From a virus: DNA of 64,000 bases. Below are positions 1 to 64,000 of the stretch, one piece after another. The translations under genes were made by a program, and so were the position numbers. The stretch lies in the IMG/VR virus record IMGVR_UViG_3300017752_000004, positions 1 through 64,000 of that record; one strand, 5' to 3'. The notes beneath the pieces are model-generated. The model did not search any database, was not told the DNA's origin, and saw only the letters and a program-made list of their open reading frames with translations. Every line of letters begins with the position of its first letter. Within the stretch, counting starts at the first letter, position 1.

Positions 1-38
1 ATATTCTTTCTTTGTTTCACAAGGGAGTGAGCTACAAC

Positions 39-461
39 ATGGTTAATTTGAAAAAACCAAATCAAAAATGGGACTCTATTGAGGAGTATGCAAAAGAAGA
101 GGCTCCTGATGAAATTCATTTAGTCCCAGAAATCGCTGGTGCTGGAGCGATTGCTGCTGCTGTTGCAGTTTATGCGGTTAGTGCAGTTGCAACTACTTTA
201 GGATTCGCTGCTGTTGGGGGTTTTTTAGTTAACCTTGCTATCGGTTTGTTAATACAAGGCGTTATGACTCTTCTTTTCCCTGTGGAGCTGCCGAAAACAT
301 CGGCTCAGACAACAGAGACAAGGATAGACACTTCTAGTTATATTTTTACAAATTTACAAAACAACGCTATTCAAGGTTTTCCTGTTCCTTTGGTTTATGG
401 GGAGCTGCGGATTGGTTCAAATATAATTGCCACGAACGTTGTTAGCGAGGATCTTGGATAA
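39..461 (+). CDS. Lambda gpI-like tail assembly protein
   Basis: Probable homologue of lambda tail assembly protein I, which acts with the tip protein J when the tail tip is built. The middle of the protein (about residues 36-85) is a long Ala/Gly/Val/Leu-rich hydrophobic stretch, and the C-terminus carries the family-type ending PVPLVYGELRIGSNIIA. The open frame extends upstream to a TTG at 12, but the ATG at 39 is preferred because AAGGGAG at 21-27 sits at a normal ribosome-binding distance. The stop overlaps the next start (TAATG), so translation is probably coupled to the J-like gene, the usual lambda order. Family assignment rests on order, size and the C-terminal motif. Confidence 0.72.
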   Translation: MVNLKKPNQKWDSIEEYAKEEAPDEIHLVPEIAGAGAIAAAVAVYAVSAVATTLGFAAVGGFLVNLAIGLLIQGVMTLLFPVELPKTSAQTTETRIDTSSYIFTNLQNNAIQGFPVPLVYGELRIGSNIIATNVVSEDLG

Positions 462-3400
462 TGAATTACTATAAGAAAATCCTACAACGCAAAAAAGCGA
501 TAACTATCGCTGGTTCAAAAGGAGAGAAGCCTTCTTATTTGATGCCTCCGTCTTCCGCGTTTGGTAAAGTCGGTTTTCAGATTTATGAAGCTTTGGATTT
601 ATTGTGCGAAGGTCCAATTGCTGGATTGGTAGATTATGAGGGTCAAATATTAAACCCAGGTCAGGTTGTTAAAGATTTTTCTAGCAACGAGAATGTTGTT
701 GGATTTTCTGATGGCGGCATAGATAAAGGTATATATTTTGACAATATACCCCTAAGAGAAAGCACTAATAAACCAACTGTATCAAAATATAATTGTATTT
801 TTCGAGACGGTTCGGAATTCCAAACCCGTTCAGAGATATTAGCTACCCCCCAAAGATTGCAAAAATATGGCGCAGCTATTAGAGGCGCTTGGGTAAATGA
901 AAATGGAGCTAGAGATGGTAGCGGTAGTTATGATACTAGAGGTGACCGAGATTTTGTTAATTGGCAAAATTATATACCTAGAGAAGTATTAGAAAAGCCT
1001 TTTTATTATGAAAATTACGACAAGAATGTCAATTTATTAAATATCGGATTGCAGGTTGACGGGTTATTTGATACAAAAAGTTATGCCAATAAATACGAAA
1101 GTTCGGGAGGGAAAAGCAGGCTTGGAACAAATTTGCCCGCCACAGTCACTATTGAAGTGACGGTAGGAAAAATCGACGCATTAGGCGCAGAGCACGAGGT
1201 GTCCTTCGCGTCTTTTACCACTAGAGCTGGCAAAGGAGTGACACTAGGAAAAGCAAACGGAAGAATAGCTATAACTGGAGTTATAACAGCGCCGTACACA
1301 TTTACTTTAGAGGGTATAAGACTCCCTGGTCTATTAGATACGGATGTTAATAGTTTTGTTAGAATCAAAAAACTTGAAGCGGAGACCACTTCCAGTATAG
1401 TAAAAAGAGAAATCGGCGTTAGTAATATTTCCGAAGTGAACTCAGAAACATACCTTTACCCAAATTCGGCTTACGTTGGAACAGCTATTGATTCAAAGTA
1501 TTTTCCTCAAGTCCCTAGTAGAACGTTTAAATTAAAAGGTAAAAAAGTTTTAATCCCAAGTAATTATTTTCCAGTAGATAACCTTTTATACGATAGGAGA
1601 TTTGCTGATGATGATAGTTCTGCTGGAAGAATTATATATGGAGATTTGTATTTTAATAATAAGAGTTCGGGCTCTGACTCTGGTGGAGTTTCGATAAATG
1701 ATGTTGAAGTAATTTTTTTAATAGATACTTCTGGCTCAATGAGTGGAACTCCATTGTCTCAAGTACAAGCATCAATTATTAATTCATTGAACGATTTAGC
1801 ATTGGCAGGGATGTCGGTAGATTCAATAGCTATAGTAGAATATAATTCTAGCGCTACTATAGTCGCTGATTACGGTACTAGCTTACCAGATATGATAACA
1901 GCGGTAAACAATCTTTCTGCTGGTGGCGGCACGAATATGACTTCGGGCTTACAACTAATACAAAACTCTCTTATACTAAGTACAGACAAAGCAAAATATA
2001 TTTTTGCATTAAGTGATGGCGATGTAGGTAGCGCGGCAATTGCCGCTCAGCCTTTAAAAAATGATGGTGTGGTTGTAGCTACTATGGGTATAGGTATATC
2101 ACCAGAAAGTTCCTCGGGTCTAGCTTTAGCTGCTGTCGCTACCCCAGAATATATTTACTGGGTTGATGGAGACATCCCGCCTAATTTTATTATAGATGTT
2201 TTGGGGATTTTTATAATAGGTTTAGGCGAGCGAGATTTAAACGGGACAGAGTTATCATCTAATAGAAATTGGGATGGCACATTTAAATTAGGTTGGACAG
2301 ATAACCCTGCTTGGATTTATTATGATTTATTAATAAACACTAGGTATGGAATAGGATCTTATTTAAGGGATGTCGGCATAGTAGATAAATGGTCATTATA
2401 CCAAATAGGTAGATATTGCGATGCGGTTAATGATAATGGCGAATTTGTAGGCTTAAGCGACGGGTTTGGAGGTTTAGAGCCTAGATTCAGTTGCAATATA
2501 ATGATTAAGGATCAGAATAGCGCTTTTGAAGCTATACAGGATATAGCGCGAACTTTTAGAGCTATGGCTTATTTTAGCAATTCTTTTGTTAATGTAAAAG
2601 TTGACAAGCCTTACTTCAAAGAAGGCAAGCCTAGCCCACAAGGACCACCATCAGAGTTAGAATTTGCGCCTCATTTGATTTTTAATAATTCAAACGTCAA
2701 AGGAGGAGCTTTTGCTTATGCTGATGTAGATAGAAACACAAAACTTTCTGCAGTAGAGGTTTCGTTCTTAGATAAGACTAAAAATTTCACATCAGCAACA
2801 GAATATGTCGAAGACACTGAGGCTATTAAACAAGTTGGGCTGAATTTTAAGCAGTTGGATGGAATTGGCGTCACTTCTAGGGGGCAAGCTCATCGTTTGG
2901 CTAAGTACATACTTTTTGAATCTTTATACACTACAGAAACTGTATCTTTCGGTGCTGGGCTAGAAGCTTTATTGATAGAGCCTGGGGATATTATAAGAGT
3001 TGACGACGAAATGAGAAATTTCAGCAAAAACTTTGGCACAGTAGTTGGCACTAGCGGAACTGTCTCGTATTATAATCCAAATGGATTGGGCGATTATCAA
3101 GAAGGCCCAGCAGCTATTTTGGTGGAACCCGCATTCAAAAGCGATCAATTCGAAAATCTAACTGGCGGAGTTTTAAATATATTTAATCCAATAGACATAA
3201 GCGGAACAGATCAGTTTGATCAATTTCCTGGTAAAATAAACCAAGATCTTTACAAAGAATTAAACAACCCGCAAACTATAAGTTTAAAAATAAACTCTGG
3301 AGGATCTGGCTTTAGTTATCAGCATACAGATAGCGGTGTTTTTATTTTCATAGACGAGCAGGTAACGGGTACGGCAGTTGGCGGTCTAGGCAATGCTCCT

Positions 3401-6100
3401 AGCCAATGGTTCTCTAATGACGAAGCAAACACTGTTTTTGGTTCTTCTTATAGCATAGACGTGAGCGGAAGAGAGCCTAAATATTTTAGAGTACTTGGCA
3501 TTAAAGAAGATGCTGAGATGGGTTACAACGTAACCGCTACGATTCACCACACTGGTAAATTTAAATTTGTAGAAGAAAATACCATTTTTGATGTAAACCC
3601 AGACTCTTTCCAGCCAGATTTAATTACTACCCAGCTAGTTAAACCAAATCCCCCAAGCAGTGTAACCACTGGAGCTTTTTCGCAAAATTTAGATGCATCT
3701 TTGAATTTGTCATTAAGCATTGGCGATCCAGCCACTAAAGTTGGAGACAGGTATGTAGTATTTATCGAGGAGCCGAATACGAATATAGTGGTTGCTGAAT
3801 TTAATAAAAGCGCCACTTCAGTTACAGATGTTGTTTTGTCTGGAGCTGCTAGGATAGATCAAATAGGTTCTTATCAAATTAATGTATTTTCAGAGCTATC
3901 TACATCTACTACAAAAATAAGAAGCGATTTAGCCACAACAACATCTTTTGTTACTGAAGCGGCTGATTTTAATTTTAATTCAGTAACTAATTCTTTTTTA
4001 GACTACAGCGATATTTCTATTAATACTTCATATGAAACCTCTTTTAATAATTTGGAAAACGAAGGTACTGGGCAAGTTTCCTTTATAGAAAACGACAGTG
4101 CGATAAATGCAACTTTTAATTTGTCTTTTGAAGATATTTTTGGCGGCCAAGGGGCTGAAGTTATACAGAGCATATCTGGGCAAGTTATTAATTTGAAGGA
4201 CCATAAGGGTGATTTAATTAAAACAGGTTTTAAACTTTTACAAAAAGAAGAATTTTTCTCTGTTACAAATGAAGAATTAAATATTGCGTTTGGTTATACT
4301 GGGGAAGGCAAGTATAGAATGCCTCCGAATTTGGATTTTGAAGTTGGTAGTTTTTTACTTAGCGGAAGTGGGGATTTAACAACCAATCAATTTATTTCTT
4401 TTGATCAGCCGTTTTCTGGATCTGAATCTCTAGCTGTTTTCACTTCTCAGTTGATAACTGGTGAGTTTGAAAATAACTACGATAAAATAGGCAGAGTTAT
4501 TTCTGCTAGTGGCGGTTTTTATGTTACTGGAACTTCAAGTTCGACCAGTAATCATGTATACATAGCCACTAAAACTGGTAATTTTACATTTGATAATAAA
4601 AAAGATAGAATTGAAGTGGGCATAACAACAAAAAATAATGAATCTGGCTATCGCTTTGTAGAGTTCTCAGAAAATTTTGATTCTATTCCAGAGGTTTTTA
4701 TACAATCACAGGAACCTGAGATTGGCGAAGAGAGTTATTTTTCAGAAACTTCTGTAACTGGGGTATCTGTCAGCGGGTTTTACTTTAACTCTTTTCAGGG
4801 TGATTTATCTCCTGCTAGCGGCACTGGCTCATTTGCATATTTATGCACAAATCAAAATATTTTTAATGTAGCTGATTCTAGTGATTTACCTGTAGGAGTT
4901 CTAAATTATTCTTGTACTGGAGAATCTGATTTTAATTTGAATGTAGACAGTATTTTAGAGCAGTCAAATGGCACAAATAACACTGGATACAGATTTAATA
5001 ACGACCAATACGCTGTTCTTTGCCAGCGATACGGAGATGATGAATTGTTTGAAAATAGCTTTTTTGCAGTTCAATCAACTGGAGATGGAAAGAATAAAGT
5101 TTCCGAGCATGTTTTGCAAACTGGGTCTGATATTGGCGCATCTGGATCTATCATTAATGCCGATTTTCCTGACAACGCTTATAGTTTATTTAATGCTAAC
5201 GGAAATGTAAATCAATTTGTTATAGATGGAGTTAATGATGCAAACGTGACTGGATCTTTCACTTCGAAGCAGATTACCGATGGCACATTGTTATCCTACG
5301 CTGCTGGAGGCGATATCCGCGTTAGTAAAATATACGACCAGTTTGGAAATAAAGACGCTATTCAAGACATCACAGGCATCCAAGGTAAGATAGTAACTGG
5401 TGGATCTATGGTGACCTTGGACGGTAAGCCAGCTTTGGATTTTGTCAGAACAGCTACAGGGCAGAATAATGCTGTTTATTATGAATTTAGCGGAAATAGC
5501 CATATTACTGGAGTAAGCGGTCTTGAGATTTTTGCCACTGTATCTTTTGATACTGTAAATACTACATTAAATCCTTTAGCTTCGTATCAGGGAGATTATA
5601 TTGTCGGAGAGACCAAAAACCTTGCAGTAGGCGACGTGGGCTTTGGAGCTGGCAAAATAGGAGGAACACCTTATCAATACCTATATGAAAAACATGGGTC
5701 GGCTAATGCATTTGGTGGTTTTGATTTCCCTGGAGATGTAACTAAAGACGGTTGGGGCATCACTGGCAATGAAATATCTTATGATACAAAATATGTATTA
5801 AACAGTTTTGTGGGTTTTGATGATTCGGCCGCTTCTGGGTTTAGGGGTATGACTTTTGATGGGTCTTATATATCTGGTTATACAGTGACAGGGCAAAAGA
5901 ATAATATTATTGGTACTATAGGGTCTGATCAAACTCATGATAATAGTTTTGATGGAAAATTTCAAGAAGTCTTGATCTATAAAAACGTTCAACCAAACTC
6001 AAGAGAGAAGATTAGAAAAAACGCACTGTACCGATCAAATGAAGGCTCAACAAACCCGAATTTTAATTTTATACAAATAGGAGTAACTGGAACATTATGA
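461..6100 (+). CDS. J-like tail tip / host specificity protein with inserted vWA domain
   Basis: Central tail-tip attachment protein related to lambda gpJ, expected to contact the host receptor; at 1879 residues it is much longer than lambda J (about 1130). The J core is recognisable around residues 610-790: WDGTFKLGWTDNPAW, then NTRYGIG, DKWSLYQIGRYCD and EPRFSCNIMI. A von Willebrand factor A domain lies immediately before this core, about residues 416-590, with all three MIDAS elements: DTSGS from D422, T491 in GGGT, and D519 in LSDGD. The C-terminal third is beta-rich; about residues 1585-1879 resemble the AYSL and concanavalin/LamG-like carbohydrate-binding modules of phage fibres. The next gene starts inside the stop codon (ATGA). 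J is certain from context and core motifs; the vWA call rests on its complete metal site. Confidence 0.9.
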   Translation: MNYYKKILQRKKAITIAGSKGEKPSYLMPPSSAFGKVGFQIYEALDLLCEGPIAGLVDYEGQILNPGQVVKDFSSNENVVGFSDGGIDKGIYFDNIPLRESTNKPTVSKYNCIFRDGSEFQTRSEILATPQRLQKYGAAIRGAWVNENGARDGSGSYDTRGDRDFVNWQNYIPREVLEKPFYYENYDKNVNLLNIGLQVDGLFDTKSYANKYESSGGKSRLGTNLPATVTIEVTVGKIDALGAEHEVSFASFTTRAGKGVTLGKANGRIAITGVITAPYTFTLEGIRLPGLLDTDVNSFVRIKKLEAETTSSIVKREIGVSNISEVNSETYLYPNSAYVGTAIDSKYFPQVPSRTFKLKGKKVLIPSNYFPVDNLLYDRRFADDDSSAGRIIYGDLYFNNKSSGSDSGGVSINDVEVIFLIDTSGSMSGTPLSQVQASIINSLNDLALAGMSVDSIAIVEYNSSATIVADYGTSLPDMITAVNNLSAGGGTNMTSGLQLIQNSLILSTDKAKYIFALSDGDVGSAAIAAQPLKNDGVVVATMGIGISPESSSGLALAAVATPEYIYWVDGDIPPNFIIDVLGIFIIGLGERDLNGTELSSNRNWDGTFKLGWTDNPAWIYYDLLINTRYGIGSYLRDVGIVDKWSLYQIGRYCDAVNDNGEFVGLSDGFGGLEPRFSCNIMIKDQNSAFEAIQDIARTFRAMAYFSNSFVNVKVDKPYFKEGKPSPQGPPSELEFAPHLIFNNSNVKGGAFAYADVDRNTKLSAVEVSFLDKTKNFTSATEYVEDTEAIKQVGLNFKQLDGIGVTSRGQAHRLAKYILFESLYTTETVSFGAGLEALLIEPGDIIRVDDEMRNFSKNFGTVVGTSGTVSYYNPNGLGDYQEGPAAILVEPAFKSDQFENLTGGVLNIFNPIDISGTDQFDQFPGKINQDLYKELNNPQTISLKINSGGSGFSYQHTDSGVFIFIDEQVTGTAVGGLGNAPSQWFSNDEANTVFGSSYSIDVSGREPKYFRVLGIKEDAEMGYNVTATIHHTGKFKFVEENTIFDVNPDSFQPDLITTQLVKPNPPSSVTTGAFSQNLDASLNLSLSIGDPATKVGDRYVVFIEEPNTNIVVAEFNKSATSVTDVVLSGAARIDQIGSYQINVFSELSTSTTKIRSDLATTTSFVTEAADFNFNSVTNSFLDYSDISINTSYETSFNNLENEGTGQVSFIENDSAINATFNLSFEDIFGGQGAEVIQSISGQVINLKDHKGDLIKTGFKLLQKEEFFSVTNEELNIAFGYTGEGKYRMPPNLDFEVGSFLLSGSGDLTTNQFISFDQPFSGSESLAVFTSQLITGEFENNYDKIGRVISASGGFYVTGTSSSTSNHVYIATKTGNFTFDNKKDRIEVGITTKNNESGYRFVEFSENFDSIPEVFIQSQEPEIGEESYFSETSVTGVSVSGFYFNSFQGDLSPASGTGSFAYLCTNQNIFNVADSSDLPVGVLNYSCTGESDFNLNVDSILEQSNGTNNTGYRFNNDQYAVLCQRYGDDELFENSFFAVQSTGDGKNKVSEHVLQTGSDIGASGSIINADFPDNAYSLFNANGNVNQFVIDGVNDANVTGSFTSKQITDGTLLSYAAGGDIRVSKIYDQFGNKDAIQDITGIQGKIVTGGSMVTLDGKPALDFVRTATGQNNAVYYEFSGNSHITGVSGLEIFATVSFDTVNTTLNPLASYQGDYIVGETKNLAVGDVGFGAGKIGGTPYQYLYEKHGSANAFGGFDFPGDVTKDGWGITGNEISYDTKYVLNSFVGFDDSAASGFRGMTFDGSYISGYTVTGQKNNIIGTIGSDQTHDNSFDGKFQEVLIYKNVQPNSREKIRKNALYRSNEGSTNPNFNFIQIGVTGTL

Positions 6101-6990
6101 GGTTTAATGAAACAATAATTGGTCTTCACCCAGCATCGTCTGGGTACGAGCTTGAATGCTTCGTGCAGAACAACCAAGACTCAGATTTCTTGAGTGGATC
6201 TGGCTCGTTCTTAGTCGAATTCCCTAAGTTTACTGTTACTGGGCTTGAATTTAGAGGGCAAAATATAGTTTTTGAGCCCACTGGGGCAGACTTGCAGTTG
6301 ATGTCCGATATAGAGGTAATTGAAGACTTAATTGAATTGAGATGCTTCTTTTCTGGAGATTTAAATGGGGTGACTGGGCTCGCTAAAGAGAACATAAAAC
6401 TACTAGATGTCTTCACTGGGGACTATGCCGAATTTCAGCCAGACGTAATTGGTTTAACAAATTATGTCAAAGGCGGCTCTGTTAATGTAGATAAAAATGA
6501 TCAATTTATAACCTTTAATGTACTCGATTTAGATATACAAACTGGGGTGCAGAATATATTCTACAAAGTTATTCCGCTGGATTACTTAACTTTTGGGGAG
6601 TCTTCAGATGAGGCAAGTGGAATACTGTTTACTGGTTTCGACTCTTTTACCACTATAACAGAAACCGAGGCTATTATTGACAGATCTAATGCAAATGATT
6701 TAAGATTTTCTGCTAATGCTGGCATTATCGATATTTTCACAGGCACTAATATTGTTTTAACGGAAAATATACCTTTAGATTTCTCAGCTTCGTTTAGAGT
6801 TAGAACGACCTCAGAGCCGATTTCTATTTCACAAAGCGGAGGAGCGACACTACGAAGCAGCTCTTCCTCTTTCCCAGTTAGTGCTGGCGTTGTTACAATT
6901 CCCGCTGGAAATGAATTAGGAGAATTTTCAATCGATTCTTTATTGGACGTAAATGGGCAAAGAGAGGCTTACATTATATCTGAGCTGTAA
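6097..6990 (+). CDS. Tail-tip associated protein of unknown function
   Basis: I do not recognise a family. The protein has 297 residues, begins in an ATGA overlap with the J-like gene and is therefore probably co-translated with it. The sequence is rich in Thr, Gly, Phe and acidic residues and looks all-beta, like phage fibre or tip accessory proteins; repeated short segments of the type TGLEF, TGVQN and FTGFDSFTT resemble the beta-sandwich modules in the J C-terminus. Its last 22 bases overlap the end of the convergent acetyltransferase gene on the other strand. A role as a fibre or tip subunit is inferred from position only. Confidence 0.6.
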   Translation: MRFNETIIGLHPASSGYELECFVQNNQDSDFLSGSGSFLVEFPKFTVTGLEFRGQNIVFEPTGADLQLMSDIEVIEDLIELRCFFSGDLNGVTGLAKENIKLLDVFTGDYAEFQPDVIGLTNYVKGGSVNVDKNDQFITFNVLDLDIQTGVQNIFYKVIPLDYLTFGESSDEASGILFTGFDSFTTITETEAIIDRSNANDLRFSANAGIIDIFTGTNIVLTENIPLDFSASFRVRTTSEPISISQSGGATLRSSSSSFPVSAGVVTIPAGNELGEFSIDSLLDVNGQREAYIISEL

Positions 6991-7448
6991 AACATATCTG
7001 CCTCTAATTTGAAGCCATTTTTTTTATAAAATTTTTCTATCTTAGGATTTTTCTCGCTATTGCCTACTAAAATTATTTCAAATTTGTATATATTTTTTAT
7101 ACACTCTAAACTTTTTTTAAATAATTTAATGCCATAGCCTTTTGTCTTGGGGTCGGATACCCACATATATTCTTGTATAATTTTTTTATTAACTCTAGCG
7201 TCATAAGTTTTTAGCCATACTATATAACTAACTAATTCGCCATTAACAAAGTATCCGAAACAAAAACAATCTTTAAATCTTTGCGGGTTAGAAAAATAAG
7301 AGGTAATAGAATACAAGTTCACTTCACATCCAAAATGAGTATGCTTGCCTATTTTAGCATACATTTCTTCTGTTATCGAAACTAAGTCTTCTATTACCTC
7401 TATTTTATAGAGGCCGTTTTTTAAACCAGCTTTAGGAGTTTCCGACAT
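6969..7448 (-). CDS. GNAT-family N-acetyltransferase
   Basis: A 159-residue protein with the GNAT layout: an early alpha/beta part, the strand segment IIQEYMWVSDPKTKG leading into the acetyl-CoA loop KGYGIKLF (about residues 116-123), and the C-terminal FYKKNGFKLEADMFY segment typical of the family. It would transfer an acetyl group from acetyl-CoA to an amine; the substrate is unknown. It is the last gene of a leftward operon, overlapping the annealing-protein candidate upstream by 28 bases. Its end overlaps the convergent tail gene, so there is no room for an intergenic terminator. Confidence 0.75.
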   Translation of the reverse strand: MSETPKAGLKNGLYKIEVIEDLVSITEEMYAKIGKHTHFGCEVNLYSITSYFSNPQRFKDCFCFGYFVNGELVSYIVWLKTYDARVNKKIIQEYMWVSDPKTKGYGIKLFKKSLECIKNIYKFEIILVGNSEKNPKIEKFYKKNGFKLEADMFYSSDIM

Positions 7449-8179
7449 TCTTTCGCTGGGACATCTTTGTAATCTTTCCAGGTCTTGATGACTTCTGGAT
7501 CGTTCTCGTATTTACCGTCCGCATAAAGCTTACGCAGCTTAGTTAGAAAAGAATTGAAGTCTGTACCTACTTTCTCTTTTAAAATGCCTTGTGGGCTAAT
7601 ATCCTTCGCTCCAGAGGATGACGGCGGAGTTACGATAGGAGCTTTATTATTAGACGAGTCAATTTCGTCCGCTCCGACAATGTAAATGCCCAAGAAATTA
7701 CGGACAGCACGAACAAAAGCGCGATTTTCTGCAATGCATTCTAAAAACTTTGCAGCAAAACCATTTGTATTGCGAAGTGTGGCGTTAGCAACGGAGGAGG
7801 ACTTCGCACCATGACTACCGAAAGGTTGTGTTGGGTTTTCATAATTGCAAATAAAAGTGATCACGCACTTGACGACAGATCTCTCTTCGGAAGACTCAAC
7901 AACGTCATAATCAACAGCGTCTATACCCCTAAGCTTCGCAAGCTCTTTAATCCCACTAAGCTTAATTAAAAGTTGGTTATCTTCTAGCCCTTCAATAGAT
8001 TCTGGGACGGGCATCTTGCGCATCTCAAAGTGGTCTTTGTTTGGGTATAGGTGTTCTGGACTAATCATAGCTCGCCAGTTGACGGAGCCATCTTTATTGA
8101 ATTTGTAATCAACAGACTCTAGGAGTCCATGTTCGTCGCGCTTCCAGAGATCTGGGCCGTATAATTTATTATTCTTCAT
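7421..8179 (-). CDS. Putative single-strand annealing / Rad52-like recombination protein (Sak3-type)
   Basis: This 252-residue protein resembles phage Sak3/Rad52-like annealing proteins in layout. A beta-rich region with VKCVITFICNY is followed by a helix, residues about 145-168, reading CIAENRAFVRAVRNFLGI, the counterpart of the AETKALGRAL-type helix of that group. A disordered Ser/Pro linker (about 178-195) leads to a short helical C-terminal tail, possibly a partner-binding region. Such proteins anneal complementary single strands in phage recombination, which fits a genome that also has a RecA-like protein and two ssDNA-binding proteins. The identification is tentative; it could be another DNA-binding protein with the same helix. 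It overlaps the glycosyltransferase gene upstream by 11 bases. Confidence 0.5.
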   Translation of the reverse strand: MKNNKLYGPDLWKRDEHGLLESVDYKFNKDGSVNWRAMISPEHLYPNKDHFEMRKMPVPESIEGLEDNQLLIKLSGIKELAKLRGIDAVDYDVVESSEERSVVKCVITFICNYENPTQPFGSHGAKSSSVANATLRNTNGFAAKFLECIAENRAFVRAVRNFLGIYIVGADEIDSSNNKAPIVTPPSSSGAKDISPQGILKEKVGTDFNSFLTKLRKLYADGKYENDPEVIKTWKDYKDVPAKECRKLLKLV

Positions 8180-9296
8180 ATAGGTATAAACTTTCTAATT
8201 CTTTAGATGAGGCATCATCATAAACAAAGTTATGAGATTTGTCAAGTCTATTTGCGGAAGATTCTGAAGAGTATGTATCGCTATTAGATATGAACAGCTT
8301 CTTTGAAAAGAATTTCTGGCTATTTATTTGTTTTTCGGGCTTAATGTCTTCTATAATATCAAAATCAAAATATTTGAATCTTACGTCTGAAATGTTCTCT
8401 TTATCCTCGCAAACAATCAAAAGTCTAATTTTTTTGTTTTTAATAAAATTAAAAAACTCATTCAAATCTAAGTCGTTGTGGCATTTTTTATATTTAAAGA
8501 TAATTTGCTTTATATTGGTAAGCGCATTTATAATCTTGACGTCGAAATGTTGTTCAATATGCAGGTTCACAATACAAGTTTGACACCACTTAATAATGTG
8601 ATTGATGTCAAAATGAATATCCGCTCTGATATTTACAGGTTTTCCTTGTAGTTTTTGAGAGAAGGCAAAAAAGTTTGGGACAATCTCTACGCATTCGTTG
8701 TGAAAATGCTTACCTATTTTGATTGTTTTAAATTTTATTTCATTTAAGATACCTAATTGATCTAAAATGTTTTGAGCTATTGCTTCTGGTTTGATTTCGT
8801 TTATTCTATCGCAGGTAGCGCTAAACGAAGGTTTTATTTCAGAAAAATCTGGAGAGATGCTGATGGACTTATTTTGCTTATGCCAAAGGGGTTTTGAGTT
8901 TTCTGGATATAAGTTGAAATGCACAATTACACAGGGTACGTCATAAGCTCCTGCAATATGTCCAGGAAGACTATCGCACCCAACATGTGTCGAAGCTTTT
9001 TTGATTATATAATTCATTTGCTTGTAAGTTGATCCCAAAAAACAATAATCTACGCCTTTAATTTCCTGTTCGTCTGGGCCTCCTATTTGGATGATTTTGA
9101 CCTCCTCCTTCTGTAGATGCGGTTTGATTAGCTCCAGCACGATATCCCAATATTTGTACACAGCCCCAGGCATCTTATTGGAAGATTGTATGGTGATATA
9201 CTTATCAGGCAGACCTGGAAAAAAATGGTCAGTTATTTGTGGGCGGCCAATTTTAACCCCCAAATCTTTTGCGTAAACTTCAGCTATATGACTCAT
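8169..9296 (-). CDS. C-terminal half of a GT9-like glycosyltransferase with extra C-terminal domain
   Basis: Residues 1-185 look like the second (donor-binding) Rossmann domain of GT9 glycosyltransferases (the ADP-heptose:LPS heptosyltransferase family): YITIQSS, then VKIIQIGGPDEQ, the conserved ASTHVGCDSLPGHIAGAY segment and CVIVHFNL. The matching N-terminal domain is absent here but appears at the C-terminus of the protein encoded at 9683-11371, so the GT9 fold is split across two genes with a third gene between them. Residues 186-375 form a separate domain rich in Ile, Lys, Asn and Phe that I do not recognise. Its start overlaps the DUF6165-like gene by 17 bases. An active enzyme would need the two halves to assemble; this is inference. 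Confidence 0.65.
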   Translation of the reverse strand: MSHIAEVYAKDLGVKIGRPQITDHFFPGLPDKYITIQSSNKMPGAVYKYWDIVLELIKPHLQKEEVKIIQIGGPDEQEIKGVDYCFLGSTYKQMNYIIKKASTHVGCDSLPGHIAGAYDVPCVIVHFNLYPENSKPLWHKQNKSISISPDFSEIKPSFSATCDRINEIKPEAIAQNILDQLGILNEIKFKTIKIGKHFHNECVEIVPNFFAFSQKLQGKPVNIRADIHFDINHIIKWCQTCIVNLHIEQHFDVKIINALTNIKQIIFKYKKCHNDLDLNEFFNFIKNKKIRLLIVCEDKENISDVRFKYFDFDIIEDIKPEKQINSQKFFSKKLFISNSDTYSSESSANRLDKSHNFVYDDASSKELESLYLYEE

Positions 9297-9693
9297 ATGA
9301 TTTTACCTCTTTGATTTCTGAATCCGAAAGCATGTTTATTTCGCTCTTAAAAGAAAAACGCATGTCGTTGGCGTGATAAACGTCTCTGGCCAATCTAATA
9401 AACTCTGGGCCAAAATCTTTTTCACGTTCCATTTTTCTTATACTATCTTCGATGATCCATAATGACCTATTAAGTTCAAAGAGGTCAGCTTTCAAACTGA
9501 TAAGTTTGAGAGGGTCCAGATTTGCAAATTCTTCATTTTTTAATATAAGACGTTCGTAGAGTTCTTTTAATTGGTTATACTCAACTGTAATATTTTTGAG
9601 CTTTTTGGGATCGAAAATCATTTGCATTTTAATCTCCAAAATAGTTAGTTTATCAATCAACTCTCCAACTGATATAGGTATTTTAATTTTCAT
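9280..9693 (-). CDS. DUF6165-like small protein
   Basis: The opening MKIKIPISVGELIDKLTILE and the later LWIIEDSIRKMEREK and ARDVYHANDMR segments match the pattern I associate with the DUF6165 family, small helical proteins often found beside glycosyltransferase genes. The function is unknown. An open frame extends back to 9780, but that part lies inside the upstream glycosyltransferase gene, so the ATG at 9693 is chosen; it overlaps that gene by 11 bases. The gene lies exactly between the two halves of a GT9-like enzyme. Confidence 0.65.
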   Translation of the reverse strand: MKIKIPISVGELIDKLTILEIKMQMIFDPKKLKNITVEYNQLKELYERLILKNEEFANLDPLKLISLKADLFELNRSLWIIEDSIRKMEREKDFGPEFIRLARDVYHANDMRFSFKSEINMLSDSEIKEVKSYESYS

Positions 9694-11371
9694 GTAATTT
9701 AAATTGTGTTTTTGCTTTGCCGTTATGGTGGTAATTGATAAGAACCTGAGTTCCATAATGAGGCAAGAAAGCCATATCAAATAACCCTTTATATTCGCCC
9801 TTTCCTTCTAGAAAATGCAGGTTATCAATTTCTTTTGTGTAGGGTAATACTTTATAAACTTTTGGGTGGTCCTCAATGTAGTCAAAGAATTGGTTTTTTG
9901 TGAAAACGTAAATGTCGTGATCGGGGTAGAGATCTTTGAGGTTATCCATTAAAGAGTTCAACCATAGAACGTCACCAGCAGATCCAGGCATTACGACAGC
10001 TATTCGTTTTCCACTATCAAGAAGGTCTTCTAAATTTAAACCATTTTTTTCTCCACCAAAATCATAATCATAATCTATACTAGGCATAGCATCAAGGATT
10101 GATTCTAATTTTTTACCAACAGCGGTTGTTGAATAATTCTCAACAGTCCACTCTCTGGCTTTTTTACCCATTTCACGAAGCTTGTTTTTGTCCATTTGCC
10201 AAACTTTTTTAAGTTGCTTTGCTATGCTTGATGGATAGGTGGAGGCTTTAATAAATTGCGTACCTGGCTCTCTGTATTCTGACCAATCAAGAGCAAAGCT
10301 ACCACATTCTCGGCTAGAGGAATCTTCGCCACAGGAATAGTTAGTGACAAGAGTAACTAGTTCGGTCATCTTAGCTTCAAAGATGGGTATTTCCATACCG
10401 CCACTAGTAAATGGGTGGCAATAAACATCCATTAGGTTGTAAATTTCATTAAGCTGAGATTCGTTGACTCCAGCTTTGACGTTGGTAGTGTTAAGAGATT
10501 TCTCGGTTCCGCAAAATCTGCATTTCTGTCCCTGCCCAACGAAAGATTTAACTTCATACCGACCACAAGCAGAACAAAAATAAGTAGTAAGGATATCATT
10601 TGGGTTAATATCTTTTTCTTTTATAAGTCTAGGGATATCCCAACCTTCTGACCAGTGAGTATGCAGAAGGAGTTTTGCTTTAGGGCAATCTTTTTTAAAT
10701 ATTTTAAAACCCTCCAGCAAATTGGGTACGCTTTTTCTAAGTTGATTTCTAAATACAAAGCCAATAATAAATTCATCAGACAATTTGAATTTATTCCTAA
10801 GTTCTTTGCGATACACTTCGCTGTGTCTATAAAAATCCTCAGTGTTTACAGTGCCGTGTAAAGTGTCAACGTGATCGTGACCCATTTCTTTTAAGTCTTT
10901 CTCTGCGAAGGAAGACCATGTATAAAAGTTTTTTGTTTTACTCGCCGCTTCAATAGCTTGTGGCAATATGGGTTGGCTATCTAAGGTAGTCCAGATCATA
11001 TTATTGATCTTATTCCACCAAGGCTTTTCCCAGAACTTACCAAAAGCCCAAATATCTTCTACGCCTAAATAGATGTCTGGTTTGTATTGCTTTATAGCTT
11101 GGTCTATTGTCCCTCCGCCATAGCCAGCTTCGCGAGCCTTTTGGGGGTCTGCATTAAGCTGACGTAACGCTGCTTGGTTATTGGTAAGAGAACCTTGCGC
11201 TTGCCACGGCCTTGTTTTTAAAGATGGATCATCCCACTGAGTACCATTAGCAAATTCAATCAGCTCATACTTTTTTGTTGAATAAAGGTGGCGGAGTATA
11301 TTCTTTGCGTTTTTGCCAAATCCTGTAAACGCTTTAGCTCCATTTGAGTGGAATAATACCTTCTTTTTCAT
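9683..11371 (-). CDS. GT-B glycosyltransferase (GT4-like) fused to N-terminal half of a GT9 domain
   Basis: Residues 1-425 form a GT-B glycosyltransferase of the GT4 type: an N-terminal Rossmann part (KKKVLFHSNG), the acceptor/donor linker FIIGFVFRNQLRK, and the C-terminal donor site with HPFTSGGMEIPIFEA. A four-cysteine zinc-ribbon-like insertion is visible at C266-x2-C269 and C284-x2-C287. From about residue 455 (KRIAVVMPGSAGDVLWLNSL) the protein continues as a typical N-terminal GT9 domain, which stops at residue 562; the rest of that fold is encoded at 8169-9296. The ATG overlaps the stop of the Whirly-like gene upstream (TAATG). It probably adds sugars to a host glycan, phage DNA or a virion protein; the acceptor is not evident. 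Confidence 0.78.
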   Translation of the reverse strand: MKKKVLFHSNGAKAFTGFGKNAKNILRHLYSTKKYELIEFANGTQWDDPSLKTRPWQAQGSLTNNQAALRQLNADPQKAREAGYGGGTIDQAIKQYKPDIYLGVEDIWAFGKFWEKPWWNKINNMIWTTLDSQPILPQAIEAASKTKNFYTWSSFAEKDLKEMGHDHVDTLHGTVNTEDFYRHSEVYRKELRNKFKLSDEFIIGFVFRNQLRKSVPNLLEGFKIFKKDCPKAKLLLHTHWSEGWDIPRLIKEKDINPNDILTTYFCSACGRYEVKSFVGQGQKCRFCGTEKSLNTTNVKAGVNESQLNEIYNLMDVYCHPFTSGGMEIPIFEAKMTELVTLVTNYSCGEDSSSRECGSFALDWSEYREPGTQFIKASTYPSSIAKQLKKVWQMDKNKLREMGKKAREWTVENYSTTAVGKKLESILDAMPSIDYDYDFGGEKNGLNLEDLLDSGKRIAVVMPGSAGDVLWLNSLMDNLKDLYPDHDIYVFTKNQFFDYIEDHPKVYKVLPYTKEIDNLHFLEGKGEYKGLFDMAFLPHYGTQVLINYHHNGKAKTQFKLHEN

Positions 11372-11832
11372 TAATAGTTAAAATATTTAAACAGGAATAG
11401 GTCAAATAAACCTTTAAGTGTTCTAGCTTCACCAAGTTCCATTCCCATGCCGAATTTTAATGTAGAATTTTTTACGACGCTCAATGAGAAAGCTTTCTTG
11501 CCATCCTTCTTTGTGTAAGGTTTAAATGAAATTATAGTCTTATCATCGTTGTAACTATGGAAGGCAGAAAATTCACCATAGTTTTCGATAGCGTTTAGCA
11601 TGCCGCCAACTTCATTCTCGCTTAGTTTAAAATAAATATTTTTCTCTGGGTCTTTAGCATTAGCACTAAATGATCCATTTTTAGTTTTATCGTTCCACGA
11701 CGCTTGCTTGATAGATTGCACAAGTAGACTCGGTTTCATTTTATTACCCTCTTTATCTTGCTCTAAGATTTTAAAAGAGAAGGCGCATCCTGTATTAAAG
11801 GAGTTCGGTTTGTAAATATCGTGCTGTTTCAT
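11371..11832 (-). CDS. Whirly-like single-stranded DNA-binding protein (putative)
   Basis: The 153-residue protein follows the strand pattern of Whirly/PC4-like ssDNA-binding folds: an N-terminal GCAFSFKI strand, the basic KPSLLVQSIKQASW segment, then ENEVGGMLNAIENYGEFSAFHS, a second sheet with IISFKPY and FSLSVVKNS, and a C-terminal helix LGEARTLKGLFDLFLF. In plant Whirly proteins the corresponding order is LTVTEVG...LG, EFFHDP, LSVNN and a helix. The frame opens at a GTG (11838), but the ATG at 11832 is preferred because a TATAAT box ends 7 bases before it. A second ssDNA-binding protein besides the OB-fold SSB at 36512 would support recombination. The assignment is by fold pattern only. 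Confidence 0.5.
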   Translation of the reverse strand: MKQHDIYKPNSFNTGCAFSFKILEQDKEGNKMKPSLLVQSIKQASWNDKTKNGSFSANAKDPEKNIYFKLSENEVGGMLNAIENYGEFSAFHSYNDDKTIISFKPYTKKDGKKAFSLSVVKNSTLKFGMGMELGEARTLKGLFDLFLFKYFNY

Positions 11833-11839
11833 TTGCACT

Positions 11840-11845
11840 ATTATA
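11840..11845 (-). promoter_or_regulatory. -10 box 7 bases before the ATG of the Whirly-like gene
   Basis: Perfect TATAAT on the minus strand, followed by AGTGCAA and the ATG. No good -35 is visible at 16-17 bases. Transcription would start at or next to the ATG, which predicts a leaderless mRNA. Confidence 0.55.
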
Positions 11846-11884
11846 TAGCTAACTACAGCAAATTCTATAAACTTAACTACATAA

Positions 11885-13027
11885 TTACATGTTTTTAATA
11901 ATTTCCAACTGCTCTATATCGTAAGTTTCGACAGTAGGCATTACAGTAAAGAATAGTTTATCAAAAGACTTAATATATTCTGGGAAAACCTCTTCGACGA
12001 CTGGTTTTAAATTTAAGTACGTATTCATGTATTTGATTAAATACTCTGATTTGTAGTAAGCCCCATAAACTATAAAATGAAATAAAATTTTATGCAATAA
12101 ATCTTGAAACAATAAAAGCATATTAAGCTCTCTCTTTTCTCGAAAGTTATGTAGGAATTCATCAAGGGTTATATCTCCCAATATTCTAGACGAGTTGTAG
12201 TATTTTTGCAAAAACTCCTTTACGGTTTTCTCGTTATGGTACAAGTACAGGTCGGTCACCGTCTTCAAGAGGCTGTAATACAAATCACAACTATGGCAGT
12301 TCTCAAAATTAATCAACTTTATATGGCCCTTTAAATATAAGACATTAGAGTTTTTTATATTTCCATGAGATAGCACAAGTATATCTTCTTTATATTTTGG
12401 TAGGTATTCTTTTTTGATTTTTAAAAAGATTTTTTGGAGATCTTGTGTATTTAAATTGACCAACTTTTCAAAAATAAGTATTTCTTTTGGGTCTACCATC
12501 TCGAATAAGGATGAGATGGATTCGTTTTGAAGAAATTTGCTTTTAAAGCTCGCGGCATCTTCGTTTTTGCTTTCATGAACGCCGTCCATGACAGAACAAA
12601 GAGTGCCTAAATTATATATCAAATCATCAATTCCAAAATCTTCAAAATTATCTCCATTTTCCCATGTTGTTAGCAAAAATTCAATACCGTCTTTCTCGTC
12701 GCTCTTGTGAGCTATGATGCTAGGGCTTATATTATTGGGGATGTGTTGTAGGGCGTTTTTTTCTGCAGATAGTTTTTGGTTCTCTGGGTCTAGGCTAATT
12801 TTTAGTAAAAACTTATTATTATCAATAACTAAACCGTAGCTCTCATAGAAAAAATTAGAAGACACTTTTGAAACCTCGATTTCCGCCACTTTATTCTTGT
12901 AAACTTCATTGATGAACTTTTTAATTAAATCTTTTTCAAATCTCGAAGCTTCTATAGAATTTTCATTTGGATTAGTATCTACAACTGAATAATTATTCAA
13001 TTTAACCTGTTTGCTTGCTATTGCCAT
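11885..13027 (-). CDS. APH/choline-kinase-fold protein lacking catalytic aspartates (predicted pseudokinase)
   Basis: The 380-residue protein has the layout of aminoglycoside phosphotransferase-like kinases. An N-lobe carries FLLKISLD, with the ATP lysine retained (K76 counted from the ATG at 13027), and the C-lobe holds the catalytic loop and metal site. The loop reads HGNIKNSN where active members have HGDxxxxN, so the catalytic Asp is Asn (N223). The metal-binding segment reads LINFEN instead of the usual LIDFE, so the second Asp is also Asn (N240). Loss of both suggests a non-catalytic nucleotide- or partner-binding role. The frame opens at a GTG at 13042; the ATG is preferred because a TATAAT lies 6 bases upstream. 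It stands alone after a terminator. Confidence 0.65.
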   Translation of the reverse strand: MAIASKQVKLNNYSVVDTNPNENSIEASRFEKDLIKKFINEVYKNKVAEIEVSKVSSNFFYESYGLVIDNNKFLLKISLDPENQKLSAEKNALQHIPNNISPSIIAHKSDEKDGIEFLLTTWENGDNFEDFGIDDLIYNLGTLCSVMDGVHESKNEDAASFKSKFLQNESISSLFEMVDPKEILIFEKLVNLNTQDLQKIFLKIKKEYLPKYKEDILVLSHGNIKNSNVLYLKGHIKLINFENCHSCDLYYSLLKTVTDLYLYHNEKTVKEFLQKYYNSSRILGDITLDEFLHNFREKRELNMLLLFQDLLHKILFHFIVYGAYYKSEYLIKYMNTYLNLKPVVEEVFPEYIKSFDKLFFTVMPTVETYDIEQLEIIKNM

Positions 13028-13033
13028 GACAAT

Positions 13034-13061
13034 ATTATACACAAAAAAGGCGGTATTTCTA
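13034..13061 (-). promoter_or_regulatory. Promoter of the pseudokinase gene, overlapping a terminator
   Basis: Minus strand TATAAT (13034-13039), a 16-base spacer, then TAGAAA (13056-13061) as a weak -35. The -10 ends 6 bases before the ATG at 13027, which predicts a leaderless transcript. The -35 lies in the loop of the preceding gene's terminator hairpin, so stop and restart signals are fused. Confidence 0.5.
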
Positions 13062-13070
13062 CCGCCTTTT
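13043..13070 (-). terminator. Rho-independent terminator after the 72-residue gene
   Basis: Perfect 11-bp stem, arms 13045-13055 and 13060-13070, closing a GAAA tetraloop on the minus strand, followed by a T-run on that strand. It ends the operon running leftward from the DNA polymerase and ClpC-like genes. Confidence 0.85.
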
Positions 13071-13073
13071 GTT

Positions 13074-13292
13074 TTAGATCTGAGTCTTCCCCATTGAGAG
13101 CTTTTTGAGGCTCGTCTTAGCGAATTTTCGCATTACACTTGCGTTTCGATCTCGAACCACCACATACTTAGGGGTCTCGCGCACAAATTGCGCGTTAAGT
13201 GTTTCGCCTTGCCGAGTGGTGAGGCCAAAAAAACGGCCCTTACTTTCGCTGATTGCTTTTACGATACGGTTTATCTTATTCATTTTGTTCAT
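13074..13292 (-). CDS. Small basic phage protein of unknown function
   Basis: A 72-residue, strongly basic protein. The centre (KGRFFGLTTRQGETLNAQFV, followed by KYVVVRDRN) looks like a small beta-barrel, possibly of SH3 type, with a basic C-terminal tail. A nucleic-acid-binding role is plausible but not shown. It lies 8 bases after the ClpC-like gene and is followed at once by a strong terminator. A second possible ATG is at 13283. Confidence 0.6.
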   Translation of the reverse strand: MNKMNKINRIVKAISESKGRFFGLTTRQGETLNAQFVRETPKYVVVRDRNASVMRKFAKTSLKKLSMGKTQI

Positions 13293-13300
13293 TTTATTTA

Positions 13301-14797
13301 TTAAAATCCTATTCTTCCAGAAGAAGATATATTTTTATTCTGTTTGATGCTCTCTTTTGGAGCATTTAGTTTGCTCGCAAATATATCGTATACTGTCTCC
13401 ATGTCAACATTAAAAACTTTATTTTCTAAACTTTTTCCCCATTTTTGTATGATCTTAGAATACTTCTTTTCTAATTTGTCGTACGCAGGAGTTTGTTGAA
13501 AATCTTGATCAGATAATTTTGCCTCCATATCTTTTGCTTTTTGAGGCCGCACGATGTTTATTTTTTTTGTTTTTGCTCCCGATTCATCTAAGATATCAAA
13601 AGCTTTGTCTGGAAATTTTTTATCGCTTAAATAAATATCACAGAGTTCTACAATTTTTTCTACTAATTCGTCCGTATACCCTACTTGGTGAAATTTTTCA
13701 TAAGACTTCTTTGCTGTTTTTAACAATTGAAAAGTTTCTTCCTTGGTTGGTTCGCAGACGTCTATCTTTTCAAACCTGCGATTTAAAGCTGAATCTTTTT
13801 TGAAAAAGCGATCATATTCATCTTTCGTAGTAGCGCCAACACAAGATATGTTTCCTCTTGATAAGGCTGGCTTCAGTATATTAGCAAGATCCAAACTACC
13901 CTCCGAGCTGCCAGCTCCAACTATAGTATGAATTTCGTCGATAAACAAAATATAGTGATCTTCTTTCGATAAGCAGTCTAGAATCTTTTTTAATTTTTCT
14001 TCCATCTGCCCTCTGTAAATAGTTCCAGCTAAAACAGAAGTAAGATCTAAGCATAGAATTTGTTTATGGAGCAAAAGGTCTGGGCATTCTCTTTTTATAA
14101 TTTTTTCTGCCATACCTTCTACGATAGCGGTTTTTCCTACACCCGCTTCGCCGACCAGAATGACATTGCTTTTGTTTCTGCGGAGCAGTACTTCAAAAAT
14201 CCTTTCAATCTCTTCATCTCTGCCAAAAATTTCAAATTCATTTTTTTCAGTTATTTTTTTATTCAGATTTTCGCACCACTCATCCATTTCAGATGAAGGA
14301 GCTTCTTGTTGTTTCCCATTTGAACCAATAGTCGATGGAACCTTTTCTCTAGGAATACCTTCTTTTATAATTTCTTTTAAATCGTCAACAAGCTTGGATA
14401 AGTCTACATCTAAATGAATCAAAAATTCAGCAATTTCTACTCTGGTGCTGAGTATGGAAACCAAGATGTGATCTATACCAATAAACTCGTCTTTGAATCT
14501 GGAGGCTAATTTTTGTGAGTTCTCCAAGATTTCATATATCTCTGGAGCAAGTATGGCTTTTTTTCTTTTTGGCTCTTTATATGACGTAATTGCGTGTTCG
14601 ATGCCCTCAGCAACGCCATCTTTAATTAAGCCATTAGAGGAAAAAGCAAAGTCGATACTGCTGTGTGTTAATCTCAGTATAGACAGAGTTAGATGCAAGT
14701 CTATAACCTTCAGGTGGCTAAAGTCTTTGGCAATAGTAGCTGAATCGCTAATTGCTTTTTTTGCAGAAGGAGTTAGGTTAAAGTTAGATAAGTCCAT
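13301..14797 (-). CDS. ClpC/ClpA-like AAA+ ATPase with only the D1 ring domain
   Basis: The first ~150 residues form a double Clp-N repeat (LTPSAKKAISDSATIAKD ... LAPEIYEILENSQKLA). The AAA+ D1 domain follows: Walker A GEAGVGKT at 216-223, LDLTSVLAGTIYRGQMEE, Walker B ILFIDEIH near 283-290, sensor region GATTKDEYDRFF and arginine-finger segment LNRRFEKI. The protein ends after about 60 further residues, so D2, the domain that carries the ClpP-binding loop in ClpA/ClpC, is missing (498 versus about 750-850 residues). It may act as an unfoldase without ClpP or as an adaptor/competitor of host Clp. Its ATG overlaps the polymerase stop (TAATG). Confidence 0.88.
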   Translation of the reverse strand: MDLSNFNLTPSAKKAISDSATIAKDFSHLKVIDLHLTLSILRLTHSSIDFAFSSNGLIKDGVAEGIEHAITSYKEPKRKKAILAPEIYEILENSQKLASRFKDEFIGIDHILVSILSTRVEIAEFLIHLDVDLSKLVDDLKEIIKEGIPREKVPSTIGSNGKQQEAPSSEMDEWCENLNKKITEKNEFEIFGRDEEIERIFEVLLRRNKSNVILVGEAGVGKTAIVEGMAEKIIKRECPDLLLHKQILCLDLTSVLAGTIYRGQMEEKLKKILDCLSKEDHYILFIDEIHTIVGAGSSEGSLDLANILKPALSRGNISCVGATTKDEYDRFFKKDSALNRRFEKIDVCEPTKEETFQLLKTAKKSYEKFHQVGYTDELVEKIVELCDIYLSDKKFPDKAFDILDESGAKTKKINIVRPQKAKDMEAKLSDQDFQQTPAYDKLEKKYSKIIQKWGKSLENKVFNVDMETVYDIFASKLNAPKESIKQNKNISSSGRIGF

Positions 14798-17367
14798 TAT
14801 TTAATTTCAGATAGTTTTGTGTAGATTTTTTCGTCAAGAATAGAAATTCTCTCTCCGAAAATGACATCGTCGCCTTTGCTTCCATAGATAAAAACAATTT
14901 GATCTTCTTTTGGTTTTTTGCCTCCATTATTTAGATAATTATCTAGTGTGGAGGCTCGCCTGTTATTCATAAGCATGAAATTAATTTTACCGAAGTCATC
15001 TTGCACTTCTACTCTCATATACTTATTTCCCGCTGCGCTTGTTCTAGAAATACAGTCAGTGACCACGCCGACAAGCTTTACTCTGTCATTATTGTTTATT
15101 GATTTTAATTCAAGACTATTGTTTAAGTCCTCAGATTCCTTGAAGACATCTTTGATTTGAGTGGAGTGGCTGTAGCCGAGATACTTGCGTTCAAAAAACC
15201 AGTTCGCAAACTTGAGGTGATCTTTGTTTTTGTCGTAAATTTTTCTGTAAGAAGAGTATTTTCTTTTGAATGTTTCAAAACGGGATGGCTTCATTATTGG
15301 TTTAGAGTCGTCGGCAACCAAGCTGTCTTTGACAATAGAATGAATAGCTTTCAAGACGTCGTGATCGAACTTTTCGCCAAGCTGTATTATATTGCGCTTC
15401 TCTCTTTCAGTTAGGATATTAAAAGATTGAGCTTCCAATACCAAGCGGCAACGGTTTGGTATGGCTTGATTATCATCGCAAAAGGAATCCATCATGCCTC
15501 CTTGAATCAATCCAGACAGAACTCCGATATTAACTCCAGCTTGCTTTGCTGTTAGAAAGATGTCGTATTTGTTTTGATTCGTTTCTTGAGCTTTTCTAAA
15601 CTCAACTAAGCTTTCTAGTGTTTTCTCAGACACCCCCTTGATACTGTTAACGCCGAATCTGATGTTTCGACCTTCTTTCTCAAAATACACATCAGATTTA
15701 GATAGGTCGGGCGGTAGCAACTTCATATTAAATAGGCAAAATTCTTGGTTGATTAACGCTATTTCTGCATGAGAGTCTGGCTCATGCTTTGTCATCTTTA
15801 ATAAACTCAAGAAGAACTCTTGTGGGTATTTGAACTTTAGATAAGTTGTTATTGCAGCTAAGATAGCATAACTAATTGAGTGCGATTTATTAAACGAATA
15901 GTTGGCTGAGTCTTCTGCCACTTTCCATAAAACATCTCCAACTTGGCCGTCTAGGCCGTTTTCTTTGATCTTGTCCTCAATTTTAATCTTCCAAGCAGCC
16001 ATCTGGTCAACTTTCTTCTTACCCACAATACGTCTCAGTTGCTCTGATTCGTCTAAAGTGAAGCCTACCTTAACAGCCATTTTCATCAACTGCTCTTGGT
16101 ATAGTGGGATGCCACCAGTGTAAGATAGAATGTCGTCAAAATATTCATTAACAGACTGGAACTCGCCAGTGCTGGTATAATCTCCATACACATCAAGATA
16201 GTCAAGTGCGCCAGGGCGAGCAATAGCAACAACGGCTGAAAGCTCCTCCAAATTCCTTGGAGATATTTTTTTGCATACCTTAAAATTTGTGTCTGCTTCA
16301 ATTTGAAACAACCCTTTCGGGGCTTCAATATTTTTAAAGTTTTCATAAATTTCTGGTAGTTCCACGTCTACGTCTTCCATGTTAATACCTAATTGCTTGC
16401 AGGTTTCATGCACGACCGAAAGAGTACGTAATCCAAGGATATCGAACTTAACCATCAGAGATGCGACATCGTTCATGTCATAAGCTGATATAAGATCGCC
16501 ATCACTTGTCCTCTGCATTGGCATAATTTCTTCAATATTATAGAAGCTAATAGCGATGCCTGATGGGTGGACTCCTGTGTTTTTATTTAATCCTTCTAGC
16601 TTTTTGGCTATTTTGAATACTTTTGGATTTTTATCTGCAAATTCTTTAAATTTTTCACTCTCTTCGTAAGCCTTATCTAACTTAGCTACCTTGCCGAATT
16701 GTTTTGGAATATGAGTTCCAATACTATTTACATCGTCTTCCGACAACTCTCCGACAATTTTACCACACTCTTTTATGCACAGCTTGCTGCTCAAAGTATT
16801 CAAGGTGAGAATTTTGCAAGTTCTACCTTCGTGCTTTTTCTCAATATACTTGATGACCTCCTTTCTTCGGTCATAAGAAATATCATTATCGACATCAGCC
16901 AGAAGCGATCCGTCGAGATATGTAATACCATCAGATACTATTTGTTTGGCTCGGCTCTTGGATACAAATCGCTCAAAAAACAAATCGTACTTAATTGGAT
17001 CAACATTTGTAACGCGAAGAAGATACAAGACCAGTGAGCCAGCAGCGGAGCCGCGACCTGGGCCTGTAGGTATGCCATTTTCATGGCAATAATTAAGAAC
17101 GTCCCAGTTGAGCAGTATATACTCAACAAAACCAAGCTCTTTTAATACAGCAAGCTCCATCTTCACTCTATCGTAATACTTTTGCTTATTATCTAAAGAG
17201 CTAATCCCTCTATCTTTCACGCCTTTTAAGCAAAGCTCTCTTAGGAGATCAAAATTAGATGCGCTAGTAGGTATACCTAGTTCTTTGTAGAATTTCTCAT
17301 CTACTTCGATTTCGGGCAGTCTCACCCCTACTGGCATAGGCTGGTTGTATTGCTTTAATTCTAACAT
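14797..17367 (-). CDS. dnaE: DNA polymerase III alpha subunit, polymerase part without PHP domain
   Basis: Catalytic C-family replicative polymerase. The protein starts directly at the palm: FVEYILLNWDV, then TGPGRGSAAGS (101-111), the metal-binding ADVDND with D158 and D160, and the third carboxylate D309 in KFDILGLRTL. The fingers (GGIPLYQEQLMKMA, RRIVGKKK, YSFNKSHSISYA), a helix-hairpin-helix region (SIKGVSEKTLE) and a C-terminal OB-fold (KLVGVVTDCISR) follow. The PHP domain that begins normal DnaE proteins is missing and is encoded as its own gene at 18692-19372, two genes upstream. All three catalytic aspartates are present, so it should be active. The TATAAT box 8 bases before the ATG supports this start and argues against a fragment left by mutation. 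Confidence 0.93.
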   Translation of the reverse strand: MLELKQYNQPMPVGVRLPEIEVDEKFYKELGIPTSASNFDLLRELCLKGVKDRGISSLDNKQKYYDRVKMELAVLKELGFVEYILLNWDVLNYCHENGIPTGPGRGSAAGSLVLYLLRVTNVDPIKYDLFFERFVSKSRAKQIVSDGITYLDGSLLADVDNDISYDRRKEVIKYIEKKHEGRTCKILTLNTLSSKLCIKECGKIVGELSEDDVNSIGTHIPKQFGKVAKLDKAYEESEKFKEFADKNPKVFKIAKKLEGLNKNTGVHPSGIAISFYNIEEIMPMQRTSDGDLISAYDMNDVASLMVKFDILGLRTLSVVHETCKQLGINMEDVDVELPEIYENFKNIEAPKGLFQIEADTNFKVCKKISPRNLEELSAVVAIARPGALDYLDVYGDYTSTGEFQSVNEYFDDILSYTGGIPLYQEQLMKMAVKVGFTLDESEQLRRIVGKKKVDQMAAWKIKIEDKIKENGLDGQVGDVLWKVAEDSANYSFNKSHSISYAILAAITTYLKFKYPQEFFLSLLKMTKHEPDSHAEIALINQEFCLFNMKLLPPDLSKSDVYFEKEGRNIRFGVNSIKGVSEKTLESLVEFRKAQETNQNKYDIFLTAKQAGVNIGVLSGLIQGGMMDSFCDDNQAIPNRCRLVLEAQSFNILTEREKRNIIQLGEKFDHDVLKAIHSIVKDSLVADDSKPIMKPSRFETFKRKYSSYRKIYDKNKDHLKFANWFFERKYLGYSHSTQIKDVFKESEDLNNSLELKSINNNDRVKLVGVVTDCISRTSAAGNKYMRVEVQDDFGKINFMLMNNRRASTLDNYLNNGGKKPKEDQIVFIYGSKGDDVIFGERISILDEKIYTKLSEIK

Positions 17368-17375
17368 ATACCTTT

Positions 17376-17403
17376 ATTATAGGCATACTCTTTAAAATTG
17401 CAA
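17376..17403 (-). promoter_or_regulatory. Promoter of the polymerase gene (leaderless type)
   Basis: Minus strand: -35 TTGCAA (17398-17403), 16-base spacer, perfect -10 TATAAT (17376-17381), then 8 bases to the ATG at 17367. Transcription would begin at or within a base or two of the start codon. AAAGG lies between -10 and ATG but would fall outside most of such a transcript. Confidence 0.7.
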
Positions 17404-17404
17404 G

Positions 17405-18043
17405 CTAAAAGTACTTATTAAATGGAACAAAGATATTCAAAAGAATTCTAATAATTTTTTTAAATTTTGGATGCTTCGCAATCACTTTAGTACAAAAAGA
17501 CGTAACTGGGTACGCATAATACTTAATATAACTTATAAAAAAGATACTACACATTAGTTTATCGCGGATTTTTGCGGTTCGATCAAACTTATCTTTTGTG
17601 GCTTTGGTTTGTTTTTTTCTTGCCTTATTGTTTATTGACTTTGCAGAGATGCAGCAAACTTTTTGCAAAACACCGTCGAAAAAAAACAATTCAAATACGA
17701 CACTCCAGTCTTTATCAATAACATCTATGCCTGTGCGTGGGCTAATTGTGATTGACCCTTGGAAATCTTCATCCATCCAATATTCGCCTTTTTTATTGAT
17801 TGACATTTTTTGAGAAACCTCATCATTTCCCAGATATTCGTACTGTTCAAAATGCTGCGATTTGAGGTTTCCCCCTAGAGAAACTAGGTAATTTGACAAT
17901 GACCCATCTAAACTATCCGTTTTAAAGGAATTTAGACGCTTGATTATAGAAACGACCTCTTTTGGTAGGTTTATTTTACCCCACTCAACGGTTTGGATGA
18001 ATTTTTCTATACTCTCAAATGAAACAATATCGGGTCTTCTCAT
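17405..18043 (-). CDS. Unknown protein between the two DNA polymerase III genes
   Basis: I do not recognise this 212-residue protein. The N-terminal half mixes helix and strand, with several acidic patches; a basic lysine-rich segment (about 138-155, NNKARKKQTKATKDKF) separates it from a hydrophobic C-terminal part (LMCSIFFISYIKYYAY and IIRILLNIFVPF) that could be buried helices or membrane-associated. It has its own promoter-like TGTAAT element 7 bases before the ATG, and its stop lies just before the polymerase promoter. Position suggests a link to replication, but nothing in the sequence proves it. Confidence 0.6.
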   Translation of the reverse strand: MRRPDIVSFESIEKFIQTVEWGKINLPKEVVSIIKRLNSFKTDSLDGSLSNYLVSLGGNLKSQHFEQYEYLGNDEVSQKMSINKKGEYWMDEDFQGSITISPRTGIDVIDKDWSVVFELFFFDGVLQKVCCISAKSINNKARKKQTKATKDKFDRTAKIRDKLMCSIFFISYIKYYAYPVTSFCTKVIAKHPKFKKIIRILLNIFVPFNKYF

Positions 18044-18050
18044 AAGAAGT

Positions 18051-18056
18051 ATTACA
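18051..18056 (-). promoter_or_regulatory. GTGTAAT start element of the 212-residue gene
   Basis: Minus strand TGTAAT preceded by G, ending 7 bases before the ATG at 18043. It belongs to the recurring GTGTAA[T/A] class and has no clear -35. Confidence 0.5.
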
Positions 18057-18059
18057 CCG

Positions 18060-18692
18060 TTATATATCTAATTCCCAGATCTGTTTTTGAAAAATTTCAA
18101 AATTCTTTTCGATATCGTACAAAGCATCGTGCAGTTGGTTTTCATCGAAAGGAATATCGTAATGCTGCAACAAGAACTTCTGATTAGTCTTTAATTTCCT
18201 TTCTCTATAATTTAGGTATCTTAGCTGCCAAGTTAGAAACTCGTCCTTGTCGGGCGTCTTATTGCCCTTGGCGATAGCCGTGGCGATAGCCTTCGTATCG
18301 AAACACCTACTAGCGAAAGAGTAATCCATTTTTAGATTCAGGTTCCGAGCAATCACGCCCAGCATATACAAATCATATCCCAAAATATTTTGGCCGACGA
18401 CAATAACGTCATCTTGGTTAATCAACTCAATAAACTCTTTGAATACAGAAGCTGGATCTTCAGCTTTGGACTCGTAGTCTCGTCTGTCGAATCCTGTGAT
18501 TCTAGCCGCACCTTCTGAAACGTTTAAATCATTCCATTTTAGAAATCTATTGTGTTTCTTTGTTATTTTTTTGCCAGTAGCTTCGACATAAGCTAACTGC
18601 CAAGGTTTTGACGACACAAGGTTTAAGCCTTCGGTTTCTGTGTCGAAAATAACATATTTTTGATCGAATTTAAATCTAAGTAATTCTTCCAT
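18060..18692 (-). CDS. DnaQ-like 3'-5' proofreading exonuclease
   Basis: A DEDD-superfamily exonuclease equivalent to the epsilon subunit. ExoI: FDTETEG with D17 and E19. ExoII: VGQNILGYDLYML. ExoIII: HDALYDIEKN, with the His four residues before the Asp as in the DEDDh group. The frame opens further upstream, but the ATG at 18692 follows a strong GGAGG and overlaps the stop of the PHP gene (TAATG), so this start is chosen; the protein is 210 residues. Because phage Pol III alpha has no exonuclease of its own, this protein probably proofreads for it. In many Pol III alphas the PHP region is where epsilon binds, and here the PHP gene is translationally coupled to the exonuclease gene. Confidence 0.88.
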   Translation of the reverse strand: MEELLRFKFDQKYVIFDTETEGLNLVSSKPWQLAYVEATGKKITKKHNRFLKWNDLNVSEGAARITGFDRRDYESKAEDPASVFKEFIELINQDDVIVVGQNILGYDLYMLGVIARNLNLKMDYSFASRCFDTKAIATAIAKGNKTPDKDEFLTWQLRYLNYRERKLKTNQKFLLQHYDIPFDENQLHDALYDIEKNFEIFQKQIWELDI

Positions 18693-19372
18693 TATTTGTC
18701 CTCCTTCCATGCTTCTACGCAAAAACGATCACTGCCAAAATGGTCAAGTCGTGGGTTAGATAAACTGGCTTGCCTGCCAGGCTGACGATTGCAGATGCAT
18801 TTATATGTTTGAAATGCATCGATATCTTCTTTGTTTTCATAATAAATAGATTTGGCTTTTATTATTCTCTTTTTGGGGCTGATGTTAGCGTACTCCTTAA
18901 CTTTTTCTTTGAGTAAAAAGTCAAAGGGGAGATTATTGTCTTCCATAATAAAATCGATCTCGTTTGGCAGGCGCGGCATGCAGTTAGCAAAACTAGTAAG
19001 GTTTTTATGCAAGAATGAATCATAAAATGGAATTGCAAACTTTAGATTATCGTAGTCGAACCAAGGCGTTTTCAATTTTTTACTGAAGCTTTCGGTATGT
19101 AACTTGTATAGATCCTTACATCCTTTATCTCCATCTGCAAAAGCCAACACCTTACTTTCTGATTCTTCGCTTTCATCATCATTGTATATGGACACACGAA
19201 GGCCGAATTTAAGACGACTCCCGAACGATCTAAAAGCTTCTGGAAACCCAGTCATAGAGTCTTCTACTATGAATACGTCTTCAATCTTGTTATCTGTGCA
19301 GATGCGATCAATATCATTGACTCGCAAAATACTACGACCAATTGAAAAATGAGTTTTGAATAATGGAATCAT
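18692..19372 (-). CDS. Detached PHP domain of DNA polymerase III alpha
   Basis: A 226-residue protein that follows the start of DnaE: IPLFKTHFSIGRSIL aligns with the opening PHP strand, IEDVFIVEDSMTGFPEAF with the alTD.nl.ga.eF segment, and LKFGLRVSI with the IkpiiG strand. Near the end, KSIYYENKEDIDAFQTYKCI matches the VHYLKPEDAEAH segment that closes PHP domains. The usual first metal motif HxH is degenerate (KTHFS), so phosphoesterase activity is unlikely and a structural role is more probable. It lies upstream of the polymerase gene at 14797-17367, separated by the exonuclease and an unknown gene. Assignment is by alignment in the head and by context. Confidence 0.72.
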   Translation of the reverse strand: MIPLFKTHFSIGRSILRVNDIDRICTDNKIEDVFIVEDSMTGFPEAFRSFGSRLKFGLRVSIYNDDESEESESKVLAFADGDKGCKDLYKLHTESFSKKLKTPWFDYDNLKFAIPFYDSFLHKNLTSFANCMPRLPNEIDFIMEDNNLPFDFLLKEKVKEYANISPKKRIIKAKSIYYENKEDIDAFQTYKCICNRQPGRQASLSNPRLDHFGSDRFCVEAWKEDK

Positions 19373-19389
19373 TTAGCTACGCTATTCTA

Positions 19390-20391
19390 TTAATATCGCT
19401 TTGTCAAGTGTTTTGGGCAGCCTCCATAGTGTTTTACTTCATGACTGCCGCCCTCTGGAACCATCTCCTTGTCAAAATCATCTTGGAAGCATGAAGAAGC
19501 AAATTCTCCATCTTTGTTTTTAATTTCAACGTAGAAAAAATCAAACTTATACGGACAATGCCACATCACAGTGCCATCTTTTTTGAGTTGTCCTTTTTCT
19601 TTTGCAAAGCCGCATTGAAGTTTGCCGCCGAAGGAGCCGTCGGAAGGGAAGCCTTTATCTAAAGCAAAGTTAGATACCGCATTTTTTTCATCAAAATTTT
19701 CCAAATAATCTTGGATTGATGCCAATTGCAATTCAAAACCTTCTAGATCGTCTTCTTCAATAGGGTCCATCTTCATTAGTCCGTTTTTGTTTAAGTCAAA
19801 CTTTAAAAACAAGAATTCTGAAGTTCTATTCGCGTATTCTGGGAATAGGTGCTTGATGGCCAAGCAATACATATAGTCTTGTAGGTTGTCTTCTTTTTCT
19901 TTACCTTCAAACATCTTTTTGCTTGTTTTGTAATCTCGGATAATAGCTATCTTTTTATCCTTATACAGAAAGAGTTGGTCAATAAAGCCTCGGATATGGT
20001 ATCCGTTTTTCTCGATGTCAAAGCCTAACTCGGAATGAGCTTCGTCTGGCACGCCCAAGTCTTCCCCGTGGAAATTACAACTAAGGCCATTGAGAATCAT
20101 CTCTTTGATCATAGTCATGTTGTCTTCGTCTGTCACCCCTAGTTCTGTAGCATCTGACATGATCAAATCCTTGACAGCTTTAGCGGCAAAAGGATCTTGA
20201 GCTTTTACAACTTTATTAAAGTGAGTCTTCGTCTTTTCCTTTGAAAGAAATTCAAAAACATTGTGACACACAGTGCCTCGTCTAGCTCCATCATTATTAG
20301 TGTCTGGTAGTTTTTGCTTGTATTTTGTCCAGTAGATCCAACTACACGATTGCGCCGTCTTAATGCGACTTGCTGATAATTTAACTTCCAT
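19390..20391 (-). CDS. RecB/Cas4-like PD-(D/E)XK nuclease
   Basis: The protein begins LSASRIKTAQSCSWIYWTKY, the standard opening of RecB/AddB/Cas4-like nucleases, then GARRGTVCHNVFEFL (the H of the motif I helix), GFIDQLF (metal Asp) and IAIIRDYKTSK (the D-x-K core with the following QxxxY-like LQDYMYCLAI). Cys16 and four C-terminal cysteines (260, 279, 301, 325) could ligate an Fe-S cluster or zinc, as in AddB-type and Cas4 nucleases. It probably acts as a 5'-3' or 3'-5' exonuclease in recombination or end processing. It overlaps the primase gene by 11 bases. Confidence 0.82.
   Translation of the reverse strand: MEVKLSASRIKTAQSCSWIYWTKYKQKLPDTNNDGARRGTVCHNVFEFLSKEKTKTHFNKVVKAQDPFAAKAVKDLIMSDATELGVTDEDNMTMIKEMILNGLSCNFHGEDLGVPDEAHSELGFDIEKNGYHIRGFIDQLFLYKDKKIAIIRDYKTSKKMFEGKEKEDNLQDYMYCLAIKHLFPEYANRTSEFLFLKFDLNKNGLMKMDPIEEDDLEGFELQLASIQDYLENFDEKNAVSNFALDKGFPSDGSFGGKLQCGFAKEKGQLKKDGTVMWHCPYKFDFFYVEIKNKDGEFASSCFQDDFDKEMVPEGGSHEVKHYGGCPKHLTKRY
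19402..19407 (-). promoter_or_regulatory. Candidate -35 for the PHP/exonuclease genes
   Basis: TTGACA on the minus strand 29 bases upstream of the PHP ATG at 19372. At 17 bases spacing the -10 would be the poor TAGCGT, 6 bases before the ATG, similar to the thyX arrangement. The -10 is weak, so confidence is low. Confidence 0.35.
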
Positions 20392-21424
20392 TTAAAATTT
20401 TGATTAATTTTTTGCAGTGAGTGTTTTTTGATAACGCCTCGTTTGATTTAATTTGCTTCAAGACATACTGTTGAAATTTGTCATCTCCCAGGCTCCATTT
20501 GTTGCATCGTCCGTGCCATTCCGTAAAGCCGCTAAGTTTGCCTGTGTCGGATTCTAGCATATCTCCAAAATCATTACATAGAGGCGGGTTTATTTTAATC
20601 ACCGAAAGATCAAACACAGAAGCCAGCTTTGAAGCTATCTTAATTGACGCCAAGGCCCCAGAGTTTGTTTGCTTGGTGTTATCATTGTTTGTCGCTATAA
20701 CAATCCTATGAAGATCAAAAGAATTTAAATAAGATATAAGCGCTGGCGAAGCGTCCAGCCCAAAAGTAACCAATACGTTTTTAAAACCAGCTTCATATAG
20801 AGCAAGGCAGTCCCCGATACTCTCCACTAAGATAACTTCGTTAAGGTCTTCTATCGGCTTGTGAGAGAGCTGGTGAGGGTAGACCCATCCACTCTTACGT
20901 CCCATGTGTTTCCATTTTGGAATATGCTCATCGTTAGTGACTGAGCGGCCAGAAAAGCCATGAATTTGTCCATCTAGGTTATGGATAGGAAAAACTATAC
21001 GGCGGTACATCTTACCTCCCCCAGCGTAGCCGCATTTAAATTCATCTTGAATAGATGAAGATACCCCCCTTTTCTCGTAGAAGGTTTTCATTGGCAGTAG
21101 TTTTTCTAAATGTGATTCTGGGTAAATTTTTTCCATTTCTATAACGTCTTCTTTCTTTGTCTCAAACCCTTTTTGGTCTGGATTATTGACCATATACTCT
21201 TTGAGAGCTTTAGGGTCTTCTGTTTTTAAAGTCTCCTTGATTAGAGCGGTAAAAGGTTTTGCTTGGTCATCTCCGCCAAAATCCCTCCATACTCCAGAGT
21301 CTTTATATATTATAAGGGAAGTATTTGTTTTTCCATTGCGGAAGGTTGCGCGAGTTCTCCAGTGAGAGCCGCAATCTTGCAAGACATAACCTAACTTCTC
21401 TAATGAATGTTTGTACTCACTCAT
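20381..21424 (-). CDS. DnaG-type DNA primase
   Basis: Residues 1-70 resemble a primase zinc-binding region that has lost its cysteines (CGSHWRTRATFRNGKTN, then GVWRDFGGDDQ). The catalytic core follows: YEKRGVSSSIQDEFKCGYAGG, RRIVFPIHNLDGQIHGFSGR, and TOPRIM motif VESIGDCLALYEAGF with its Glu. The second TOPRIM motif reads IATNNDNT where DnaG has DxD, so the first Asp is Asn while the second is kept. The C-terminal ~80 residues may be a helicase-interacting part. It starts in an ATGA overlap with the DnaB gene, the usual helicase-primase pairing. Confidence 0.85.
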   Translation of the reverse strand: MSEYKHSLEKLGYVLQDCGSHWRTRATFRNGKTNTSLIIYKDSGVWRDFGGDDQAKPFTALIKETLKTEDPKALKEYMVNNPDQKGFETKKEDVIEMEKIYPESHLEKLLPMKTFYEKRGVSSSIQDEFKCGYAGGGKMYRRIVFPIHNLDGQIHGFSGRSVTNDEHIPKWKHMGRKSGWVYPHQLSHKPIEDLNEVILVESIGDCLALYEAGFKNVLVTFGLDASPALISYLNSFDLHRIVIATNNDNTKQTNSGALASIKIASKLASVFDLSVIKINPPLCNDFGDMLESDTGKLSGFTEWHGRCNKWSLGDDKFQQYVLKQIKSNEALSKNTHCKKLIKILNGS

Positions 21425-22938
21425 AGATCATCGAAGGATGGAATGTCAGAAGAATCACTTGAGGCTAAATTGCCCCCATGATTTCTGAAACTCATAATGT
21501 CTCGCAAGTCTCCACATTCTGTAATGTTGAAATTATGGAACGAAAGGTTCATGAAATTCTTACGAAGGGTGTCGTCTACCTGCACGGGCTCTACTGCCCC
21601 AGCAATATCCTTACCTAAGTGTCGGGACTTAACATTGATTAATTTATGAGTTCCAAACTGAGGTCCCTCTTCTGCAATTTCATCGTTTGTTTTTTGACGA
21701 AGAATAAACATATGCGAGCAAAATTGAGTGATTCGGTCTGAAAGAGAAACGATAGATTCGTCGTCAACGATATTAGCGCTCTGTCTGTTAGTTGTAATAC
21801 CGCTTCTGTTGGATTGTACAGAAGTGATCATTGGTATCACTGGATTGCCATCTTCAAGTATTTCTTTTTGGATGCATTTTTTAAATTTGTCTACCATTTC
21901 ACCGACTGTTTGCCATTCGCTTTTACTCCCGCCCCCGCTATCTGAAGAAGTTTTAATGTAGTCAAAGGAAAAAATCATTTTATTGCCTCGACCAACTTTT
22001 GAATAGTAAAACCTTTTAAGACTATTAATCATTGAATCAACATCCATTCCACCAACATTGTAGTAGTAGAATTTTAAATTTTTAACCTTCTTCCACACTG
22101 CTCTTACTTTTTGAACAGTTTCCGCTCCAGCCTGTCTCCACTTGCCGCTTTCTAGTAAATAGGATGGCACGCCAGATAGTGCAGCACATTGCCGAATAAT
22201 CAATTCTTCCTTGCTCATCTCGCCATTATCAAAATGAAGAACTGGGACATCGTATTTTGCTGAAACCTTGGTGGAGTAATCCATGCAGTACTGCGTCTTA
22301 CCCACACCAGAGCGAGCAACAATAACCGTAATATTTCCTGGACGGAGAAGAGAGCCGTAAATATCATTGATTTTTTCGTGAGGCCCCATCATGCCAAATT
22401 CCTCTAGTGGGTTATTGCCGCGCTCTTCAATGAACTCTTCCATTCCTTCGAAAATGTTTTCTGGAACATCAGATCCAATTTCGAACATATTGATGTTCTC
22501 GTTATAAATCTGATCAGCAGACTCGATGATCTTTAGGTAAGGCATGTCCGCAGAAAGAGCCTTCATAGAATCAGCTATTTTCTTGGCAGTCTTACTGATT
22601 TCTCTGCGAACGCTATACTTCTTCAACTCCTTGATTGACGACTCAATCTTTCCTTCAGAGTGGATCTTGCGCATGGATAACGAGCGAACGTAATCTATCA
22701 ATGAAATGTTTTCTTCAAACTTAATCCCAAGATCTTGGATTCTTTGGACTAAGACGATATCGTCAATTTGCTCGTCTCGCTCAGAAGCTCTCTTTAGAAC
22801 GGCGAACAGCGTTCTATGCAAAAGAGAATTGTCATAAAAATCAGACTCTCCAATAAGATGCATGAAATTAAACAGAACCTTTGGTTTTTGAATAAAGGCT
22901 GCTAGGACTTGCTTTTCTATTTCGAGACTATATATCAT
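21421..22938 (-). CDS. dnaB: Replicative DNA helicase, DnaB type
   Basis: DnaB/gp41-type hexameric helicase that unwinds DNA ahead of the polymerase. The N-terminal helical domain (SLEIEKQVLAAFIQKP ... DFYDNSLLHRTLF) is followed by a linker and a RecA-like motor: LRPGNITVIVARSGVGKTQ (Walker A), VLHFDNGEMSKEEL, IFSFDYIKTSS (Walker B region) and MITSVQSNRSG. The frame opens at an ATG at 22956, but that codon lies upstream of the -10 box of a strong promoter; the ATG at 22938 gives the normal DnaB N-terminus and is used here. It leads an operon with primase and the RecB-like nuclease. Confidence 0.93.
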   Translation of the reverse strand: MIYSLEIEKQVLAAFIQKPKVLFNFMHLIGESDFYDNSLLHRTLFAVLKRASERDEQIDDIVLVQRIQDLGIKFEENISLIDYVRSLSMRKIHSEGKIESSIKELKKYSVRREISKTAKKIADSMKALSADMPYLKIIESADQIYNENINMFEIGSDVPENIFEGMEEFIEERGNNPLEEFGMMGPHEKINDIYGSLLRPGNITVIVARSGVGKTQYCMDYSTKVSAKYDVPVLHFDNGEMSKEELIIRQCAALSGVPSYLLESGKWRQAGAETVQKVRAVWKKVKNLKFYYYNVGGMDVDSMINSLKRFYYSKVGRGNKMIFSFDYIKTSSDSGGGSKSEWQTVGEMVDKFKKCIQKEILEDGNPVIPMITSVQSNRSGITTNRQSANIVDDESIVSLSDRITQFCSHMFILRQKTNDEIAEEGPQFGTHKLINVKSRHLGKDIAGAVEPVQVDDTLRKNFMNLSFHNFNITECGDLRDIMSFRNHGGNLASSDSSDIPSFDDL

Positions 22939-22947
22939 ATATAACGC

Positions 22948-22975
22948 ATAATACATGCGCCGTAGACATTGTCAA
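22948..22975 (-). promoter_or_regulatory. Promoter of the dnaB-primase operon (leaderless type)
   Basis: Minus strand TTGACA (22970-22975), 16-base spacer, TATTAT (22948-22953), then 9 bases to the ATG at 22938. No ribosome-binding site separates promoter and start; the predicted leader is 0-4 bases. Confidence 0.75.
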
Positions 22976-22978
22976 GGG

Positions 22979-23221
22979 TTAATCTAGCTCTTCCGCTTCA
23001 ATTATATTTTGAGAATACTCTTTAGTGTAGTTTTCAATAGATTTTATCAACCCAGACTCTGTTATTTGGGATTCGCAATTTGTATAAATAATTGGGGTTC
23101 CATCCTCGTTACAATAAGCCATTATAAAGCCTTTGTAGCACTCCGCAGAACCAGTAAGTTCATATAATTGTCGTAAAATTTTATCTGGAAGCTCGAATTG
23201 CTTGAATTTTGGTTTATCCAT
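22979..23221 (-). CDS. Small acidic protein of unknown function
   Basis: An 80-residue protein with an acidic C-terminal tail (IIEAEELD) and a central beta-like segment (KGFIMAYCNEDGTPIIYTNC). No family is recognised. It is preceded by a GTGTAAA element ending 9 bases before the ATG (or, read as TAAAAT, 7 bases), and followed by the dnaB promoter, so it is probably its own transcription unit or the first gene before dnaB. Confidence 0.6.
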   Translation of the reverse strand: MDKPKFKQFELPDKILRQLYELTGSAECYKGFIMAYCNEDGTPIIYTNCESQITESGLIKSIENYTKEYSQNIIEAEELD

Positions 23222-23230
23222 GTGAATTAT

Positions 23231-23236
23231 TTTACA
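23231..23236 (-). promoter_or_regulatory. GTGTAAA start element of the 80-residue gene
   Basis: Minus strand TAGTGTAAAATAATTCAC leads into the ATG at 23221. It matches the GTGTAA[T/A] class seen before other genes in this window; no -35 is evident. Confidence 0.45.
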
Positions 23237-23638
23237 CTACCCCAAAAGTTTTGCGAAAAATTCTTCTGACAATTCATCATCTGGGTATATTTGGAGTAGT
23301 TCTATTTTATTTATCTCACAAAAATCCATTTTTTTATCATCTCTACGTATTTGGCTTAAAAAATTAGCTCTAGTTCTATGAAAAAACGCAACAAACTTCA
23401 AGTGTTGTGCGCCTTGCACTTCTATAGCTATACCTTTAGTGTGGTTGTAAAAATCTAGAGAGAGTTGAGTGCCAACCACCTTAAATTCTTCGTACACGGC
23501 GTCATATTTCCAGTATTGATAAAGATACTTTCTAACTTCGGCCTGAAACTTACTACGGCACTTGCCATTCCACTTTATTTTATACTTATGAGCGTTTCTT
23601 AAGTTTTTTTCTTTGCCATGTAGGGTTTTAAATTTCAT
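23237..23638 (-). CDS. PD-(D/E)XK-type nuclease (DUF559/Vsr-like)
   Basis: The 133-residue protein has the core of small restriction-like nucleases: a metal Asp in LSLDFYNH, IAIEVQGAQH (E-x-Q in place of the usual E-x-K/D-G, followed by the typical QH), then the RRDDKKMDFCEINKIELLQIYPD segment of DUF559/Vsr-like proteins. A positively charged N-terminal third (KTLHGKEKNLRNAHKYKIKW) may bind DNA. It could be a repair or debranching nuclease, or a free-standing homing-type nuclease next to recA. The SD (GGAGG) ends about 10 bases before the ATG and can pair with an upstream ACCCTCC. Confidence 0.7.
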   Translation of the reverse strand: MKFKTLHGKEKNLRNAHKYKIKWNGKCRSKFQAEVRKYLYQYWKYDAVYEEFKVVGTQLSLDFYNHTKGIAIEVQGAQHLKFVAFFHRTRANFLSQIRRDDKKMDFCEINKIELLQIYPDDELSEEFFAKLLG

Positions 23639-23647
23639 AAACGAGTA

Positions 23648-23684
23648 ACCCTCCTGGTGCGCATCGTGGAGTGGCGTGGAGGGT
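23648..23684 (-). promoter_or_regulatory. Hairpin that could hide the ribosome-binding site of the nuclease gene
   Basis: On the minus strand ACCCTCC (23678-23684) is exactly complementary to GGAGGGT (23648-23654), which holds the SD for the ATG at 23638. The 23-base loop is GC-rich in an otherwise AT-rich genome. Folding would lower translation of the nuclease; there is no T-run, so it is not a terminator. Confidence 0.4.
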
Positions 23685-23698
23685 GTTGTTAGGGTTAT

Positions 23699-24811
23699 TT
23701 ACACCAATTCTGTAATATTGGATTTAAAATAATTTATCAAAAACTCAGACAAACTTTTGTTTTCTTCAATAAAATTGAATACATTGGCTTCTCCATGAAT
23801 TTTTTCTGGAACATCTGGGCAAAAATCTTTAACCATTTCTTTCAACTCTTCGCCAACGGTAATCCATGCTCCTTTTTTACTGATAAACTCCCACATATAC
23901 AACAAATCTACAAGTTCTTTTTCAACCCAGATTGACGTGCCGTTAGTTCTTCCGTAGCGAATTGGGTAAGGTATTGTGTTGTTTGTCTTTTCGTTAGGGG
24001 ATTTTTTGATAGAAGCTTTGGCCCAATGCCCAATAATTGGATTAGTTTTAGGGCAGGGTTGCTTTTTAGATGGATCTTGCAAAATCATATCCCCCCTATA
24101 CCTAGGTTCAAATTCAATAATATAATTAGCGAAGTGAAGTAAGGCGTTGCCTCCAGTTGCGGATGTCTGACGCACAGGAGCCTTTGAGTATGGGTCAATC
24201 TTAATGTCTGCCCTCACTTGGCTGATGAAGATGGCCATATGGCCCCTTTTTGTGAGTTTAATAGACATTCTCTTCATAAAGTTGGCTGCGATGACCGCAC
24301 CGCCAGCAACTTTGTTAGAATCGTAAAACGATTTTTCTATATCCTGCTTAGAAATCAACCCATCCACTGAGTCTAGAATAAAACAATATTTAAATTTATC
24401 TTCGTTTTTCTCGACCAAAGTATGTATTGCGTCAACTACAACCTCATAAATATTACTCTCAAAAACAAAACAAGTTCCTTGTACCCAGTCTTTAGCTGAA
24501 AAAACAAATCTTACGCCAGATCTTTTCATCATTTCATTCGAAAGCCGACCTTCAGCTTTGATATAAAACCCTTTAGACCCTGGAACGTCATTTAGCATAT
24601 TTTTCATAACCTCCAATGAGGCCGATGTTTTGCCTCCCTCGTTCATTCCAACGAAACGATGTAGGCCAGGGCCGAATCCCCCATTAAGCATTAAATCAAG
24701 TTGCAGGGAGCCGCTCGAAGCTTTATAATCGATAGCATCTTCGAAGTTGTAATGATCTTCCTTTTTGTCTTTAAGAAATTTTTCTAGTAGTTCTGAATCT
24801 TTATCGCTCAT
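23699..24811 (-). CDS. RecA-family recombinase
   Basis: Strand-exchange recombinase of the RecA/UvsX family, 370 residues. Visible features: SGSLQLDLMLNGGFGPG, Walker A GMNEGGKT (55-62) in place of RecA GPESSGKT, FYIKAEGRLS matching the DAE segment, Walker B YCFILDSVDGL, the MRMSIKL-type helix, FISQVR (the QxR motif of loop L1/L2 boundary) and SATGGNALLHFA. In the filament it would bind ssDNA and catalyse pairing for recombination and repair. It begins in an ATGA overlap with the 119-residue gene and ends an operon that starts at thyX. Confidence 0.9.
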   Translation of the reverse strand: MSDKDSELLEKFLKDKKEDHYNFEDAIDYKASSGSLQLDLMLNGGFGPGLHRFVGMNEGGKTSASLEVMKNMLNDVPGSKGFYIKAEGRLSNEMMKRSGVRFVFSAKDWVQGTCFVFESNIYEVVVDAIHTLVEKNEDKFKYCFILDSVDGLISKQDIEKSFYDSNKVAGGAVIAANFMKRMSIKLTKRGHMAIFISQVRADIKIDPYSKAPVRQTSATGGNALLHFANYIIEFEPRYRGDMILQDPSKKQPCPKTNPIIGHWAKASIKKSPNEKTNNTIPYPIRYGRTNGTSIWVEKELVDLLYMWEFISKKGAWITVGEELKEMVKDFCPDVPEKIHGEANVFNFIEENKSLSEFLINYFKSNITELV

Positions 24812-25164
24812 TTAAATAGTTCTTTTGTGTTCTTTGGTTTATTATCCACTGGAACGTAGTCGTTTCCAGTCTTTTCTCCTAAATCGAACGTACCGTATTT
24901 AGATAGATCAGCTTTAAAATTGAAATTTCTCCATTTTCTGTCCATCGGCTTTACTAATGGTTGGGAAACGATGTACGCGAGACTGTCGTACTTCTTGGGG
25001 AATGTAGCTACCTCTAAGAACTCCAATGAGTATCTATCTTCAAGGTCCTTCAAAAGCTTCATTTCTCTAGCCCAAAAAAACCTTTTACCGTTTTTTGGTA
25101 CATCCACCAATCTTTCAATGACGGCCTGTCTTCTTTTATGCGGAGTTAGCTTTTTTGATGTCAT
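24808..25164 (-). CDS. Unknown protein coupled to the RecA-like gene
   Basis: A 118-residue protein with a basic N-terminus (TSKKLTPHKRRQAVIERL), a helical middle (REMKLLKDLEDRYSLEFLEV) and a C-terminal part beginning PKKYDSLAYIVSQPL. I do not recognise it. The frame opens at a TTG at 25170, but the ATG at 25164 is preferred. It overlaps the end of the dehydratase gene by 29 bases and the start of the recombinase by ATGA, so it may be a recombination accessory, by context only. Confidence 0.6.
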   Translation of the reverse strand: MTSKKLTPHKRRQAVIERLVDVPKNGKRFFWAREMKLLKDLEDRYSLEFLEVATFPKKYDSLAYIVSQPLVKPMDRKWRNFNFKADLSKYGTFDLGEKTGNDYVPVDNKPKNTKELFK

Positions 25165-27220
25165 TTTCAACCATCCTACGAACTAGTGTAGCAAAGTCAA
25201 CACTTTTTTCCCAATTTAAATCTTTTTGAGCTTCAGATGGATCTCCCAGTAAAAGTTCAACCTCCGCTGGCCTATAAAAGTCTGGGTTTACCTTAACTAA
25301 AGAAATCTCAGATGTAGATTTTCCAAGAAGATTAAATTTTTCATCTACCCCGCTGCCGCTCCAAGAGCCTTTAATGCCAGCGTTTTCGAAAGCTAACTCT
25401 ACAAACTCACGCACCGTATGGGTTTCCCCAGAAGCCAGAAGATAGTCTTTTGGCTCATCTCCGTTCAGCATTAACCAAACCGCACTCACGAAGTCTTCTG
25501 CGTGGCTCCAATCTCTCTTGGCGTCCATATTGCCTAACTCAAGTAAATCAAAGTCGAGATCACCTTCAGATAGACATTTAGAAATTCTAGCCACAGCTTT
25601 GGTAATTTTTCTAGTTACAAACTCTTCTCCCCTACGCTCTGAATTGCCAACTTTAATTTTACCCACTCCGCCAGAAAAGTAACCCGTCTCAGTTTCAATA
25701 TCATATACAAAGCAGTCTTCCACATCTCTAGCTATTGTTTTTTTAATTTCTTTCTTATTTTTTAGTAAATGGACGCCCTTTTTAGAACCACTTAATAAAT
25801 TGACTTGATAATAAATTTTTTCATTTTGTTCAAAAACATTTATATTAAAATCTTTATTAGTTATTTCTTCAAAAATTAAAATTAACCCATGAGCCAAAAT
25901 TGGAGAATTAGTCTTAAAGGATGCCCAATTAACGTCCAGAAAATCGGGTTCTCCATTTTTTAAGCCATCACAAGCGTAATACGCCTTAAAGAACTCTTCT
26001 TTGCAATGTTTTCCACTGTTTAAAATATTATCTGGAACTTTTTTGTGCTTAGTCTTTTTGTCATATATCTCCTCCCTGTATGTTTTGCAAACTTTTGATA
26101 TGCCAGATACTGTAACTCTTTTAGAACCTTCTCCACCAAAACCAGATGGAGCATTTTCAATTCTGCATTTTGCATTAGAATGAGTTTGCTCTATACATTC
26201 AATAAAATCGTTCAAGATTTCAACGCTTTGATTTACAAACTGTATTTCATATTCGCTTACATAGCCATCGCCAACAAGATACCCTAGTATTTTGCATTGT
26301 TGAGGGGTTAAATTTATTTTTGAGAAAAGATTGGGTAATGATAAATGATCAATTTCGTCTTTGATTTTTAGTTTTTTGACTTGAGTTTTTTCTGCATTTA
26401 AAAACAAAGAATGATTAGGGGTCGTCTCTACGACTCCGTTTCTAGTGTTTGTTAAGACTAATTTTTGATTAGTTTTTTCTAGCGTATTTATTTTTTTTCT
26501 AGAAATAGCTTTGATGTTCACAAAAGATTCTCCATCCCAAATCTTTAAATTATCAAATTCTTTGGTAAGGATAGAATTTTCTTTCGATATATCTGCCCTT
26601 TCTGGCATTAAATTTCTAATATAATCTATTCTTATTTTTCCTTCCTTTGAAATCAATACAGGTGTATTTGCTGACAGGCATTCATGATTAAACAAATAAC
26701 CCTGAACAGCAAAAAGATCATAGGAATCCCGCCAAACTTTGACAATTTGTCTAGCTGCAACTTTTGACGCCCCATAGGGGCTTCTAGGTCTAGACGGGTG
26801 ATTTAAATCTTGCGGGCTATACGCAACATCGCCAAACTCTTCCGATGAACCAGCATTATAGTATTTACAATCAGGGCAGTACTTACGGATTGCTTCAAGT
26901 TGATGAAGGACTCCCATTGTATTGTTTTGAAAATGATTAACTGGCATTCTCCAGCTATTACCAACAAAAGAATTAGCAGCAAAATTAATAAAATAATCTG
27001 GCTTAATCTCCTCAACACAGGATCTAATGCTATGCTCATCCCCGAGATCCATTTCGACAAGCTCAAAGTTTGGGTCTTTAATATGCTTAATATTATCGTG
27101 ATTTGGAACACTTAATCTACGGATAGCTCCATAAACCTTACAGTCAGTGAATTTCAAAAGAAAGTCTGCCATGTATGATCCGACTTGCCCCGTTACGCCT
27201 GTTACTATTACTTTTTTCAT
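25136..27220 (-). CDS. gmd: GDP-mannose 4,6-dehydratase interrupted by an intein
   Basis: Converts GDP-mannose to GDP-4-keto-6-deoxymannose. The extein sequences join to a normal GMD: NAD-binding TGVTGQVGSYM from residue 7, the NFAANSFVG segment, SSEEFGD, catalytic YGASK (Y149, K153), then GYLFNHE followed after the intein by SERRGEEFVTRKITKA, the conserved NHESxRRG motif, and RDWSHAEDFV. Residues 181-526 are the intein. The spliced enzyme would have 348 residues, the usual GMD length. It sits with a DegT-type aminotransferase, an acetyltransferase and glycosyltransferases, which points to GDP-perosamine-type sugar synthesis. Confidence 0.95.
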   Translation of the reverse strand: MKKVIVTGVTGQVGSYMADFLLKFTDCKVYGAIRRLSVPNHDNIKHIKDPNFELVEMDLGDEHSIRSCVEEIKPDYFINFAANSFVGNSWRMPVNHFQNNTMGVLHQLEAIRKYCPDCKYYNAGSSEEFGDVAYSPQDLNHPSRPRSPYGASKVAARQIVKVWRDSYDLFAVQGYLFNHECLSANTPVLISKEGKIRIDYIRNLMPERADISKENSILTKEFDNLKIWDGESFVNIKAISRKKINTLEKTNQKLVLTNTRNGVVETTPNHSLFLNAEKTQVKKLKIKDEIDHLSLPNLFSKINLTPQQCKILGYLVGDGYVSEYEIQFVNQSVEILNDFIECIEQTHSNAKCRIENAPSGFGGEGSKRVTVSGISKVCKTYREEIYDKKTKHKKVPDNILNSGKHCKEEFFKAYYACDGLKNGEPDFLDVNWASFKTNSPILAHGLILIFEEITNKDFNINVFEQNEKIYYQVNLLSGSKKGVHLLKNKKEIKKTIARDVEDCFVYDIETETGYFSGGVGKIKVGNSERRGEEFVTRKITKAVARISKCLSEGDLDFDLLELGNMDAKRDWSHAEDFVSAVWLMLNGDEPKDYLLASGETHTVREFVELAFENAGIKGSWSGSGVDEKFNLLGKSTSEISLVKVNPDFYRPAEVELLLGDPSEAQKDLNWEKSVDFATLVRRMVENDIKKANSA
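25643..26680 (-). other. Intein with LAGLIDADG endonuclease in GMD
   Basis: In-frame 346-residue intein in GMD, residues 181-526. It begins with Cys1 (CLSANTPVLI), has the block B TxxH (TPNH), two LAGLIDADG-type segments (LGYLVGDGYVS and FFKAYYACDG), and ends VYDIETETGYFSGGVGKIKVGN before a +1 Ser. The penultimate residue is Gly instead of the usual His before the final Asn, an atypical but known splice-site variation. Insertion falls exactly between NHE and SERRG, a strictly conserved spot, as is typical for inteins. Confidence 0.92.
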
Positions 27221-27221
27221 A

Positions 27222-28034
27222 TTAAATAAATCTATTTTCTATATAGTAATTTGTTGGATGGTATATTTCTAGTTCTTTGTCTAAAAGTATTTTACCCCCA
27301 TTAGATATGATTTGAGAGCATAGCCCTTTAAAAGCTTCATTATCAAAATTCAAATCTTTAACATCAGAAGCTCTAACCAGGCAGCAAGATCCCACGGAAT
27401 CCATTTCCATATATCTTTCTTTCGTTAAATAATATTCTATATTATATGGGGGTTGGTTTGTCCAAGTTGATCCATTTTTGTTTTTGTAGGCCCATGTATC
27501 ATAGAAAACTTTTTCACTATTTAGTAATTTTCCATCTTTGCTTTTGACAAACCCACCTGGTCTCATAACCAATTTGGCAAATATTATTGGGGAAATTGCG
27601 GAGATTGTTTTATCTGATTCCATTTTTTCAACCAACTGATTTATGGTATCTTTTTGTGGAAAAATCAAATCCGATTCTGTCCATAAAATATAATCGGGGT
27701 TGAAATTTTTAGCAAAGGAAAAAAGCAGATTGGCTAAAAACCCAAGAGCATTAATTCTTTTAGCGGACGAAACAGACCTTACTGGACCAAAATCTAAATC
27801 GTCACTTAATTTCAAGAAATTGACATTCTTGTTCTTTTTTTGGTTAATTCTGATATGCCTCTCTGTCTCATCTTGAGAGTCGTTTTCTAGGACATTTATA
27901 GATAGATTAAAATTTTTATTTAAATTTTGTTTTTGCTCCTCAATCGTATTAAAAAAACGATTAACTTGATCCGTTTCTATGCTGTGCCAACGAACAGAGT
28001 CTTTAAAGAGGGAGCATATGGCTATATTTTTCAT
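27222..28034 (-). CDS. GT-A-type glycosyltransferase (Anp1/mannosyltransferase-like)
   Basis: A 270-residue protein with a GT-A layout: IAICSLFKDS start strand, NVLENDSQDETE, then FNPDYILWTESDLIFPQ, where ESDL takes the place of the metal-binding DxD, and VGSCCLVRASDV further on. This is the pattern of Anp1/Van1-like or related mannosyltransferases. It starts 11 bases after the acetyltransferase gene and ends 1 base before gmd, so it is in the sugar cassette and may transfer the sugar made by it. Donor and acceptor are unknown. Confidence 0.62.
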   Translation of the reverse strand: MKNIAICSLFKDSVRWHSIETDQVNRFFNTIEEQKQNLNKNFNLSINVLENDSQDETERHIRINQKKNKNVNFLKLSDDLDFGPVRSVSSAKRINALGFLANLLFSFAKNFNPDYILWTESDLIFPQKDTINQLVEKMESDKTISAISPIIFAKLVMRPGGFVKSKDGKLLNSEKVFYDTWAYKNKNGSTWTNQPPYNIEYYLTKERYMEMDSVGSCCLVRASDVKDLNFDNEAFKGLCSQIISNGGKILLDKELEIYHPTNYYIENRFI

Positions 28035-28045
28035 ATCAACGTATA

Positions 28046-28468
28046 CTAATTGCTGCCAATGAAAAGTCTAGAAAAATAATAACTCTTATCGCATTCTGAT
28101 GTTTTTGTGAATCTAAATTTTTTATACAAACCAACTGCTTCTGGGTTAAGCTTATGTACTGATAATTTTAAATTTATTTTACACTGGTCGGCGTAATTGG
28201 TTAAATAGCTCATTAGTTTTGTCCCATAACCTAATTTAACTTTAGATTCAACAATACATATTCCAAGCCAAACCGTTTCTCCATCTTTATCTAGGTGGCC
28301 ATAGCCAACTGGATTGTCGTCTTCATATAAAAGAATTGTAATTATATGGTTATTTAAAGAACCCAAATCTCTTGTATTGAAATATGTAAATGTATCAGAT
28401 GAGCTACCCATCTGTTCTATAAAAAGTTTTATGTCTTTATTGTTTTTGCCTACCTCTTTAAGCATCAT
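28046..28468 (-). CDS. GNAT N-acetyltransferase, sugar cassette
   Basis: A 140-residue GNAT protein: IITILLYEDDNPVGYGHL, TVWLGICIVESKVKLGYGTKLMSYL with the acetyl-CoA loop KLGYGT, and VHKLNPEAVGLYKKFRF, the usual family ending. It starts in an ATGA overlap with the DegT-type aminotransferase gene. In this setting the likely substrate is the amino sugar made by that enzyme (N-acetylation of perosamine), which is inference from context. Confidence 0.78.
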   Translation of the reverse strand: MMLKEVGKNNKDIKLFIEQMGSSSDTFTYFNTRDLGSLNNHIITILLYEDDNPVGYGHLDKDGETVWLGICIVESKVKLGYGTKLMSYLTNYADQCKINLKLSVHKLNPEAVGLYKKFRFTKTSECDKSYYFSRLFIGSN

Positions 28469-29538
28469 AGTACTTTTTTAACAACGTCGCAAATTTGTTT
28501 AATTTCGGCATCTTTTAATTCTGGAAAAGACGGAAGCATAATAACTTTTTTATTAACATCTGCGGCATTTTCGTACACCTCGTTTGAAGCGTAAGGTTTC
28601 ATAGAGTTGACTGGATAAAACATCGGCCTTGTGTCTATGCCTTTTTTATTTAAATTTTCTTTTATTTCCTTAATTTTTGAGGAGTATATGGCAAACATCC
28701 AATTGGAGTGTTTTGCACCAACTGTCGTTTCTTGTAATTTTAAATTTTCTCCAATAGAGGAATTAAGGTTTTCTCTGTATGTATTGAATACTCTATCTTT
28801 TTCTGATAAAATTTCTTTGATTCTAAGCATTTGAGCATAGCCTAGAGCAGCTTGTATATTAGTCATTCTATAGTTATATCCAATATCACCGTGAATGTAA
28901 GTCTCATCTTGAGCTTGCCCTTTTAGGTATTTAACTTTTTCAAAAATACTAGCGTCATTTGTGGTGATCATGCCGCCTTCGCCAGTAGTCAGATTTTTAT
29001 TGCCAAAAAAACTAAACGCCGCACACTTGCCAAGTATGCCTGTTTTTTCACCATTTAAAGATGCCCCAATAGATTCGCATGCATCTTCTATGCATAATAT
29101 GTTATTTTCTTTGCACCACTCATATATTTCTTTGCCACATGGGTTACCTAACATATGAACCAAGAAAACAGCTTTTGTTTTTTTTGTTACCTTCTTTTTG
29201 ATTTCGTTAAGAGATATGTTCCATGTATTTTTGTCTATGTCGGCTAGAATTGGCGTAGCGTTACAGTACTTAACTGCATTTGCGCATGCAATAAAAGTTG
29301 AAGCTGGGATTATAACTTCGTCCCCCCTCTTAATTCCATTGCTGAGTAGGGATAAATGACAAGCCGATGTTCCGCTATTCAAGGATACAGAGTATTTAGA
29401 TCCAATAAATTTACTAAATTCATTTTCAAATAAATTTACATACTCTCCTATGGAAGAAAACCAACCTGAGTCAACGGCATCTTGGAGAACGTCTCTTTCT
29501 ACTTTTGTTATCCAGGGTTTGTAAATTGGTATTCTCAT
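28465..29538 (-). CDS. DegT/DnrJ/EryC1-family sugar aminotransferase (perosamine-synthase-like)
   Basis: PLP-dependent nucleotide-sugar aminotransferase. Visible motifs: SLNSGTSACHLSL (cofactor phosphate loop), ADIDKNTWNI, CIEDACESIGAS with the PLP-contacting Asp (D152), and FSFFGNKNLTTGEGG with the Schiff-base lysine K181. Together with GMD in the same operon the best guess is GDP-perosamine synthase, which aminates GDP-4-keto-6-deoxymannose. Length, 357 residues, is typical. Start overlaps the SemiSWEET-like gene stop (ATGA). Confidence 0.9.
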   Translation of the reverse strand: MRIPIYKPWITKVERDVLQDAVDSGWFSSIGEYVNLFENEFSKFIGSKYSVSLNSGTSACHLSLLSNGIKRGDEVIIPASTFIACANAVKYCNATPILADIDKNTWNISLNEIKKKVTKKTKAVFLVHMLGNPCGKEIYEWCKENNILCIEDACESIGASLNGEKTGILGKCAAFSFFGNKNLTTGEGGMITTNDASIFEKVKYLKGQAQDETYIHGDIGYNYRMTNIQAALGYAQMLRIKEILSEKDRVFNTYRENLNSSIGENLKLQETTVGAKHSNWMFAIYSSKIKEIKENLNKKGIDTRPMFYPVNSMKPYASNEVYENAADVNKKVIMLPSFPELKDAEIKQICDVVKKVL

Positions 29539-29792
29539 TTTTTATATTTAAACCATACAGCAAGCATTACTATAGCTGATAGTAAACTAAGTCCGTAATT
29601 AATCAACCACCAAAAATCAAACCCAATTCTTAGGATAGTATAATATATGGCAGAAATATAACCCACAATAGAAAGTATAAAAAGAGAAAGGCTTACATCT
29701 TCTACTTTTTTTGTTTTGATACTTTTTATTATTTGAGGCCAAATGCAAGTGCTAAAACAAACAGTATAAACTAACCCTAAGAATTGTTCCAT
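29535..29792 (-). CDS. SemiSWEET / PQ-loop small sugar transporter
   Basis: An 85-residue membrane protein with three predicted helices (about 5-20, 33-52, 60-80). The first is followed by WPQIIKSIKTKKVEDVSLSLFIL, which is the PQ-loop signature of SemiSWEETs (xxPQxxKxxxTKxxxxxS). These proteins dimerise and move small sugars through the inner membrane. It lies between thyX and the sugar aminotransferase, overlapping both, so it belongs to the operon. A substrate cannot be inferred. Confidence 0.78.
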   Translation of the reverse strand: MEQFLGLVYTVCFSTCIWPQIIKSIKTKKVEDVSLSLFILSIVGYISAIYYTILRIGFDFWWLINYGLSLLSAIVMLAVWFKYKK

Positions 29793-30454
29793 TCAAGCGC
29801 CTCCGATAACGTGGGAAATTTATCCAAGAAAATACGCTTGCAGCCTTCGGCTATTTGACGGTGTTCTTTTTGTGTTTCTTCTTGAGCGCGGAGATCAATG
29901 TAATGAATCCAGCTGCGCAGAGAACCAGACATATACATTGTTGTCTCTGTAGATAGCGGCAAAAGCATTCTAGCGCTTTCTCTAGCGACTCCAGCGTTTA
30001 TTAGCCTTTCGTAGGTTTTAAAAGCAAAATCAGTAAAGTCTTCAATGATGTAAGAAGCTGGCCGACTCATTTCGGCGAAGCATTCATCCATGATAACTGG
30101 GTCAACTGTCTCGTTACCAACCTGTCTATTCGTTTCTCCTTGTTTTCTAAGCTCAATAGGACAGAAATTTAAGGCTTCGGAATATCTTTGACTAAACTCT
30201 TGGAAGGAAAAAGATCGGTGTCTAAGAATTTGAGCAGCGATAGCTCGACTCGTTTTGATTTCCAATGTCATTGATGCCATTTCAAATGGCGACCAATGCT
30301 TATGCTTGATTAAGTATTTTAAAAGCTTCGGTGCTGTTTCTGTGTTTAGCTGATTGCTTGGGTTGCTGACGCGAGCGCAATAAGCGACAAGGTCTTCTGC
30401 GTTTTTTACCCCTTTAATTTCAGGCTTAGAAATGGATATTAATTTTACTGACAT
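29777..30454 (-). CDS. thyX: Flavin-dependent thymidylate synthase
   Basis: Makes dTMP from dUMP using FAD, NADPH and methylene-tetrahydrofolate. The ThyX signature RHRSFSFQEFSQRYS (78-92) is complete, and the C-terminal half has the VARESARMLLP and WIHYIDLRAQEETQ segments, including the dUMP-contacting Arg. 225 residues is normal. It starts the long sugar/recombination operon (to 23699). Two ATGs are possible (30458, 30454); the second lies 6 bases after the -10 box. Confidence 0.95.
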   Translation of the reverse strand: MSVKLISISKPEIKGVKNAEDLVAYCARVSNPSNQLNTETAPKLLKYLIKHKHWSPFEMASMTLEIKTSRAIAAQILRHRSFSFQEFSQRYSEALNFCPIELRKQGETNRQVGNETVDPVIMDECFAEMSRPASYIIEDFTDFAFKTYERLINAGVARESARMLLPLSTETTMYMSGSLRSWIHYIDLRAQEETQKEHRQIAEGCKRIFLDKFPTLSEALEWNNS

Positions 30455-30460
30455 CCATAT

Positions 30461-30488
30461 ATGCTATCTTAAGTATGGTTTTTGTCAA
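30461..30488 (-). promoter_or_regulatory. Promoter of the thyX operon (leaderless type)
   Basis: Minus strand TTGACA (30483-30488), 16-base spacer, TAGCAT (30461-30466), and 6 bases to the ATG at 30454. The -10 is imperfect, but the spacing is the same as at dnaB, nrdB and other genes here. The -35 lies inside the preceding small gene. Confidence 0.55.
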
Positions 30489-30678
30489 TAGATATATACG
30501 CATCTCTAGATTTTTTCCACTCAGATCTATGCTTTTTTATCCAAGTTAGCAGTGCTACTTCAAACCCTATATCTTTTCCTTTTTTTTTAGACTCTATCCA
30601 TTTAAGTTCTAAAATTTCATCTCTTTCTGCTAGAAACTCCTTATATAGACTAGACCCTGTTGGAAAATTATAATTCAT
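30469..30678 (-). CDS. Small conserved phage protein
   Basis: A 69-residue protein of a type common in phages: FLAERDEILELKWIESKKKGKDIGFEVALLTWIKKHRSEW. Function unknown; it looks all-helical. It starts in a TAATG overlap with the 294-residue gene and its coding region carries the thyX -35. Confidence 0.65.
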   Translation of the reverse strand: MNYNFPTGSSLYKEFLAERDEILELKWIESKKKGKDIGFEVALLTWIKKHRSEWKKSRDAYISIDKNHT

Positions 30679-31562
30679 TAATCTTCATCCTGAATTTCTT
30701 TGACTTCAGCGAGGGAAGGGTTGATTTCAAGTAGGAAGGCATCGGATTCTAATTCTGCTTGTACTTTCTTGCCCGCTCTCCACTGCCTACAGGACCAATA
30801 TCTCGCTTTATATTTAGGCCCAGGATTTGTATCGCATTGATGTCTAGCTCTAAATGATTTACGTCTCGCTGGGTCGTCTCTTTTGATTTCCATATTTGGA
30901 TCTCCAAAGGTGACTTTTACAACATTGCCTTTGTCATTTTTTACATATACGCCAAATTTCTTTTTAGAACCTTTTGGAAGTCTGAATGGTTTATTTAAAG
31001 TTTTATTTTCCGCTTCTGTTTCGCACTCCCAATCTTCAGATTCTGAGTATTCTAATATTTCTGTGTCTGATATTTTCGAAGCTAAAAGGTCTATCTTGGC
31101 TAAGGCTAATTCTACTTTTGAATAATCGTCAAACATCGACTCGATTGTCAGGTCTAAAATTTCTTCTTCTGATGCTTTAGCTACGTCTTGGTCTGCCTTA
31201 CGATAAGAGTCTTTTACCTTTCCGCCTTTTACCATTTTTAAGAACATATTAACACGAGCCATCGCCCAGCTACCTCTTGTTTGTCCTGGTCTGTGTGAAG
31301 TGGAAAAAGCCCCTGCGCCCCTGCGATAAATCTTTTTAAGCATACCTAGGGTGACTTTTTTGCTAGATTTTTCGTTATGCTCTTTTACTTTGTTTTTGAG
31401 TGAAACTGTAACTTTCTCGCTAAAGGTGATTGCGCCAGCCGCAGAACCTGGCTCGTTTACGGAGGAGCCTCTTTTTTTTTCTTCTTTTTCCGCTGGTGTT
31501 TGTGCGGCGCTTTTGGGGCCTGAGCGATCAGCTTGAAGTTGTTTTGAGAAATCTAGTTCCAT
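30678..31562 (-). CDS. Conserved phage protein with two recognisable modules, function unknown
   Basis: Two modules are visible. About residues 75-125 (GMLKKIYRRGAGAFSTSHRPGQ, then WAMARVNMFLKMV) resemble a short conserved phage module (DUF5824-like). About 195-262 read KKKFGVYVKNDKGNVVKVTFGD, then RRKSFRARHQCD and KARYWSCRQW, a module common in phage structural or maturation proteins that often ends with a Cys/Trp pair. An Ala/Ser/Lys-rich N-terminus and an acidic tail frame them. A GTGTAAT element 8 bases before the ATG suggests its own transcript. Confidence 0.6.
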   Translation of the reverse strand: MELDFSKQLQADRSGPKSAAQTPAEKEEKKRGSSVNEPGSAAGAITFSEKVTVSLKNKVKEHNEKSSKKVTLGMLKKIYRRGAGAFSTSHRPGQTRGSWAMARVNMFLKMVKGGKVKDSYRKADQDVAKASEEEILDLTIESMFDDYSKVELALAKIDLLASKISDTEILEYSESEDWECETEAENKTLNKPFRLPKGSKKKFGVYVKNDKGNVVKVTFGDPNMEIKRDDPARRKSFRARHQCDTNPGPKYKARYWSCRQWRAGKKVQAELESDAFLLEINPSLAEVKEIQDED

Positions 31563-31570
31563 ACCTATAT

Positions 31571-31576
31571 ATTACA
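31571..31576 (-). promoter_or_regulatory. GTGTAAT start element of the 294-residue gene
   Basis: Minus strand AAGTGTAAT ends 8 bases before the ATG at 31562; no -35. Confidence 0.5.
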
Positions 31577-31591
31577 CTTTTTTTAAAAAAT

Positions 31592-31879
31592 CTAACCCCA
31601 TATTTTGTAAGCTATAATTGCGGCAACAGATGTCAGCAGTCCGCTCATAAAGACCCAAGTTATTTTACTGAACCCATTCATAAATGCCCTAGTCTCAGCG
31701 GTTGATTTTTCCATTTCCATTATCCTTGAGTTCATATCTTCGATTTTTTTAAAAAGAACATCGGTTAAAGTCCCTAGTTGAATTAGCTTCTCTTCGGCTC
31801 TAGCTATAGAGATGATGGCGTCTGATAATTTATCAACCTTTTCCTCTATTCGGGTTAGTCTATCTGATTTTTCTGTCAT
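31592..31879 (-). CDS. Small coiled-coil protein with a C-terminal membrane helix (XhlA/holin-like candidate)
   Basis: The 95-residue protein starts with a charged heptad region (TRIEEKVDKLSDAIISIAR ... LFKKIEDMNSRIMEMEKS) and ends with one hydrophobic helix, FSKITWVFMSGLLTSVAAIIAYKIW. This is the layout of hemolysin XhlA-type and holin-associated phage proteins. A lysis role is the best guess, but no endolysin is seen in the window, so it could be another membrane-anchored phage protein. A GTGTAAT element lies 8 bases before the ATG. Confidence 0.55.
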   Translation of the reverse strand: MTEKSDRLTRIEEKVDKLSDAIISIARAEEKLIQLGTLTDVLFKKIEDMNSRIMEMEKSTAETRAFMNGFSKITWVFMSGLLTSVAAIIAYKIWG

Positions 31880-31887
31880 TAATATTA

Positions 31888-31893
31888 ATTACA
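31888..31893 (-). promoter_or_regulatory. GTGTAAT start element of the coiled-coil/membrane gene
   Basis: Minus strand TTTAGTGTAAT ends 8 bases before the ATG at 31879; no -35 is evident. An additional inverted repeat AAGTGT-TT-ACACTT lies upstream at 31949-31962. Confidence 0.5.
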
Positions 31894-31948
31894 CTAAATT
31901 ATTGAAAATCTTTTAGAAAAGAAGTATTATAAGTGCCTGCTGCCGCAC

Positions 31949-31962
31949 AAGTGTTTACACTT
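31949..31962. repeat. Short inverted repeat AAGTGT-tt-ACACTT
   Basis: Perfect 6-base arms around two bases in the non-coding stretch between nrdA and the membrane-protein gene. It reuses the GTGTAA core found in start elements and could be an operator. Otherwise 31894-32025 holds nothing I can name. Confidence 0.4.
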
Positions 31963-32025
31963 TTTAATCGATTGGCATTAAAATAAAAAATTTATGATTT
32001 TGACGTTTTATAAGCAGTTAGAAAC

Positions 32026-32062
32026 ACAAAAAAACGATTGAGCATATAGCAGCAATCGTTTT
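32026..32062 (-). terminator. Rho-independent terminator after nrdA
   Basis: Stem arms AAAACGATTG (32031-32040) and CAATCGTTTT (32053-32062), 10 bp, with a 12-base loop; on the minus strand the T-run follows at once. Confidence 0.8.
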
Positions 32063-32088
32063 GTGTTATTTTATGTTAAAGGGCTGTA

Positions 32089-33735
32089 TTAGCCAGAGCA
32101 AGATTCACATTCGAGTAGATTTCTACTCAACTCTTGTGACGGATTTGTGCCTCTCTGGTAATAAAGGCTTTTGATACCTTGTTCCCAAGCAAAAATCATC
32201 AGTTGGCTTACATCCTTTGGTGATGATTTGGGATGAATCATAATATTTAAGCTTTGAGCTTGGTCAATGAACTTTTGGCGTTGAGCAGCTTGGATTAAAA
32301 CTTCTTTTTGGCTGATTTCTCCAAATGTTTTGAATACGTCTTTTTCCTCTTCGTTTAGGAAGTCCAAGTGTTGGACTGAGCCTCCGCTCACCAATACTGA
32401 TTTCCATATTTCTGGGGTATTTTTTTCGTATTTTTCTAGCAAATTTTCTAGGTGTGGGTTTTTATAAGTGAACTTTCCCTTAGCCAAATCCTTTACAAAA
32501 TAATTACTGTTCAGGGGTTCGATGCTAGGCGAAACTTGACCAAGAATAAAAGAACTGGATGTAGTTGGGGCAATAGCCATTGTAGTTACATTCCTCATTC
32601 CATACCCCTTTAGTAGTTCTGGTTCGCCATAAACTAAAGCCAATTGTTTGGATGCTTCTTGGGTTTTTTCAAAAATTAATTTATGAATTTCTGAGTTTAA
32701 TAGTTTTGCGTCGAAAGACTCAAACGGGATCATCTTAGATTGTAGGAACGAATGCCAGCCAAGCACACCAATACCAAGCGCTCTTTGGCGTTCTCCAAAT
32801 TTAGCTGGAGCCTCCATGAATGGTAGTTTCTCACATTTTTCAATAAACTCAGTCATAACCGAATCAAGGAAATATGTTAAAATTTCTGGAGCATCAGTAT
32901 CTTTCCATTCGTCGTAGTGAAGCAAATTCATCGAGGAAAGGTTACAAACAAAAGACTCGTCTTCGTTTGAATGCAGTGCTATCTCCGAACAAAGATTACT
33001 GGCATGAATTTTCAATCCTTTGTCTTGATAGACTTGTGGGGAGTTGTTATTCATGTTATCTGAAAAGAAAATATAAGGATACCCGCTCTCGAAACGCTTC
33101 TTAATGATTGCGCCCCAAATTTTTCTCTTGTCTTTGTCTCCAGCCAGCATTTCCTTCATCCATTCGTCGGTAATAGTTACCCCAATAGAGAGATTTTGAA
33201 TAGTGTTGCCGTCACCCCTGATCTTCAAAAATTCCAAAACATCTGGGTGCTCAACGGGAAGGTACGCAGCAAAACTACCCCTACGAACGTTTGACTGGGA
33301 AACAACATTTGAGATTGTTTCAAAGATCTCCATGAAGTGTACGGGGCCGTTAGACTTACCGCCGCTATTGATATCTGCGCCCCTTTCTCTTAGATCGCCA
33401 AAGTAGCCAGACGTTCCTCCTCCAGCTTTTGTCATCATTCCAACTTCAGCGGCTTTGTCCAAAATTCCATCCATCTTATCTGAGATGTATGAGCCAAAAC
33501 AAGAGATAGGAAGCCCACGCTCTAGTCCGAAGTTTGCCCAGATTGGGCTAGATAAACTAAACCAACCTCTTGACATATAATCTTCAAACTTATCAGCAAA
33601 GCCTGGGATGCCTAGCGTTTTTTGGGCAGCCCCCGCTATCTCTTTAATTCTCCCCTCTGGCGTTTGGTCGCCTTGAAGGTAACCGCGCTTGAGAAAAGTT
33701 TTTGAATCTTTGTTTAACCAGTAATATTTTTGCAT
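32089..33735 (-). CDS. nrdA: Ribonucleotide reductase large subunit, class I
   Basis: Catalytic subunit that reduces ribonucleotides to deoxyribonucleotides. From the ATG at 33735: PISCFGSY with C79, SNLCSEI with N247, C249 and E251, and FVCNLSSMNL with C264, the catalytic triad/cysteine pair of class I enzymes. The C-terminal LECESCSG supplies the shuttle cysteines. The N-terminal ATP-cone is missing, so allosteric activity control is probably absent. The frame opens upstream at a TTG at 33828, but that TTG is the first base of a TTGACA promoter box, so the ATG at 33735 (548 residues, starting MQKYYWLNKD) is preferred. NrdB is encoded directly upstream. Confidence 0.93.
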   Translation of the reverse strand: MQKYYWLNKDSKTFLKRGYLQGDQTPEGRIKEIAGAAQKTLGIPGFADKFEDYMSRGWFSLSSPIWANFGLERGLPISCFGSYISDKMDGILDKAAEVGMMTKAGGGTSGYFGDLRERGADINSGGKSNGPVHFMEIFETISNVVSQSNVRRGSFAAYLPVEHPDVLEFLKIRGDGNTIQNLSIGVTITDEWMKEMLAGDKDKRKIWGAIIKKRFESGYPYIFFSDNMNNNSPQVYQDKGLKIHASNLCSEIALHSNEDESFVCNLSSMNLLHYDEWKDTDAPEILTYFLDSVMTEFIEKCEKLPFMEAPAKFGERQRALGIGVLGWHSFLQSKMIPFESFDAKLLNSEIHKLIFEKTQEASKQLALVYGEPELLKGYGMRNVTTMAIAPTTSSSFILGQVSPSIEPLNSNYFVKDLAKGKFTYKNPHLENLLEKYEKNTPEIWKSVLVSGGSVQHLDFLNEEEKDVFKTFGEISQKEVLIQAAQRQKFIDQAQSLNIMIHPKSSPKDVSQLMIFAWEQGIKSLYYQRGTNPSQELSRNLLECESCSG

Positions 33736-33800
33736 TAGATTTTTTTCTTTTTGTAAATTAGCTTTTGCCCAAAGAGGCTGTAAGTTTGTATAGTTAAAGC

Positions 33801-33828
33801 ATAATAACTGATCTTGTTCTTTTGTCAA
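33801..33828 (-). promoter_or_regulatory. Promoter of nrdA
   Basis: Minus strand TTGACA (33823-33828), 16-base spacer, TATTAT (33801-33806). Unlike its relatives here, it has no ATG within 10 bases; the nearest good start is 33735, giving a leader of about 60 bases. Confidence 0.7.
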
Positions 33829-33878
33829 GATAAAGAATGCGCAGGGTTTTTCTTTTTTTGCATTTATTGCGCCGCTTC

Positions 33879-34850
33879 TTAAAACAGGTCATCTTCGTTG
33901 AAACTTCTATCCTTTTTTGAGTATTCTACTGGGCGTTTAAAAAAGAAGTCTGTCGCGCTGTTTCCCAAAACATCTTCCGAAAACCAAATTGTTTTATCTA
34001 CGACTTCCTTATCAACGTCAAAAACCTCATCCACGCCAATTTGTTTTAATGATTCGTTGAGTCTGTTTTTAATAAATTCTTTCAAGATGTCGGCGCTGAT
34101 ATTTTCTTTTGAGTAATCGCCCACAATCCAGTCAATAATTTTTGACTCAGCCTCAAAAGCGCAAACGGCTTCTTCTTTTAATCGAGAAATAAGATCGTCA
34201 TCAAAAATCTCTGGATATTCTTCCCTTAAAACATTAACTATTTTTGTGCCTACCTTTGCGTGGATATCTTCTTCTTTGCTTGTGTACGCAACTTGCTGAG
34301 CTGTGTCTTTTAGTAGGTTTTCGTATCGATTAAACCAGTTGATGACATAAAATTGACTAAACAATGATACGTTTTCCACGAACAAAGTAAATAAAATCAA
34401 AGAATATACATACTGTTTCTTTTCGTCTTTGTAACATTTATCGAGATACTTTCTCAAGTAATCAACTCTTCCTTTGATGATGTCGAGTTTAAGGTTTTCT
34501 TCAAAGGAGTCTTCTAACCCAAGAACGCTTAAAAGTCTTTCGTAAGCATTATTATGAATAACCTCAATGTTAGCCATAACGTAACCAAGATCAGTAATTC
34601 CTGGGTGTGGGAGATGTTCTCCAAGGTTTGCCCAAAACTTTTTAACAGAGACCTCGACCTGGCCAATAGCGGAAAGAGTTCTTTTCACCATCTCTCTTTC
34701 TTGGTCATTCATGGTTACCTTAAAATCTTGAACATCTGATTGGAAATTAAATTCCTTGTCTGTCCAAAATCCATTATGCATGGCGTTTACAAAGTCCTCT
34801 GTCCAGGGATAGAGGTTCGGTTTTCTAGAGATTTGTTCTTCGAATAACAT
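33879..34850 (-). CDS. nrdB: Ribonucleotide reductase small subunit, class I
   Basis: Radical-generating ferritin-like subunit. From the ATG at 34850: E66 in QVEVSVKKFW, E96xxH99 in ANIEVIHNNAY with the possible radical Tyr103, and further ligands in LFVENVSLF and the EEDIHAK segment. The C-terminus (RSFNEDDLF) would dock into NrdA. The frame opens at 34898, but the ATG at 34850 is preferred: a TTGACA-16-TAAATT promoter lies between the two and ends 7 bases before it. Confidence 0.92.
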   Translation of the reverse strand: MLFEEQISRKPNLYPWTEDFVNAMHNGFWTDKEFNFQSDVQDFKVTMNDQEREMVKRTLSAIGQVEVSVKKFWANLGEHLPHPGITDLGYVMANIEVIHNNAYERLLSVLGLEDSFEENLKLDIIKGRVDYLRKYLDKCYKDEKKQYVYSLILFTLFVENVSLFSQFYVINWFNRYENLLKDTAQQVAYTSKEEDIHAKVGTKIVNVLREEYPEIFDDDLISRLKEEAVCAFEAESKIIDWIVGDYSKENISADILKEFIKNRLNESLKQIGVDEVFDVDKEVVDKTIWFSEDVLGNSATDFFFKRPVEYSKKDRSFNEDDLF

Positions 34851-34857
34851 ATGAATC

Positions 34858-34885
34858 AATTTACACGATTGGGGCGGCATGTCAA
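34858..34885 (-). promoter_or_regulatory. Promoter of nrdB (leaderless type)
   Basis: Minus strand TTGACA (34880-34885), 16-base spacer, TAAATT (34858-34863), 7 bases to the ATG. The -10 overlaps a GTGTAAA core, so both promoter classes meet here. Confidence 0.65.
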
Positions 34886-34922
34886 TTATTTTTAACAAAT
34901 TTGCAAAAATATTTTTTTGTAC

Positions 34923-34950
34923 TTGACTTTCCGTGTACTCGATGTAAAAT
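34923..34950 (+). promoter_or_regulatory. Rightward promoter in the control region
   Basis: TTGACT (34923-34928), 16-base spacer, TAAAAT (34945-34950). Five bases later there is an ATG that opens a 12-codon frame ending at 34994. Confidence 0.65.
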
Positions 34951-34955
34951 AGAGT

Positions 34956-34994
34956 ATGATTACGAATGAGCGGACGAAGGACGCGAATGAGTAA
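34956..34994 (+). other. Possible 12-codon leader peptide gene
   Basis: ATG to TAA encoding MITNERTKDANE, placed after the promoter exactly like the long leaderless genes. It contains the repeated segment CGAATGAG. It could be a true short gene, a leader peptide, or the 5' part of an untranslated transcript leading to 35112. Confidence 0.35.
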
Positions 34995-35075
34995 TTATAT
35001 AAGTATATATTAAATATTTAAAATATTTATAAGATATTTAATAAATATATACAAGAACAAGCCAAAAGATTTGTC
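34995..35075. other. AT-rich control region with long inverted repeat
   Basis: This stretch is nearly all A and T. TATTAAATAT (35008-35017) and ATATTTAATA (35034-35043) form a perfect 10-base inverted repeat with a 16-base centre. It lies between the divergent nrdB and 35112 transcription units; it may be a melting site (origin-like) or a regulatory site. No iterons were seen besides the short CGAATGAG pair at 34963-34990. Confidence 0.4.
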
Positions 35076-35103
35076 TTGACTTTTTTTTATTTTTAGGTAT
35101 TCT
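35076..35103 (+). promoter_or_regulatory. Promoter of the rightward gene block (leaderless type)
   Basis: TTGACT (35076-35081), 16-base spacer, TATTCT (35098-35103), 8 bases to the ATG at 35112. Confidence 0.65.
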
Positions 35104-35111
35104 CGTTAGAA

Positions 35112-35402
35112 ATGATTAAATTGGATAGTTCTAAAGAGAGTTTTTATTTCTGCACTACGGCTGGCTGGTCTACCGTAGTTCAAGCTAGCGATGAAAACAA
35201 AGCCGCAAGCGAGGCTATTACTAAGGGGATCGACGTGCTAGAGGATCTAGCAGAAGTTTCTCCGTGCATAAGAGTAAAGAAAATTGAAGAAAGTTTTGAA
35301 GATAAAGACTTTCTGATTAGAATAGATAAAGTATTCGCGGACATTGGGATGCATAAAGAATCTCGGTCGATTATAGAAATAATCAAAAACTTAAAAGGAT
35401 GA
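35112..35402 (+). CDS. Small unknown protein, first gene of rightward block
   Basis: A 96-residue protein of mixed alpha/beta type beginning IKLDSSKESFYFCTTAGWST. No family is recognised. It has a leaderless-type promoter and overlaps the next gene by 4 bases (ATGA), so it is translated with the dNMP kinase. Confidence 0.65.
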   Translation: MIKLDSSKESFYFCTTAGWSTVVQASDENKAASEAITKGIDVLEDLAEVSPCIRVKKIEESFEDKDFLIRIDKVFADIGMHKESRSIIEIIKNLKG

Positions 35403-35983
35403 TTGGAATAGGCGGACTAGCTCGATCTGGCAAGGATACCCTTGCTAGTAATTTAAAGGAAATAATTAAAGAAGATTGGGAAATTGATGTAAAAATATTT
35501 TCTTTTGCTTTGCCTATGAAGTGCCAGTTGAATGATTTGCTTAAAAGTCATTATCACCTTTCACCATTCACGGAAGACTCGGAAGAAAAAAAGATCATCA
35601 GACCAATTTTGGTTGCTCACGCAGAGCAAATGAAGCAAAGATTTGGAAAAGATATTTGGCTTAAAGAATTGTTAGGTACGATTCATAAAGATCTAAGATA
35701 TAAGAATTTTTTCCCCATCATTTCTGATATAAGATTTGATTTTGAGGTAGAGGCTATAAAAAACGAAAATGGTCAAGTTATTCACATAGCAAAAGAAGGC
35801 AGTGAGCCGCCAAATGAAATTGAAGCACTGAACAGCCCTCTAGTAGCCAAAGAGGCCGATTTAAACCATACTTGGCCAGCCTATGATTTAGATCAAGTAG
35901 ATAAATGTATGGATCACGCGCATATTTTGTGGCAGATGTTAAAACAAACCCACGAAGAAAAATGGAAGAAGATCTATACTTAA
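35399..35983 (+). CDS. Deoxynucleoside monophosphate kinase-like P-loop protein
   Basis: The 194-residue protein opens with a P-loop, GGLARSGKDT (5-14), continues with a lid-like KIIRPILVAHAEQMKQRFGKDIW and ISDIRFDFEVEAI (Walker B-like Asp), the plan of T4 gp1-type dNMP kinases. It would phosphorylate dNMPs and feed the phage polymerase together with NrdAB and ThyX. The last 22 bases overlap the sigma factor gene. Exact substrate is unknown. Confidence 0.75.
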   Translation: MIGIGGLARSGKDTLASNLKEIIKEDWEIDVKIFSFALPMKCQLNDLLKSHYHLSPFTEDSEEKKIIRPILVAHAEQMKQRFGKDIWLKELLGTIHKDLRYKNFFPIISDIRFDFEVEAIKNENGQVIHIAKEGSEPPNEIEALNSPLVAKEADLNHTWPAYDLDQVDKCMDHAHILWQMLKQTHEEKWKKIYT

Positions 35984-36519
35984 TAAATAAAGTAAAAGAC
36001 GATAACGATACAGATTCAATTAACGAATTGATTGAAAGACATTCTGGGATTTACATCGACATGGTAAACAAATACATCCCAGACGCTATGGAGGGGCTTC
36101 ATAAGGAAGATATTATGCAAGACAGGTCGTTTTGCATTTATGATGCCGCCCTTAATTTTGATCAAAAAAAGAACACTAAATTCAGCACTTACATTGGTAA
36201 TTTAGCTAGATGGAAATGCTTGAATATTTACAATAAAAACATCAAGTTTCCGCAGTCTTGTATTTCTGATGTTTTTGATGAACGAATTTCTTGCAGCTCT
36301 GAAATAAATAATATAGAAAAAAGAGAAAATATCGAAAACATCTTTAAAGCGCTAAATAAAATACCAGACAAAAGAGCTAGAAAAATTTTCAAAATGAGAT
36401 ACAAGGATAGTGAAAAACTAACACCTTGGAGAAAAATTGCGAAAAAACTTGACTTATCAATTCAAGGGTGTATAAACATACACAATAAAAATTTAACAGA
36501 AATAAAAAAATATGTATAG
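35962..36519 (+). CDS. Phage sigma-70-family RNA polymerase sigma factor
   Basis: A 185-residue protein with sigma region 2 (LIERHSGIYIDMVNKYIPDAM, KEDIMQDRSFCIYDAALNFD, then KFSTYIGNLARWKCLN) and region 4 (ALNKIPDKRARKIFKMRY and IAKKLDLSIQGCINI as helix-turn-helix). Region 1.1 and region 3 are absent, as in small alternative sigma factors. It could direct host RNA polymerase to one of the two promoter classes seen here. The frame opens at 35905, but the ATG at 35962 is chosen for its GAAGAAAA upstream; it overlaps the kinase end. Confidence 0.75.
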   Translation: MEEDLYLINKVKDDNDTDSINELIERHSGIYIDMVNKYIPDAMEGLHKEDIMQDRSFCIYDAALNFDQKKNTKFSTYIGNLARWKCLNIYNKNIKFPQSCISDVFDERISCSSEINNIEKRENIENIFKALNKIPDKRARKIFKMRYKDSEKLTPWRKIAKKLDLSIQGCINIHNKNLTEIKKYV

Positions 36520-36916
36520 CAAAACAGTACTAGTAGGAAACCTCGCAAGAGATCCAGAATCACGCCAAGCAGGGGAAACGACTGTTACCCGTCTTGTTGT
36601 AGCAATTAACGACGCCTATTCTAAGGACAAGGTATCTTATGTGGACGTAGAAGCCTGGGGCAAACTTGGTGAGATTTGCCAAAAGTATCTAACTAAGGGG
36701 CGACAAGCTCTGGTAGATGGTCGGCTAGTCCAAGATGTATGGGTGAAGGATGGTCAAAAGCAGTCAAAGCTTTATGTAAAGGCTGACAATGTCCAATTTC
36801 TCGGAGGAAAGGGGGATAATCAAAAGGATGCGCCCCAAAGCTCAGCGCCATCAACTCCATCAACTCCATCAGCCCCAGCCTCACAATCAGGCTCGGACGA
36901 AGATATCCCATTCTAA
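36512..36916 (+). CDS. ssb: Single-stranded DNA-binding protein
   Basis: OB-fold SSB of 134 residues: YSKTVLVGNLARDPESR, RLVVAINDAY, VSYVDVEAWGKLGE, YLTKGRQALVDGRL and KLYVKADNVQFLG, then a Pro/Ser/Ala linker and the acidic tip DEDIPF that recruits partner proteins. It coats ssDNA at the replication fork. It overlaps the sigma factor gene by 8 bases and the next gene by TAATG. Confidence 0.96.
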   Translation: MYSKTVLVGNLARDPESRQAGETTVTRLVVAINDAYSKDKVSYVDVEAWGKLGEICQKYLTKGRQALVDGRLVQDVWVKDGQKQSKLYVKADNVQFLGGKGDNQKDAPQSSAPSTPSTPSAPASQSGSDEDIPF

Positions 36917-38004
36917 TGGATCTGATTGTAGAATCGCCGATTAATTCTCTATCTTTCGGTAACGTGTCATACAACATCCTCCGCCAACTCTGGCGGAAGG
37001 GTGTTAACGTTATGTGGTTCCCGTTGGGCGGGAATTCCGACTTTGGAGCTTTCGATAAAATTGATCCTGAATTTGGAAAATGGCTCCAATATTCAGCGAA
37101 TAAAGCTAGTTCAAAAATTGACCCAGAAATGCCGTCTCTTAAACTTTGGCATTTGAACGGGTCTCAAAGTAGAATTGGCTCAAAACAAGCTTTGTATACT
37201 TTCTACGAACTTGATCAACCTACTGAAGCAGAGATCAACTTAGCAAAATTCCAAGACTTAGTTTATTTTTCTAGCAATTATTCAGCTAATAAATTCAAAG
37301 AATTTGGCGTTAACGCTAAAGTTCTTCCAGTCGGGTTTGACGAGGATCTGCATAAAACAGGCAAACGATATCTAGACGCAAGCGTGACCCATTTCGGTTT
37401 AATGGGTAAGTTTGAAAAGAGGAAACATACAGAAAAAATCATTAAACTTTGGATCTCTAAGTTTGGAAACAATAATGCTTACCAGCTAAGCGTTTGCGTT
37501 ACCAATCCTTTCTTTAAACAAGAAGAGATGAATAACATGCTCTCTAACTGCTTAGGCGGCAAAAGATGTACTAATGTTAATTTTCTTCCTTACTTGAAAA
37601 CAAATTCAGAGGTAAATGATTTTCTCAATGCAATTGATATTGATTTAACTGGTTTGAGTGGCGCGGAGGGTTGGAATCTTCCAGCATTTAATGCCACCTG
37701 TTTAGGAAAGTGGTCTATTGTATTAAATGCAACAGCCCACAAAGACTGGGCTAATAATTCTAACTCAATTATTGTTGACTCAAATGGAATTGAGCCATGC
37801 TATGACGGAAAGTTTTTTCAAGAAGGCTCTGCCTTTAATCAAGGAAATATCTACACCTGGGATAGCGACGTTGTGGCACAAGCTATGGATGATGCTGTCT
37901 CAAAAAAGGGACAAAATAACACTAATGGAGAGCTTTTAAAAGAAGAGTTTTCGTACAGTCGCTCTGTAGACCGCTTGCTTAAAGGGGTTGAGGGTATTGC
38001 GTAA
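36916..38004 (+). CDS. Glycosyltransferase (GT-B type)
   Basis: A 362-residue protein in the plan of GT4-type enzymes: SFGNVSYNILRQLWRKG N-terminal Rossmann part, KVLPVGFDEDLH linker, HFGLMGKFEKRKHTEKIIK with the donor-domain start, LTGLSGAEGWNLPAFNATCLG (the E-x7-E-like donor site region) and IEPCYDGKFF. It starts in a TAATG overlap with ssb, an unusual place for a glycosyltransferase, which suggests DNA or protein glycosylation as possible roles. The substrate is unknown. Confidence 0.7.
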   Translation: MDLIVESPINSLSFGNVSYNILRQLWRKGVNVMWFPLGGNSDFGAFDKIDPEFGKWLQYSANKASSKIDPEMPSLKLWHLNGSQSRIGSKQALYTFYELDQPTEAEINLAKFQDLVYFSSNYSANKFKEFGVNAKVLPVGFDEDLHKTGKRYLDASVTHFGLMGKFEKRKHTEKIIKLWISKFGNNNAYQLSVCVTNPFFKQEEMNNMLSNCLGGKRCTNVNFLPYLKTNSEVNDFLNAIDIDLTGLSGAEGWNLPAFNATCLGKWSIVLNATAHKDWANNSNSIIVDSNGIEPCYDGKFFQEGSAFNQGNIYTWDSDVVAQAMDDAVSKKGQNNTNGELLKEEFSYSRSVDRLLKGVEGIA

Positions 38005-38007
38005 TAT

Positions 38008-38023
38008 TGGCACGCGCTTTGCA
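38008..38023 (+). promoter_or_regulatory. Sigma54-type promoter before the Hsp20 gene
   Basis: TGGCACG-N4-TTGCA matches the sigma54 (RpoN) consensus fully, with GG and GC at the required spacing. Start of transcription would fall near 38034, three bases before the ATG at 38037, so this transcript would be almost leaderless. No enhancer-binding protein site is identified. Confidence 0.6.
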
Positions 38024-38036
38024 AATAGAAAAGCCT

Positions 38037-38402
38037 ATGAACACAGAATTAATAAATCAAATTGAAAAAGCATTCTACGAAGGTTTTAGCGATAGCTCTT
38101 TCCGTAAGCACGGAAAGGGTTATGTTGGGCCATTGGAAATAGTAGAGAATGAAAACCATTACATTGTAACAAAAGTTATAGTTGGATTCGAGTCGGCTGA
38201 AATAACAGCTAACGTTCGAAAAAGCATTTTAAAAGTTTTTGTAAACGATGAAAAAGAAAAACCCGCCAATGTGGTCAGCATAAAACTAGACGCCGACTAT
38301 ATTAACGCTTTTAAAATCTCCTCTAAATTAAAAAATGGGATTCTGAAAATTAAACTTCCAAAATCCGAAAATTCCAAAACAGTTAAAATTTCTGTAGAAT
38401 AA
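38037..38402 (+). CDS. Hsp20-family small heat shock protein
   Basis: A 121-residue alpha-crystallin-type chaperone: YIVTKVIVGFESAEITANVRKSILKVFVND (core strands), then ISSKLKNGILKIKLPKSEN, corresponding to the GxLxxxLPK ending of Hsp20. These proteins hold unfolded proteins and are frequent in large phages. The frame opens at a TTG at 38007, which lies inside the sigma54-type promoter, so the ATG at 38037 is chosen. A terminator follows. Confidence 0.82.
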   Translation: MNTELINQIEKAFYEGFSDSSFRKHGKGYVGPLEIVENENHYIVTKVIVGFESAEITANVRKSILKVFVNDEKEKPANVVSIKLDADYINAFKISSKLKNGILKIKLPKSENSKTVKISVE

Positions 38403-38407
38403 ATTCA

Positions 38408-38439
38408 AGCCCTCGATTGAAAAGATCGGGGGCTTTTTT
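38408..38439 (+). terminator. Rho-independent terminator after Hsp20
   Basis: Stem AGCCCTCGAT (38408-38417) with ATCGGGGGCT (38425-38434), one G-T pair, loop TGAAAAG, then a T-run. Its loop supplies the -35 of the next gene. Confidence 0.8.
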
Positions 38440-38444
38440 ATTAT
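38417..38444 (+). promoter_or_regulatory. Promoter of the 137-residue gene, overlapping the terminator
   Basis: TTGAAA (38417-38422), 16-base spacer, TATTAT (38439-38444), 5 bases to the ATG at 38450. The -35 sits in the hairpin and the spacer spans its 3' arm and T-run. Confidence 0.5.
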
Positions 38445-38449
38445 TTATT

Positions 38450-38863
38450 ATGCCATTATATTTATACGAAAACAAAGAAACCAAAGAAGTTGTAGAGGTC
38501 TTTCAAGGCATGAACGATACTCATGAGTATGACGGCGAGGATGGTAGCGAGAAAAGCCTCTGGAGACGTGTTTATGTCAATCCTGGGTTATCATTTGACA
38601 CTAAGATGGATGCGTTTGACTCTAAATCTTTTGTAGCTTCAACTATCAACAAAAATGATACGTTTGGAGATTTGCAAAATAGAGCAGCAGAAGCGTCAGA
38701 AATTCGAGCGCAAAAAAACGGAGGCAAGGACCCAGTCAAAGAAAAGTATTACAATGATTATAAGAAAAAAACAAACGGAAAGCTGCACCCCAACGAACAA
38801 AAAGAAAAGTTTAAATCAGCTATAAAAAAAGCAGAAAAAAAAGGTCTTAACGTAGAGCTTTAA
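38450..38863 (+). CDS. FmdB-like N-terminus, otherwise unknown
   Basis: A 137-residue protein opening MPLYLYENKETKEVVEVFQG, which resembles the first strand of FmdB-type zinc-ribbon proteins (MPLYEYxC) but lacks the cysteines. The later part is rich in Lys and Glu and largely helical (DPVKEKYYNDYKKKTNGKL). Function unknown. The frame opens at a TTG at 38417 inside the terminator; the ATG at 38450 is chosen for the -10 box 5 bases upstream. It ends 2 bases before the end of the convergent tail gene, without a terminator. Confidence 0.6.
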   Translation: MPLYLYENKETKEVVEVFQGMNDTHEYDGEDGSEKSLWRRVYVNPGLSFDTKMDAFDSKSFVASTINKNDTFGDLQNRAAEASEIRAQKNGGKDPVKEKYYNDYKKKTNGKLHPNEQKEKFKSAIKKAEKKGLNVEL

Positions 38864-38865
38864 CT

Positions 38866-39996
38866 TTATTCTAATGCTGTAAAATCTCCATTAGACAACA
38901 ACAAGCGTCTTGAGTTTTCTAACAACAACAGCCCATCAATTTCAGGAAATTGCACTTCGCAGTTATTAATATCAAAATCAAAAGATAGCTCTGAGTTTAA
39001 TTCTTGGCCAATTGATGAAGAATTGTTTTGTGATTTAAACTTAGCTTCGTTTATTTGTATATTGAATGCTTCATTGCTATAGTTTTGCCCACTTATATTT
39101 AAAGTGTAAGACTCCTCTGAATTTAAAAAATCTTTTAAGTTCGCTCGAACACCACTAACCTCAAATGTCGAAACTTTATTAGAAAAATTAAAGCTTCCCT
39201 TGTTGGGGTATGTAGCTTTTCTTATTATTGGGTATCTCTTGCCTATTCCGTAAATAGTTTTTCTATTAATCGGCAGGTCTAGACTAAAATCTTGAATACA
39301 GTCGGATTCAATTAAAAAATTTCCAACAGAGCTGTTGCCGCTAATCAAAACATTGGTTGAATAATATGGTATAATATTATCGATTTCACTCAAATAGTAG
39401 TCGCCCATTTCGGAAAACTGAACAGTCCCACTTTGCAATTGATTTCCTGTTAGGTTTATTGCTGGAGAATGCCCGCTGAAAATATTATTATCCTGCACCA
39501 ACTCCTGGGCCTGAACATTACTTCCAACAAAAGAATATGCTGAATTTATTATTCCATTAACAGATTGAGACATGGAGATGTTATCTAAAAAACAATTTCC
39601 AAAACCGATAACAGTCTTTCCAGATAAGTTTGCATAAGAAGCGTCAACTCCTCTCTGATCACCAATCACTGCATAAAAATTTCTGTCTAAATCAAGATTG
39701 TTTTTTACTCCACTTGAAGAAAACACAGAAGAGAACAAATCTCCAAAATTTTCTATAGCATTGACTGTAAGATTTACGTCTGGAGCATTTTTGATAGATT
39801 GGTTTACGAAACCCTTTGTCCCTAGCGCGGCTACGTCTGTCCTTTGAATATCAAAAGAAAAATCCACGCCCTGCACTAAAGGCAAAAATGAAATATTGCT
39901 ACCACTATTTGATTCAGCTCCGCAAGCGGGCGTACTGCTCTGCAAAAGGGCAATATTTTCATAAGTTATTATCGGTCTATTTATATTTATAGGCAT
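38866..39996 (-). CDS. Tail tube-like protein, paralogue of the major tail protein
   Basis: A 376-residue protein of the same length and layout as the major tail protein at 53166-54296. Matching segments in order: VDFSFDIQRTDVAALG / ANYSFNITRQDINQFG; TVIGFGNCFLDNISMSQSV / STIGIGNAFLTDYSLEASV; SLDLPINRKTIYGIGKRYP / SMSIPLGRTPIDRLGTRFS; and a late segment ending LSFDFDIN / LSFSLSVG. The N-terminus is different. It could be a second tube, collar or tail-terminator component. It is translated after the LRR-array gene with an 8-base gap. Confidence 0.72.
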   Translation of the reverse strand: MPININRPIITYENIALLQSSTPACGAESNSGSNISFLPLVQGVDFSFDIQRTDVAALGTKGFVNQSIKNAPDVNLTVNAIENFGDLFSSVFSSSGVKNNLDLDRNFYAVIGDQRGVDASYANLSGKTVIGFGNCFLDNISMSQSVNGIINSAYSFVGSNVQAQELVQDNNIFSGHSPAINLTGNQLQSGTVQFSEMGDYYLSEIDNIIPYYSTNVLISGNSSVGNFLIESDCIQDFSLDLPINRKTIYGIGKRYPIIRKATYPNKGSFNFSNKVSTFEVSGVRANLKDFLNSEESYTLNISGQNYSNEAFNIQINEAKFKSQNNSSSIGQELNSELSFDFDINNCEVQFPEIDGLLLLENSRRLLLSNGDFTALE

Positions 39997-40004
39997 AATT
40001 GTAT

Positions 40005-43000
40005 TTACGCAGGGCCTCCATCAAAAATGGTCCATAAATCGCCTGTATTGAGATTTGTTCTGGCCGCCTCTGCGGCTCCACCAGCCGTGTATAAGCTACC
40101 TCCAAAACTAACGTTACTCATTGAGCTCCTTACGCTCTGAGCGTCCCACGCTATCAGCAAAGAATCATAGCGGGATGTAGGTAGAGTCACGCCTCTGCAA
40201 AAATATCCCAGTCCATATATTGAGTCAAGAGCCTCTATATTGAATTGATCTACACCAATTATATCGCTTAAGCTACTGCAACCATCAAACATTCCATACA
40301 TATCGGTAGCAGACGATGTGTCAAAACTCGACACATCTAAACCTGTTAAACTATTACAATCCTCAAACATTCGATTCATATCAGTAGCAGACGATGTGTT
40401 AAAATTAGATACATCTAAACTTGTTAAGTCGTAGCACCTGTTAAACATTGAGCCTAGATCAACAACGGAAGAAGTGTCAAAATTAGACGAATCTAAACCT
40501 GTTAAGCTGCGGCAATCATCAAACATTCGACCCATTCTAGTGACCGAGGAAGTGTCAAAACTAGACAAATCCAAACTTGTTAAGTCAGTACAATTTCTAA
40601 ACATGCTGGTTGTTTCTGTAAGCAAAGGGGTGTTGAAGTTGGATAGATCTACACTAGTTAAGTCGTAACATCGATAAAACATCAAAGATGTGTCAAGAAC
40701 AGAAGACCCATCAAAATTAGACAAATCTAAACCCGTTAAATCAGAACAATTCTGAAATACTCCATACATATTGATTACCAAGGAAGTGTTAAAATTAGAT
40801 ACATCTAGACTTGTTAAGCTGTGGCAATTTTCAAACATTTGATACATGATGGTGACCGAGGAAGTGTCAAAACTCGACAAATCTAAACTTGTTAATTCGC
40901 GGCAATCTCTAAACATTTGTTGCATATCGGTAGCAGACGATGTGTCAAAACTCGACACATCTAAACCTGTTAAACTATTACAATCTTCAAACATTCGATT
41001 CATATCAGTAGCAGACGATGTGTTAAAATTAGATACATCTAAACTTGTTAAGTCAAAGCACCTGTTAAACATTGCGCTTAGATTAATAACAGAAGAAGCG
41101 TCAAAATTAGACAAATCCAAACCTGTTAATTTATAGCAGTTTCTAAACATTTCATACATGCTAGTGACCGAGGAAGTGTCAAAACTAGACAAATCCAAAC
41201 TTGTTAAATCATAGCAATATCCAAACATTCCGCCTAGATCAACAACGGAAGAAGTGTCAAAACTAGACAAATCTAAACCCGTTAAATCATAGCAACTGTT
41301 AAACATTCCACCTAGATCAACAACGGAAGAAGTGTCCAAATTAGACAAATCCAAACCTGTTAAGTTAGAGCAGCTTCTAAACATTTCATACATGTCAGTG
41401 ACCGAGGAAGTGTCAAAACTAGACAAATCCAAACTTGTTAAGTCGCGGCAATTTTCAAACATTTGTTGCGTACCAGTAGCAGACGATGTGTCAAAATTAG
41501 ACAAATCTAAACCTGTTAAGCTATAGCAACTGTTAAACATTCCTCCTAGATCAACAACAGAAGAAGTGTCCAAATTAGATACATCTAGACCTGCTAAGCT
41601 AGAGCAGTTTCTAAACATTTCATACATGCTAGTGACCGAGGAAGTGTCAAAACTAGACAAATCTAAACCCGTTAAATCATAGCAATATCCAAACATTCCG
41701 CCTAGATCAACAACGGAAGAAGTGTCCAAATTAGATACATCTAGACCTGCTAAGCTAGAGCAGCTTCTAAACATTTCATACATGCTGGTAACCGAGGAAG
41801 TGTCAAAATTAGACAAATCCAAACCTGTTAAGTCGGAGCAACTGTTAAACATTCCGCCTAGATCAACAACGGAAGAAGTGTCCAAATTAGATACATCTAG
41901 ACCTGTTAAGTTGCGGCAATCTTCAAACATTCGATTCATATCAGTAGCAGACGATGTGTTGAAATTAGATACATCTAAACTTGTTAAGTCGTAGCACCTG
42001 TTAAACATTGCGCCTAGATTAATAACAGAAGAAGTGTCAAAATTAGACAAATCCAAACCTGTTAAGTTAGAGCAGTTGCTAAACATTTCATACATGCCAG
42101 TGACCGAGGAAGTGTTAAAATTAGATAAATCTAAACTTGTTAAGCTGGAGCAATTGCTAAACATTTGTTGCATATCCATAACCGAAGATACATCAAAATT
42201 AGAAACATTTAACCCTGTTGACGCAGAAGAGCAAGAATCAAACATAGAACGCATACCAGTTACAGAAGATGTATCAAAACTAGACAAATCCAGATCAACT
42301 ACACTATAGCAGCCGCTAAACATACAATTCATGTCAACAGAAGAAGAAGTGTTTAATTTAGAAAAATCTGTGTTTTGGCTATCTAATGACTGACAGTTCC
42401 TAAACATATTCTGCATACCAGTAACGCCAGAAGAAGTTAATCCAGCCATGTCTAGCCCCGTTAAATTGACACAATCCCGAAACATTCCATCCATGTTGGT
42501 TACCAAGGAAGTATTTGTGTTTCCCGCCCTGAAACTAACCATATTGGTCCATCCATAAAAAGCCTCGCTCAGATCACCCCAACCTACATCACCAAGCTGA
42601 TTGACTGACGTAACCTTTTCCTTATGACCTAAAATAGGTAGGCTAATATTTGGTATGTAGCCGCCTACCGTTATGTTGTAATTTCCAGTGGTTGCGTATA
42701 CATGTCTCATCTCAGGGTCGTTATACCCAGTAATAATGCTTGTCTGTCCATCTCCCCACCCAATCCTTACATTATTTCCACTTTCATTTTCCCCAGAAAT
42801 TTGTATTAGCTGATTGTTAACCGTAGTCAATACATTCATAGAGAATCTATTTTTTTCGAGATTTGCTCTATAATTATCAAAAAGATCAGGTTTTTTAAAT
42901 AAAAATATTTCATCAAGAGTCAACTCTAAGTCATTGCAATCCTTATATACAAATTTATGATCCAAAGATTTTATTACAAAAAATTTCTTCTTATTATACA

Positions 43001-43913
43001 ACTGGGGTAGGGTTAACTCAAAAGGTCTGTAATCTTCATGTTTTTCCATAAAGTGTATAATTGACCTAACCTCTTTGTTCGATCTATTCTTCAAAGATAA
43101 AGACAAATCCTTTATCAATCCGCCGTTTTGATCCTGCTTAATAAAAGAAGAAAAAGAGTCCTTTATCTCAAAAATATTAATTGACCTATCTGACCCTATA
43201 GATATATCATCATCTATTTCATAAAAAAAAGATCTCGACCATGCTGAGCCTGACCCAGTAGGGCTGTTTTCTGATTCGGATGCATGACCAGAGTTGCAGT
43301 AGTAAAAGTTTTCTCTTCTGTCTGCTATTTTATAATAACTTCCAGTTTCAAAATAATCAGAATTTTGTTCGACATATCCTGAGTAGTAAATTACATCGAA
43401 TTCCTTGTAATCAATCCCAGTTTCCCATTCCGAATAAAAATTTGCAGTATTTAAATAAGAAGATCCTCTCCAATTAAATAATGATGAGTATCCATTTTTT
43501 AATAAATTTAAATCTATATCAAAAAGGCCGTTATGAAATTTAAAGTCATAATCTTGTATTAATAACTCGTCTATGTTTTTGTATATAGACCCAGTTGGGA
43601 AAGCTATCTCTACTCCACTAGAACCTGTTGTATTAAAATTAAAATCGCCATCACTAGAAGCTAGAGTTTCTTCTATAAAATGCAAAAACGACCTAGCCTC
43701 ATCCTCTGTTTTGTTGGAGAACTTTAAATTAAATTTTAAATTAGTTCCGTTTACGCCTTTTGAGAATTTTTTGTAATAATTATCCGCTGTGTTAAAATGA
43801 ACGTTTTTATTTTCGAAAGATACTTTTGATCCATATTCTGGTACAAAAGTAAATGGCAAAACAGGACCGTCTATATTGTGGTCTCTATCGTATCTGTTTG
43901 TAGATTGACTCAT
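40005..43913 (-). CDS. Minor tail protein with PKD-like domain and BspA-type leucine-rich-repeat array
   Basis: A 1302-residue modular tail protein. Residues 1-120 and about 225-345 each resemble lambda gpM-like minor tail domains (NLKFNLKFSNKTEDEARSFL and LSLSLKNRSNKEVRSIIHFM). A PKD-like module (IGWGDGQTS, then HVYATTGNYNITVGG) sits near 375-420. From about 470 to 1220 there are 29 tandem 26-residue units of the pattern MFxxCxxLTxLDLSxFDTSSVTx (DUF285/BspA), and the C-terminus has the YTAGGAAEAARTNL segment usual for these arrays. Such arrays are adhesion modules on bacterial surfaces. The gene directly follows the tape measure gene (TAAATG). Confidence 0.85.
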   Translation of the reverse strand: MSQSTNRYDRDHNIDGPVLPFTFVPEYGSKVSFENKNVHFNTADNYYKKFSKGVNGTNLKFNLKFSNKTEDEARSFLHFIEETLASSDGDFNFNTTGSSGVEIAFPTGSIYKNIDELLIQDYDFKFHNGLFDIDLNLLKNGYSSLFNWRGSSYLNTANFYSEWETGIDYKEFDVIYYSGYVEQNSDYFETGSYYKIADRRENFYYCNSGHASESENSPTGSGSAWSRSFFYEIDDDISIGSDRSINIFEIKDSFSSFIKQDQNGGLIKDLSLSLKNRSNKEVRSIIHFMEKHEDYRPFELTLPQLYNKKKFFVIKSLDHKFVYKDCNDLELTLDEIFLFKKPDLFDNYRANLEKNRFSMNVLTTVNNQLIQISGENESGNNVRIGWGDGQTSIITGYNDPEMRHVYATTGNYNITVGGYIPNISLPILGHKEKVTSVNQLGDVGWGDLSEAFYGWTNMVSFRAGNTNTSLVTNMDGMFRDCVNLTGLDMAGLTSSGVTGMQNMFRNCQSLDSQNTDFSKLNTSSSVDMNCMFSGCYSVVDLDLSSFDTSSVTGMRSMFDSCSSASTGLNVSNFDVSSVMDMQQMFSNCSSLTSLDLSNFNTSSVTGMYEMFSNCSNLTGLDLSNFDTSSVINLGAMFNRCYDLTSLDVSNFNTSSATDMNRMFEDCRNLTGLDVSNLDTSSVVDLGGMFNSCSDLTGLDLSNFDTSSVTSMYEMFRSCSSLAGLDVSNLDTSSVVDLGGMFGYCYDLTGLDLSSFDTSSVTSMYEMFRNCSSLAGLDVSNLDTSSVVDLGGMFNSCYSLTGLDLSNFDTSSATGTQQMFENCRDLTSLDLSSFDTSSVTDMYEMFRSCSNLTGLDLSNLDTSSVVDLGGMFNSCYDLTGLDLSSFDTSSVVDLGGMFGYCYDLTSLDLSSFDTSSVTSMYEMFRNCYKLTGLDLSNFDASSVINLSAMFNRCFDLTSLDVSNFNTSSATDMNRMFEDCNSLTGLDVSSFDTSSATDMQQMFRDCRELTSLDLSSFDTSSVTIMYQMFENCHSLTSLDVSNFNTSLVINMYGVFQNCSDLTGLDLSNFDGSSVLDTSLMFYRCYDLTSVDLSNFNTPLLTETTSMFRNCTDLTSLDLSSFDTSSVTRMGRMFDDCRSLTGLDSSNFDTSSVVDLGSMFNRCYDLTSLDVSNFNTSSATDMNRMFEDCNSLTGLDVSSFDTSSATDMYGMFDGCSSLSDIIGVDQFNIEALDSIYGLGYFCRGVTLPTSRYDSLLIAWDAQSVRSSMSNVSFGGSLYTAGGAAEAARTNLNTGDLWTIFDGGPA
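40260..42510. repeat. 78-bp tandem repeats encoding the LRR array
   Basis: About 29 in-frame tandem copies with a 78-bp period, visible for example as CAAACATT at 40286 and 40364. Several neighbouring pairs repeat as 156-bp double units (an LGGMF unit followed by an MYEMF unit), a sign of recent expansion. Confidence 0.9.
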
Positions 43914-46900
43914 TTATTTTTTATATAAGTAGTTTAATGTCCCGCCAGTTCTGGATTCCTCTTGAACAACCGTGGTAACCGCTGCCTTGACTTTCTGCGC
44001 AAAATCGCGCTGTTGGTCGTCATCGCCTTTTTCGCCCGCTTGCTCTGCCTTGCCACCTTGAATATTAAAAGTAAAGTCAGAAGTGTTTGTGACCTGAGAT
44101 GCAGAATTGGACGCAGTCCCAGCCTCGACAGAAACAGGGCTAACAACGCCACCGTTCTGAAATCCTCGCATTGGCATAACGCCCTCATTTATGCTTGATA
44201 AAAAACCAGATCCATATTTCTCGACCGCAGATTTTTTCATAACAAATTCCCCAGGAGTTAACATAGCTGGTATGGTATCGGTTGGGCCAACTGATCCGCC
44301 ATTAGCAAATCCCACTGGACCTCCATTTGCAAAACCAAAACCAAAAGCACTTAATGCCATCTTAGCAATTCCGCCAATTCCCCCGCCGCCGCCGCTATCT
44401 CCAGAGAAGAAGCTGCCCAAATTAGTGGTAAGTCCTTTAAAAATAGTACCAAGCCCATCTTTTAATTTTCCAAACAAATCGCCAAATGTGGTTTTCAACC
44501 CTCTAAAAGATTCCATCAGGGTGTCTTTGAGTTTTGAAAAAATTCCTTCGCCCTTTCCTTCTCCAGCTAAAGCATCAACTGGATTAGTGGCCGAAGCAGA
44601 GCTTACTGTATATATTGGATTGCCAGCAGTGCCATCTGGAGAAGCTGCGCCGCTTTTGCCTCCAAACAGGCTTTTTACTCCTCCTAATATACCGCCGTCT
44701 GATTCTGCAGACCCGCCACCAAACAAGCCTCCTTTGCCTTCCGAACTCCCAAACAATGCAGATGTAGCTTGGTCTGCTGCTTGCTGCAAAAATGCATCTT
44801 TTATAAACCCTAAAAAGTTTCTTCCAGCATCGGACAAAGCCTCATCTAAAGTTTTTGCCTGGCTGACCGCTTCCTGAAGAGCTGACCCCAAGTTGCTAGA
44901 AAATTGTGCTGGTATATTTTCGCCCAACTCATCACGAAAGAAAGCTATATCGTTCTCTAAATTACCAAGACCCTTCCTTATTCCTCCGCCAAATCCTTGC
45001 GGTTTACTAAGGTCATTTATTTTCTGTTGTAATTTTACTTCTTCGAGCTTGTTGTCCAATATTTTCTCTTGAATTAATGCCTTCTCTACAGCGAGGTCAA
45101 AATCTATTTTGGCGTCTTTAGTTAGTTCTATGCCAGCTTCGACAAGCCCCTTTTCAATTAAAAGTAAGCTAGATCCTGCCTCAACCTGGCCCTCTATAAA
45201 TTCTTTCTGCTCTTCAGAAAAAATAGTAGCATCTCTGATTGATTTTACGTAGTCTTCTGTGATTCTGAATTCTTCTTTAGCTTTTTCTACGAGAAATTTC
45301 TTTAAAGCTATCTCATTTTCTAGACCTACTTTTCTTATTGTTGTGGCAGCTTCAGCTAAATCAAGTTCTTTGTTTCTTATCTCGGATAAAGCTCCGCTTT
45401 GAAATATAGTCTCTATTTGTCCAGTCTTCGTAGATTCTAACTGCTTTGTTGTATCAAACCCACCAGCCGCAAATCTTCCTTGACCTAATCTGTCTTTAAA
45501 ATCTTTTTTTGCCTTACCTCCTGTAAAAGCGCCTTCGCCAAAACCAGCTGCAACTTTTAGCGCTGTATCGGCGGCTTTTTCGGCGGCGGCATCAATAAGA
45601 TCAATCGCCTTGATCATGTTTTCGGCAAACAGATCCGCATCAAACTGCTTGACGGTTTCGGTTTTGATTTGTATTCCAGTTCCTGTCCTAATTTTTACGT
45701 CTTTTTGACTCGCGTTTACTATGTCTTGCAAAGCGTTTTTGTCTCCAACCTTTGCCAAAGACGCACTTAATGTGCTTTTATCTTTTATGCCGCCAAAAAA
45801 CCCTTTATTAATTCCAGTTAATCCACCTAACTGTTCTTCGAGCAAGTCTTCTATACTTTTCTTTTTATCCTCCTCAATGCCTAATTTTTCTTTAAGCTCT
45901 GCTTGTTTCTGAGCCGCCTTTAAGTCGGCGACAAATGCCGACCTTAAAGCTGAGGAAGCTTCTTTTGACCCAGACGACAATTCTCCCAGATCAATATTTT
46001 TGAGTTCTTCGTTTAGTTTTTCAAATCCTGTTTTTGTTTTTGTTAACTCTAAAACTAATGGAGCTAAGACAGTGCCAATTGCAACTGCAGTACCGATGCC
46101 AGGAAGCGCACCACCAACTCCAGCTATACCTCTGCCTAATTTACCTTTAGCTCCTACGAGTTTACCCTCTGAGTATTTCATTGGATTCCCCGTCTTCGGA
46201 CTACGATATGTAGCCAACTCTACTCCAAAGCTACTCAACTTAGCCCCAATCTTTTCCACTGGCCCTTTCAATAAAGTGAGCGAGGTTAGAGCAGAAGCAG
46301 CAAAAGCTATTTCACTAATAAATTTGCCAATACCACCTTCTGCAGTACTGAACGCACTGCTCAAGAAATAAAGCCCAGTAGAAGCAGCTAAAATCCCACC
46401 ACCAAGGCCCCCATCAGAAGAACCTCCTGGCGTTGCTGGCGTCGATCTTCCTCCAGAAGCGAAATTTGGAATAGCCCCAGTTGGCTCATCTCTGGTATTT
46501 GTAACAGCAAGACCCATTGGGTTTTGCGAGTTACGTAGTTTGCCGCTTTGATTAATTCTTATTTGGTTTATTGGAAGACCAGCAGCTTGCTCTCTTGCGA
46601 CTGCTTCGTCTAAAGCTCCGCCAGCAAAATTTGGGATATAACCTCCAGCAGCGTTACCTGTGTCCTTCAACACCTTATCAAACATGCTCTTTTTGCTGTC
46701 TGGACTGAGTCTTATCTTAGCTTCTATTTGTGTGGCTTTTCCCAATTGTGGAAAAAGTTTTTTTAATTGCGAATTTGCATTACTTCCAGAAAAATCAAAA
46801 GCAGCAATTTCGGACCTTGAATCAAAATCCTTTGAAGATAATAAAGAGCTGACCGCTGTTTCAAAAATAGTTCCAGACAAAGCTGATATTGCTCCAGAAT

Positions 46901-49175
46901 TTGCTAATTTTAAAATTTTATCTGCTTTAGGTGGGCCGCCCATTAGTTTTGCCTGTTGATTTGCTAAACCCAATGCAAATTTTCTAGTAGATTGATCTAA
47001 CTGCTCGTCATTTTTAACCCTAGAATCAACACCAGGCTCATAGCCAACCAGATCAAAAGCTACTTTCTTGCCTTTTCTGATTCCTTGTATTTGTTGCTTA
47101 GGCCCCAAAACTTGTGGAACTACCATAGCAAAACGAGGATTGTATATAAGTTTTTGAGAAGATTTTTGTTTTTCTCTTTTTTCTAATTCTGATTTAGCTG
47201 CAAGAGCTTCTGGACCCCGACCCTTTGCTATACCCCTCAACCTTTCCAAGCTTCTTGGTGCAGCAAAATTCGGAATAAACCCACCAGCAGCATTCAACTT
47301 CTTAGCTCCAGCAGGAAGACCCATAGTCTTAACCATATCCTGATTAAATATAGCATCTCCACCTCCAGCGTAATTTGGCACAACGTATTCGCTGGTATTA
47401 GCAACCATCGTCCCGCGCTTGCCGCCACCAAAAGCAAAATTAGGAATTGAAACAACCTTAGCGCTGGACGGTGCGCCACCCACCCCGCGAGAAACATCAT
47501 TGGCTTCTGCAGCTATGTATCCACCAGCAGCTCTTTTCCCCTTCGGAGCAACGCCCTCAGATCCTCCCCTTAGCCCAGCGCCAAACAATCCAGGAGTCAC
47601 TACTGCTGCAGCTTTTTGAACTCTAGCTAAAGCGGCAGCTTGTTGATTATAAATTTTTAAAAGTAATTGTTCTTGGGCAACCTTATTACCCTCAAGAGCT
47701 AAAATCTCTCTTTGGATACTTTCGTTTTGAAAAAGAGTCTGCAAAACAGATTGTTGCAAAGCATTCTGTTGCTGCACTGACTTATTAATACCAAGCAAAC
47801 TAGCCAGAGAAGATGCGCCAAATTTAGCTAAGTCTACAAATAGTTTTATAAATATACCGCCAATAAGAGCCAGACCAGGTACTGTTAAAACCCCACCGAT
47901 TCCCCTAACTATGCCTTGGGCAAACTTAGCACCAAGAGATTCTCCTTGTAAAAGGTCAGTGATTCCGTTGACAACAGAACTAAAAAATTCCAGTATATCC
48001 CCTACTTTGTCTGTAAAACCAAGTTCACCCAAAACGGACGCTAACTTTTGCCCACCTACAACCAAGTTATTTATTAAGGCTTCCAGGGTTTGATTGAGTG
48101 AGCTGTTTTTCGAATCCAATGCTCCAGCAGCGGTCGCTGAAGTTTGTAAAGCTTTTGTAAATTGGCTTTGGTTTGAATTTAAATCCTCAACCAAACTAAT
48201 TAAAATATCTCTCTGGCGAACACCAGCGACCTTTTGAATAATATCCCCAGCCTCAACGCTTTTTAATCCAAGCTTGTTTAGTTCTACAGCTAACTCTTGG
48301 AACAGTGGGATAGCTGATTTAACATTGCCCTGAGCATCCAAAACATTAATACCTAGGTCTTCTAGTGCAACCAGAGTATCTGTCCTACCTAGTCTAGCAA
48401 AAATTGTTTTAAACGCATTACCAATAACAGCGCCACCACGTTGAGTTCTTTCCTGTACCGTCGTAACAACAGCCAAAAGCTCGTCAAAGGAAACACCAGC
48501 TACACGAGCAGATGCCGACGCTCGCTCAAGACCATTAATTAAATCTTCAGTAGATACAGCAAATTTTGTATCAACTTCCGATAGCTTGTCGCCAATAGCG
48601 GCAACGGTTAAGCCAGCACCTTCGAAACCCTTGATAGCTGCAGTTAAACCAGCGACCGCTTGCTCTGAGCTAACCCCAGCGACACGAACAAGCTTCAAGG
48701 CTGTCTCTACTCTAGAAAGAGATTCTTCGACACTCAAGCCTTGACGAGCTAATTCAAGAGCGCCCTCAGCCACATCATCGAATGACGTGGCCGTTTTCTG
48801 GGCTACAGCAAAAATGCCATTACCAAATTGCTGTAATTGTTTTTCAGTGCCGCCAAGAATGGTGTTGATTTTAGCAAAGGTAGCTTCTACTTTAATTGTG
48901 TTTGCAACAAGAGCGCCAAATGCTTGAGAAAGCTTGTTTATGACAGCCACAGAAGCGCCGAAAGCCAAAACACGAGCATTGGAAGCTTCCAAAGATTTTT
49001 GGAATTCTGTAGCCTGCCCTGTTATCTTTCCCAATGGCCGCGATAGTTTTTCGAGCGATCTGGCTCCACCGCCAAAATCAACACCTTTAGCCTTGGATTG
49101 TATTCTAGCCAATGCCGCATCGACCTTGGAAGTCACTACTGGATCAAACTCTACTGGTATTCTTGCCTTTGCCAT
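43914..49175 (-). CDS. Tail tape measure protein with embedded nuclease-like domain
   Basis: Sets tail length and is expelled into the host cell. The first third is the TP901-type conserved region (DDVAEGALELARQGLSVEES, then FAVSTEDLINGLERASASARV and ERTQRGGAVIGNAFKTIF). Hydrophobic helices follow (about 420-450), and the C-terminus has the usual ANGG repeats and LTPGEFVMKKSAVEKYG. In the middle, IPNFA motifs occur four times near residues 580, 635, 848 and 902 (SIPNFA, GGFIPNFA, GGYIPNFA, GAIPNFA). Between the second and third, about 640-845, lies a domain with GTIFETAV, FDFSG and QIEAKI, a possible PD-(D/E)XK arrangement. A GTGTAAT element precedes the ATG by 7 bases. Confidence 0.92.
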   Translation of the reverse strand: MAKARIPVEFDPVVTSKVDAALARIQSKAKGVDFGGGARSLEKLSRPLGKITGQATEFQKSLEASNARVLAFGASVAVINKLSQAFGALVANTIKVEATFAKINTILGGTEKQLQQFGNGIFAVAQKTATSFDDVAEGALELARQGLSVEESLSRVETALKLVRVAGVSSEQAVAGLTAAIKGFEGAGLTVAAIGDKLSEVDTKFAVSTEDLINGLERASASARVAGVSFDELLAVVTTVQERTQRGGAVIGNAFKTIFARLGRTDTLVALEDLGINVLDAQGNVKSAIPLFQELAVELNKLGLKSVEAGDIIQKVAGVRQRDILISLVEDLNSNQSQFTKALQTSATAAGALDSKNSSLNQTLEALINNLVVGGQKLASVLGELGFTDKVGDILEFFSSVVNGITDLLQGESLGAKFAQGIVRGIGGVLTVPGLALIGGIFIKLFVDLAKFGASSLASLLGINKSVQQQNALQQSVLQTLFQNESIQREILALEGNKVAQEQLLLKIYNQQAAALARVQKAAAVVTPGLFGAGLRGGSEGVAPKGKRAAGGYIAAEANDVSRGVGGAPSSAKVVSIPNFAFGGGKRGTMVANTSEYVVPNYAGGGDAIFNQDMVKTMGLPAGAKKLNAAGGFIPNFAAPRSLERLRGIAKGRGPEALAAKSELEKREKQKSSQKLIYNPRFAMVVPQVLGPKQQIQGIRKGKKVAFDLVGYEPGVDSRVKNDEQLDQSTRKFALGLANQQAKLMGGPPKADKILKLANSGAISALSGTIFETAVSSLLSSKDFDSRSEIAAFDFSGSNANSQLKKLFPQLGKATQIEAKIRLSPDSKKSMFDKVLKDTGNAAGGYIPNFAGGALDEAVAREQAAGLPINQIRINQSGKLRNSQNPMGLAVTNTRDEPTGAIPNFASGGRSTPATPGGSSDGGLGGGILAASTGLYFLSSAFSTAEGGIGKFISEIAFAASALTSLTLLKGPVEKIGAKLSSFGVELATYRSPKTGNPMKYSEGKLVGAKGKLGRGIAGVGGALPGIGTAVAIGTVLAPLVLELTKTKTGFEKLNEELKNIDLGELSSGSKEASSALRSAFVADLKAAQKQAELKEKLGIEEDKKKSIEDLLEEQLGGLTGINKGFFGGIKDKSTLSASLAKVGDKNALQDIVNASQKDVKIRTGTGIQIKTETVKQFDADLFAENMIKAIDLIDAAAEKAADTALKVAAGFGEGAFTGGKAKKDFKDRLGQGRFAAGGFDTTKQLESTKTGQIETIFQSGALSEIRNKELDLAEAATTIRKVGLENEIALKKFLVEKAKEEFRITEDYVKSIRDATIFSEEQKEFIEGQVEAGSSLLLIEKGLVEAGIELTKDAKIDFDLAVEKALIQEKILDNKLEEVKLQQKINDLSKPQGFGGGIRKGLGNLENDIAFFRDELGENIPAQFSSNLGSALQEAVSQAKTLDEALSDAGRNFLGFIKDAFLQQAADQATSALFGSSEGKGGLFGGGSAESDGGILGGVKSLFGGKSGAASPDGTAGNPIYTVSSASATNPVDALAGEGKGEGIFSKLKDTLMESFRGLKTTFGDLFGKLKDGLGTIFKGLTTNLGSFFSGDSGGGGGIGGIAKMALSAFGFGFANGGPVGFANGGSVGPTDTIPAMLTPGEFVMKKSAVEKYGSGFLSSINEGVMPMRGFQNGGVVSPVSVEAGTASNSASQVTNTSDFTFNIQGGKAEQAGEKGDDDQQRDFAQKVKAAVTTVVQEESRTGGTLNYLYKK

Positions 49176-49182
49176 ACAAAGT

Positions 49183-49188
49183 ATTACA
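49183..49188 (-). promoter_or_regulatory. GTGTAAT start element of the tape measure gene
   Basis: Minus strand TAAGTGTAAT ends 7 bases before the ATG at 49175, inside the end of the previous gene. No -35 is evident. Confidence 0.5.
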
Positions 49189-49189
49189 C

Positions 49190-50161
49190 TTAAACTCCGT
49201 GCAATTCCATCATTTCTTTCATGTTCATTGAGCCTCCTCTTTTCTTAATTTCCTCCGATAAGTCCACGGCGTCTTCATTTTCAGACCTCAGCATTTCTAT
49301 ATCTTTTTCGTCTGCACCGAAATAGGTAGATGCCCCTTCACCGCTTTTAGTCTTACTGTTTGAGTCTTCTTTCTGATTTTGATAAAACCCAATCAAAAGC
49401 TCTGGGTCTCTCGCAACGTTTTCAGGTATCTTCTTGTTGCAATTTTTAAATATATTTAGAAAGTACCTTCCGTACGATATTAGTTTTAATTGATAGTTAG
49501 TAAGCTCCTTAAGAGGCTTACCAAAAACACCAATCACGTCTTCGCAAAAAGGTAAATACATAGAAAAGTAATCGCTTAGCACGGCCCTAGAAATACTATC
49601 GTCACTAAATTTTTCAAAAAACTCTTTTTGGAGTCTATATATCTCAACCTCTTTAAAGGGTTCGTTTATATATAAATCTTCGAAAACCTTTTCTGTATAC
49701 CCCTGATCATAATATAGTATATCATTTATAATAGATTTTTGGATATGAGAGTCTACATACTTTTCAATAGTCAAACCAAGTATCTGTTTTTTTTCTGATT
49801 GTAAATGGGCAAGTTTTTCCCTCTTAATCTCTAATTTTTCTTGAGCCTGCTTCTTTTTTGAAGGTAGTATTATTTGAGATATTATTTTAAACAAGCTGTC
49901 TATCTCTTCTTCATAAGTTTTTATTTCTTCTTCCTCTTCTTTGCTCCACATGTCTTGCTCGAAAAGATTCAGTAGAACTTCTTCTTCTGACTGTAAGCCT
50001 TTCTTTTTAGCTTCCTGCTCGTACACTTTCTTTTTAGATAGTATGGCCCTCTGCTCGTTTTGAGATAGATGCTTAAAGTATAAAACACCAAAGGTACTAC
50101 TAGTGACAGTAGTACCTTGTAATATTTCAGAAATAATTTCTAAATTTTTATCGTTATCCAT
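49190..50161 (-). CDS. Probable tail assembly chaperone or tail accessory protein
   Basis: A 323-residue, mostly helical, charged protein with a long coiled-coil segment (KEEEEEIKTYEEEIDSLFK ... KLEIKREKLAHLQSEKKQI). No family is recognised. It lies directly upstream of the tape measure gene, where tail chaperones are normally found, and starts inside the stop region of the 244-residue gene (8-base overlap). I saw no slippery sequence for a frameshift fusion between the two. Confidence 0.55.
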   Translation of the reverse strand: MDNDKNLEIISEILQGTTVTSSTFGVLYFKHLSQNEQRAILSKKKVYEQEAKKKGLQSEEEVLLNLFEQDMWSKEEEEEIKTYEEEIDSLFKIISQIILPSKKKQAQEKLEIKREKLAHLQSEKKQILGLTIEKYVDSHIQKSIINDILYYDQGYTEKVFEDLYINEPFKEVEIYRLQKEFFEKFSDDSISRAVLSDYFSMYLPFCEDVIGVFGKPLKELTNYQLKLISYGRYFLNIFKNCNKKIPENVARDPELLIGFYQNQKEDSNSKTKSGEGASTYFGADEKDIEMLRSENEDAVDLSEEIKKRGGSMNMKEMMELHGV

Positions 50162-50888
50162 CGTCTTCGATGAATTTCTCTATATCTTCCTTGGTGGACT
50201 CTTGAGCGTAAAACCAATAACCAATGATCTTGGAAACTTTAGAGACGACGTCGAAGTCAAAACCTTCATTTAATTCGTACTTATCGTAAAAATCTTCAAG
50301 CTGCTCCTCAAAATCCATACCTTCAAAAAAGCTTACGAGCCCCCTGTCTTTGTCTTCCTGCTTTGTCAGGTTGATGACATACCACATCAACGTAGACCTT
50401 TCTGCCTTAGCGTCTGCGGTATGCTGATAAACGGATTGCAAGGAAGACTCTAGAGCCTGCAAATCTCTCTTTAGCAAAATAATCTCTGCTTCGAGTTCTT
50501 TAGACCTACTTTTGTTTGCTTTGTCCTTTGTGCTGGTGGCGATTAATTTGTACTCGTTTTCTAGCTCATTCAGCTTCTTAAGGGATCTTAAAAGCTCTCT
50601 CGATTCATCTTCGGTCAAAGCTCCGCCGTTGTCTGCATACTTCTTAATAAGCATCGCTTTTGTCACGATGCCCATTTTAATAGCCTTACTAAGTTGTATA
50701 GAGTAGTGGACTTCGGCGTCGTCAGCCATTCTCCTTGTTGGTTTTTGGACCACAATTTTTACTGGAGATTTTACTGTCTTATTAGACAGGACTGTCTCTA
50801 GTTCGCCAGCTTTATTTTTTCTTTGAGTTTCGACCTGTTTTACTTCAGGTTTCTCAATCGTGAATTCGTAAATAGTTTCCTTAGCCAT
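50154..50888 (-). CDS. Probable tail assembly protein, coiled-coil
   Basis: A 244-residue protein with a beta-like N-terminus (ETIYEFTIEKPEVKQVE) and a central helical region (LLRSLKKLNELENEYKLIA, KELEAEIILLKRDLQALE). The acidic C-terminus ends EKFIEDDG. The position before the tape measure gene suggests tail assembly. No family is assigned. Confidence 0.55.
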   Translation of the reverse strand: MAKETIYEFTIEKPEVKQVETQRKNKAGELETVLSNKTVKSPVKIVVQKPTRRMADDAEVHYSIQLSKAIKMGIVTKAMLIKKYADNGGALTEDESRELLRSLKKLNELENEYKLIATSTKDKANKSRSKELEAEIILLKRDLQALESSLQSVYQHTADAKAERSTLMWYVINLTKQEDKDRGLVSFFEGMDFEEQLEDFYDKYELNEGFDFDVVSKVSKIIGYWFYAQESTKEDIEKFIEDDG

Positions 50889-50891
50889 ATT

Positions 50892-51182
50892 TTATTGTTT
50901 AAATCTAAATTCTACCGTTAGATTATCTAACTCACTATTATAATCCCGCAAAACGGAATTTCCAATATCTAGAATTTTTTTTCTATACAATTCATAATGC
51001 TCTTGGTCGAAATAATCTGCCATTTCGATTATTGGGTGATTTTCTGCAGGCAGGTTATCGTAAAGTTTGGCGAAATTAATTTCGTGAATTGACTGCATTT
51101 CCTCTAAGGTCTGTAAAAAATATTTAAACAGAAACCTGATATGATGATCTGACCGATCATTTAAAAACTCTTTTGCAATCAT
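50892..51182 (-). CDS. Small unknown protein, tail region
   Basis: A 96-residue, mostly helical protein (FLFKYFLQTLEEMQSIHEIN). Function unknown. It is the first gene of the leftward tail block. Unlike most transcript-leading genes here it has a leader of about 23 bases with an SD-like AGGTAAGGA before the ATG. Confidence 0.6.
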   Translation of the reverse strand: MIAKEFLNDRSDHHIRFLFKYFLQTLEEMQSIHEINFAKLYDNLPAENHPIIEMADYFDQEHYELYRKKILDIGNSVLRDYNSELDNLTVEFRFKQ

Positions 51183-51205
51183 AATAATCCTTACCTATGA
51201 TATGC

Positions 51206-51227
51206 TTTACACTAAAAATAGTGTAAA
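51206..51227. promoter_or_regulatory. Palindromic divergent start element
   Basis: TTTACACTA-aaaa-TAGTGTAAA, 9-base arms, perfectly symmetric. It places the GTGTAAA core facing both ways between the leftward gene at 51182 and the rightward gene at 51235; the rightward core ends 7 bases before that ATG. It could be a bidirectional promoter or an operator. Confidence 0.6.
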
Positions 51228-51234
51228 AAGAGAT

Positions 51235-51693
51235 ATGGCCATCTCTCTAATATCAGACTCACAAAAAAACACAATCAAAGCTATAATAGATGATATCCAC
51301 GAAACCTTTGCCAGAAATATCACAGTATACGAAGAGGGCGAAAAAATCTTAATCGCCGCTAGTCCCGAATTTAATGGAATTTACAGCAGAACTTCGAGCG
51401 GCCAGAAAACCACGAGCAAGGTGATCGTATCCCACACGCTTAATGTAAGAATTAAATATATCAACGCGAAAGAGCAAGGGGTCTCAGATTCAAAAATAAG
51501 AAGCCAGTTAGGCGTAGACCTAATAGCTGGGTCAGTAAGAATCACTGTAGATTTAGCTGGATTTGAAATAATGAAAAAAGCAAAAAGCTGCGAGTTTGAA
51601 GGAAGAAAATATACAATAAATAGCAAAGGCAACCCAACTGGAATGTTTGGCCCTCAATACTATCAGTTTTACCTATCCCCGATTGAAGATTAA
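51235..51693 (+). CDS. Head-tail connector candidate
   Basis: A 152-residue protein, a mix of alpha and beta (EKILIAASPEFNGIYSRTSSG, then VSHTLNVRIKYINAKEQG). It begins the rightward set that ends with the major tail protein, where head-tail stopper or connector proteins usually lie. The frame opens at 51202, but the ATG at 51235 is preferred because of the start element 7 bases upstream. The stop overlaps the next start (TAATG). Confidence 0.55.
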   Translation: MAISLISDSQKNTIKAIIDDIHETFARNITVYEEGEKILIAASPEFNGIYSRTSSGQKTTSKVIVSHTLNVRIKYINAKEQGVSDSKIRSQLGVDLIAGSVRITVDLAGFEIMKKAKSCEFEGRKYTINSKGNPTGMFGPQYYQFYLSPIED

Positions 51694-52277
51694 TGGCTTT
51701 AGATCCTAATATAATAAATAGCCTAACAAAACAAATCCCGAGCCTGGCTAGGCCACAAGCTGATAAGCGGTTTAGGGCGGCATTCCAAAGAGTTAAAAAC
51801 GAAATGATTGCGGAATTTCTCAATCATCCAGTCACCATAGAAATAAAAGGGGGGATTGAGGCTAAAAATTTAAGCGGTACATTGGACAATATCACAAATC
51901 TTTTTTCGTTTATAGGGTTCGACAGTGCGTCTGACCCGACAGGCGACATAGAAAGTATGCTGTACAAAACAGAGTTCAAGTTTGATAGGTACACGAACAA
52001 ATCAATAGAATACTCTGTGTATATGCCAGACGCGAAGGAGATTTTTGCGGCAACCCCCATGCCTTGGGCCTCTGGAAGAAGCTGGGCGAAAGGGATTGAA
52101 ACAGGAATCTCTGGTTTGGGCTACTACCTAAAAGTAGATAGAGAAAACAGTAGATCTGGATTAGGCATTCAATCGTCACGCAAAACAAGAAAAAAAGGTG
52201 TAAAGTTTAATAACATATCCTACATATCTGCATTAATAAAAAAATATAAAATTAAATTTCAAAATCTAGAAATATGA
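51693..52277 (+). CDS. Head-tail completion protein candidate
   Basis: A 194-residue protein with an N-terminal helical part (RFRAAFQRVKNEMIAEFLNHP) and a basic tail (SRKTRKKGVKF), reminiscent of HK97 gp10-type tail completion proteins in size, charge and gene order. No firm motif is seen. It overlaps its neighbours by TAATG and ATGA. Confidence 0.5.
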   Translation: MALDPNIINSLTKQIPSLARPQADKRFRAAFQRVKNEMIAEFLNHPVTIEIKGGIEAKNLSGTLDNITNLFSFIGFDSASDPTGDIESMLYKTEFKFDRYTNKSIEYSVYMPDAKEIFAATPMPWASGRSWAKGIETGISGLGYYLKVDRENSRSGLGIQSSRKTRKKGVKFNNISYISALIKKYKIKFQNLEI

Positions 52278-53122
52278 AAGCCCAATACCAACACGAATTA
52301 ATGACCAGTTTTTTGCTTTGGTTCGACAATCAATTGCTGCAAAAGGGCGAAGCATACTCTAACCAAACTGGTGTACTTTGTTATTCTGAAGATTCAAGAC
52401 TGCCAACCTCTTTTAAATCTTATTCAAGCTCGTACAAACAATGGGTAACGGATTCTTCAGTCACTGGCGACATCAACCCAATCATCCCAACTTCGTTTAA
52501 CGGTTTCGATAGATCAGACGACCTTGTTTTTGATTTTGAAAATGGAAGAGTTGTCGAAACTGGGGGCAACTTTCAACCAGATCAAGTTTTAACTGGGACA
52601 TTTGCTGTTAAAGATTTTAATGTATACTTCACTAACGAAACAGAAGAAGACCTTGTTCTTGAAAATGCATTCGAATTAAACAGTAGGTATGGAGAATCTC
52701 TAAGCGGCATTGCCCCTTACGATCAGGTAGTGCCAGCCGTCTTTTTGAATTGCGAGTACATGAGAAACCAGGGCTTTGCTTTTGGAGGAGAAGACAAGAC
52801 AACAAATACCGTCAAAGGCGTAGTCTTCGCAGAGAATTCTTATCAGCTAGATGGAGTTTTATCAATTTTCGCCGATTCGGCGCGTAAGGTCATAGCCAAA
52901 ATACCATTCTCAGAATACCCATCCACAGAGTATGGAGACCTAAAAGGAGGATCATACAGCTACACAGATCTTTCTAACACCTATTTAGATACCAATCCTT
53001 ATTACATTGAGGACGTTACGGTGTCTAAATTTTCAGAAAAAACAACCTCAAAAACACCCAAGGGCTTGAAAATAGGCTTCATAGACTTCGAAGTCTGTAC
53101 AAGTAGATTTCCCCGCTCTTAA
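52274..53122 (+). CDS. Structural protein before the major tail gene
   Basis: A 282-residue, Ser/Asp/Phe-rich protein that looks mainly beta (FNGFDRSDDLVFDFENGRVV, then FAVKDFNVYF). The family is unknown. It is coupled to the previous gene (ATGA) and followed 43 bases later by the major tail protein. A tail terminator or neck role is possible by position. Confidence 0.5.
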   Translation: MKAQYQHELMTSFLLWFDNQLLQKGEAYSNQTGVLCYSEDSRLPTSFKSYSSSYKQWVTDSSVTGDINPIIPTSFNGFDRSDDLVFDFENGRVVETGGNFQPDQVLTGTFAVKDFNVYFTNETEEDLVLENAFELNSRYGESLSGIAPYDQVVPAVFLNCEYMRNQGFAFGGEDKTTNTVKGVVFAENSYQLDGVLSIFADSARKVIAKIPFSEYPSTEYGDLKGGSYSYTDLSNTYLDTNPYYIEDVTVSKFSEKTTSKTPKGLKIGFIDFEVCTSRFPRS

Positions 53123-53165
53123 TTTCACATTCAAACCTTTTAACTGTAAACAATATTAAAATATC

Positions 53166-54296
53166 ATGGCTAAAAATAGAGTTATTTATCAATCCGACGC
53201 GCTGTTCGCCAGCCAAACAGTAAATTCTACTGGAAGCAACGAACACGCCCAACTTCGCAGAGTACAATCTGCTAATTATTCATTCAATATCACACGACAA
53301 GATATTAACCAATTTGGTCAGCTTTCAAGAATTGAGTCTATCATTCTTGAGTCACCCACAGTGTCGTTCGATACATCTTATTATCTTGGAGACGGCTACA
53401 ACGAACAAGGTCTCGCATTCAAAAATGGTTCTAACTTTGATGCTGGTTTTGTTTCTGGCCAAATCTCTTCAACAAGCGGTCAGAATCTTTATATTTTGAC
53501 AGCCCCAGAAGGCGTAGATGCTAATTTCAACACGACGTCCAGCAACTACAGCACAATCGGCATAGGTAATGCGTTTCTAACAGACTACTCCCTTGAAGCG
53601 TCTGTAGGTGGCATCCCAACCGTTAGTGTTTCTCTTGAAGGCACAAACATGAACGCCACTGCCGATATCTCTGGTTCTTCAGCTGGTTTCTCTGGAATCT
53701 CTGGTGCTGGTATTGACCCAGAAGCAGGAACAGTTCTCCCGTCTCAAAGTTCTGGTGTAAGATTCCCAGCAGCTTCTGAAGGTACTGGAGCAGCTATCCC
53801 TTCTGCTCTTCGCCCAGGAGATATTAGCCTATCTTTTGCAAATGCAGATAACAGCACTATTGTTAATCTAGATGGCGCAGGTAGCGCTCACGTACAAAGT
53901 ATTTCAATGAGCATCCCTCTTGGAAGAACGCCGATTGACAGACTTGGAACTCGTTTCTCGTTTGCTCGTGTCGTTGATTTTCCAATCACACCGACCATCT
54001 CCGTTTCTGCTATTGTTTCTGAGACTCAAACTAGAGCTTTGACTGACATCATTAATAATGATGCATTTATCTCTGACCTTCAGTTCACATTCAAAGATTC
54101 AAATAGTGTCCCTAGAGCATCTTATAAAATGACAAATCTTAAGCTTGATAGCGAATCATTTAGTTCGAGCATCGGTCCAAATAAGACTGTTGATCTTTCG
54201 TTCTCGCTTTCAGTTGGTGGACCAGCCGATACCGTTAATAACATCTTCTTCTCTGGATCAAACACTAGCACAGTTCTTGGTAACCCTGCTTCTTAA
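53166..54296 (+). CDS. Major tail (tube) protein
   Basis: A 376-residue protein, beta-rich with many Ser, Gly, Thr and Asn, with the layout of siphovirus tube proteins. Its paralogue lies at 38866-39996 on the other strand. The centre (ISGAGIDPEAGTVLPSQSS and EGTGAAIPSALRPG) looks like a flexible insertion. A strong terminator follows, as expected for an abundant virion protein. The upstream region has TATTAA 6 bases before the ATG, but no -35 and no SD. Confidence 0.72.
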   Translation: MAKNRVIYQSDALFASQTVNSTGSNEHAQLRRVQSANYSFNITRQDINQFGQLSRIESIILESPTVSFDTSYYLGDGYNEQGLAFKNGSNFDAGFVSGQISSTSGQNLYILTAPEGVDANFNTTSSNYSTIGIGNAFLTDYSLEASVGGIPTVSVSLEGTNMNATADISGSSAGFSGISGAGIDPEAGTVLPSQSSGVRFPAASEGTGAAIPSALRPGDISLSFANADNSTIVNLDGAGSAHVQSISMSIPLGRTPIDRLGTRFSFARVVDFPITPTISVSAIVSETQTRALTDIINNDAFISDLQFTFKDSNSVPRASYKMTNLKLDSESFSSSIGPNKTVDLSFSLSVGGPADTVNNIFFSGSNTSTVLGNPAS

Positions 54297-54360
54297 GAAT
54301 AGTTGGTATAATTTCGGGGTGGAGCTAACGCTAAGAAGCCCCTATATTTAAAACTAATCC

Positions 54361-54386
54361 CGTCGAATTCGACGGGGTTTTTTTAT
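54361..54386 (+). terminator. Terminator of the major tail gene
   Basis: Perfect CCCGTCG-AATT-CGACGGG hairpin (54361-54378) followed by G and a run of seven T on the plus strand. The stretch 54297-54360 before it holds a weaker GGGG...CCCC hairpin around 54318-54344. Confidence 0.9.
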
Positions 54387-54393
54387 GCCCACA

Positions 54394-54425
54394 AAAAAGC
54401 GCAACCCCTTTCGAGGTCACGCTAT
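54394..54425 (-). terminator. Terminator of the leftward adaptor gene
   Basis: Minus strand 11-bp stem (arms 54400-54410 and 54415-54425, with a few G-T pairs), GAAA loop, then a T-run. It stands tail-to-tail with the major tail terminator. Confidence 0.8.
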
Positions 54426-54448
54426 CAGAGTTAGGCTCTGAGGTAAAT

Positions 54449-54892
54449 CTACAAAGATTCAATACCGCCAACCTGCCTTGGGCCAGCCTGGAAACTATTG
54501 TAATTAGCAGCTAAGTCCTGCAGCTCGTTGTAGGCATCTTGAGCAAGAGTTTTGTATACTTTGGACACTTCGTTCTTATTGATAAAGGTAATAGAGTTGT
54601 CGCCATCCTTAACGCTTAGAATATTGCCGTTTGTATCGTTAGCGATACCACGAATAGTGCTGCGTGTCTGCTTTGTATAATAATGATACAAATACATCTG
54701 CTTGTATACGGATTGTTCTTCTAGGTAAAGGCCAGAAACATCCCCACTTACTCCAGAAAAACTAGTGTATAACACATTATTGAGTTGGCCTATATTGCTA
54801 TCTAGCCACCCAGAAATAGATTCAACTGTTACTCCAGTCGAATCAAATTCGTTTATATATATAGAAGTTGCTAAATTGCCGATATTACTCAT
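54449..54892 (-). CDS. Head-tail adaptor candidate
   Basis: A 147-residue protein, helical in its second half (SVYKQMYLYHYYTKQTRSTI, then VYKTLAQDAYNELQDLAANY), in the size range and order of head-tail adaptors. The family is not certain. It has a GTGTAAT element 8 bases before the ATG and its own terminator, so it is a single-gene transcript or the last product of a larger one. Confidence 0.55.
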   Translation of the reverse strand: MSNIGNLATSIYINEFDSTGVTVESISGWLDSNIGQLNNVLYTSFSGVSGDVSGLYLEEQSVYKQMYLYHYYTKQTRSTIRGIANDTNGNILSVKDGDNSITFINKNEVSKVYKTLAQDAYNELQDLAANYNSFQAGPRQVGGIESL

Positions 54893-54900
54893 TATAGTAT

Positions 54901-54906
54901 ATTACA
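54901..54906 (-). promoter_or_regulatory. GTGTAAT start element of the adaptor gene
   Basis: Minus strand TTTAGTGTAAT ends 8 bases before the ATG at 54892; no -35. Confidence 0.5.
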
Positions 54907-54913
54907 CTAAAAA

Positions 54914-55531
54914 CTACCCACGTTTTAAATACTCCTGCCTTAGCGCTGAGATTAATCTGATTCTGTCGAAACTAGGAGTAAAGCCCAACTTCATTGCCAT
55001 TTCCTGAAGCTCCGAAAGGGTTTTTCTTTTTAGCTTGCCTTCAAACTTTTCCACAGAATCCGATGCAAGTACATTGATCCTAGCTTCAGTTTGGCTGCCC
55101 ATAGAACTCCAATTACCACCTCTCCACTGATTGAAAGCTGTGATTAAGGCTTTGTCCTGCGCTTCTGCATCTGCAAAAACTCTCGTACCTGTCCTTTCTG
55201 CTAGTCTGGCTTTTTTAACATGACCCATAGACTCTAGCTTTCTTTTAAAAACCCTAGGATTGCCCGTACCAAATGGGGAAATAACGTCTGCTCCCATAAG
55301 CTTTTCTTTAGCTTCTATTGCATCAACATCATCCCTTTCCTTGCCGTCAGCATATTCCAAATCAGAAATGTTTGGTTTTTTAACTTCTGACGCACGGGTT
55401 TCCTGGCTCACCTCTTCTTCTATTAGCTCTAATTCATTGCCCTCTCCGCAGCTAACTTCATTATTCACAATAGCGGTTGCAACGTAATCTGTAATTTGCT
55501 TTTCCTCAGTATCTTTATTTAATTCGTCCAT
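54914..55531 (-). CDS. Unknown protein between capsid and adaptor genes
   Basis: A 205-residue protein with an acidic, probably disordered N-terminal third (NELELIEEEVSQ) and a basic C-terminal end with LSELQEMAMKLGFTP and RIRLISALRQEYLKRG, a possible SAP-like or Rho-N-like helix pair (a short nucleic-acid-binding fold). Function is unknown; position suggests a head or neck role. TATATA stands 6 bases before the ATG. Confidence 0.5.
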   Translation of the reverse strand: MDELNKDTEEKQITDYVATAIVNNEVSCGEGNELELIEEEVSQETRASEVKKPNISDLEYADGKERDDVDAIEAKEKLMGADVISPFGTGNPRVFKRKLESMGHVKKARLAERTGTRVFADAEAQDKALITAFNQWRGGNWSSMGSQTEARINVLASDSVEKFEGKLKRKTLSELQEMAMKLGFTPSFDRIRLISALRQEYLKRG

Positions 55532-55566
55532 ATGTGTTATATATTAAAATAAACAATACAAAATTA

Positions 55567-55602
55567 AACAAAAAAAGCCGCCCCAAATAAATGGGACGGC
55601 TT
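55567..55602 (-). terminator. Terminator of the major capsid gene
   Basis: Minus strand stem AAGCCGTCCCA / TGGGGCGGCTT (one G-T pair; arms 55575-55585 and 55592-55602), 6-base loop, followed by a T-run. Confidence 0.85.
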
Positions 55603-55624
55603 CCTTTTAAGGGTTTAATCTGAA

Positions 55625-56716
55625 CTAGACAGTCACACCAACAAGAGCGCGGTTGTCAAGAACAACGCGACCTTCTTCAAGACCACCAAAGTAGCCGATC
55701 TTGTTTTGGCGGATGCTGTACTGATCGTCAGCGATAAGGCTGAGCTCTCCACCGTTTTCGCTGTCAACAGCTACAGGGCGGATAAGAGACTCACGGCTAC
55801 GGTCGATACCAACAACGATTTGATCTGAGGCAGGAGTGAAACCACCACCAGCGGCTGCGCCGTAGATAGCGTTAAACTTCTGTCCGTCACCAAACTCATT
55901 AAGCTCAATAACATTGATGCCATAGAACTCAGGAGCGCCAGCAGCACGGAATGCTTGTTCAGCAATAACGTCAGCAGTTTGTACGCTGTCTTGTGTAGAG
56001 ACACCAGGAGCAGCTTTAGTGTTAATAGGATTGTAAGCGATTGCACGAAGCTCTTCAACGATTTCAGGAGAAACGATGATGTCAGTCATGCCACGGCCTT
56101 GACGAGCGTCAGCAGTACCACCTACAAAAGAAGTAACAATTCTCTTAGAGCGGGTCATAAGAGCATTGAGGTCAGCCAATGTGAAACGATTTGCTGTCTG
56201 AGCTGCGATAACGTGATTATAGCCATTTGTACTCGCATTAGCAAGAGCTTTCATAACTACGTTAGCGGAGATAGTGTTCTGCTTAAGAAGGATTTCTTGA
56301 GCAACGCGAGTCATTGTCTTAGCGACAACATCCATGCGGCTCTTAGCAGCATAGCGGCGATCAAAGCTTACTGCAGAGTCAAGGCTATAAGTAGCGATCT
56401 TAAGTTCGGCAGATGTTGGAAGAACTTCCGAAGTAGGAAGGCCACCAGCACGGCTTTGGCTGAATACTTGAACATAATCTTCATCAGAAACGTCGAAGTA
56501 CAGATCCAACGGAATCGAAGGATTGTCATCAGCGTTGTACTGAAGAGTAGTGAAGAGGTTAGACAGTGCTGGAGCATTGTTGATAACTTCTGAGAGAACA
56601 GGGCCGATAAATTCAGCAAGAGCGGTTTGTGCTTCATAAGCAACATCGCGGTTGCGAGAAGCCATTGCCTTTACCAGTTCGACTTGTTCGGGAGTGTTTT
56701 TTAAAGTGATTTTCAT
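55625..56716 (-). CDS. Major capsid protein (HK97-like)
   Basis: The 363-residue protein has the plan of HK97-fold capsid proteins: N-terminal helix, PALSNLFTTLQYNADDNPSIPLD, the helical SFDRRYAAKSRMDVVAKTMTRVAQEIL spine, the MTDIIVSPEIVEELR segment and a C-terminal beta part (DQIVVGIDRSRESLIRPVAV). The ATG at 56716, with AAAGGAA upstream, is chosen over an open frame to 56743 that would enter the next gene. The order protease, decoration, capsid supports it, and a strong terminator follows. Confidence 0.85.
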   Translation of the reverse strand: MKITLKNTPEQVELVKAMASRNRDVAYEAQTALAEFIGPVLSEVINNAPALSNLFTTLQYNADDNPSIPLDLYFDVSDEDYVQVFSQSRAGGLPTSEVLPTSAELKIATYSLDSAVSFDRRYAAKSRMDVVAKTMTRVAQEILLKQNTISANVVMKALANASTNGYNHVIAAQTANRFTLADLNALMTRSKRIVTSFVGGTADARQGRGMTDIIVSPEIVEELRAIAYNPINTKAAPGVSTQDSVQTADVIAEQAFRAAGAPEFYGINVIELNEFGDGQKFNAIYGAAAGGGFTPASDQIVVGIDRSRESLIRPVAVDSENGGELSLIADDQYSIRQNKIGYFGGLEEGRVVLDNRALVGVTV

Positions 56717-56735
56717 ATTATTAAATTCCTTTGAA

Positions 56736-57356
56736 TTAACCAAGCTTAACGACTACATAGTCACCAGCAAATTGATCAGTGAGTCCGCCTTGAGAGACGC
56801 GTGAGCCAGTTCCAAGAATGACACCTAGAGAGCTAGCAGCATTTGCAGCGACTGGACCAATTGTTCCAGCGCCAGCAATTTCAAATCCAGCGCCGACTGT
56901 GAATCCAGCGGCAGCGCCTGCTTGAAGAGCGTTTTTGCTCAGAGTGAAAATACCTTTAGTTACAACAGGAACGCTTTGACCAGGAAGAATAGCTTGAAGC
57001 TCCTCTTTTTTTGTTGCGTTATAAAGGAGTTTCTCTCCATTTTCATCAGCCTTGGCAGTTTGATTCAAAGTGAGTCCTAGAGGAGCATCACCAGAAGCGC
57101 ATACATTGACTTCGAGAGGGTTAGTTGGGTACATATCGCCGCCAACGAAAGGGTAATCTGTTTTACCAAGATAAGAGTCACTACCATAAGTAATGGTCTC
57201 TTGATTAAGATTGCCGTTTGTTACTTTAACGAAAACGCCATTGGAACCTGCGCCGTCACCAGTGGTGGACTCAAGAACCGAAGCGGAGTTAAGAGCAAAC
57301 ATATTTACTACGTCATGCTCGTTATATTGTCTGAATGGGAGTAATCTTAATGCCAT
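56736..57356 (-). CDS. Capsid decoration protein candidate
   Basis: A 206-residue, Gly/Ala/Asn-rich, mostly beta protein (ALRLLPFRQYNEHDVVNMFA, GSDSYLGKTDYPFVGG, PLGLTLNQTAKADENGEKL, ILPGQSVPVVTKGIFTL). Lambda D/DUF2190-like capsid cement proteins have this composition and sit before the capsid gene. No catalytic motifs are seen. Confidence 0.6.
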   Translation of the reverse strand: MALRLLPFRQYNEHDVVNMFALNSASVLESTTGDGAGSNGVFVKVTNGNLNQETITYGSDSYLGKTDYPFVGGDMYPTNPLEVNVCASGDAPLGLTLNQTAKADENGEKLLYNATKKEELQAILPGQSVPVVTKGIFTLSKNALQAGAAAGFTVGAGFEIAGAGTIGPVAANAASSLGVILGTGSRVSQGGLTDQFAGDYVVVKLG

Positions 57357-57379
57357 AATTTTTTTTTATTTAAATGTTT

Positions 57380-58930
57380 TTATCCAAGGACGTTTTCGCG
57401 GCTAAACGCAGCAGCGAATTTTTCCTTCAAAGTTGTTTTTGAAGCCTGAGCTTCGTTATTGTTGGGTAGAGTAGCGTCGGTAGCTTTTGCATTTTCAAGA
57501 GCTTGCTCAACATCCACTTTCTCAGCAGTAGTTTCTGCAGCAACCTCAGAGGCTTTTGCTGTGCTGAGGCGCTTTTCAATTTCTGCGTCAACGCGAGCTT
57601 TGATCTCTTGTTCAATTTCAGCTTTAGCTTCTTTGTTTTTAGATGACCAGAAAACAGCCAGCTCACTTTTAAAGGAGGCAAAGGATTCTTCAGTTTCGTC
57701 TAGGCCCTTGATTTTTTCAGCGATAAAAGAACTGTCGCTTTCTTCGATGTCGTAAATAGAATCTACTTCTTCCATGCGTGCATTAAAACGAGCGATAGCT
57801 TCTTCAGCTTTCTTCTCTGTTTCAAAACAGCCAATGCGCTCTTGAGCTACCTTGAGTTCCTCTTTGATAGATTCTACAGATTTTTCAAGCTTTTCTCTCG
57901 CGGATGCGATTTCAGTCTTTTCTTTTTCTGCAGCCTCAAGAGAAGCTTGGTACTCACTATCTTTTTGTTTAATGGCTTCGGCAAAAGTCGAAGTCATGCC
58001 AGCGACCGCTTCTTCGGAGAATTTCTTTTCCGCGAGAGAGTCCTTCAATTCTGATAAGAGTGTTTCTAAGTCCATGATTTTAGTGTTATTTACAGTATTT
58101 TTTAAATTTTGTGAAATTTCGGCGGATATTTTTTTTAAATGAGCCGCCTGGGTTTTGTTGGAGTTGCCAACAAGTTGATCTTTATCTTGTTTAATGCCTT
58201 CTTCTTTGTACTCGTTGCTGATAACGCCTTTGACATTGGCCGCAGGTTTCATAGTAAAACCAATACCAAGGGGATATACTTTTCCAGTAATTAATCGGTA
58301 AACTGGGCGACCGTCCTCGGTCACTCCTTTACCCCCAAAGCTCTTAAGAACACCCTTCATTTCTTTCACTTTTTCGGGATCAGAAATAATCTCGGCATCC
58401 TTTAAATTCTTACTGCCAATAGCAATGCTGTACTCACTAAACCCTATTTCCCAACTTGCAGAGATTGTGTTATGCATTTTGTTTTTTGGGTTGGTGCTAT
58501 TTTCAAGCATTGTAGCAAAATCCTTATCAGCGGTTTTATAAACAACAGCGCCAAGAGCAATATTGAATGCATCTTTTTGGTTTTCATCTAAATTGATCAA
58601 AACAGTGCTGTCTGAATAGTCGCTAAACCCAGCGTTAACAATATGGCCCACAACTTTTTTCTTATTGTGCTCTATATTAGTTGGCTTATGAATGAATTGT
58701 TGCACTGATTCAATTGCGGTTTTAGTATCAATGCCATCTCCGTTTTTATTGAACTCGTTTACAACAGCAGCGTTAAATGCGACACCAATCAAGTCGATAT
58801 TTTTTTCTAGATCTACCCATGTCGGTATTAAAGATCTAAGATTTTCAATATTAGCTTCGCTTACGTTAACTCCTGCTATTTCTTCACAGGCTTTAACTTC
58901 AAATTCGAAAGTTGTGGTATACTTATGCAT
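57380..58930 (-). CDS. Prohead protease fused to scaffold
   Basis: A 516-residue protein. Residues 1-250 have the layout of prohead maturation proteases (IDLIGVAFNAAVVNEFNKNG, EHNKKKVVGHIVNAGF with a conserved His, SASWEIGFSEYSI with a candidate Ser). Residues about 285-450 are a long charged coiled coil (LSELKDSLAEKKFSEEAV ... EKEKTEIASAREKLEKSVE), typical of a scaffold. An internal ATG (MDLETLLSELKD) could start a separate scaffold protein. It overlaps the preceding 106-residue gene by 8 bases. Confidence 0.7.
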   Translation of the reverse strand: MHKYTTTFEFEVKACEEIAGVNVSEANIENLRSLIPTWVDLEKNIDLIGVAFNAAVVNEFNKNGDGIDTKTAIESVQQFIHKPTNIEHNKKKVVGHIVNAGFSDYSDSTVLINLDENQKDAFNIALGAVVYKTADKDFATMLENSTNPKNKMHNTISASWEIGFSEYSIAIGSKNLKDAEIISDPEKVKEMKGVLKSFGGKGVTEDGRPVYRLITGKVYPLGIGFTMKPAANVKGVISNEYKEEGIKQDKDQLVGNSNKTQAAHLKKISAEISQNLKNTVNNTKIMDLETLLSELKDSLAEKKFSEEAVAGMTSTFAEAIKQKDSEYQASLEAAEKEKTEIASAREKLEKSVESIKEELKVAQERIGCFETEKKAEEAIARFNARMEEVDSIYDIEESDSSFIAEKIKGLDETEESFASFKSELAVFWSSKNKEAKAEIEQEIKARVDAEIEKRLSTAKASEVAAETTAEKVDVEQALENAKATDATLPNNNEAQASKTTLKEKFAAAFSRENVLG

Positions 58931-59243
58931 CCTTTTTCATTTTTTCAAGGATTGTTTTTTGCAAAGCTGCGGGGAGTTTTTTTTGTTTTTCTGTCAATCC
59001 GCCCTCACCGACTTCGTTCATCATAGCCCTCATTTTGTCATACTGCATCCCACAACTTTTTGCAGTGGCTCCTTCATCCATGCCTGAAGTGTCAATCAGA
59101 GCTTTGTCGTCCATAGAACAAACACTCATATATGATTTGTACACAGATTCCTCTGTTTCGCTGTATTTTTTAGCAATCGAGATTTCTAAATCTCCGTTAG
59201 AGCGATTTATATTCGCCACGAGTGGGGTTTTAATTTCTTTCAT
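58923..59243 (-). CDS. Small unknown head-region protein
   Basis: A 106-residue protein with a beta N-terminus and a Met/Cys-rich middle (CSMDDKALIDTSGMDEGAT, SCGMQYDKMRAMMNEVG), ending in a basic helix. No family is known. It is coupled to the portal gene (ATGA) and the protease gene (8-base overlap), an expected place for a minor head protein. Confidence 0.55.
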   Translation of the reverse strand: MKEIKTPLVANINRSNGDLEISIAKKYSETEESVYKSYMSVCSMDDKALIDTSGMDEGATAKSCGMQYDKMRAMMNEVGEGGLTEKQKKLPAALQKTILEKMKKDA

Positions 59244-61192
59244 TTTGAATGGTGTAAAATTGCTGAAGGGTAAATCTCTAATCTGTGCGCTTCTGAAATA
59301 CTAAGTACGCCTTCCAGTGAGCCTAGTTTTTCGATTTCACTAAAATCATTTACACAAGAAGCAACGGTTTCTGTCCAATTTTCTTTTTCCGATGCGCAAA
59401 TAACAGATTCGCATAATTGGCTTATCATTTTTTCTTGGTTTTCGTTAAGAGATTCTATGTTTAGTTTTTCTAGCATTTTTTCTTTAGCTATAGAGTTCAA
59501 TGCTTCTATTTCATAAATAGTGCCTTGTATATTTTCCCTAGAAAACTGATCTTTTGAACCTTCTGGGCGACCCGACATACCTTTTGTTGGGTTGCTGTTT
59601 TTTGCTGACTCCTCTTCATCAGTTTCTGGATCAATCATAGGAACTCCGCCAACTATTGGGTTGAAATAACCCTTTTCTCTTTGTTCTACAAATTTTTGTT
59701 GAGCTTTTTCTAGATTTTCCGCTAATGGAAATTTACCAGTTTGAAAGAGTTCCATTCCTTGTTCTGCGGTAATAAGACCAAGCTCCATAAGCCTTGTGGC
59801 GACTCTCATTAATTGAGTTTCGTCACGCAAATCTATATCTTTAAACTTGACAGTTGGGTAGGATCTAAAACCCAAGTCTAAAGCAATTCTACGAATTTCT
59901 GGCTGCAAAAAGTCTTGGATAAATGCCTCACGAGCTTCCTTGAGTCTGTCCAGAAATACACGAGTTTTCATTTCAGCGCCATTGTACTTATCGTCATTCA
60001 GCGCTATATTTTGTAAGCCATCTTTGATGTCTTGATTGATAACTTCGTACTTGCCAGGACCAACCACCTTATTAATATCTGGAATAACAAAATCTGCTTT
60101 TGTTGTGTAGTCGGAAACTAAAACGCGGCCAACAGATTCGTTTTGAAAAAGAGTCTGCATGGCCTTCACGTTATTGGGATTAATGCCTCCTTTATCTGGC
60201 TCCGCACCCATTGTGATCATAAGGATTACGTTTTCAACCGTCCTCATGATAGCTTGGTCCATCTTCTTCATTTCCATCTTTGCGTTTATGTCTTCAAGAA
60301 CTGGATAACCGAACGGGATAGCAAATGGTTCGTAATCTTGTTTCTTGTAAAAACTATAAGACATTTTTTCGCTTTTTAAATTTATCTGAAGCCCGTCTTT
60401 AAAATAAGCGCCGCCCTTAATTTGCTCTTTGACTTCTGGGTCTAAGGCGTCAAAAACAGCCTTGTCATAATCGTTTTTAGGACTAGCTAATCTTTCTATA
60501 TCGAACTCAGAGAGGATTTTTGCGTAACCTCCATCTTTTGTGTTGAATACGGTGCTGCGCTTGGCTACTATTTCGAAAGGATTCAAAACAACATATTTTA
60601 ATGGGAACTTATTTAAAGAAGGCCCATCTGACATGGTTTGAGAAAACTTTTTATAATCTTCTATATTGAATTTGCCGTCCACTCTATATAGGAAAATATT
60701 TCCACTTCTATAATACTCTCTAAAGTACTGATCTTTAAGATCCCAAATTTTAATCCGATCAAGAAGCTTTTCGAAAAATTTTCTAGAAGTTGAGTTGCCT
60801 CCTTCTAAATAGAGTTCTGCGTTCGCGAACTCAGACATCATATCAATAGTATTTCTAAAGATAGGCACATTAGCATAAGCCTTTTGGCAGAGTTCAATAG
60901 CGTCCCTAACATTAGCTCCATCAGAAGCCATTTCGTAGGGGAGCATCCCAGCTCTTATTTGACTAAACTTGTTCATGGGAGCCGTAACAGAAGACCTGTT
61001 TATTCTTGCGCTTGTAGTGGACGATGAGAGATTACTCACAGAGCCAGATCGATTGTACGACCCCTGAGAAACATGGTATGCCTCGCCCATTGTAGCAGGC
61101 TCGACCACTTCTTGAAAATTTGGAGCCTCTGGGGCAACCCTTTTAAAGTTGTTCCAATAATCGGATTTTTTTGTGTATTTTCTTTTGGGCAT
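59240..61192 (-). CDS. Portal protein
   Basis: A 650-residue protein with the portal plan: an N-terminal disordered Ser/Thr tail, then NVPIFRNTIDMMSEFANAEL, YFREYYRSGNIFLYRVDG (a core portal strand), KYVVLNPFEIVAKRS, IKDGLQNIALNDDKYNGAE and AREAFIQDFLQPEIRRIALDLG, helices of the crown/stem region, and a long charged C-terminal tail. It forms the twelve-unit ring through which DNA enters. Its place between terminase and protease agrees. A TATAAT 5 bases before the ATG and a GTGTAAA core further up may drive it. Confidence 0.85.
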   Translation of the reverse strand: MPKRKYTKKSDYWNNFKRVAPEAPNFQEVVEPATMGEAYHVSQGSYNRSGSVSNLSSSTTSARINRSSVTAPMNKFSQIRAGMLPYEMASDGANVRDAIELCQKAYANVPIFRNTIDMMSEFANAELYLEGGNSTSRKFFEKLLDRIKIWDLKDQYFREYYRSGNIFLYRVDGKFNIEDYKKFSQTMSDGPSLNKFPLKYVVLNPFEIVAKRSTVFNTKDGGYAKILSEFDIERLASPKNDYDKAVFDALDPEVKEQIKGGAYFKDGLQINLKSEKMSYSFYKKQDYEPFAIPFGYPVLEDINAKMEMKKMDQAIMRTVENVILMITMGAEPDKGGINPNNVKAMQTLFQNESVGRVLVSDYTTKADFVIPDINKVVGPGKYEVINQDIKDGLQNIALNDDKYNGAEMKTRVFLDRLKEAREAFIQDFLQPEIRRIALDLGFRSYPTVKFKDIDLRDETQLMRVATRLMELGLITAEQGMELFQTGKFPLAENLEKAQQKFVEQREKGYFNPIVGGVPMIDPETDEEESAKNSNPTKGMSGRPEGSKDQFSRENIQGTIYEIEALNSIAKEKMLEKLNIESLNENQEKMISQLCESVICASEKENWTETVASCVNDFSEIEKLGSLEGVLSISEAHRLEIYPSAILHHSK

Positions 61193-61197
61193 GATGT

Positions 61198-61215
61198 ATT
61201 ATAAGTTACTTTACA
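61198..61215 (-). promoter_or_regulatory. Start element of the portal gene
   Basis: Minus strand TGTAAA (61210-61215) followed by TATAAT (61198-61203), the latter ending 5 bases before the ATG at 61192. Confidence 0.4.
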
Positions 61216-61244
61216 CAATTTAAAAGTCACTTTTTTAACTTTTT

Positions 61245-64000
61245 TTAAATAAACATAGGAGTGAAGCCGTAATTGGTTTCCTCTGGCGTGTCCATCATGT
61301 CGTAATATATGTTCATTCCCCAGTTGCCTAATACTAGAGCTGAATAAGAATCCTTTCTTGGTCTATCCACCCCCTTCTGTCTTTTTAAGTTGCTTGGTAA
61401 ATCAAAACTTTGAGTACCGCCATTAGAACTAGAAACTTGAATCAAAGCACATTCAGCCTTCGTTAAGTCGATCATGTCTTTCTGGTGTTCGATAAATTCA
61501 ATCATTTTTGCGCCAGCATTCTTTTCATCTTCGTATTTAGAGAATTTTAAATCTTTTATTGGTATTTTTTTAGCTCTCTGCATCGAATAATTGTCATCCA
61601 TAGCTGTGGCTGCAAAATAAAGTTTTTTCCTATCGAAAGCGGTCTGCAACATTTCGTTACCATTTCTAATCCAAACAGAAGTTGGTTTTCTTAAGTAACA
61701 AATAGTTTTATTTGATACATTATAACCTCTCCTCGCCTCTTTTAGATCTTTTACATAATCATGCGGGTTATCTAAACCAGCATCAAACATACCTATTTCT
61801 AGTTTATCTTTCTTAAATAAATCGCTTTCGTTACAAGAATTCATAAATTGTACGCCGCCGTTATAGTCACCCACAATCATAATTACATTAAAATGATCAA
61901 TAATGTATTTAAAGTAAGTCATATGCTTTTTTAAGTTCGTTCCAGGAAGAGCGTAGCTATGTACTACAACGCCTTTTTTCGTTTCTGGTATTAGCTTAAT
62001 AACCTGCATAGCAAAATCATCAGAAGCTTCAGATTCGGACCATGATGGGTCAAACGCTAGTATGTATTCGGAACCCTCTTCTCCCGCTACCTCAACTGCT
62101 GGAGATTCACCATCTTCGATAGTGCATTCAGACATCTTACTTATCTTGAAATAACCAGCGCTGTCATCTGTAAATTGAGCATTAAACTCTCGATCAATTT
62201 GAGACTGACTCATAGTTCCCCTTGCTTGGGTGATAAGATTTTCATCATACAAAGCCTTTGGAGCGCAATCATAGCTAAACTGCATAATACATCTTCTGCC
62301 TTGGTTTTTAGCACCAGGATTAAAGATCATATTTTCATAAGCCTGATACATTTTATATAAATATTCAAACTTGTAAGATGCTGACGAAAGCCCTATCATT
62401 TTATTAGAAGGCCATTCTGTGCGTTCCTCCTCTGTCATTTTGCCAGCAGCAATCATAGCATCTTCCGCATCGCTAATTTTTTGTCTTTCTTGTGGGTTTT
62501 CTACAACAGCCAAGAAAGGCATAATAACTTCGTTCAAAACTTTTTCTGGCATAAGCAAAAGCTCATCAACAATGATTCTTTGAAAACGGAAACCACGAAG
62601 TTTTTCGCCATCGCCAAGAGGTAGGGCTGTGATTCTGCTCTTGCCGATCTGCATCGACCACTCATCATTTGATTTGCTAACCTTACCTATACATTGTCTA
62701 AATAATTCTGCTTTTTTATCTAGAGATATATCTTCAATTTTACGGAAAATCATTTTTGATTGCCGAAAAGATTTAGAGATAATACCTATATGAACCCCTT
62801 GGTTTAGCATAGCGTCTAGCAAGGCAAAAATACCCGTAGAAAATGAATTATGATTAACGATTCCATCGCTAATGTAACAATGTTTATTTTCGACAGTGAT
62901 ATCTACCGTTACAGCTTTTGACTCTTCTATAGATTCCACTTTGGATAAAAACAAATTATCCTCCAAAACCCATTCCAAGTCTTTTTCTAGTAGTTCGCGG
63001 TCAATAGCTTGTTTGATTTTAAGCTTAGACATATTAGGCGTAAATACAACACCTTCTTTTGATTTAGCTTTATGTAATTTTGCTAAATAGCACCCTACAA
63101 GCGGCAAATACTCACAAGGCTCAAAGGTTTTATTGTCCAATAATTCTTTTAGCTTGGCTTGTTTTCTATTTATGTTGAATCCAATTCTTTCATAAAATGC
63201 TCGGACATCTAAAGAATTTGTTACTCTGACAGACCACGCTTTGCGACATTCATGTTCTCCTGTTTGAAATTTGGAAACACCACCCTTAAAACTAATTTTA
63301 TTAGTTCCAACAATACTGAATTGCAGAAGTAGATTGTGAACTTGGTTTGCTAATGTTTTACTCGTGCTTGTGAATCCAATCCTACCAGTAATTGAATTTT
63401 TCTTTTTATTTCTTGTTATAGAGGAATAACCATCAGTGTCAAACAGACCCTTAATTAACTCAGCCAAACATTCCTGAGAATTATCTAATAAAATTTCGGG
63501 TATAATTTTTTCATAAGCTAAAACTTTTTTAAATCCTAAATGAGTTAGTAAAAAATACAATTCCTTAGAATATAATCTAAAGTCTTTATTATTGCCTATT
63601 TTAGACAAATGAATATTTAGTCTTTCAGAAAACTTTGAAAGAAATGTTTTAGTTTCTTCGTCTATGGATGTTATATTAATGCCGTAAGGTTTTTCTAACA
63701 TACATCCATCTCCTATAAGCAATCCAAAAAAGTAGTACCACTCTTTTAAGCTAGGGCCATAAATATTGAGTTCTTTAGGCTTGTTGTTGTTTTTAACATC
63801 ATTTTGAAATTTAAACCCATCGAATATATTTTTTTGAATTTTATTAAGACCAAAGTCTTTTCTACACATCAAGTGCTCTCCTTCGGCGATATCCTTAGAG
63901 AATTTCCACACCTTTTCCAAGTCCTTTGTTAAAACCAAAACTCTGTGATAATCTAATCCCTCTGAAATAAACCCATGCTGAGTAGTTATTTTATATGTCT
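61245..64000 (-). CDS. Terminase large subunit with intein; N-terminal part beyond the window
   Basis: DNA-packaging motor. After the intein the protein continues SFSTGIFALLDAMLNQGVHI, the sequence that follows GK in a terminase Walker A, then FQRIIVDELLLMPEKV (Walker B-like, DE), MIGLSSASYKFEYL (coupling motif), and the nuclease domain with ILAFDPSWSESEASDDF (D), MIVGDYNGG (second Asp) and DRPRKDSYSALVLGNW (third Asp). The open frame continues to the window edge with no stop, so the start and the N-extein, including most of the P-loop, are outside. The mature C-terminal part runs from 62846 to 61245. Confidence 0.9.
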   Translation of the reverse strand, partial: TYKITTQHGFISEGLDYHRVLVLTKDLEKVWKFSKDIAEGEHLMCRKDFGLNKIQKNIFDGFKFQNDVKNNNKPKELNIYGPSLKEWYYFFGLLIGDGCMLEKPYGINITSIDEETKTFLSKFSERLNIHLSKIGNNKDFRLYSKELYFLLTHLGFKKVLAYEKIIPEILLDNSQECLAELIKGLFDTDGYSSITRNKKKNSITGRIGFTSTSKTLANQVHNLLLQFSIVGTNKISFKGGVSKFQTGEHECRKAWSVRVTNSLDVRAFYERIGFNINRKQAKLKELLDNKTFEPCEYLPLVGCYLAKLHKAKSKEGVVFTPNMSKLKIKQAIDRELLEKDLEWVLEDNLFLSKVESIEESKAVTVDITVENKHCYISDGIVNHNSFSTGIFALLDAMLNQGVHIGIISKSFRQSKMIFRKIEDISLDKKAELFRQCIGKVSKSNDEWSMQIGKSRITALPLGDGEKLRGFRFQRIIVDELLLMPEKVLNEVIMPFLAVVENPQERQKISDAEDAMIAAGKMTEEERTEWPSNKMIGLSSASYKFEYLYKMYQAYENMIFNPGAKNQGRRCIMQFSYDCAPKALYDENLITQARGTMSQSQIDREFNAQFTDDSAGYFKISKMSECTIEDGESPAVEVAGEEGSEYILAFDPSWSESEASDDFAMQVIKLIPETKKGVVVHSYALPGTNLKKHMTYFKYIIDHFNVIMIVGDYNGGVQFMNSCNESDLFKKDKLEIGMFDAGLDNPHDYVKDLKEARRGYNVSNKTICYLRKPTSVWIRNGNEMLQTAFDRKKLYFAATAMDDNYSMQRAKKIPIKDLKFSKYEDEKNAGAKMIEFIEHQKDMIDLTKAECALIQVSSSNGGTQSFDLPSNLKRQKGVDRPRKDSYSALVLGNWGMNIYYDMMDTPEETNYGFTPMFI
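62847..64000 (-). other. Intein in terminase at the Walker A site (partial, runs off the right edge)
   Basis: The ORF upstream of the terminase motifs carries a LAGLIDADG intein. Near the edge it has block B-like TTQHG, then FFGLLIGDGCM and LAELIKGLFDTDGYSS, the two LAGLIDADG segments, and ends KHCYISDGIVNHN before a +1 Ser, a canonical HN/S splice junction. Splicing would join the K of GK to SFSTG. The N-terminal splice block lies outside the window. Confidence 0.9.

Follow-up and report, generated by a model that had tools for sequence, protein, structure and literature searches.

In lambda-like siphophages of Gram-negative hosts, recognition is usually credited to the C-terminus of the tail-tip protein J and to the side fibres. 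Lambda gpJ (8iyk, 8k35, 8xcg; PHROG_31) is homologous in its hub core and N-terminal region to the J-like protein described below, but has no von Willebrand A (vWA) domain. The addition of adhesion modules to tail-tip proteins, in the form of CBMs or of the Ig-like HDII-ins3 domain, is already known. The hub protein gp32 of Salmonella phage Jersey is J-like and carries its extra domain, HDII-ins3, in the lambda-like HDII-insertion region, as is the case here, and an antireceptor role has been proposed for it by its authors (PMC13243795). Its fold is Ig-like, however, whereas the present insert is a vWA domain, and the two are likened here at the level of the region. In the evolved Dit and CBM tail proteins of lactococcal siphophages, added adhesion modules are reported to help adsorption by the same principle, although these modules have CBM folds and sit in other tail proteins, not in a J-type hub (PMC10688798, PMC6669499).

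The vWA domain itself has an adhesion role in the surface filaments of bacteria, as in the pilus proteins Mfa5 (6tnj), SpaC (6m48) and S. sanguinis PilB (PMC8179133); these are pili and not virions, and their domain organisation is unlike that of the present J. vWA domains are also listed in eCIS tail fibres (PMC12923769). No paper describing a vWA domain in J or in Mesyanzhinovviridae hubs was found in the open-access literature.

The window analysed here is a stretch of 64,000 nucleotides of viral DNA (IMG/VR record IMGVR_UViG_3300017752_000004, positions 1 to 64,000). At 461..6100 (+ strand) it encodes a J-like tail-tip (baseplate hub) protein of 1879 aa, which matches lambda J (8iyk) with E = 3.8e-48 in phmmer. 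The PHROG_31 profile 'central tail fiber J' covers residues 603-1122 (8.2e-108), and PF13550 (Phage-tail_3) lies at residues 684-852 (E = 4.3e-16, above the curated Pfam cut-off). The protein is thus of the lambda J type by homology of its hub core, and it is so by gene order as well: a gpI-like gene (PHROG_32, 6.7e-24) at 12-461, inside which the window starts, lies directly upstream, and in the relative L002 gpK/gpL-like ORFs, recognised by position and sequence, lie upstream of I and J.

Several other genes may be recorded in passing. Near its L-K-I-J genes, L002 has at 3-1665 (- strand) two adjoining BspA-type leucine-rich ORFs with nearly identical heads, 'MADKKIS(Q/E)LTELTSA'. In the window, directly after the tape-measure gene, a 1302-aa protein is encoded at 40005-43913 (- strand); its match to the lambda gpM type is weak (PF05939, 1.4e-6, below cut-off), and it also has a PKD match and 12 DUF285/BspA leucine-rich stretches (4.6e-229), which gives it the look of a distal tail protein to which a large LRR adhesin has been fused. 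A GDP-mannose 4,6-dehydratase gene at 25136-27220 (- strand) is apparently split by a LAGLIDADG-containing intein (PF14890, PF14528), and a group of sugar genes at 8169-11371 and 27222-29538 (- strand) includes GT9-like and GT1 glycosyltransferases, a DegT/DnrJ aminotransferase and a weak CAP59-type match.

The N-terminal part of J (461..1657, + strand), which comprises the head and the HDII-insertion-type region, ends in a '..IPSNYFPVDNLLYDRRF' linker, and its residue 372 aligns with residue 252 of lambda gpJ (8iyk). The hub core begins at N603-W604 (2267..3025, + strand, including PF13550), with residues 603-855 aligned to gpJ 259-490. About 230 residues of J therefore occupy the place of a six-residue loop in lambda gpJ, and by alignment the vWA domain within them is cleanly inserted between head and core, which agrees with its placement in the preliminary description. 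In lambda, the HDII-insertion domain with FNIII-A (72-215) precedes the insertion point (PMC10721106). Judging from the lambda papers and from the tolerance of the loop to inserts, it would lie on the outer surface of the tip.

The vWA domain spans approximately residues 414-587 (1700..2221, + strand). Pfam VWA (PF00092) matches residues 417-545 (nt 1709-2095) with E = 5.7e-15 and 56.4 bits, against a cut-off of 23.8, and scores 45-49 bits in the vWA-bearing relatives; VWA_2 also matches above its curated cut-off (4.9e-12). The MIDAS is complete, and by this motif the domain is of the metal-binding type. It consists of DxSxS (D422-T-S424-G-S426, 1724..1738), constant in the four sequences compared save for G or A at position 425, of T491 (1931..1933) and of D519 (2015..2017, within ALSDGDVG), all on the + strand. 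The five residues D422, S424, S426, T491 and D519 are kept in the window and in all three distinct vWA-bearing relatives. The preliminary description had placed a DTSGS motif, T491 and D519 in a complete vWA domain of the tip protein, and the residues are where it put them.

The predicted structure leads to the same assignment. An AlphaFold model built on the four-sequence alignment has strands and helices alternating in vWA order in a Rossmann-like fold (mean pLDDT 67, most of the core roughly 70-88). Foldseek against the PDB returned 55 matches at E ≤ 1e-3, and the best 50 of the 55 are all of vWA type; those listed include PTMP1, with a zinc-occupied MIDAS, Mfa5, SpaC and the integrin alpha-M I domain with Mg (1ido), so the best PDB matches are vWA and integrin I domains, and the vWA fold assigned in the preliminary description is borne out by the model. 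The best PDB match by sequence is the pilus-tip adhesin Mfa5 (1.3e-5). In view of the E-values and of the presence of the domain in four distinct sequences on different contigs, the match is not a chance one, and an origin by assembly error is ruled out by the same four contigs.

The domain is missing from a near-identical J. In blastn, contig L085 matches the window along nt 1-1672 with 97.9% identity and along nt 2228-7206 with 97.7%, and lacks, in frame, the 555 nt in between (1673..2227, + strand), 9 nt being left; its J frame remains open from end to end. L085 retains the linker pieces VIYGDLYFNN and RDLNGTELSSNRNWDGT (YGDLYFNN...GTELSSNRNWDGT), which are otherwise found only in vWA-bearing J, while the nearest relatives without vWA have a loop of 8-10 residues there (FSSDGSTRGNQIYNGNWDGT). 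The kept linkers point to a recent derived deletion and not to the ancestral state, and on the best reading L085 has lost its vWA recently. As the J without it remains open, the domain looks dispensable in nature, on the evidence of one deletion in a metagenome assembly.

The loop was compared in 179 J-type open frames, of which bacterial genomes supplied 80 and viral (metagenomic) contigs 99, among them a few partial or second J copies. Large inserts occur at the loop in about 20-25 of the 99 viral frames (the range reflects partial frames; L080, a wrong motif hit, was left out) and in none of the 80 bacterial-genome frames, where no vWA-bearing J was seen either; because the sample consists of the best matches to the window's J, these are not population frequencies. 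Among the bacterial-genome frames, the single long value (L133) was on inspection a wrong motif hit, and six frames lack the search motif, yet the short loop is visible in them.

The MIDAS vWA occupies the loop in the window and in three distinct contigs. Other contigs carry other inserts in its place: a family of ~239 aa (L034, L039 and others), a family of 213-243 aa (L007, L044, L059 and others) and inserts of ~455 aa (L056, L062). The ~239-aa inserts resemble a degenerate vWA in their first motif, 'VFxVDQNxN', but Pfam VWA gives E of 0.016-0.03 in only two of nine, and hhalign against the vWA was negative. Their model is of low confidence (pLDDT 46), with Foldseek matches that are mostly vWA at TM about 0.3-0.39. 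The inserts of the L007/L044/L059 type have no match in Pfam or the PDB, their LamG/ConA-like appearance being a sequence impression, and neither they nor the ~239-aa inserts have a match in cultured phages. The best reading of these data is that the loop is a domain-insertion hot spot, where modules of several kinds, vWA among them, can replace one another and where vWA can also disappear. This recurrent insertion site is the main addition to what is known. A separate observation concerns L007 and L058, each of which has two J-type ORFs on one contig, with a large loop insert in one and none in the other.

The vWA domain also changes faster than the protein that carries it. In L002, L087 and L090, which together with the window make up the only four distinct vWA-bearing J sequences found in the clade, the domain is 56-67% identical to that of the window, whereas the J cores are about 95% identical. 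The dN/dS values for the same pairs are 0.29-0.56 for vWA and 0.06-0.13 for the core. Positive selection on vWA (dN/dS above 1) was not found in the pairs compared; as the values are below 1, the domain is under purifying selection overall, and some of its rapid change may be due to relaxed constraint. The change is unevenly distributed: outside the MIDAS loops 55 of 139 positions of the domain are invariant, and within these loops 20 of 23 (p = 2e-5).

Silent differences between the window and L002 are in excess in two places. The second half of vWA has 18/51, and J residues 1525-1770, a variable C-terminal stretch (5033..5770, + strand), 57/167 silent codon differences, against a background of 99/1144 (p = 3e-7 and p = 1.2e-16, respectively); in the first half of vWA silent divergence is not raised (p = 0.15). 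Such an excess points to recombination, in this one pair, as the means by which the C-terminal tip of J and a portion of the vWA were exchanged.

A second hub lineage also carries the domain. With the vWA as query, tblastn against 50,697 phage records reached no lambda-type J with vWA; its only matches were tail proteins of the Bordetella phages FP1, CN1, CN2 and MW2. In the FP1 protein the vWA (residues 132-242) is followed by PF13550 at residues 360-527 (8.1e-8), and in the alignment of FP1 with its relatives it stands directly before 'MNPAHIIRECLTD'. A MIDAS vWA is found likewise in the YuA-type hubs of R6L, Bhz59, Elanor, PaMx28, Mallos and a Variovorax phage, while the PaMx11 hub has nothing at the site. 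The preliminary description knew of no J protein with such an arrangement; none was found among the lambda-type J of cultured phages, but YuA-type hubs do have it. Like the window J, the latter (Bordetella FP1/CN1/CN2/MW2, PaMx28, Xanthomonas Elanor/Mallos, Erythrobacter R6L) combine PF13550 with a MIDAS vWA, placed just before a conserved 'NPA-I' segment; unlike it, they belong to a distant hub lineage, and their vWA is about 28% identical to that of J. They are annotated as tail or virion structural proteins, in MW2 once as 'von Willebrand factor type A'.

The pairing by hhalign of the YuA segment with 'NPAWIYYDLL' of J is co-linear over 215 columns and weak (E = 0.03), and an equivalent site in the two kinds of hub is supported by PF13550 downstream in both. 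Between the two lineages, hhalign pairs the vWA profiles with 97% and E = 7e-11; any two vWA families may give good profile matches. Since most examined members of both lineages are without vWA, separate acquisition or transfer appears more likely from the sequences than common inheritance. Three further YuA-type hubs (L190, L192 and L193; Sphingomonas Eidolon and Lucius, Pseudomonas SCUT-S3) have non-vWA sequence at the vWA site.

Our main reading, to which we assign a probability of roughly 0.6, takes the vWA domain for an accessory adhesin that depends on metal, can be exchanged and sits in the insertion hot spot of the J hub. Insertion in a loop, apparent dispensability and variability among close relatives, which characterise an accessory adhesion module, are all found here. 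A host-contact module is indicated by its presence in some J and absence from others, by fast change around near-invariant MIDAS loops, by partial exchange, in one pair, along with the C-terminus and by replacement at the same place. The domain would be a module plugged into a permissive loop of the hub protein, and since lambda J is a trimer, three copies per tip would be expected around the closing cone. D422, S424, S426, T491 and D519 would hold Mg, Mn or Ca for ligand contact, and each copy would most likely bind an acidic group of a host-surface ligand, either a protein or a charged glycan. The tip may thereby be kept on the host surface ahead of receptor engagement by the C-terminal part of J or during it, and the predicted adhesin could in this way improve adsorption. 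The preliminary description had proposed metal-dependent adhesion to a host surface protein; its adhesion part fits the loss, fast change and replacement of the domain, while the metal, and a protein as the ligand, are presumed.

The near-invariance of the MIDAS loops amid a variable remainder is also what a fixed partner within the virion would produce. The MIDAS might thus bind a virion protein, such as a gpL-like hub partner, a side fibre or a decoration protein, and serve for docking or stabilisation instead of acting as an adhesin. Many bacterial vWA domains mediate the assembly of protein complexes. Partners of the gpL type are, moreover, close to the site in the hub (PMC10721106). Against a contact of this kind stand an L085 J that is otherwise 97.7-97.9% identical in DNA and lacks the domain, relatives in which unrelated inserts or a short loop replace it, and the single pair in which part of it was exchanged along with the C-terminus, and we regard it as rather unlikely.

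The loss in L085 also speaks against an integrin-like switch, in which a ligand at the MIDAS would move the C-terminal helix of vWA, help the tip to open and trigger DNA release. Among the closest structural matches are integrin I domains, which are known to be allosteric. The insert also follows the HDII-insertion region, and HDII-ins1, HDII-ins2 and HDII move when the lambda tip opens (PMC11101478). The domain is absent, however, from L085 and from almost all homologues, which implies that the tip trigger works without it, and there is no sign of coupling in the data; the switch that the preliminary description had offered beside adhesion is therefore improbable. That the domain is a captured neutral passenger under relaxed constraint, without significant function, is less probable still, for although its dN/dS is above that of the core and it has been lost naturally, dN/dS stays well below 1, the MIDAS residues are invariant in four sequences and present in YuA-type hubs too, and a vWA was also inserted at the equivalent site of that other hub lineage.

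The accessory-adhesin reading may be extended, speculatively and with low confidence, to a general role. The loop before the core would then be a docking slot for host recognition in both lambda- and YuA-type hubs, into which vWA was acquired more than once, and the J vWA and the C-terminal tip would be a matched, co-exchanged pair, that is, a two-part host code; in its strongest form, the vWA would be a metal-gated trigger of tip opening as well.

If the main reading is true, host recognition would have a second site, namely a hub loop in which whole adhesion domains, metal-dependent ones of the integrin type among them, are taken up, altered and lost. This could account in part for the adsorption range of uncultured phages. 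The cultured phages PaMx28, Elanor and R6L already carry the YuA-type version, and the question is therefore open to test now.
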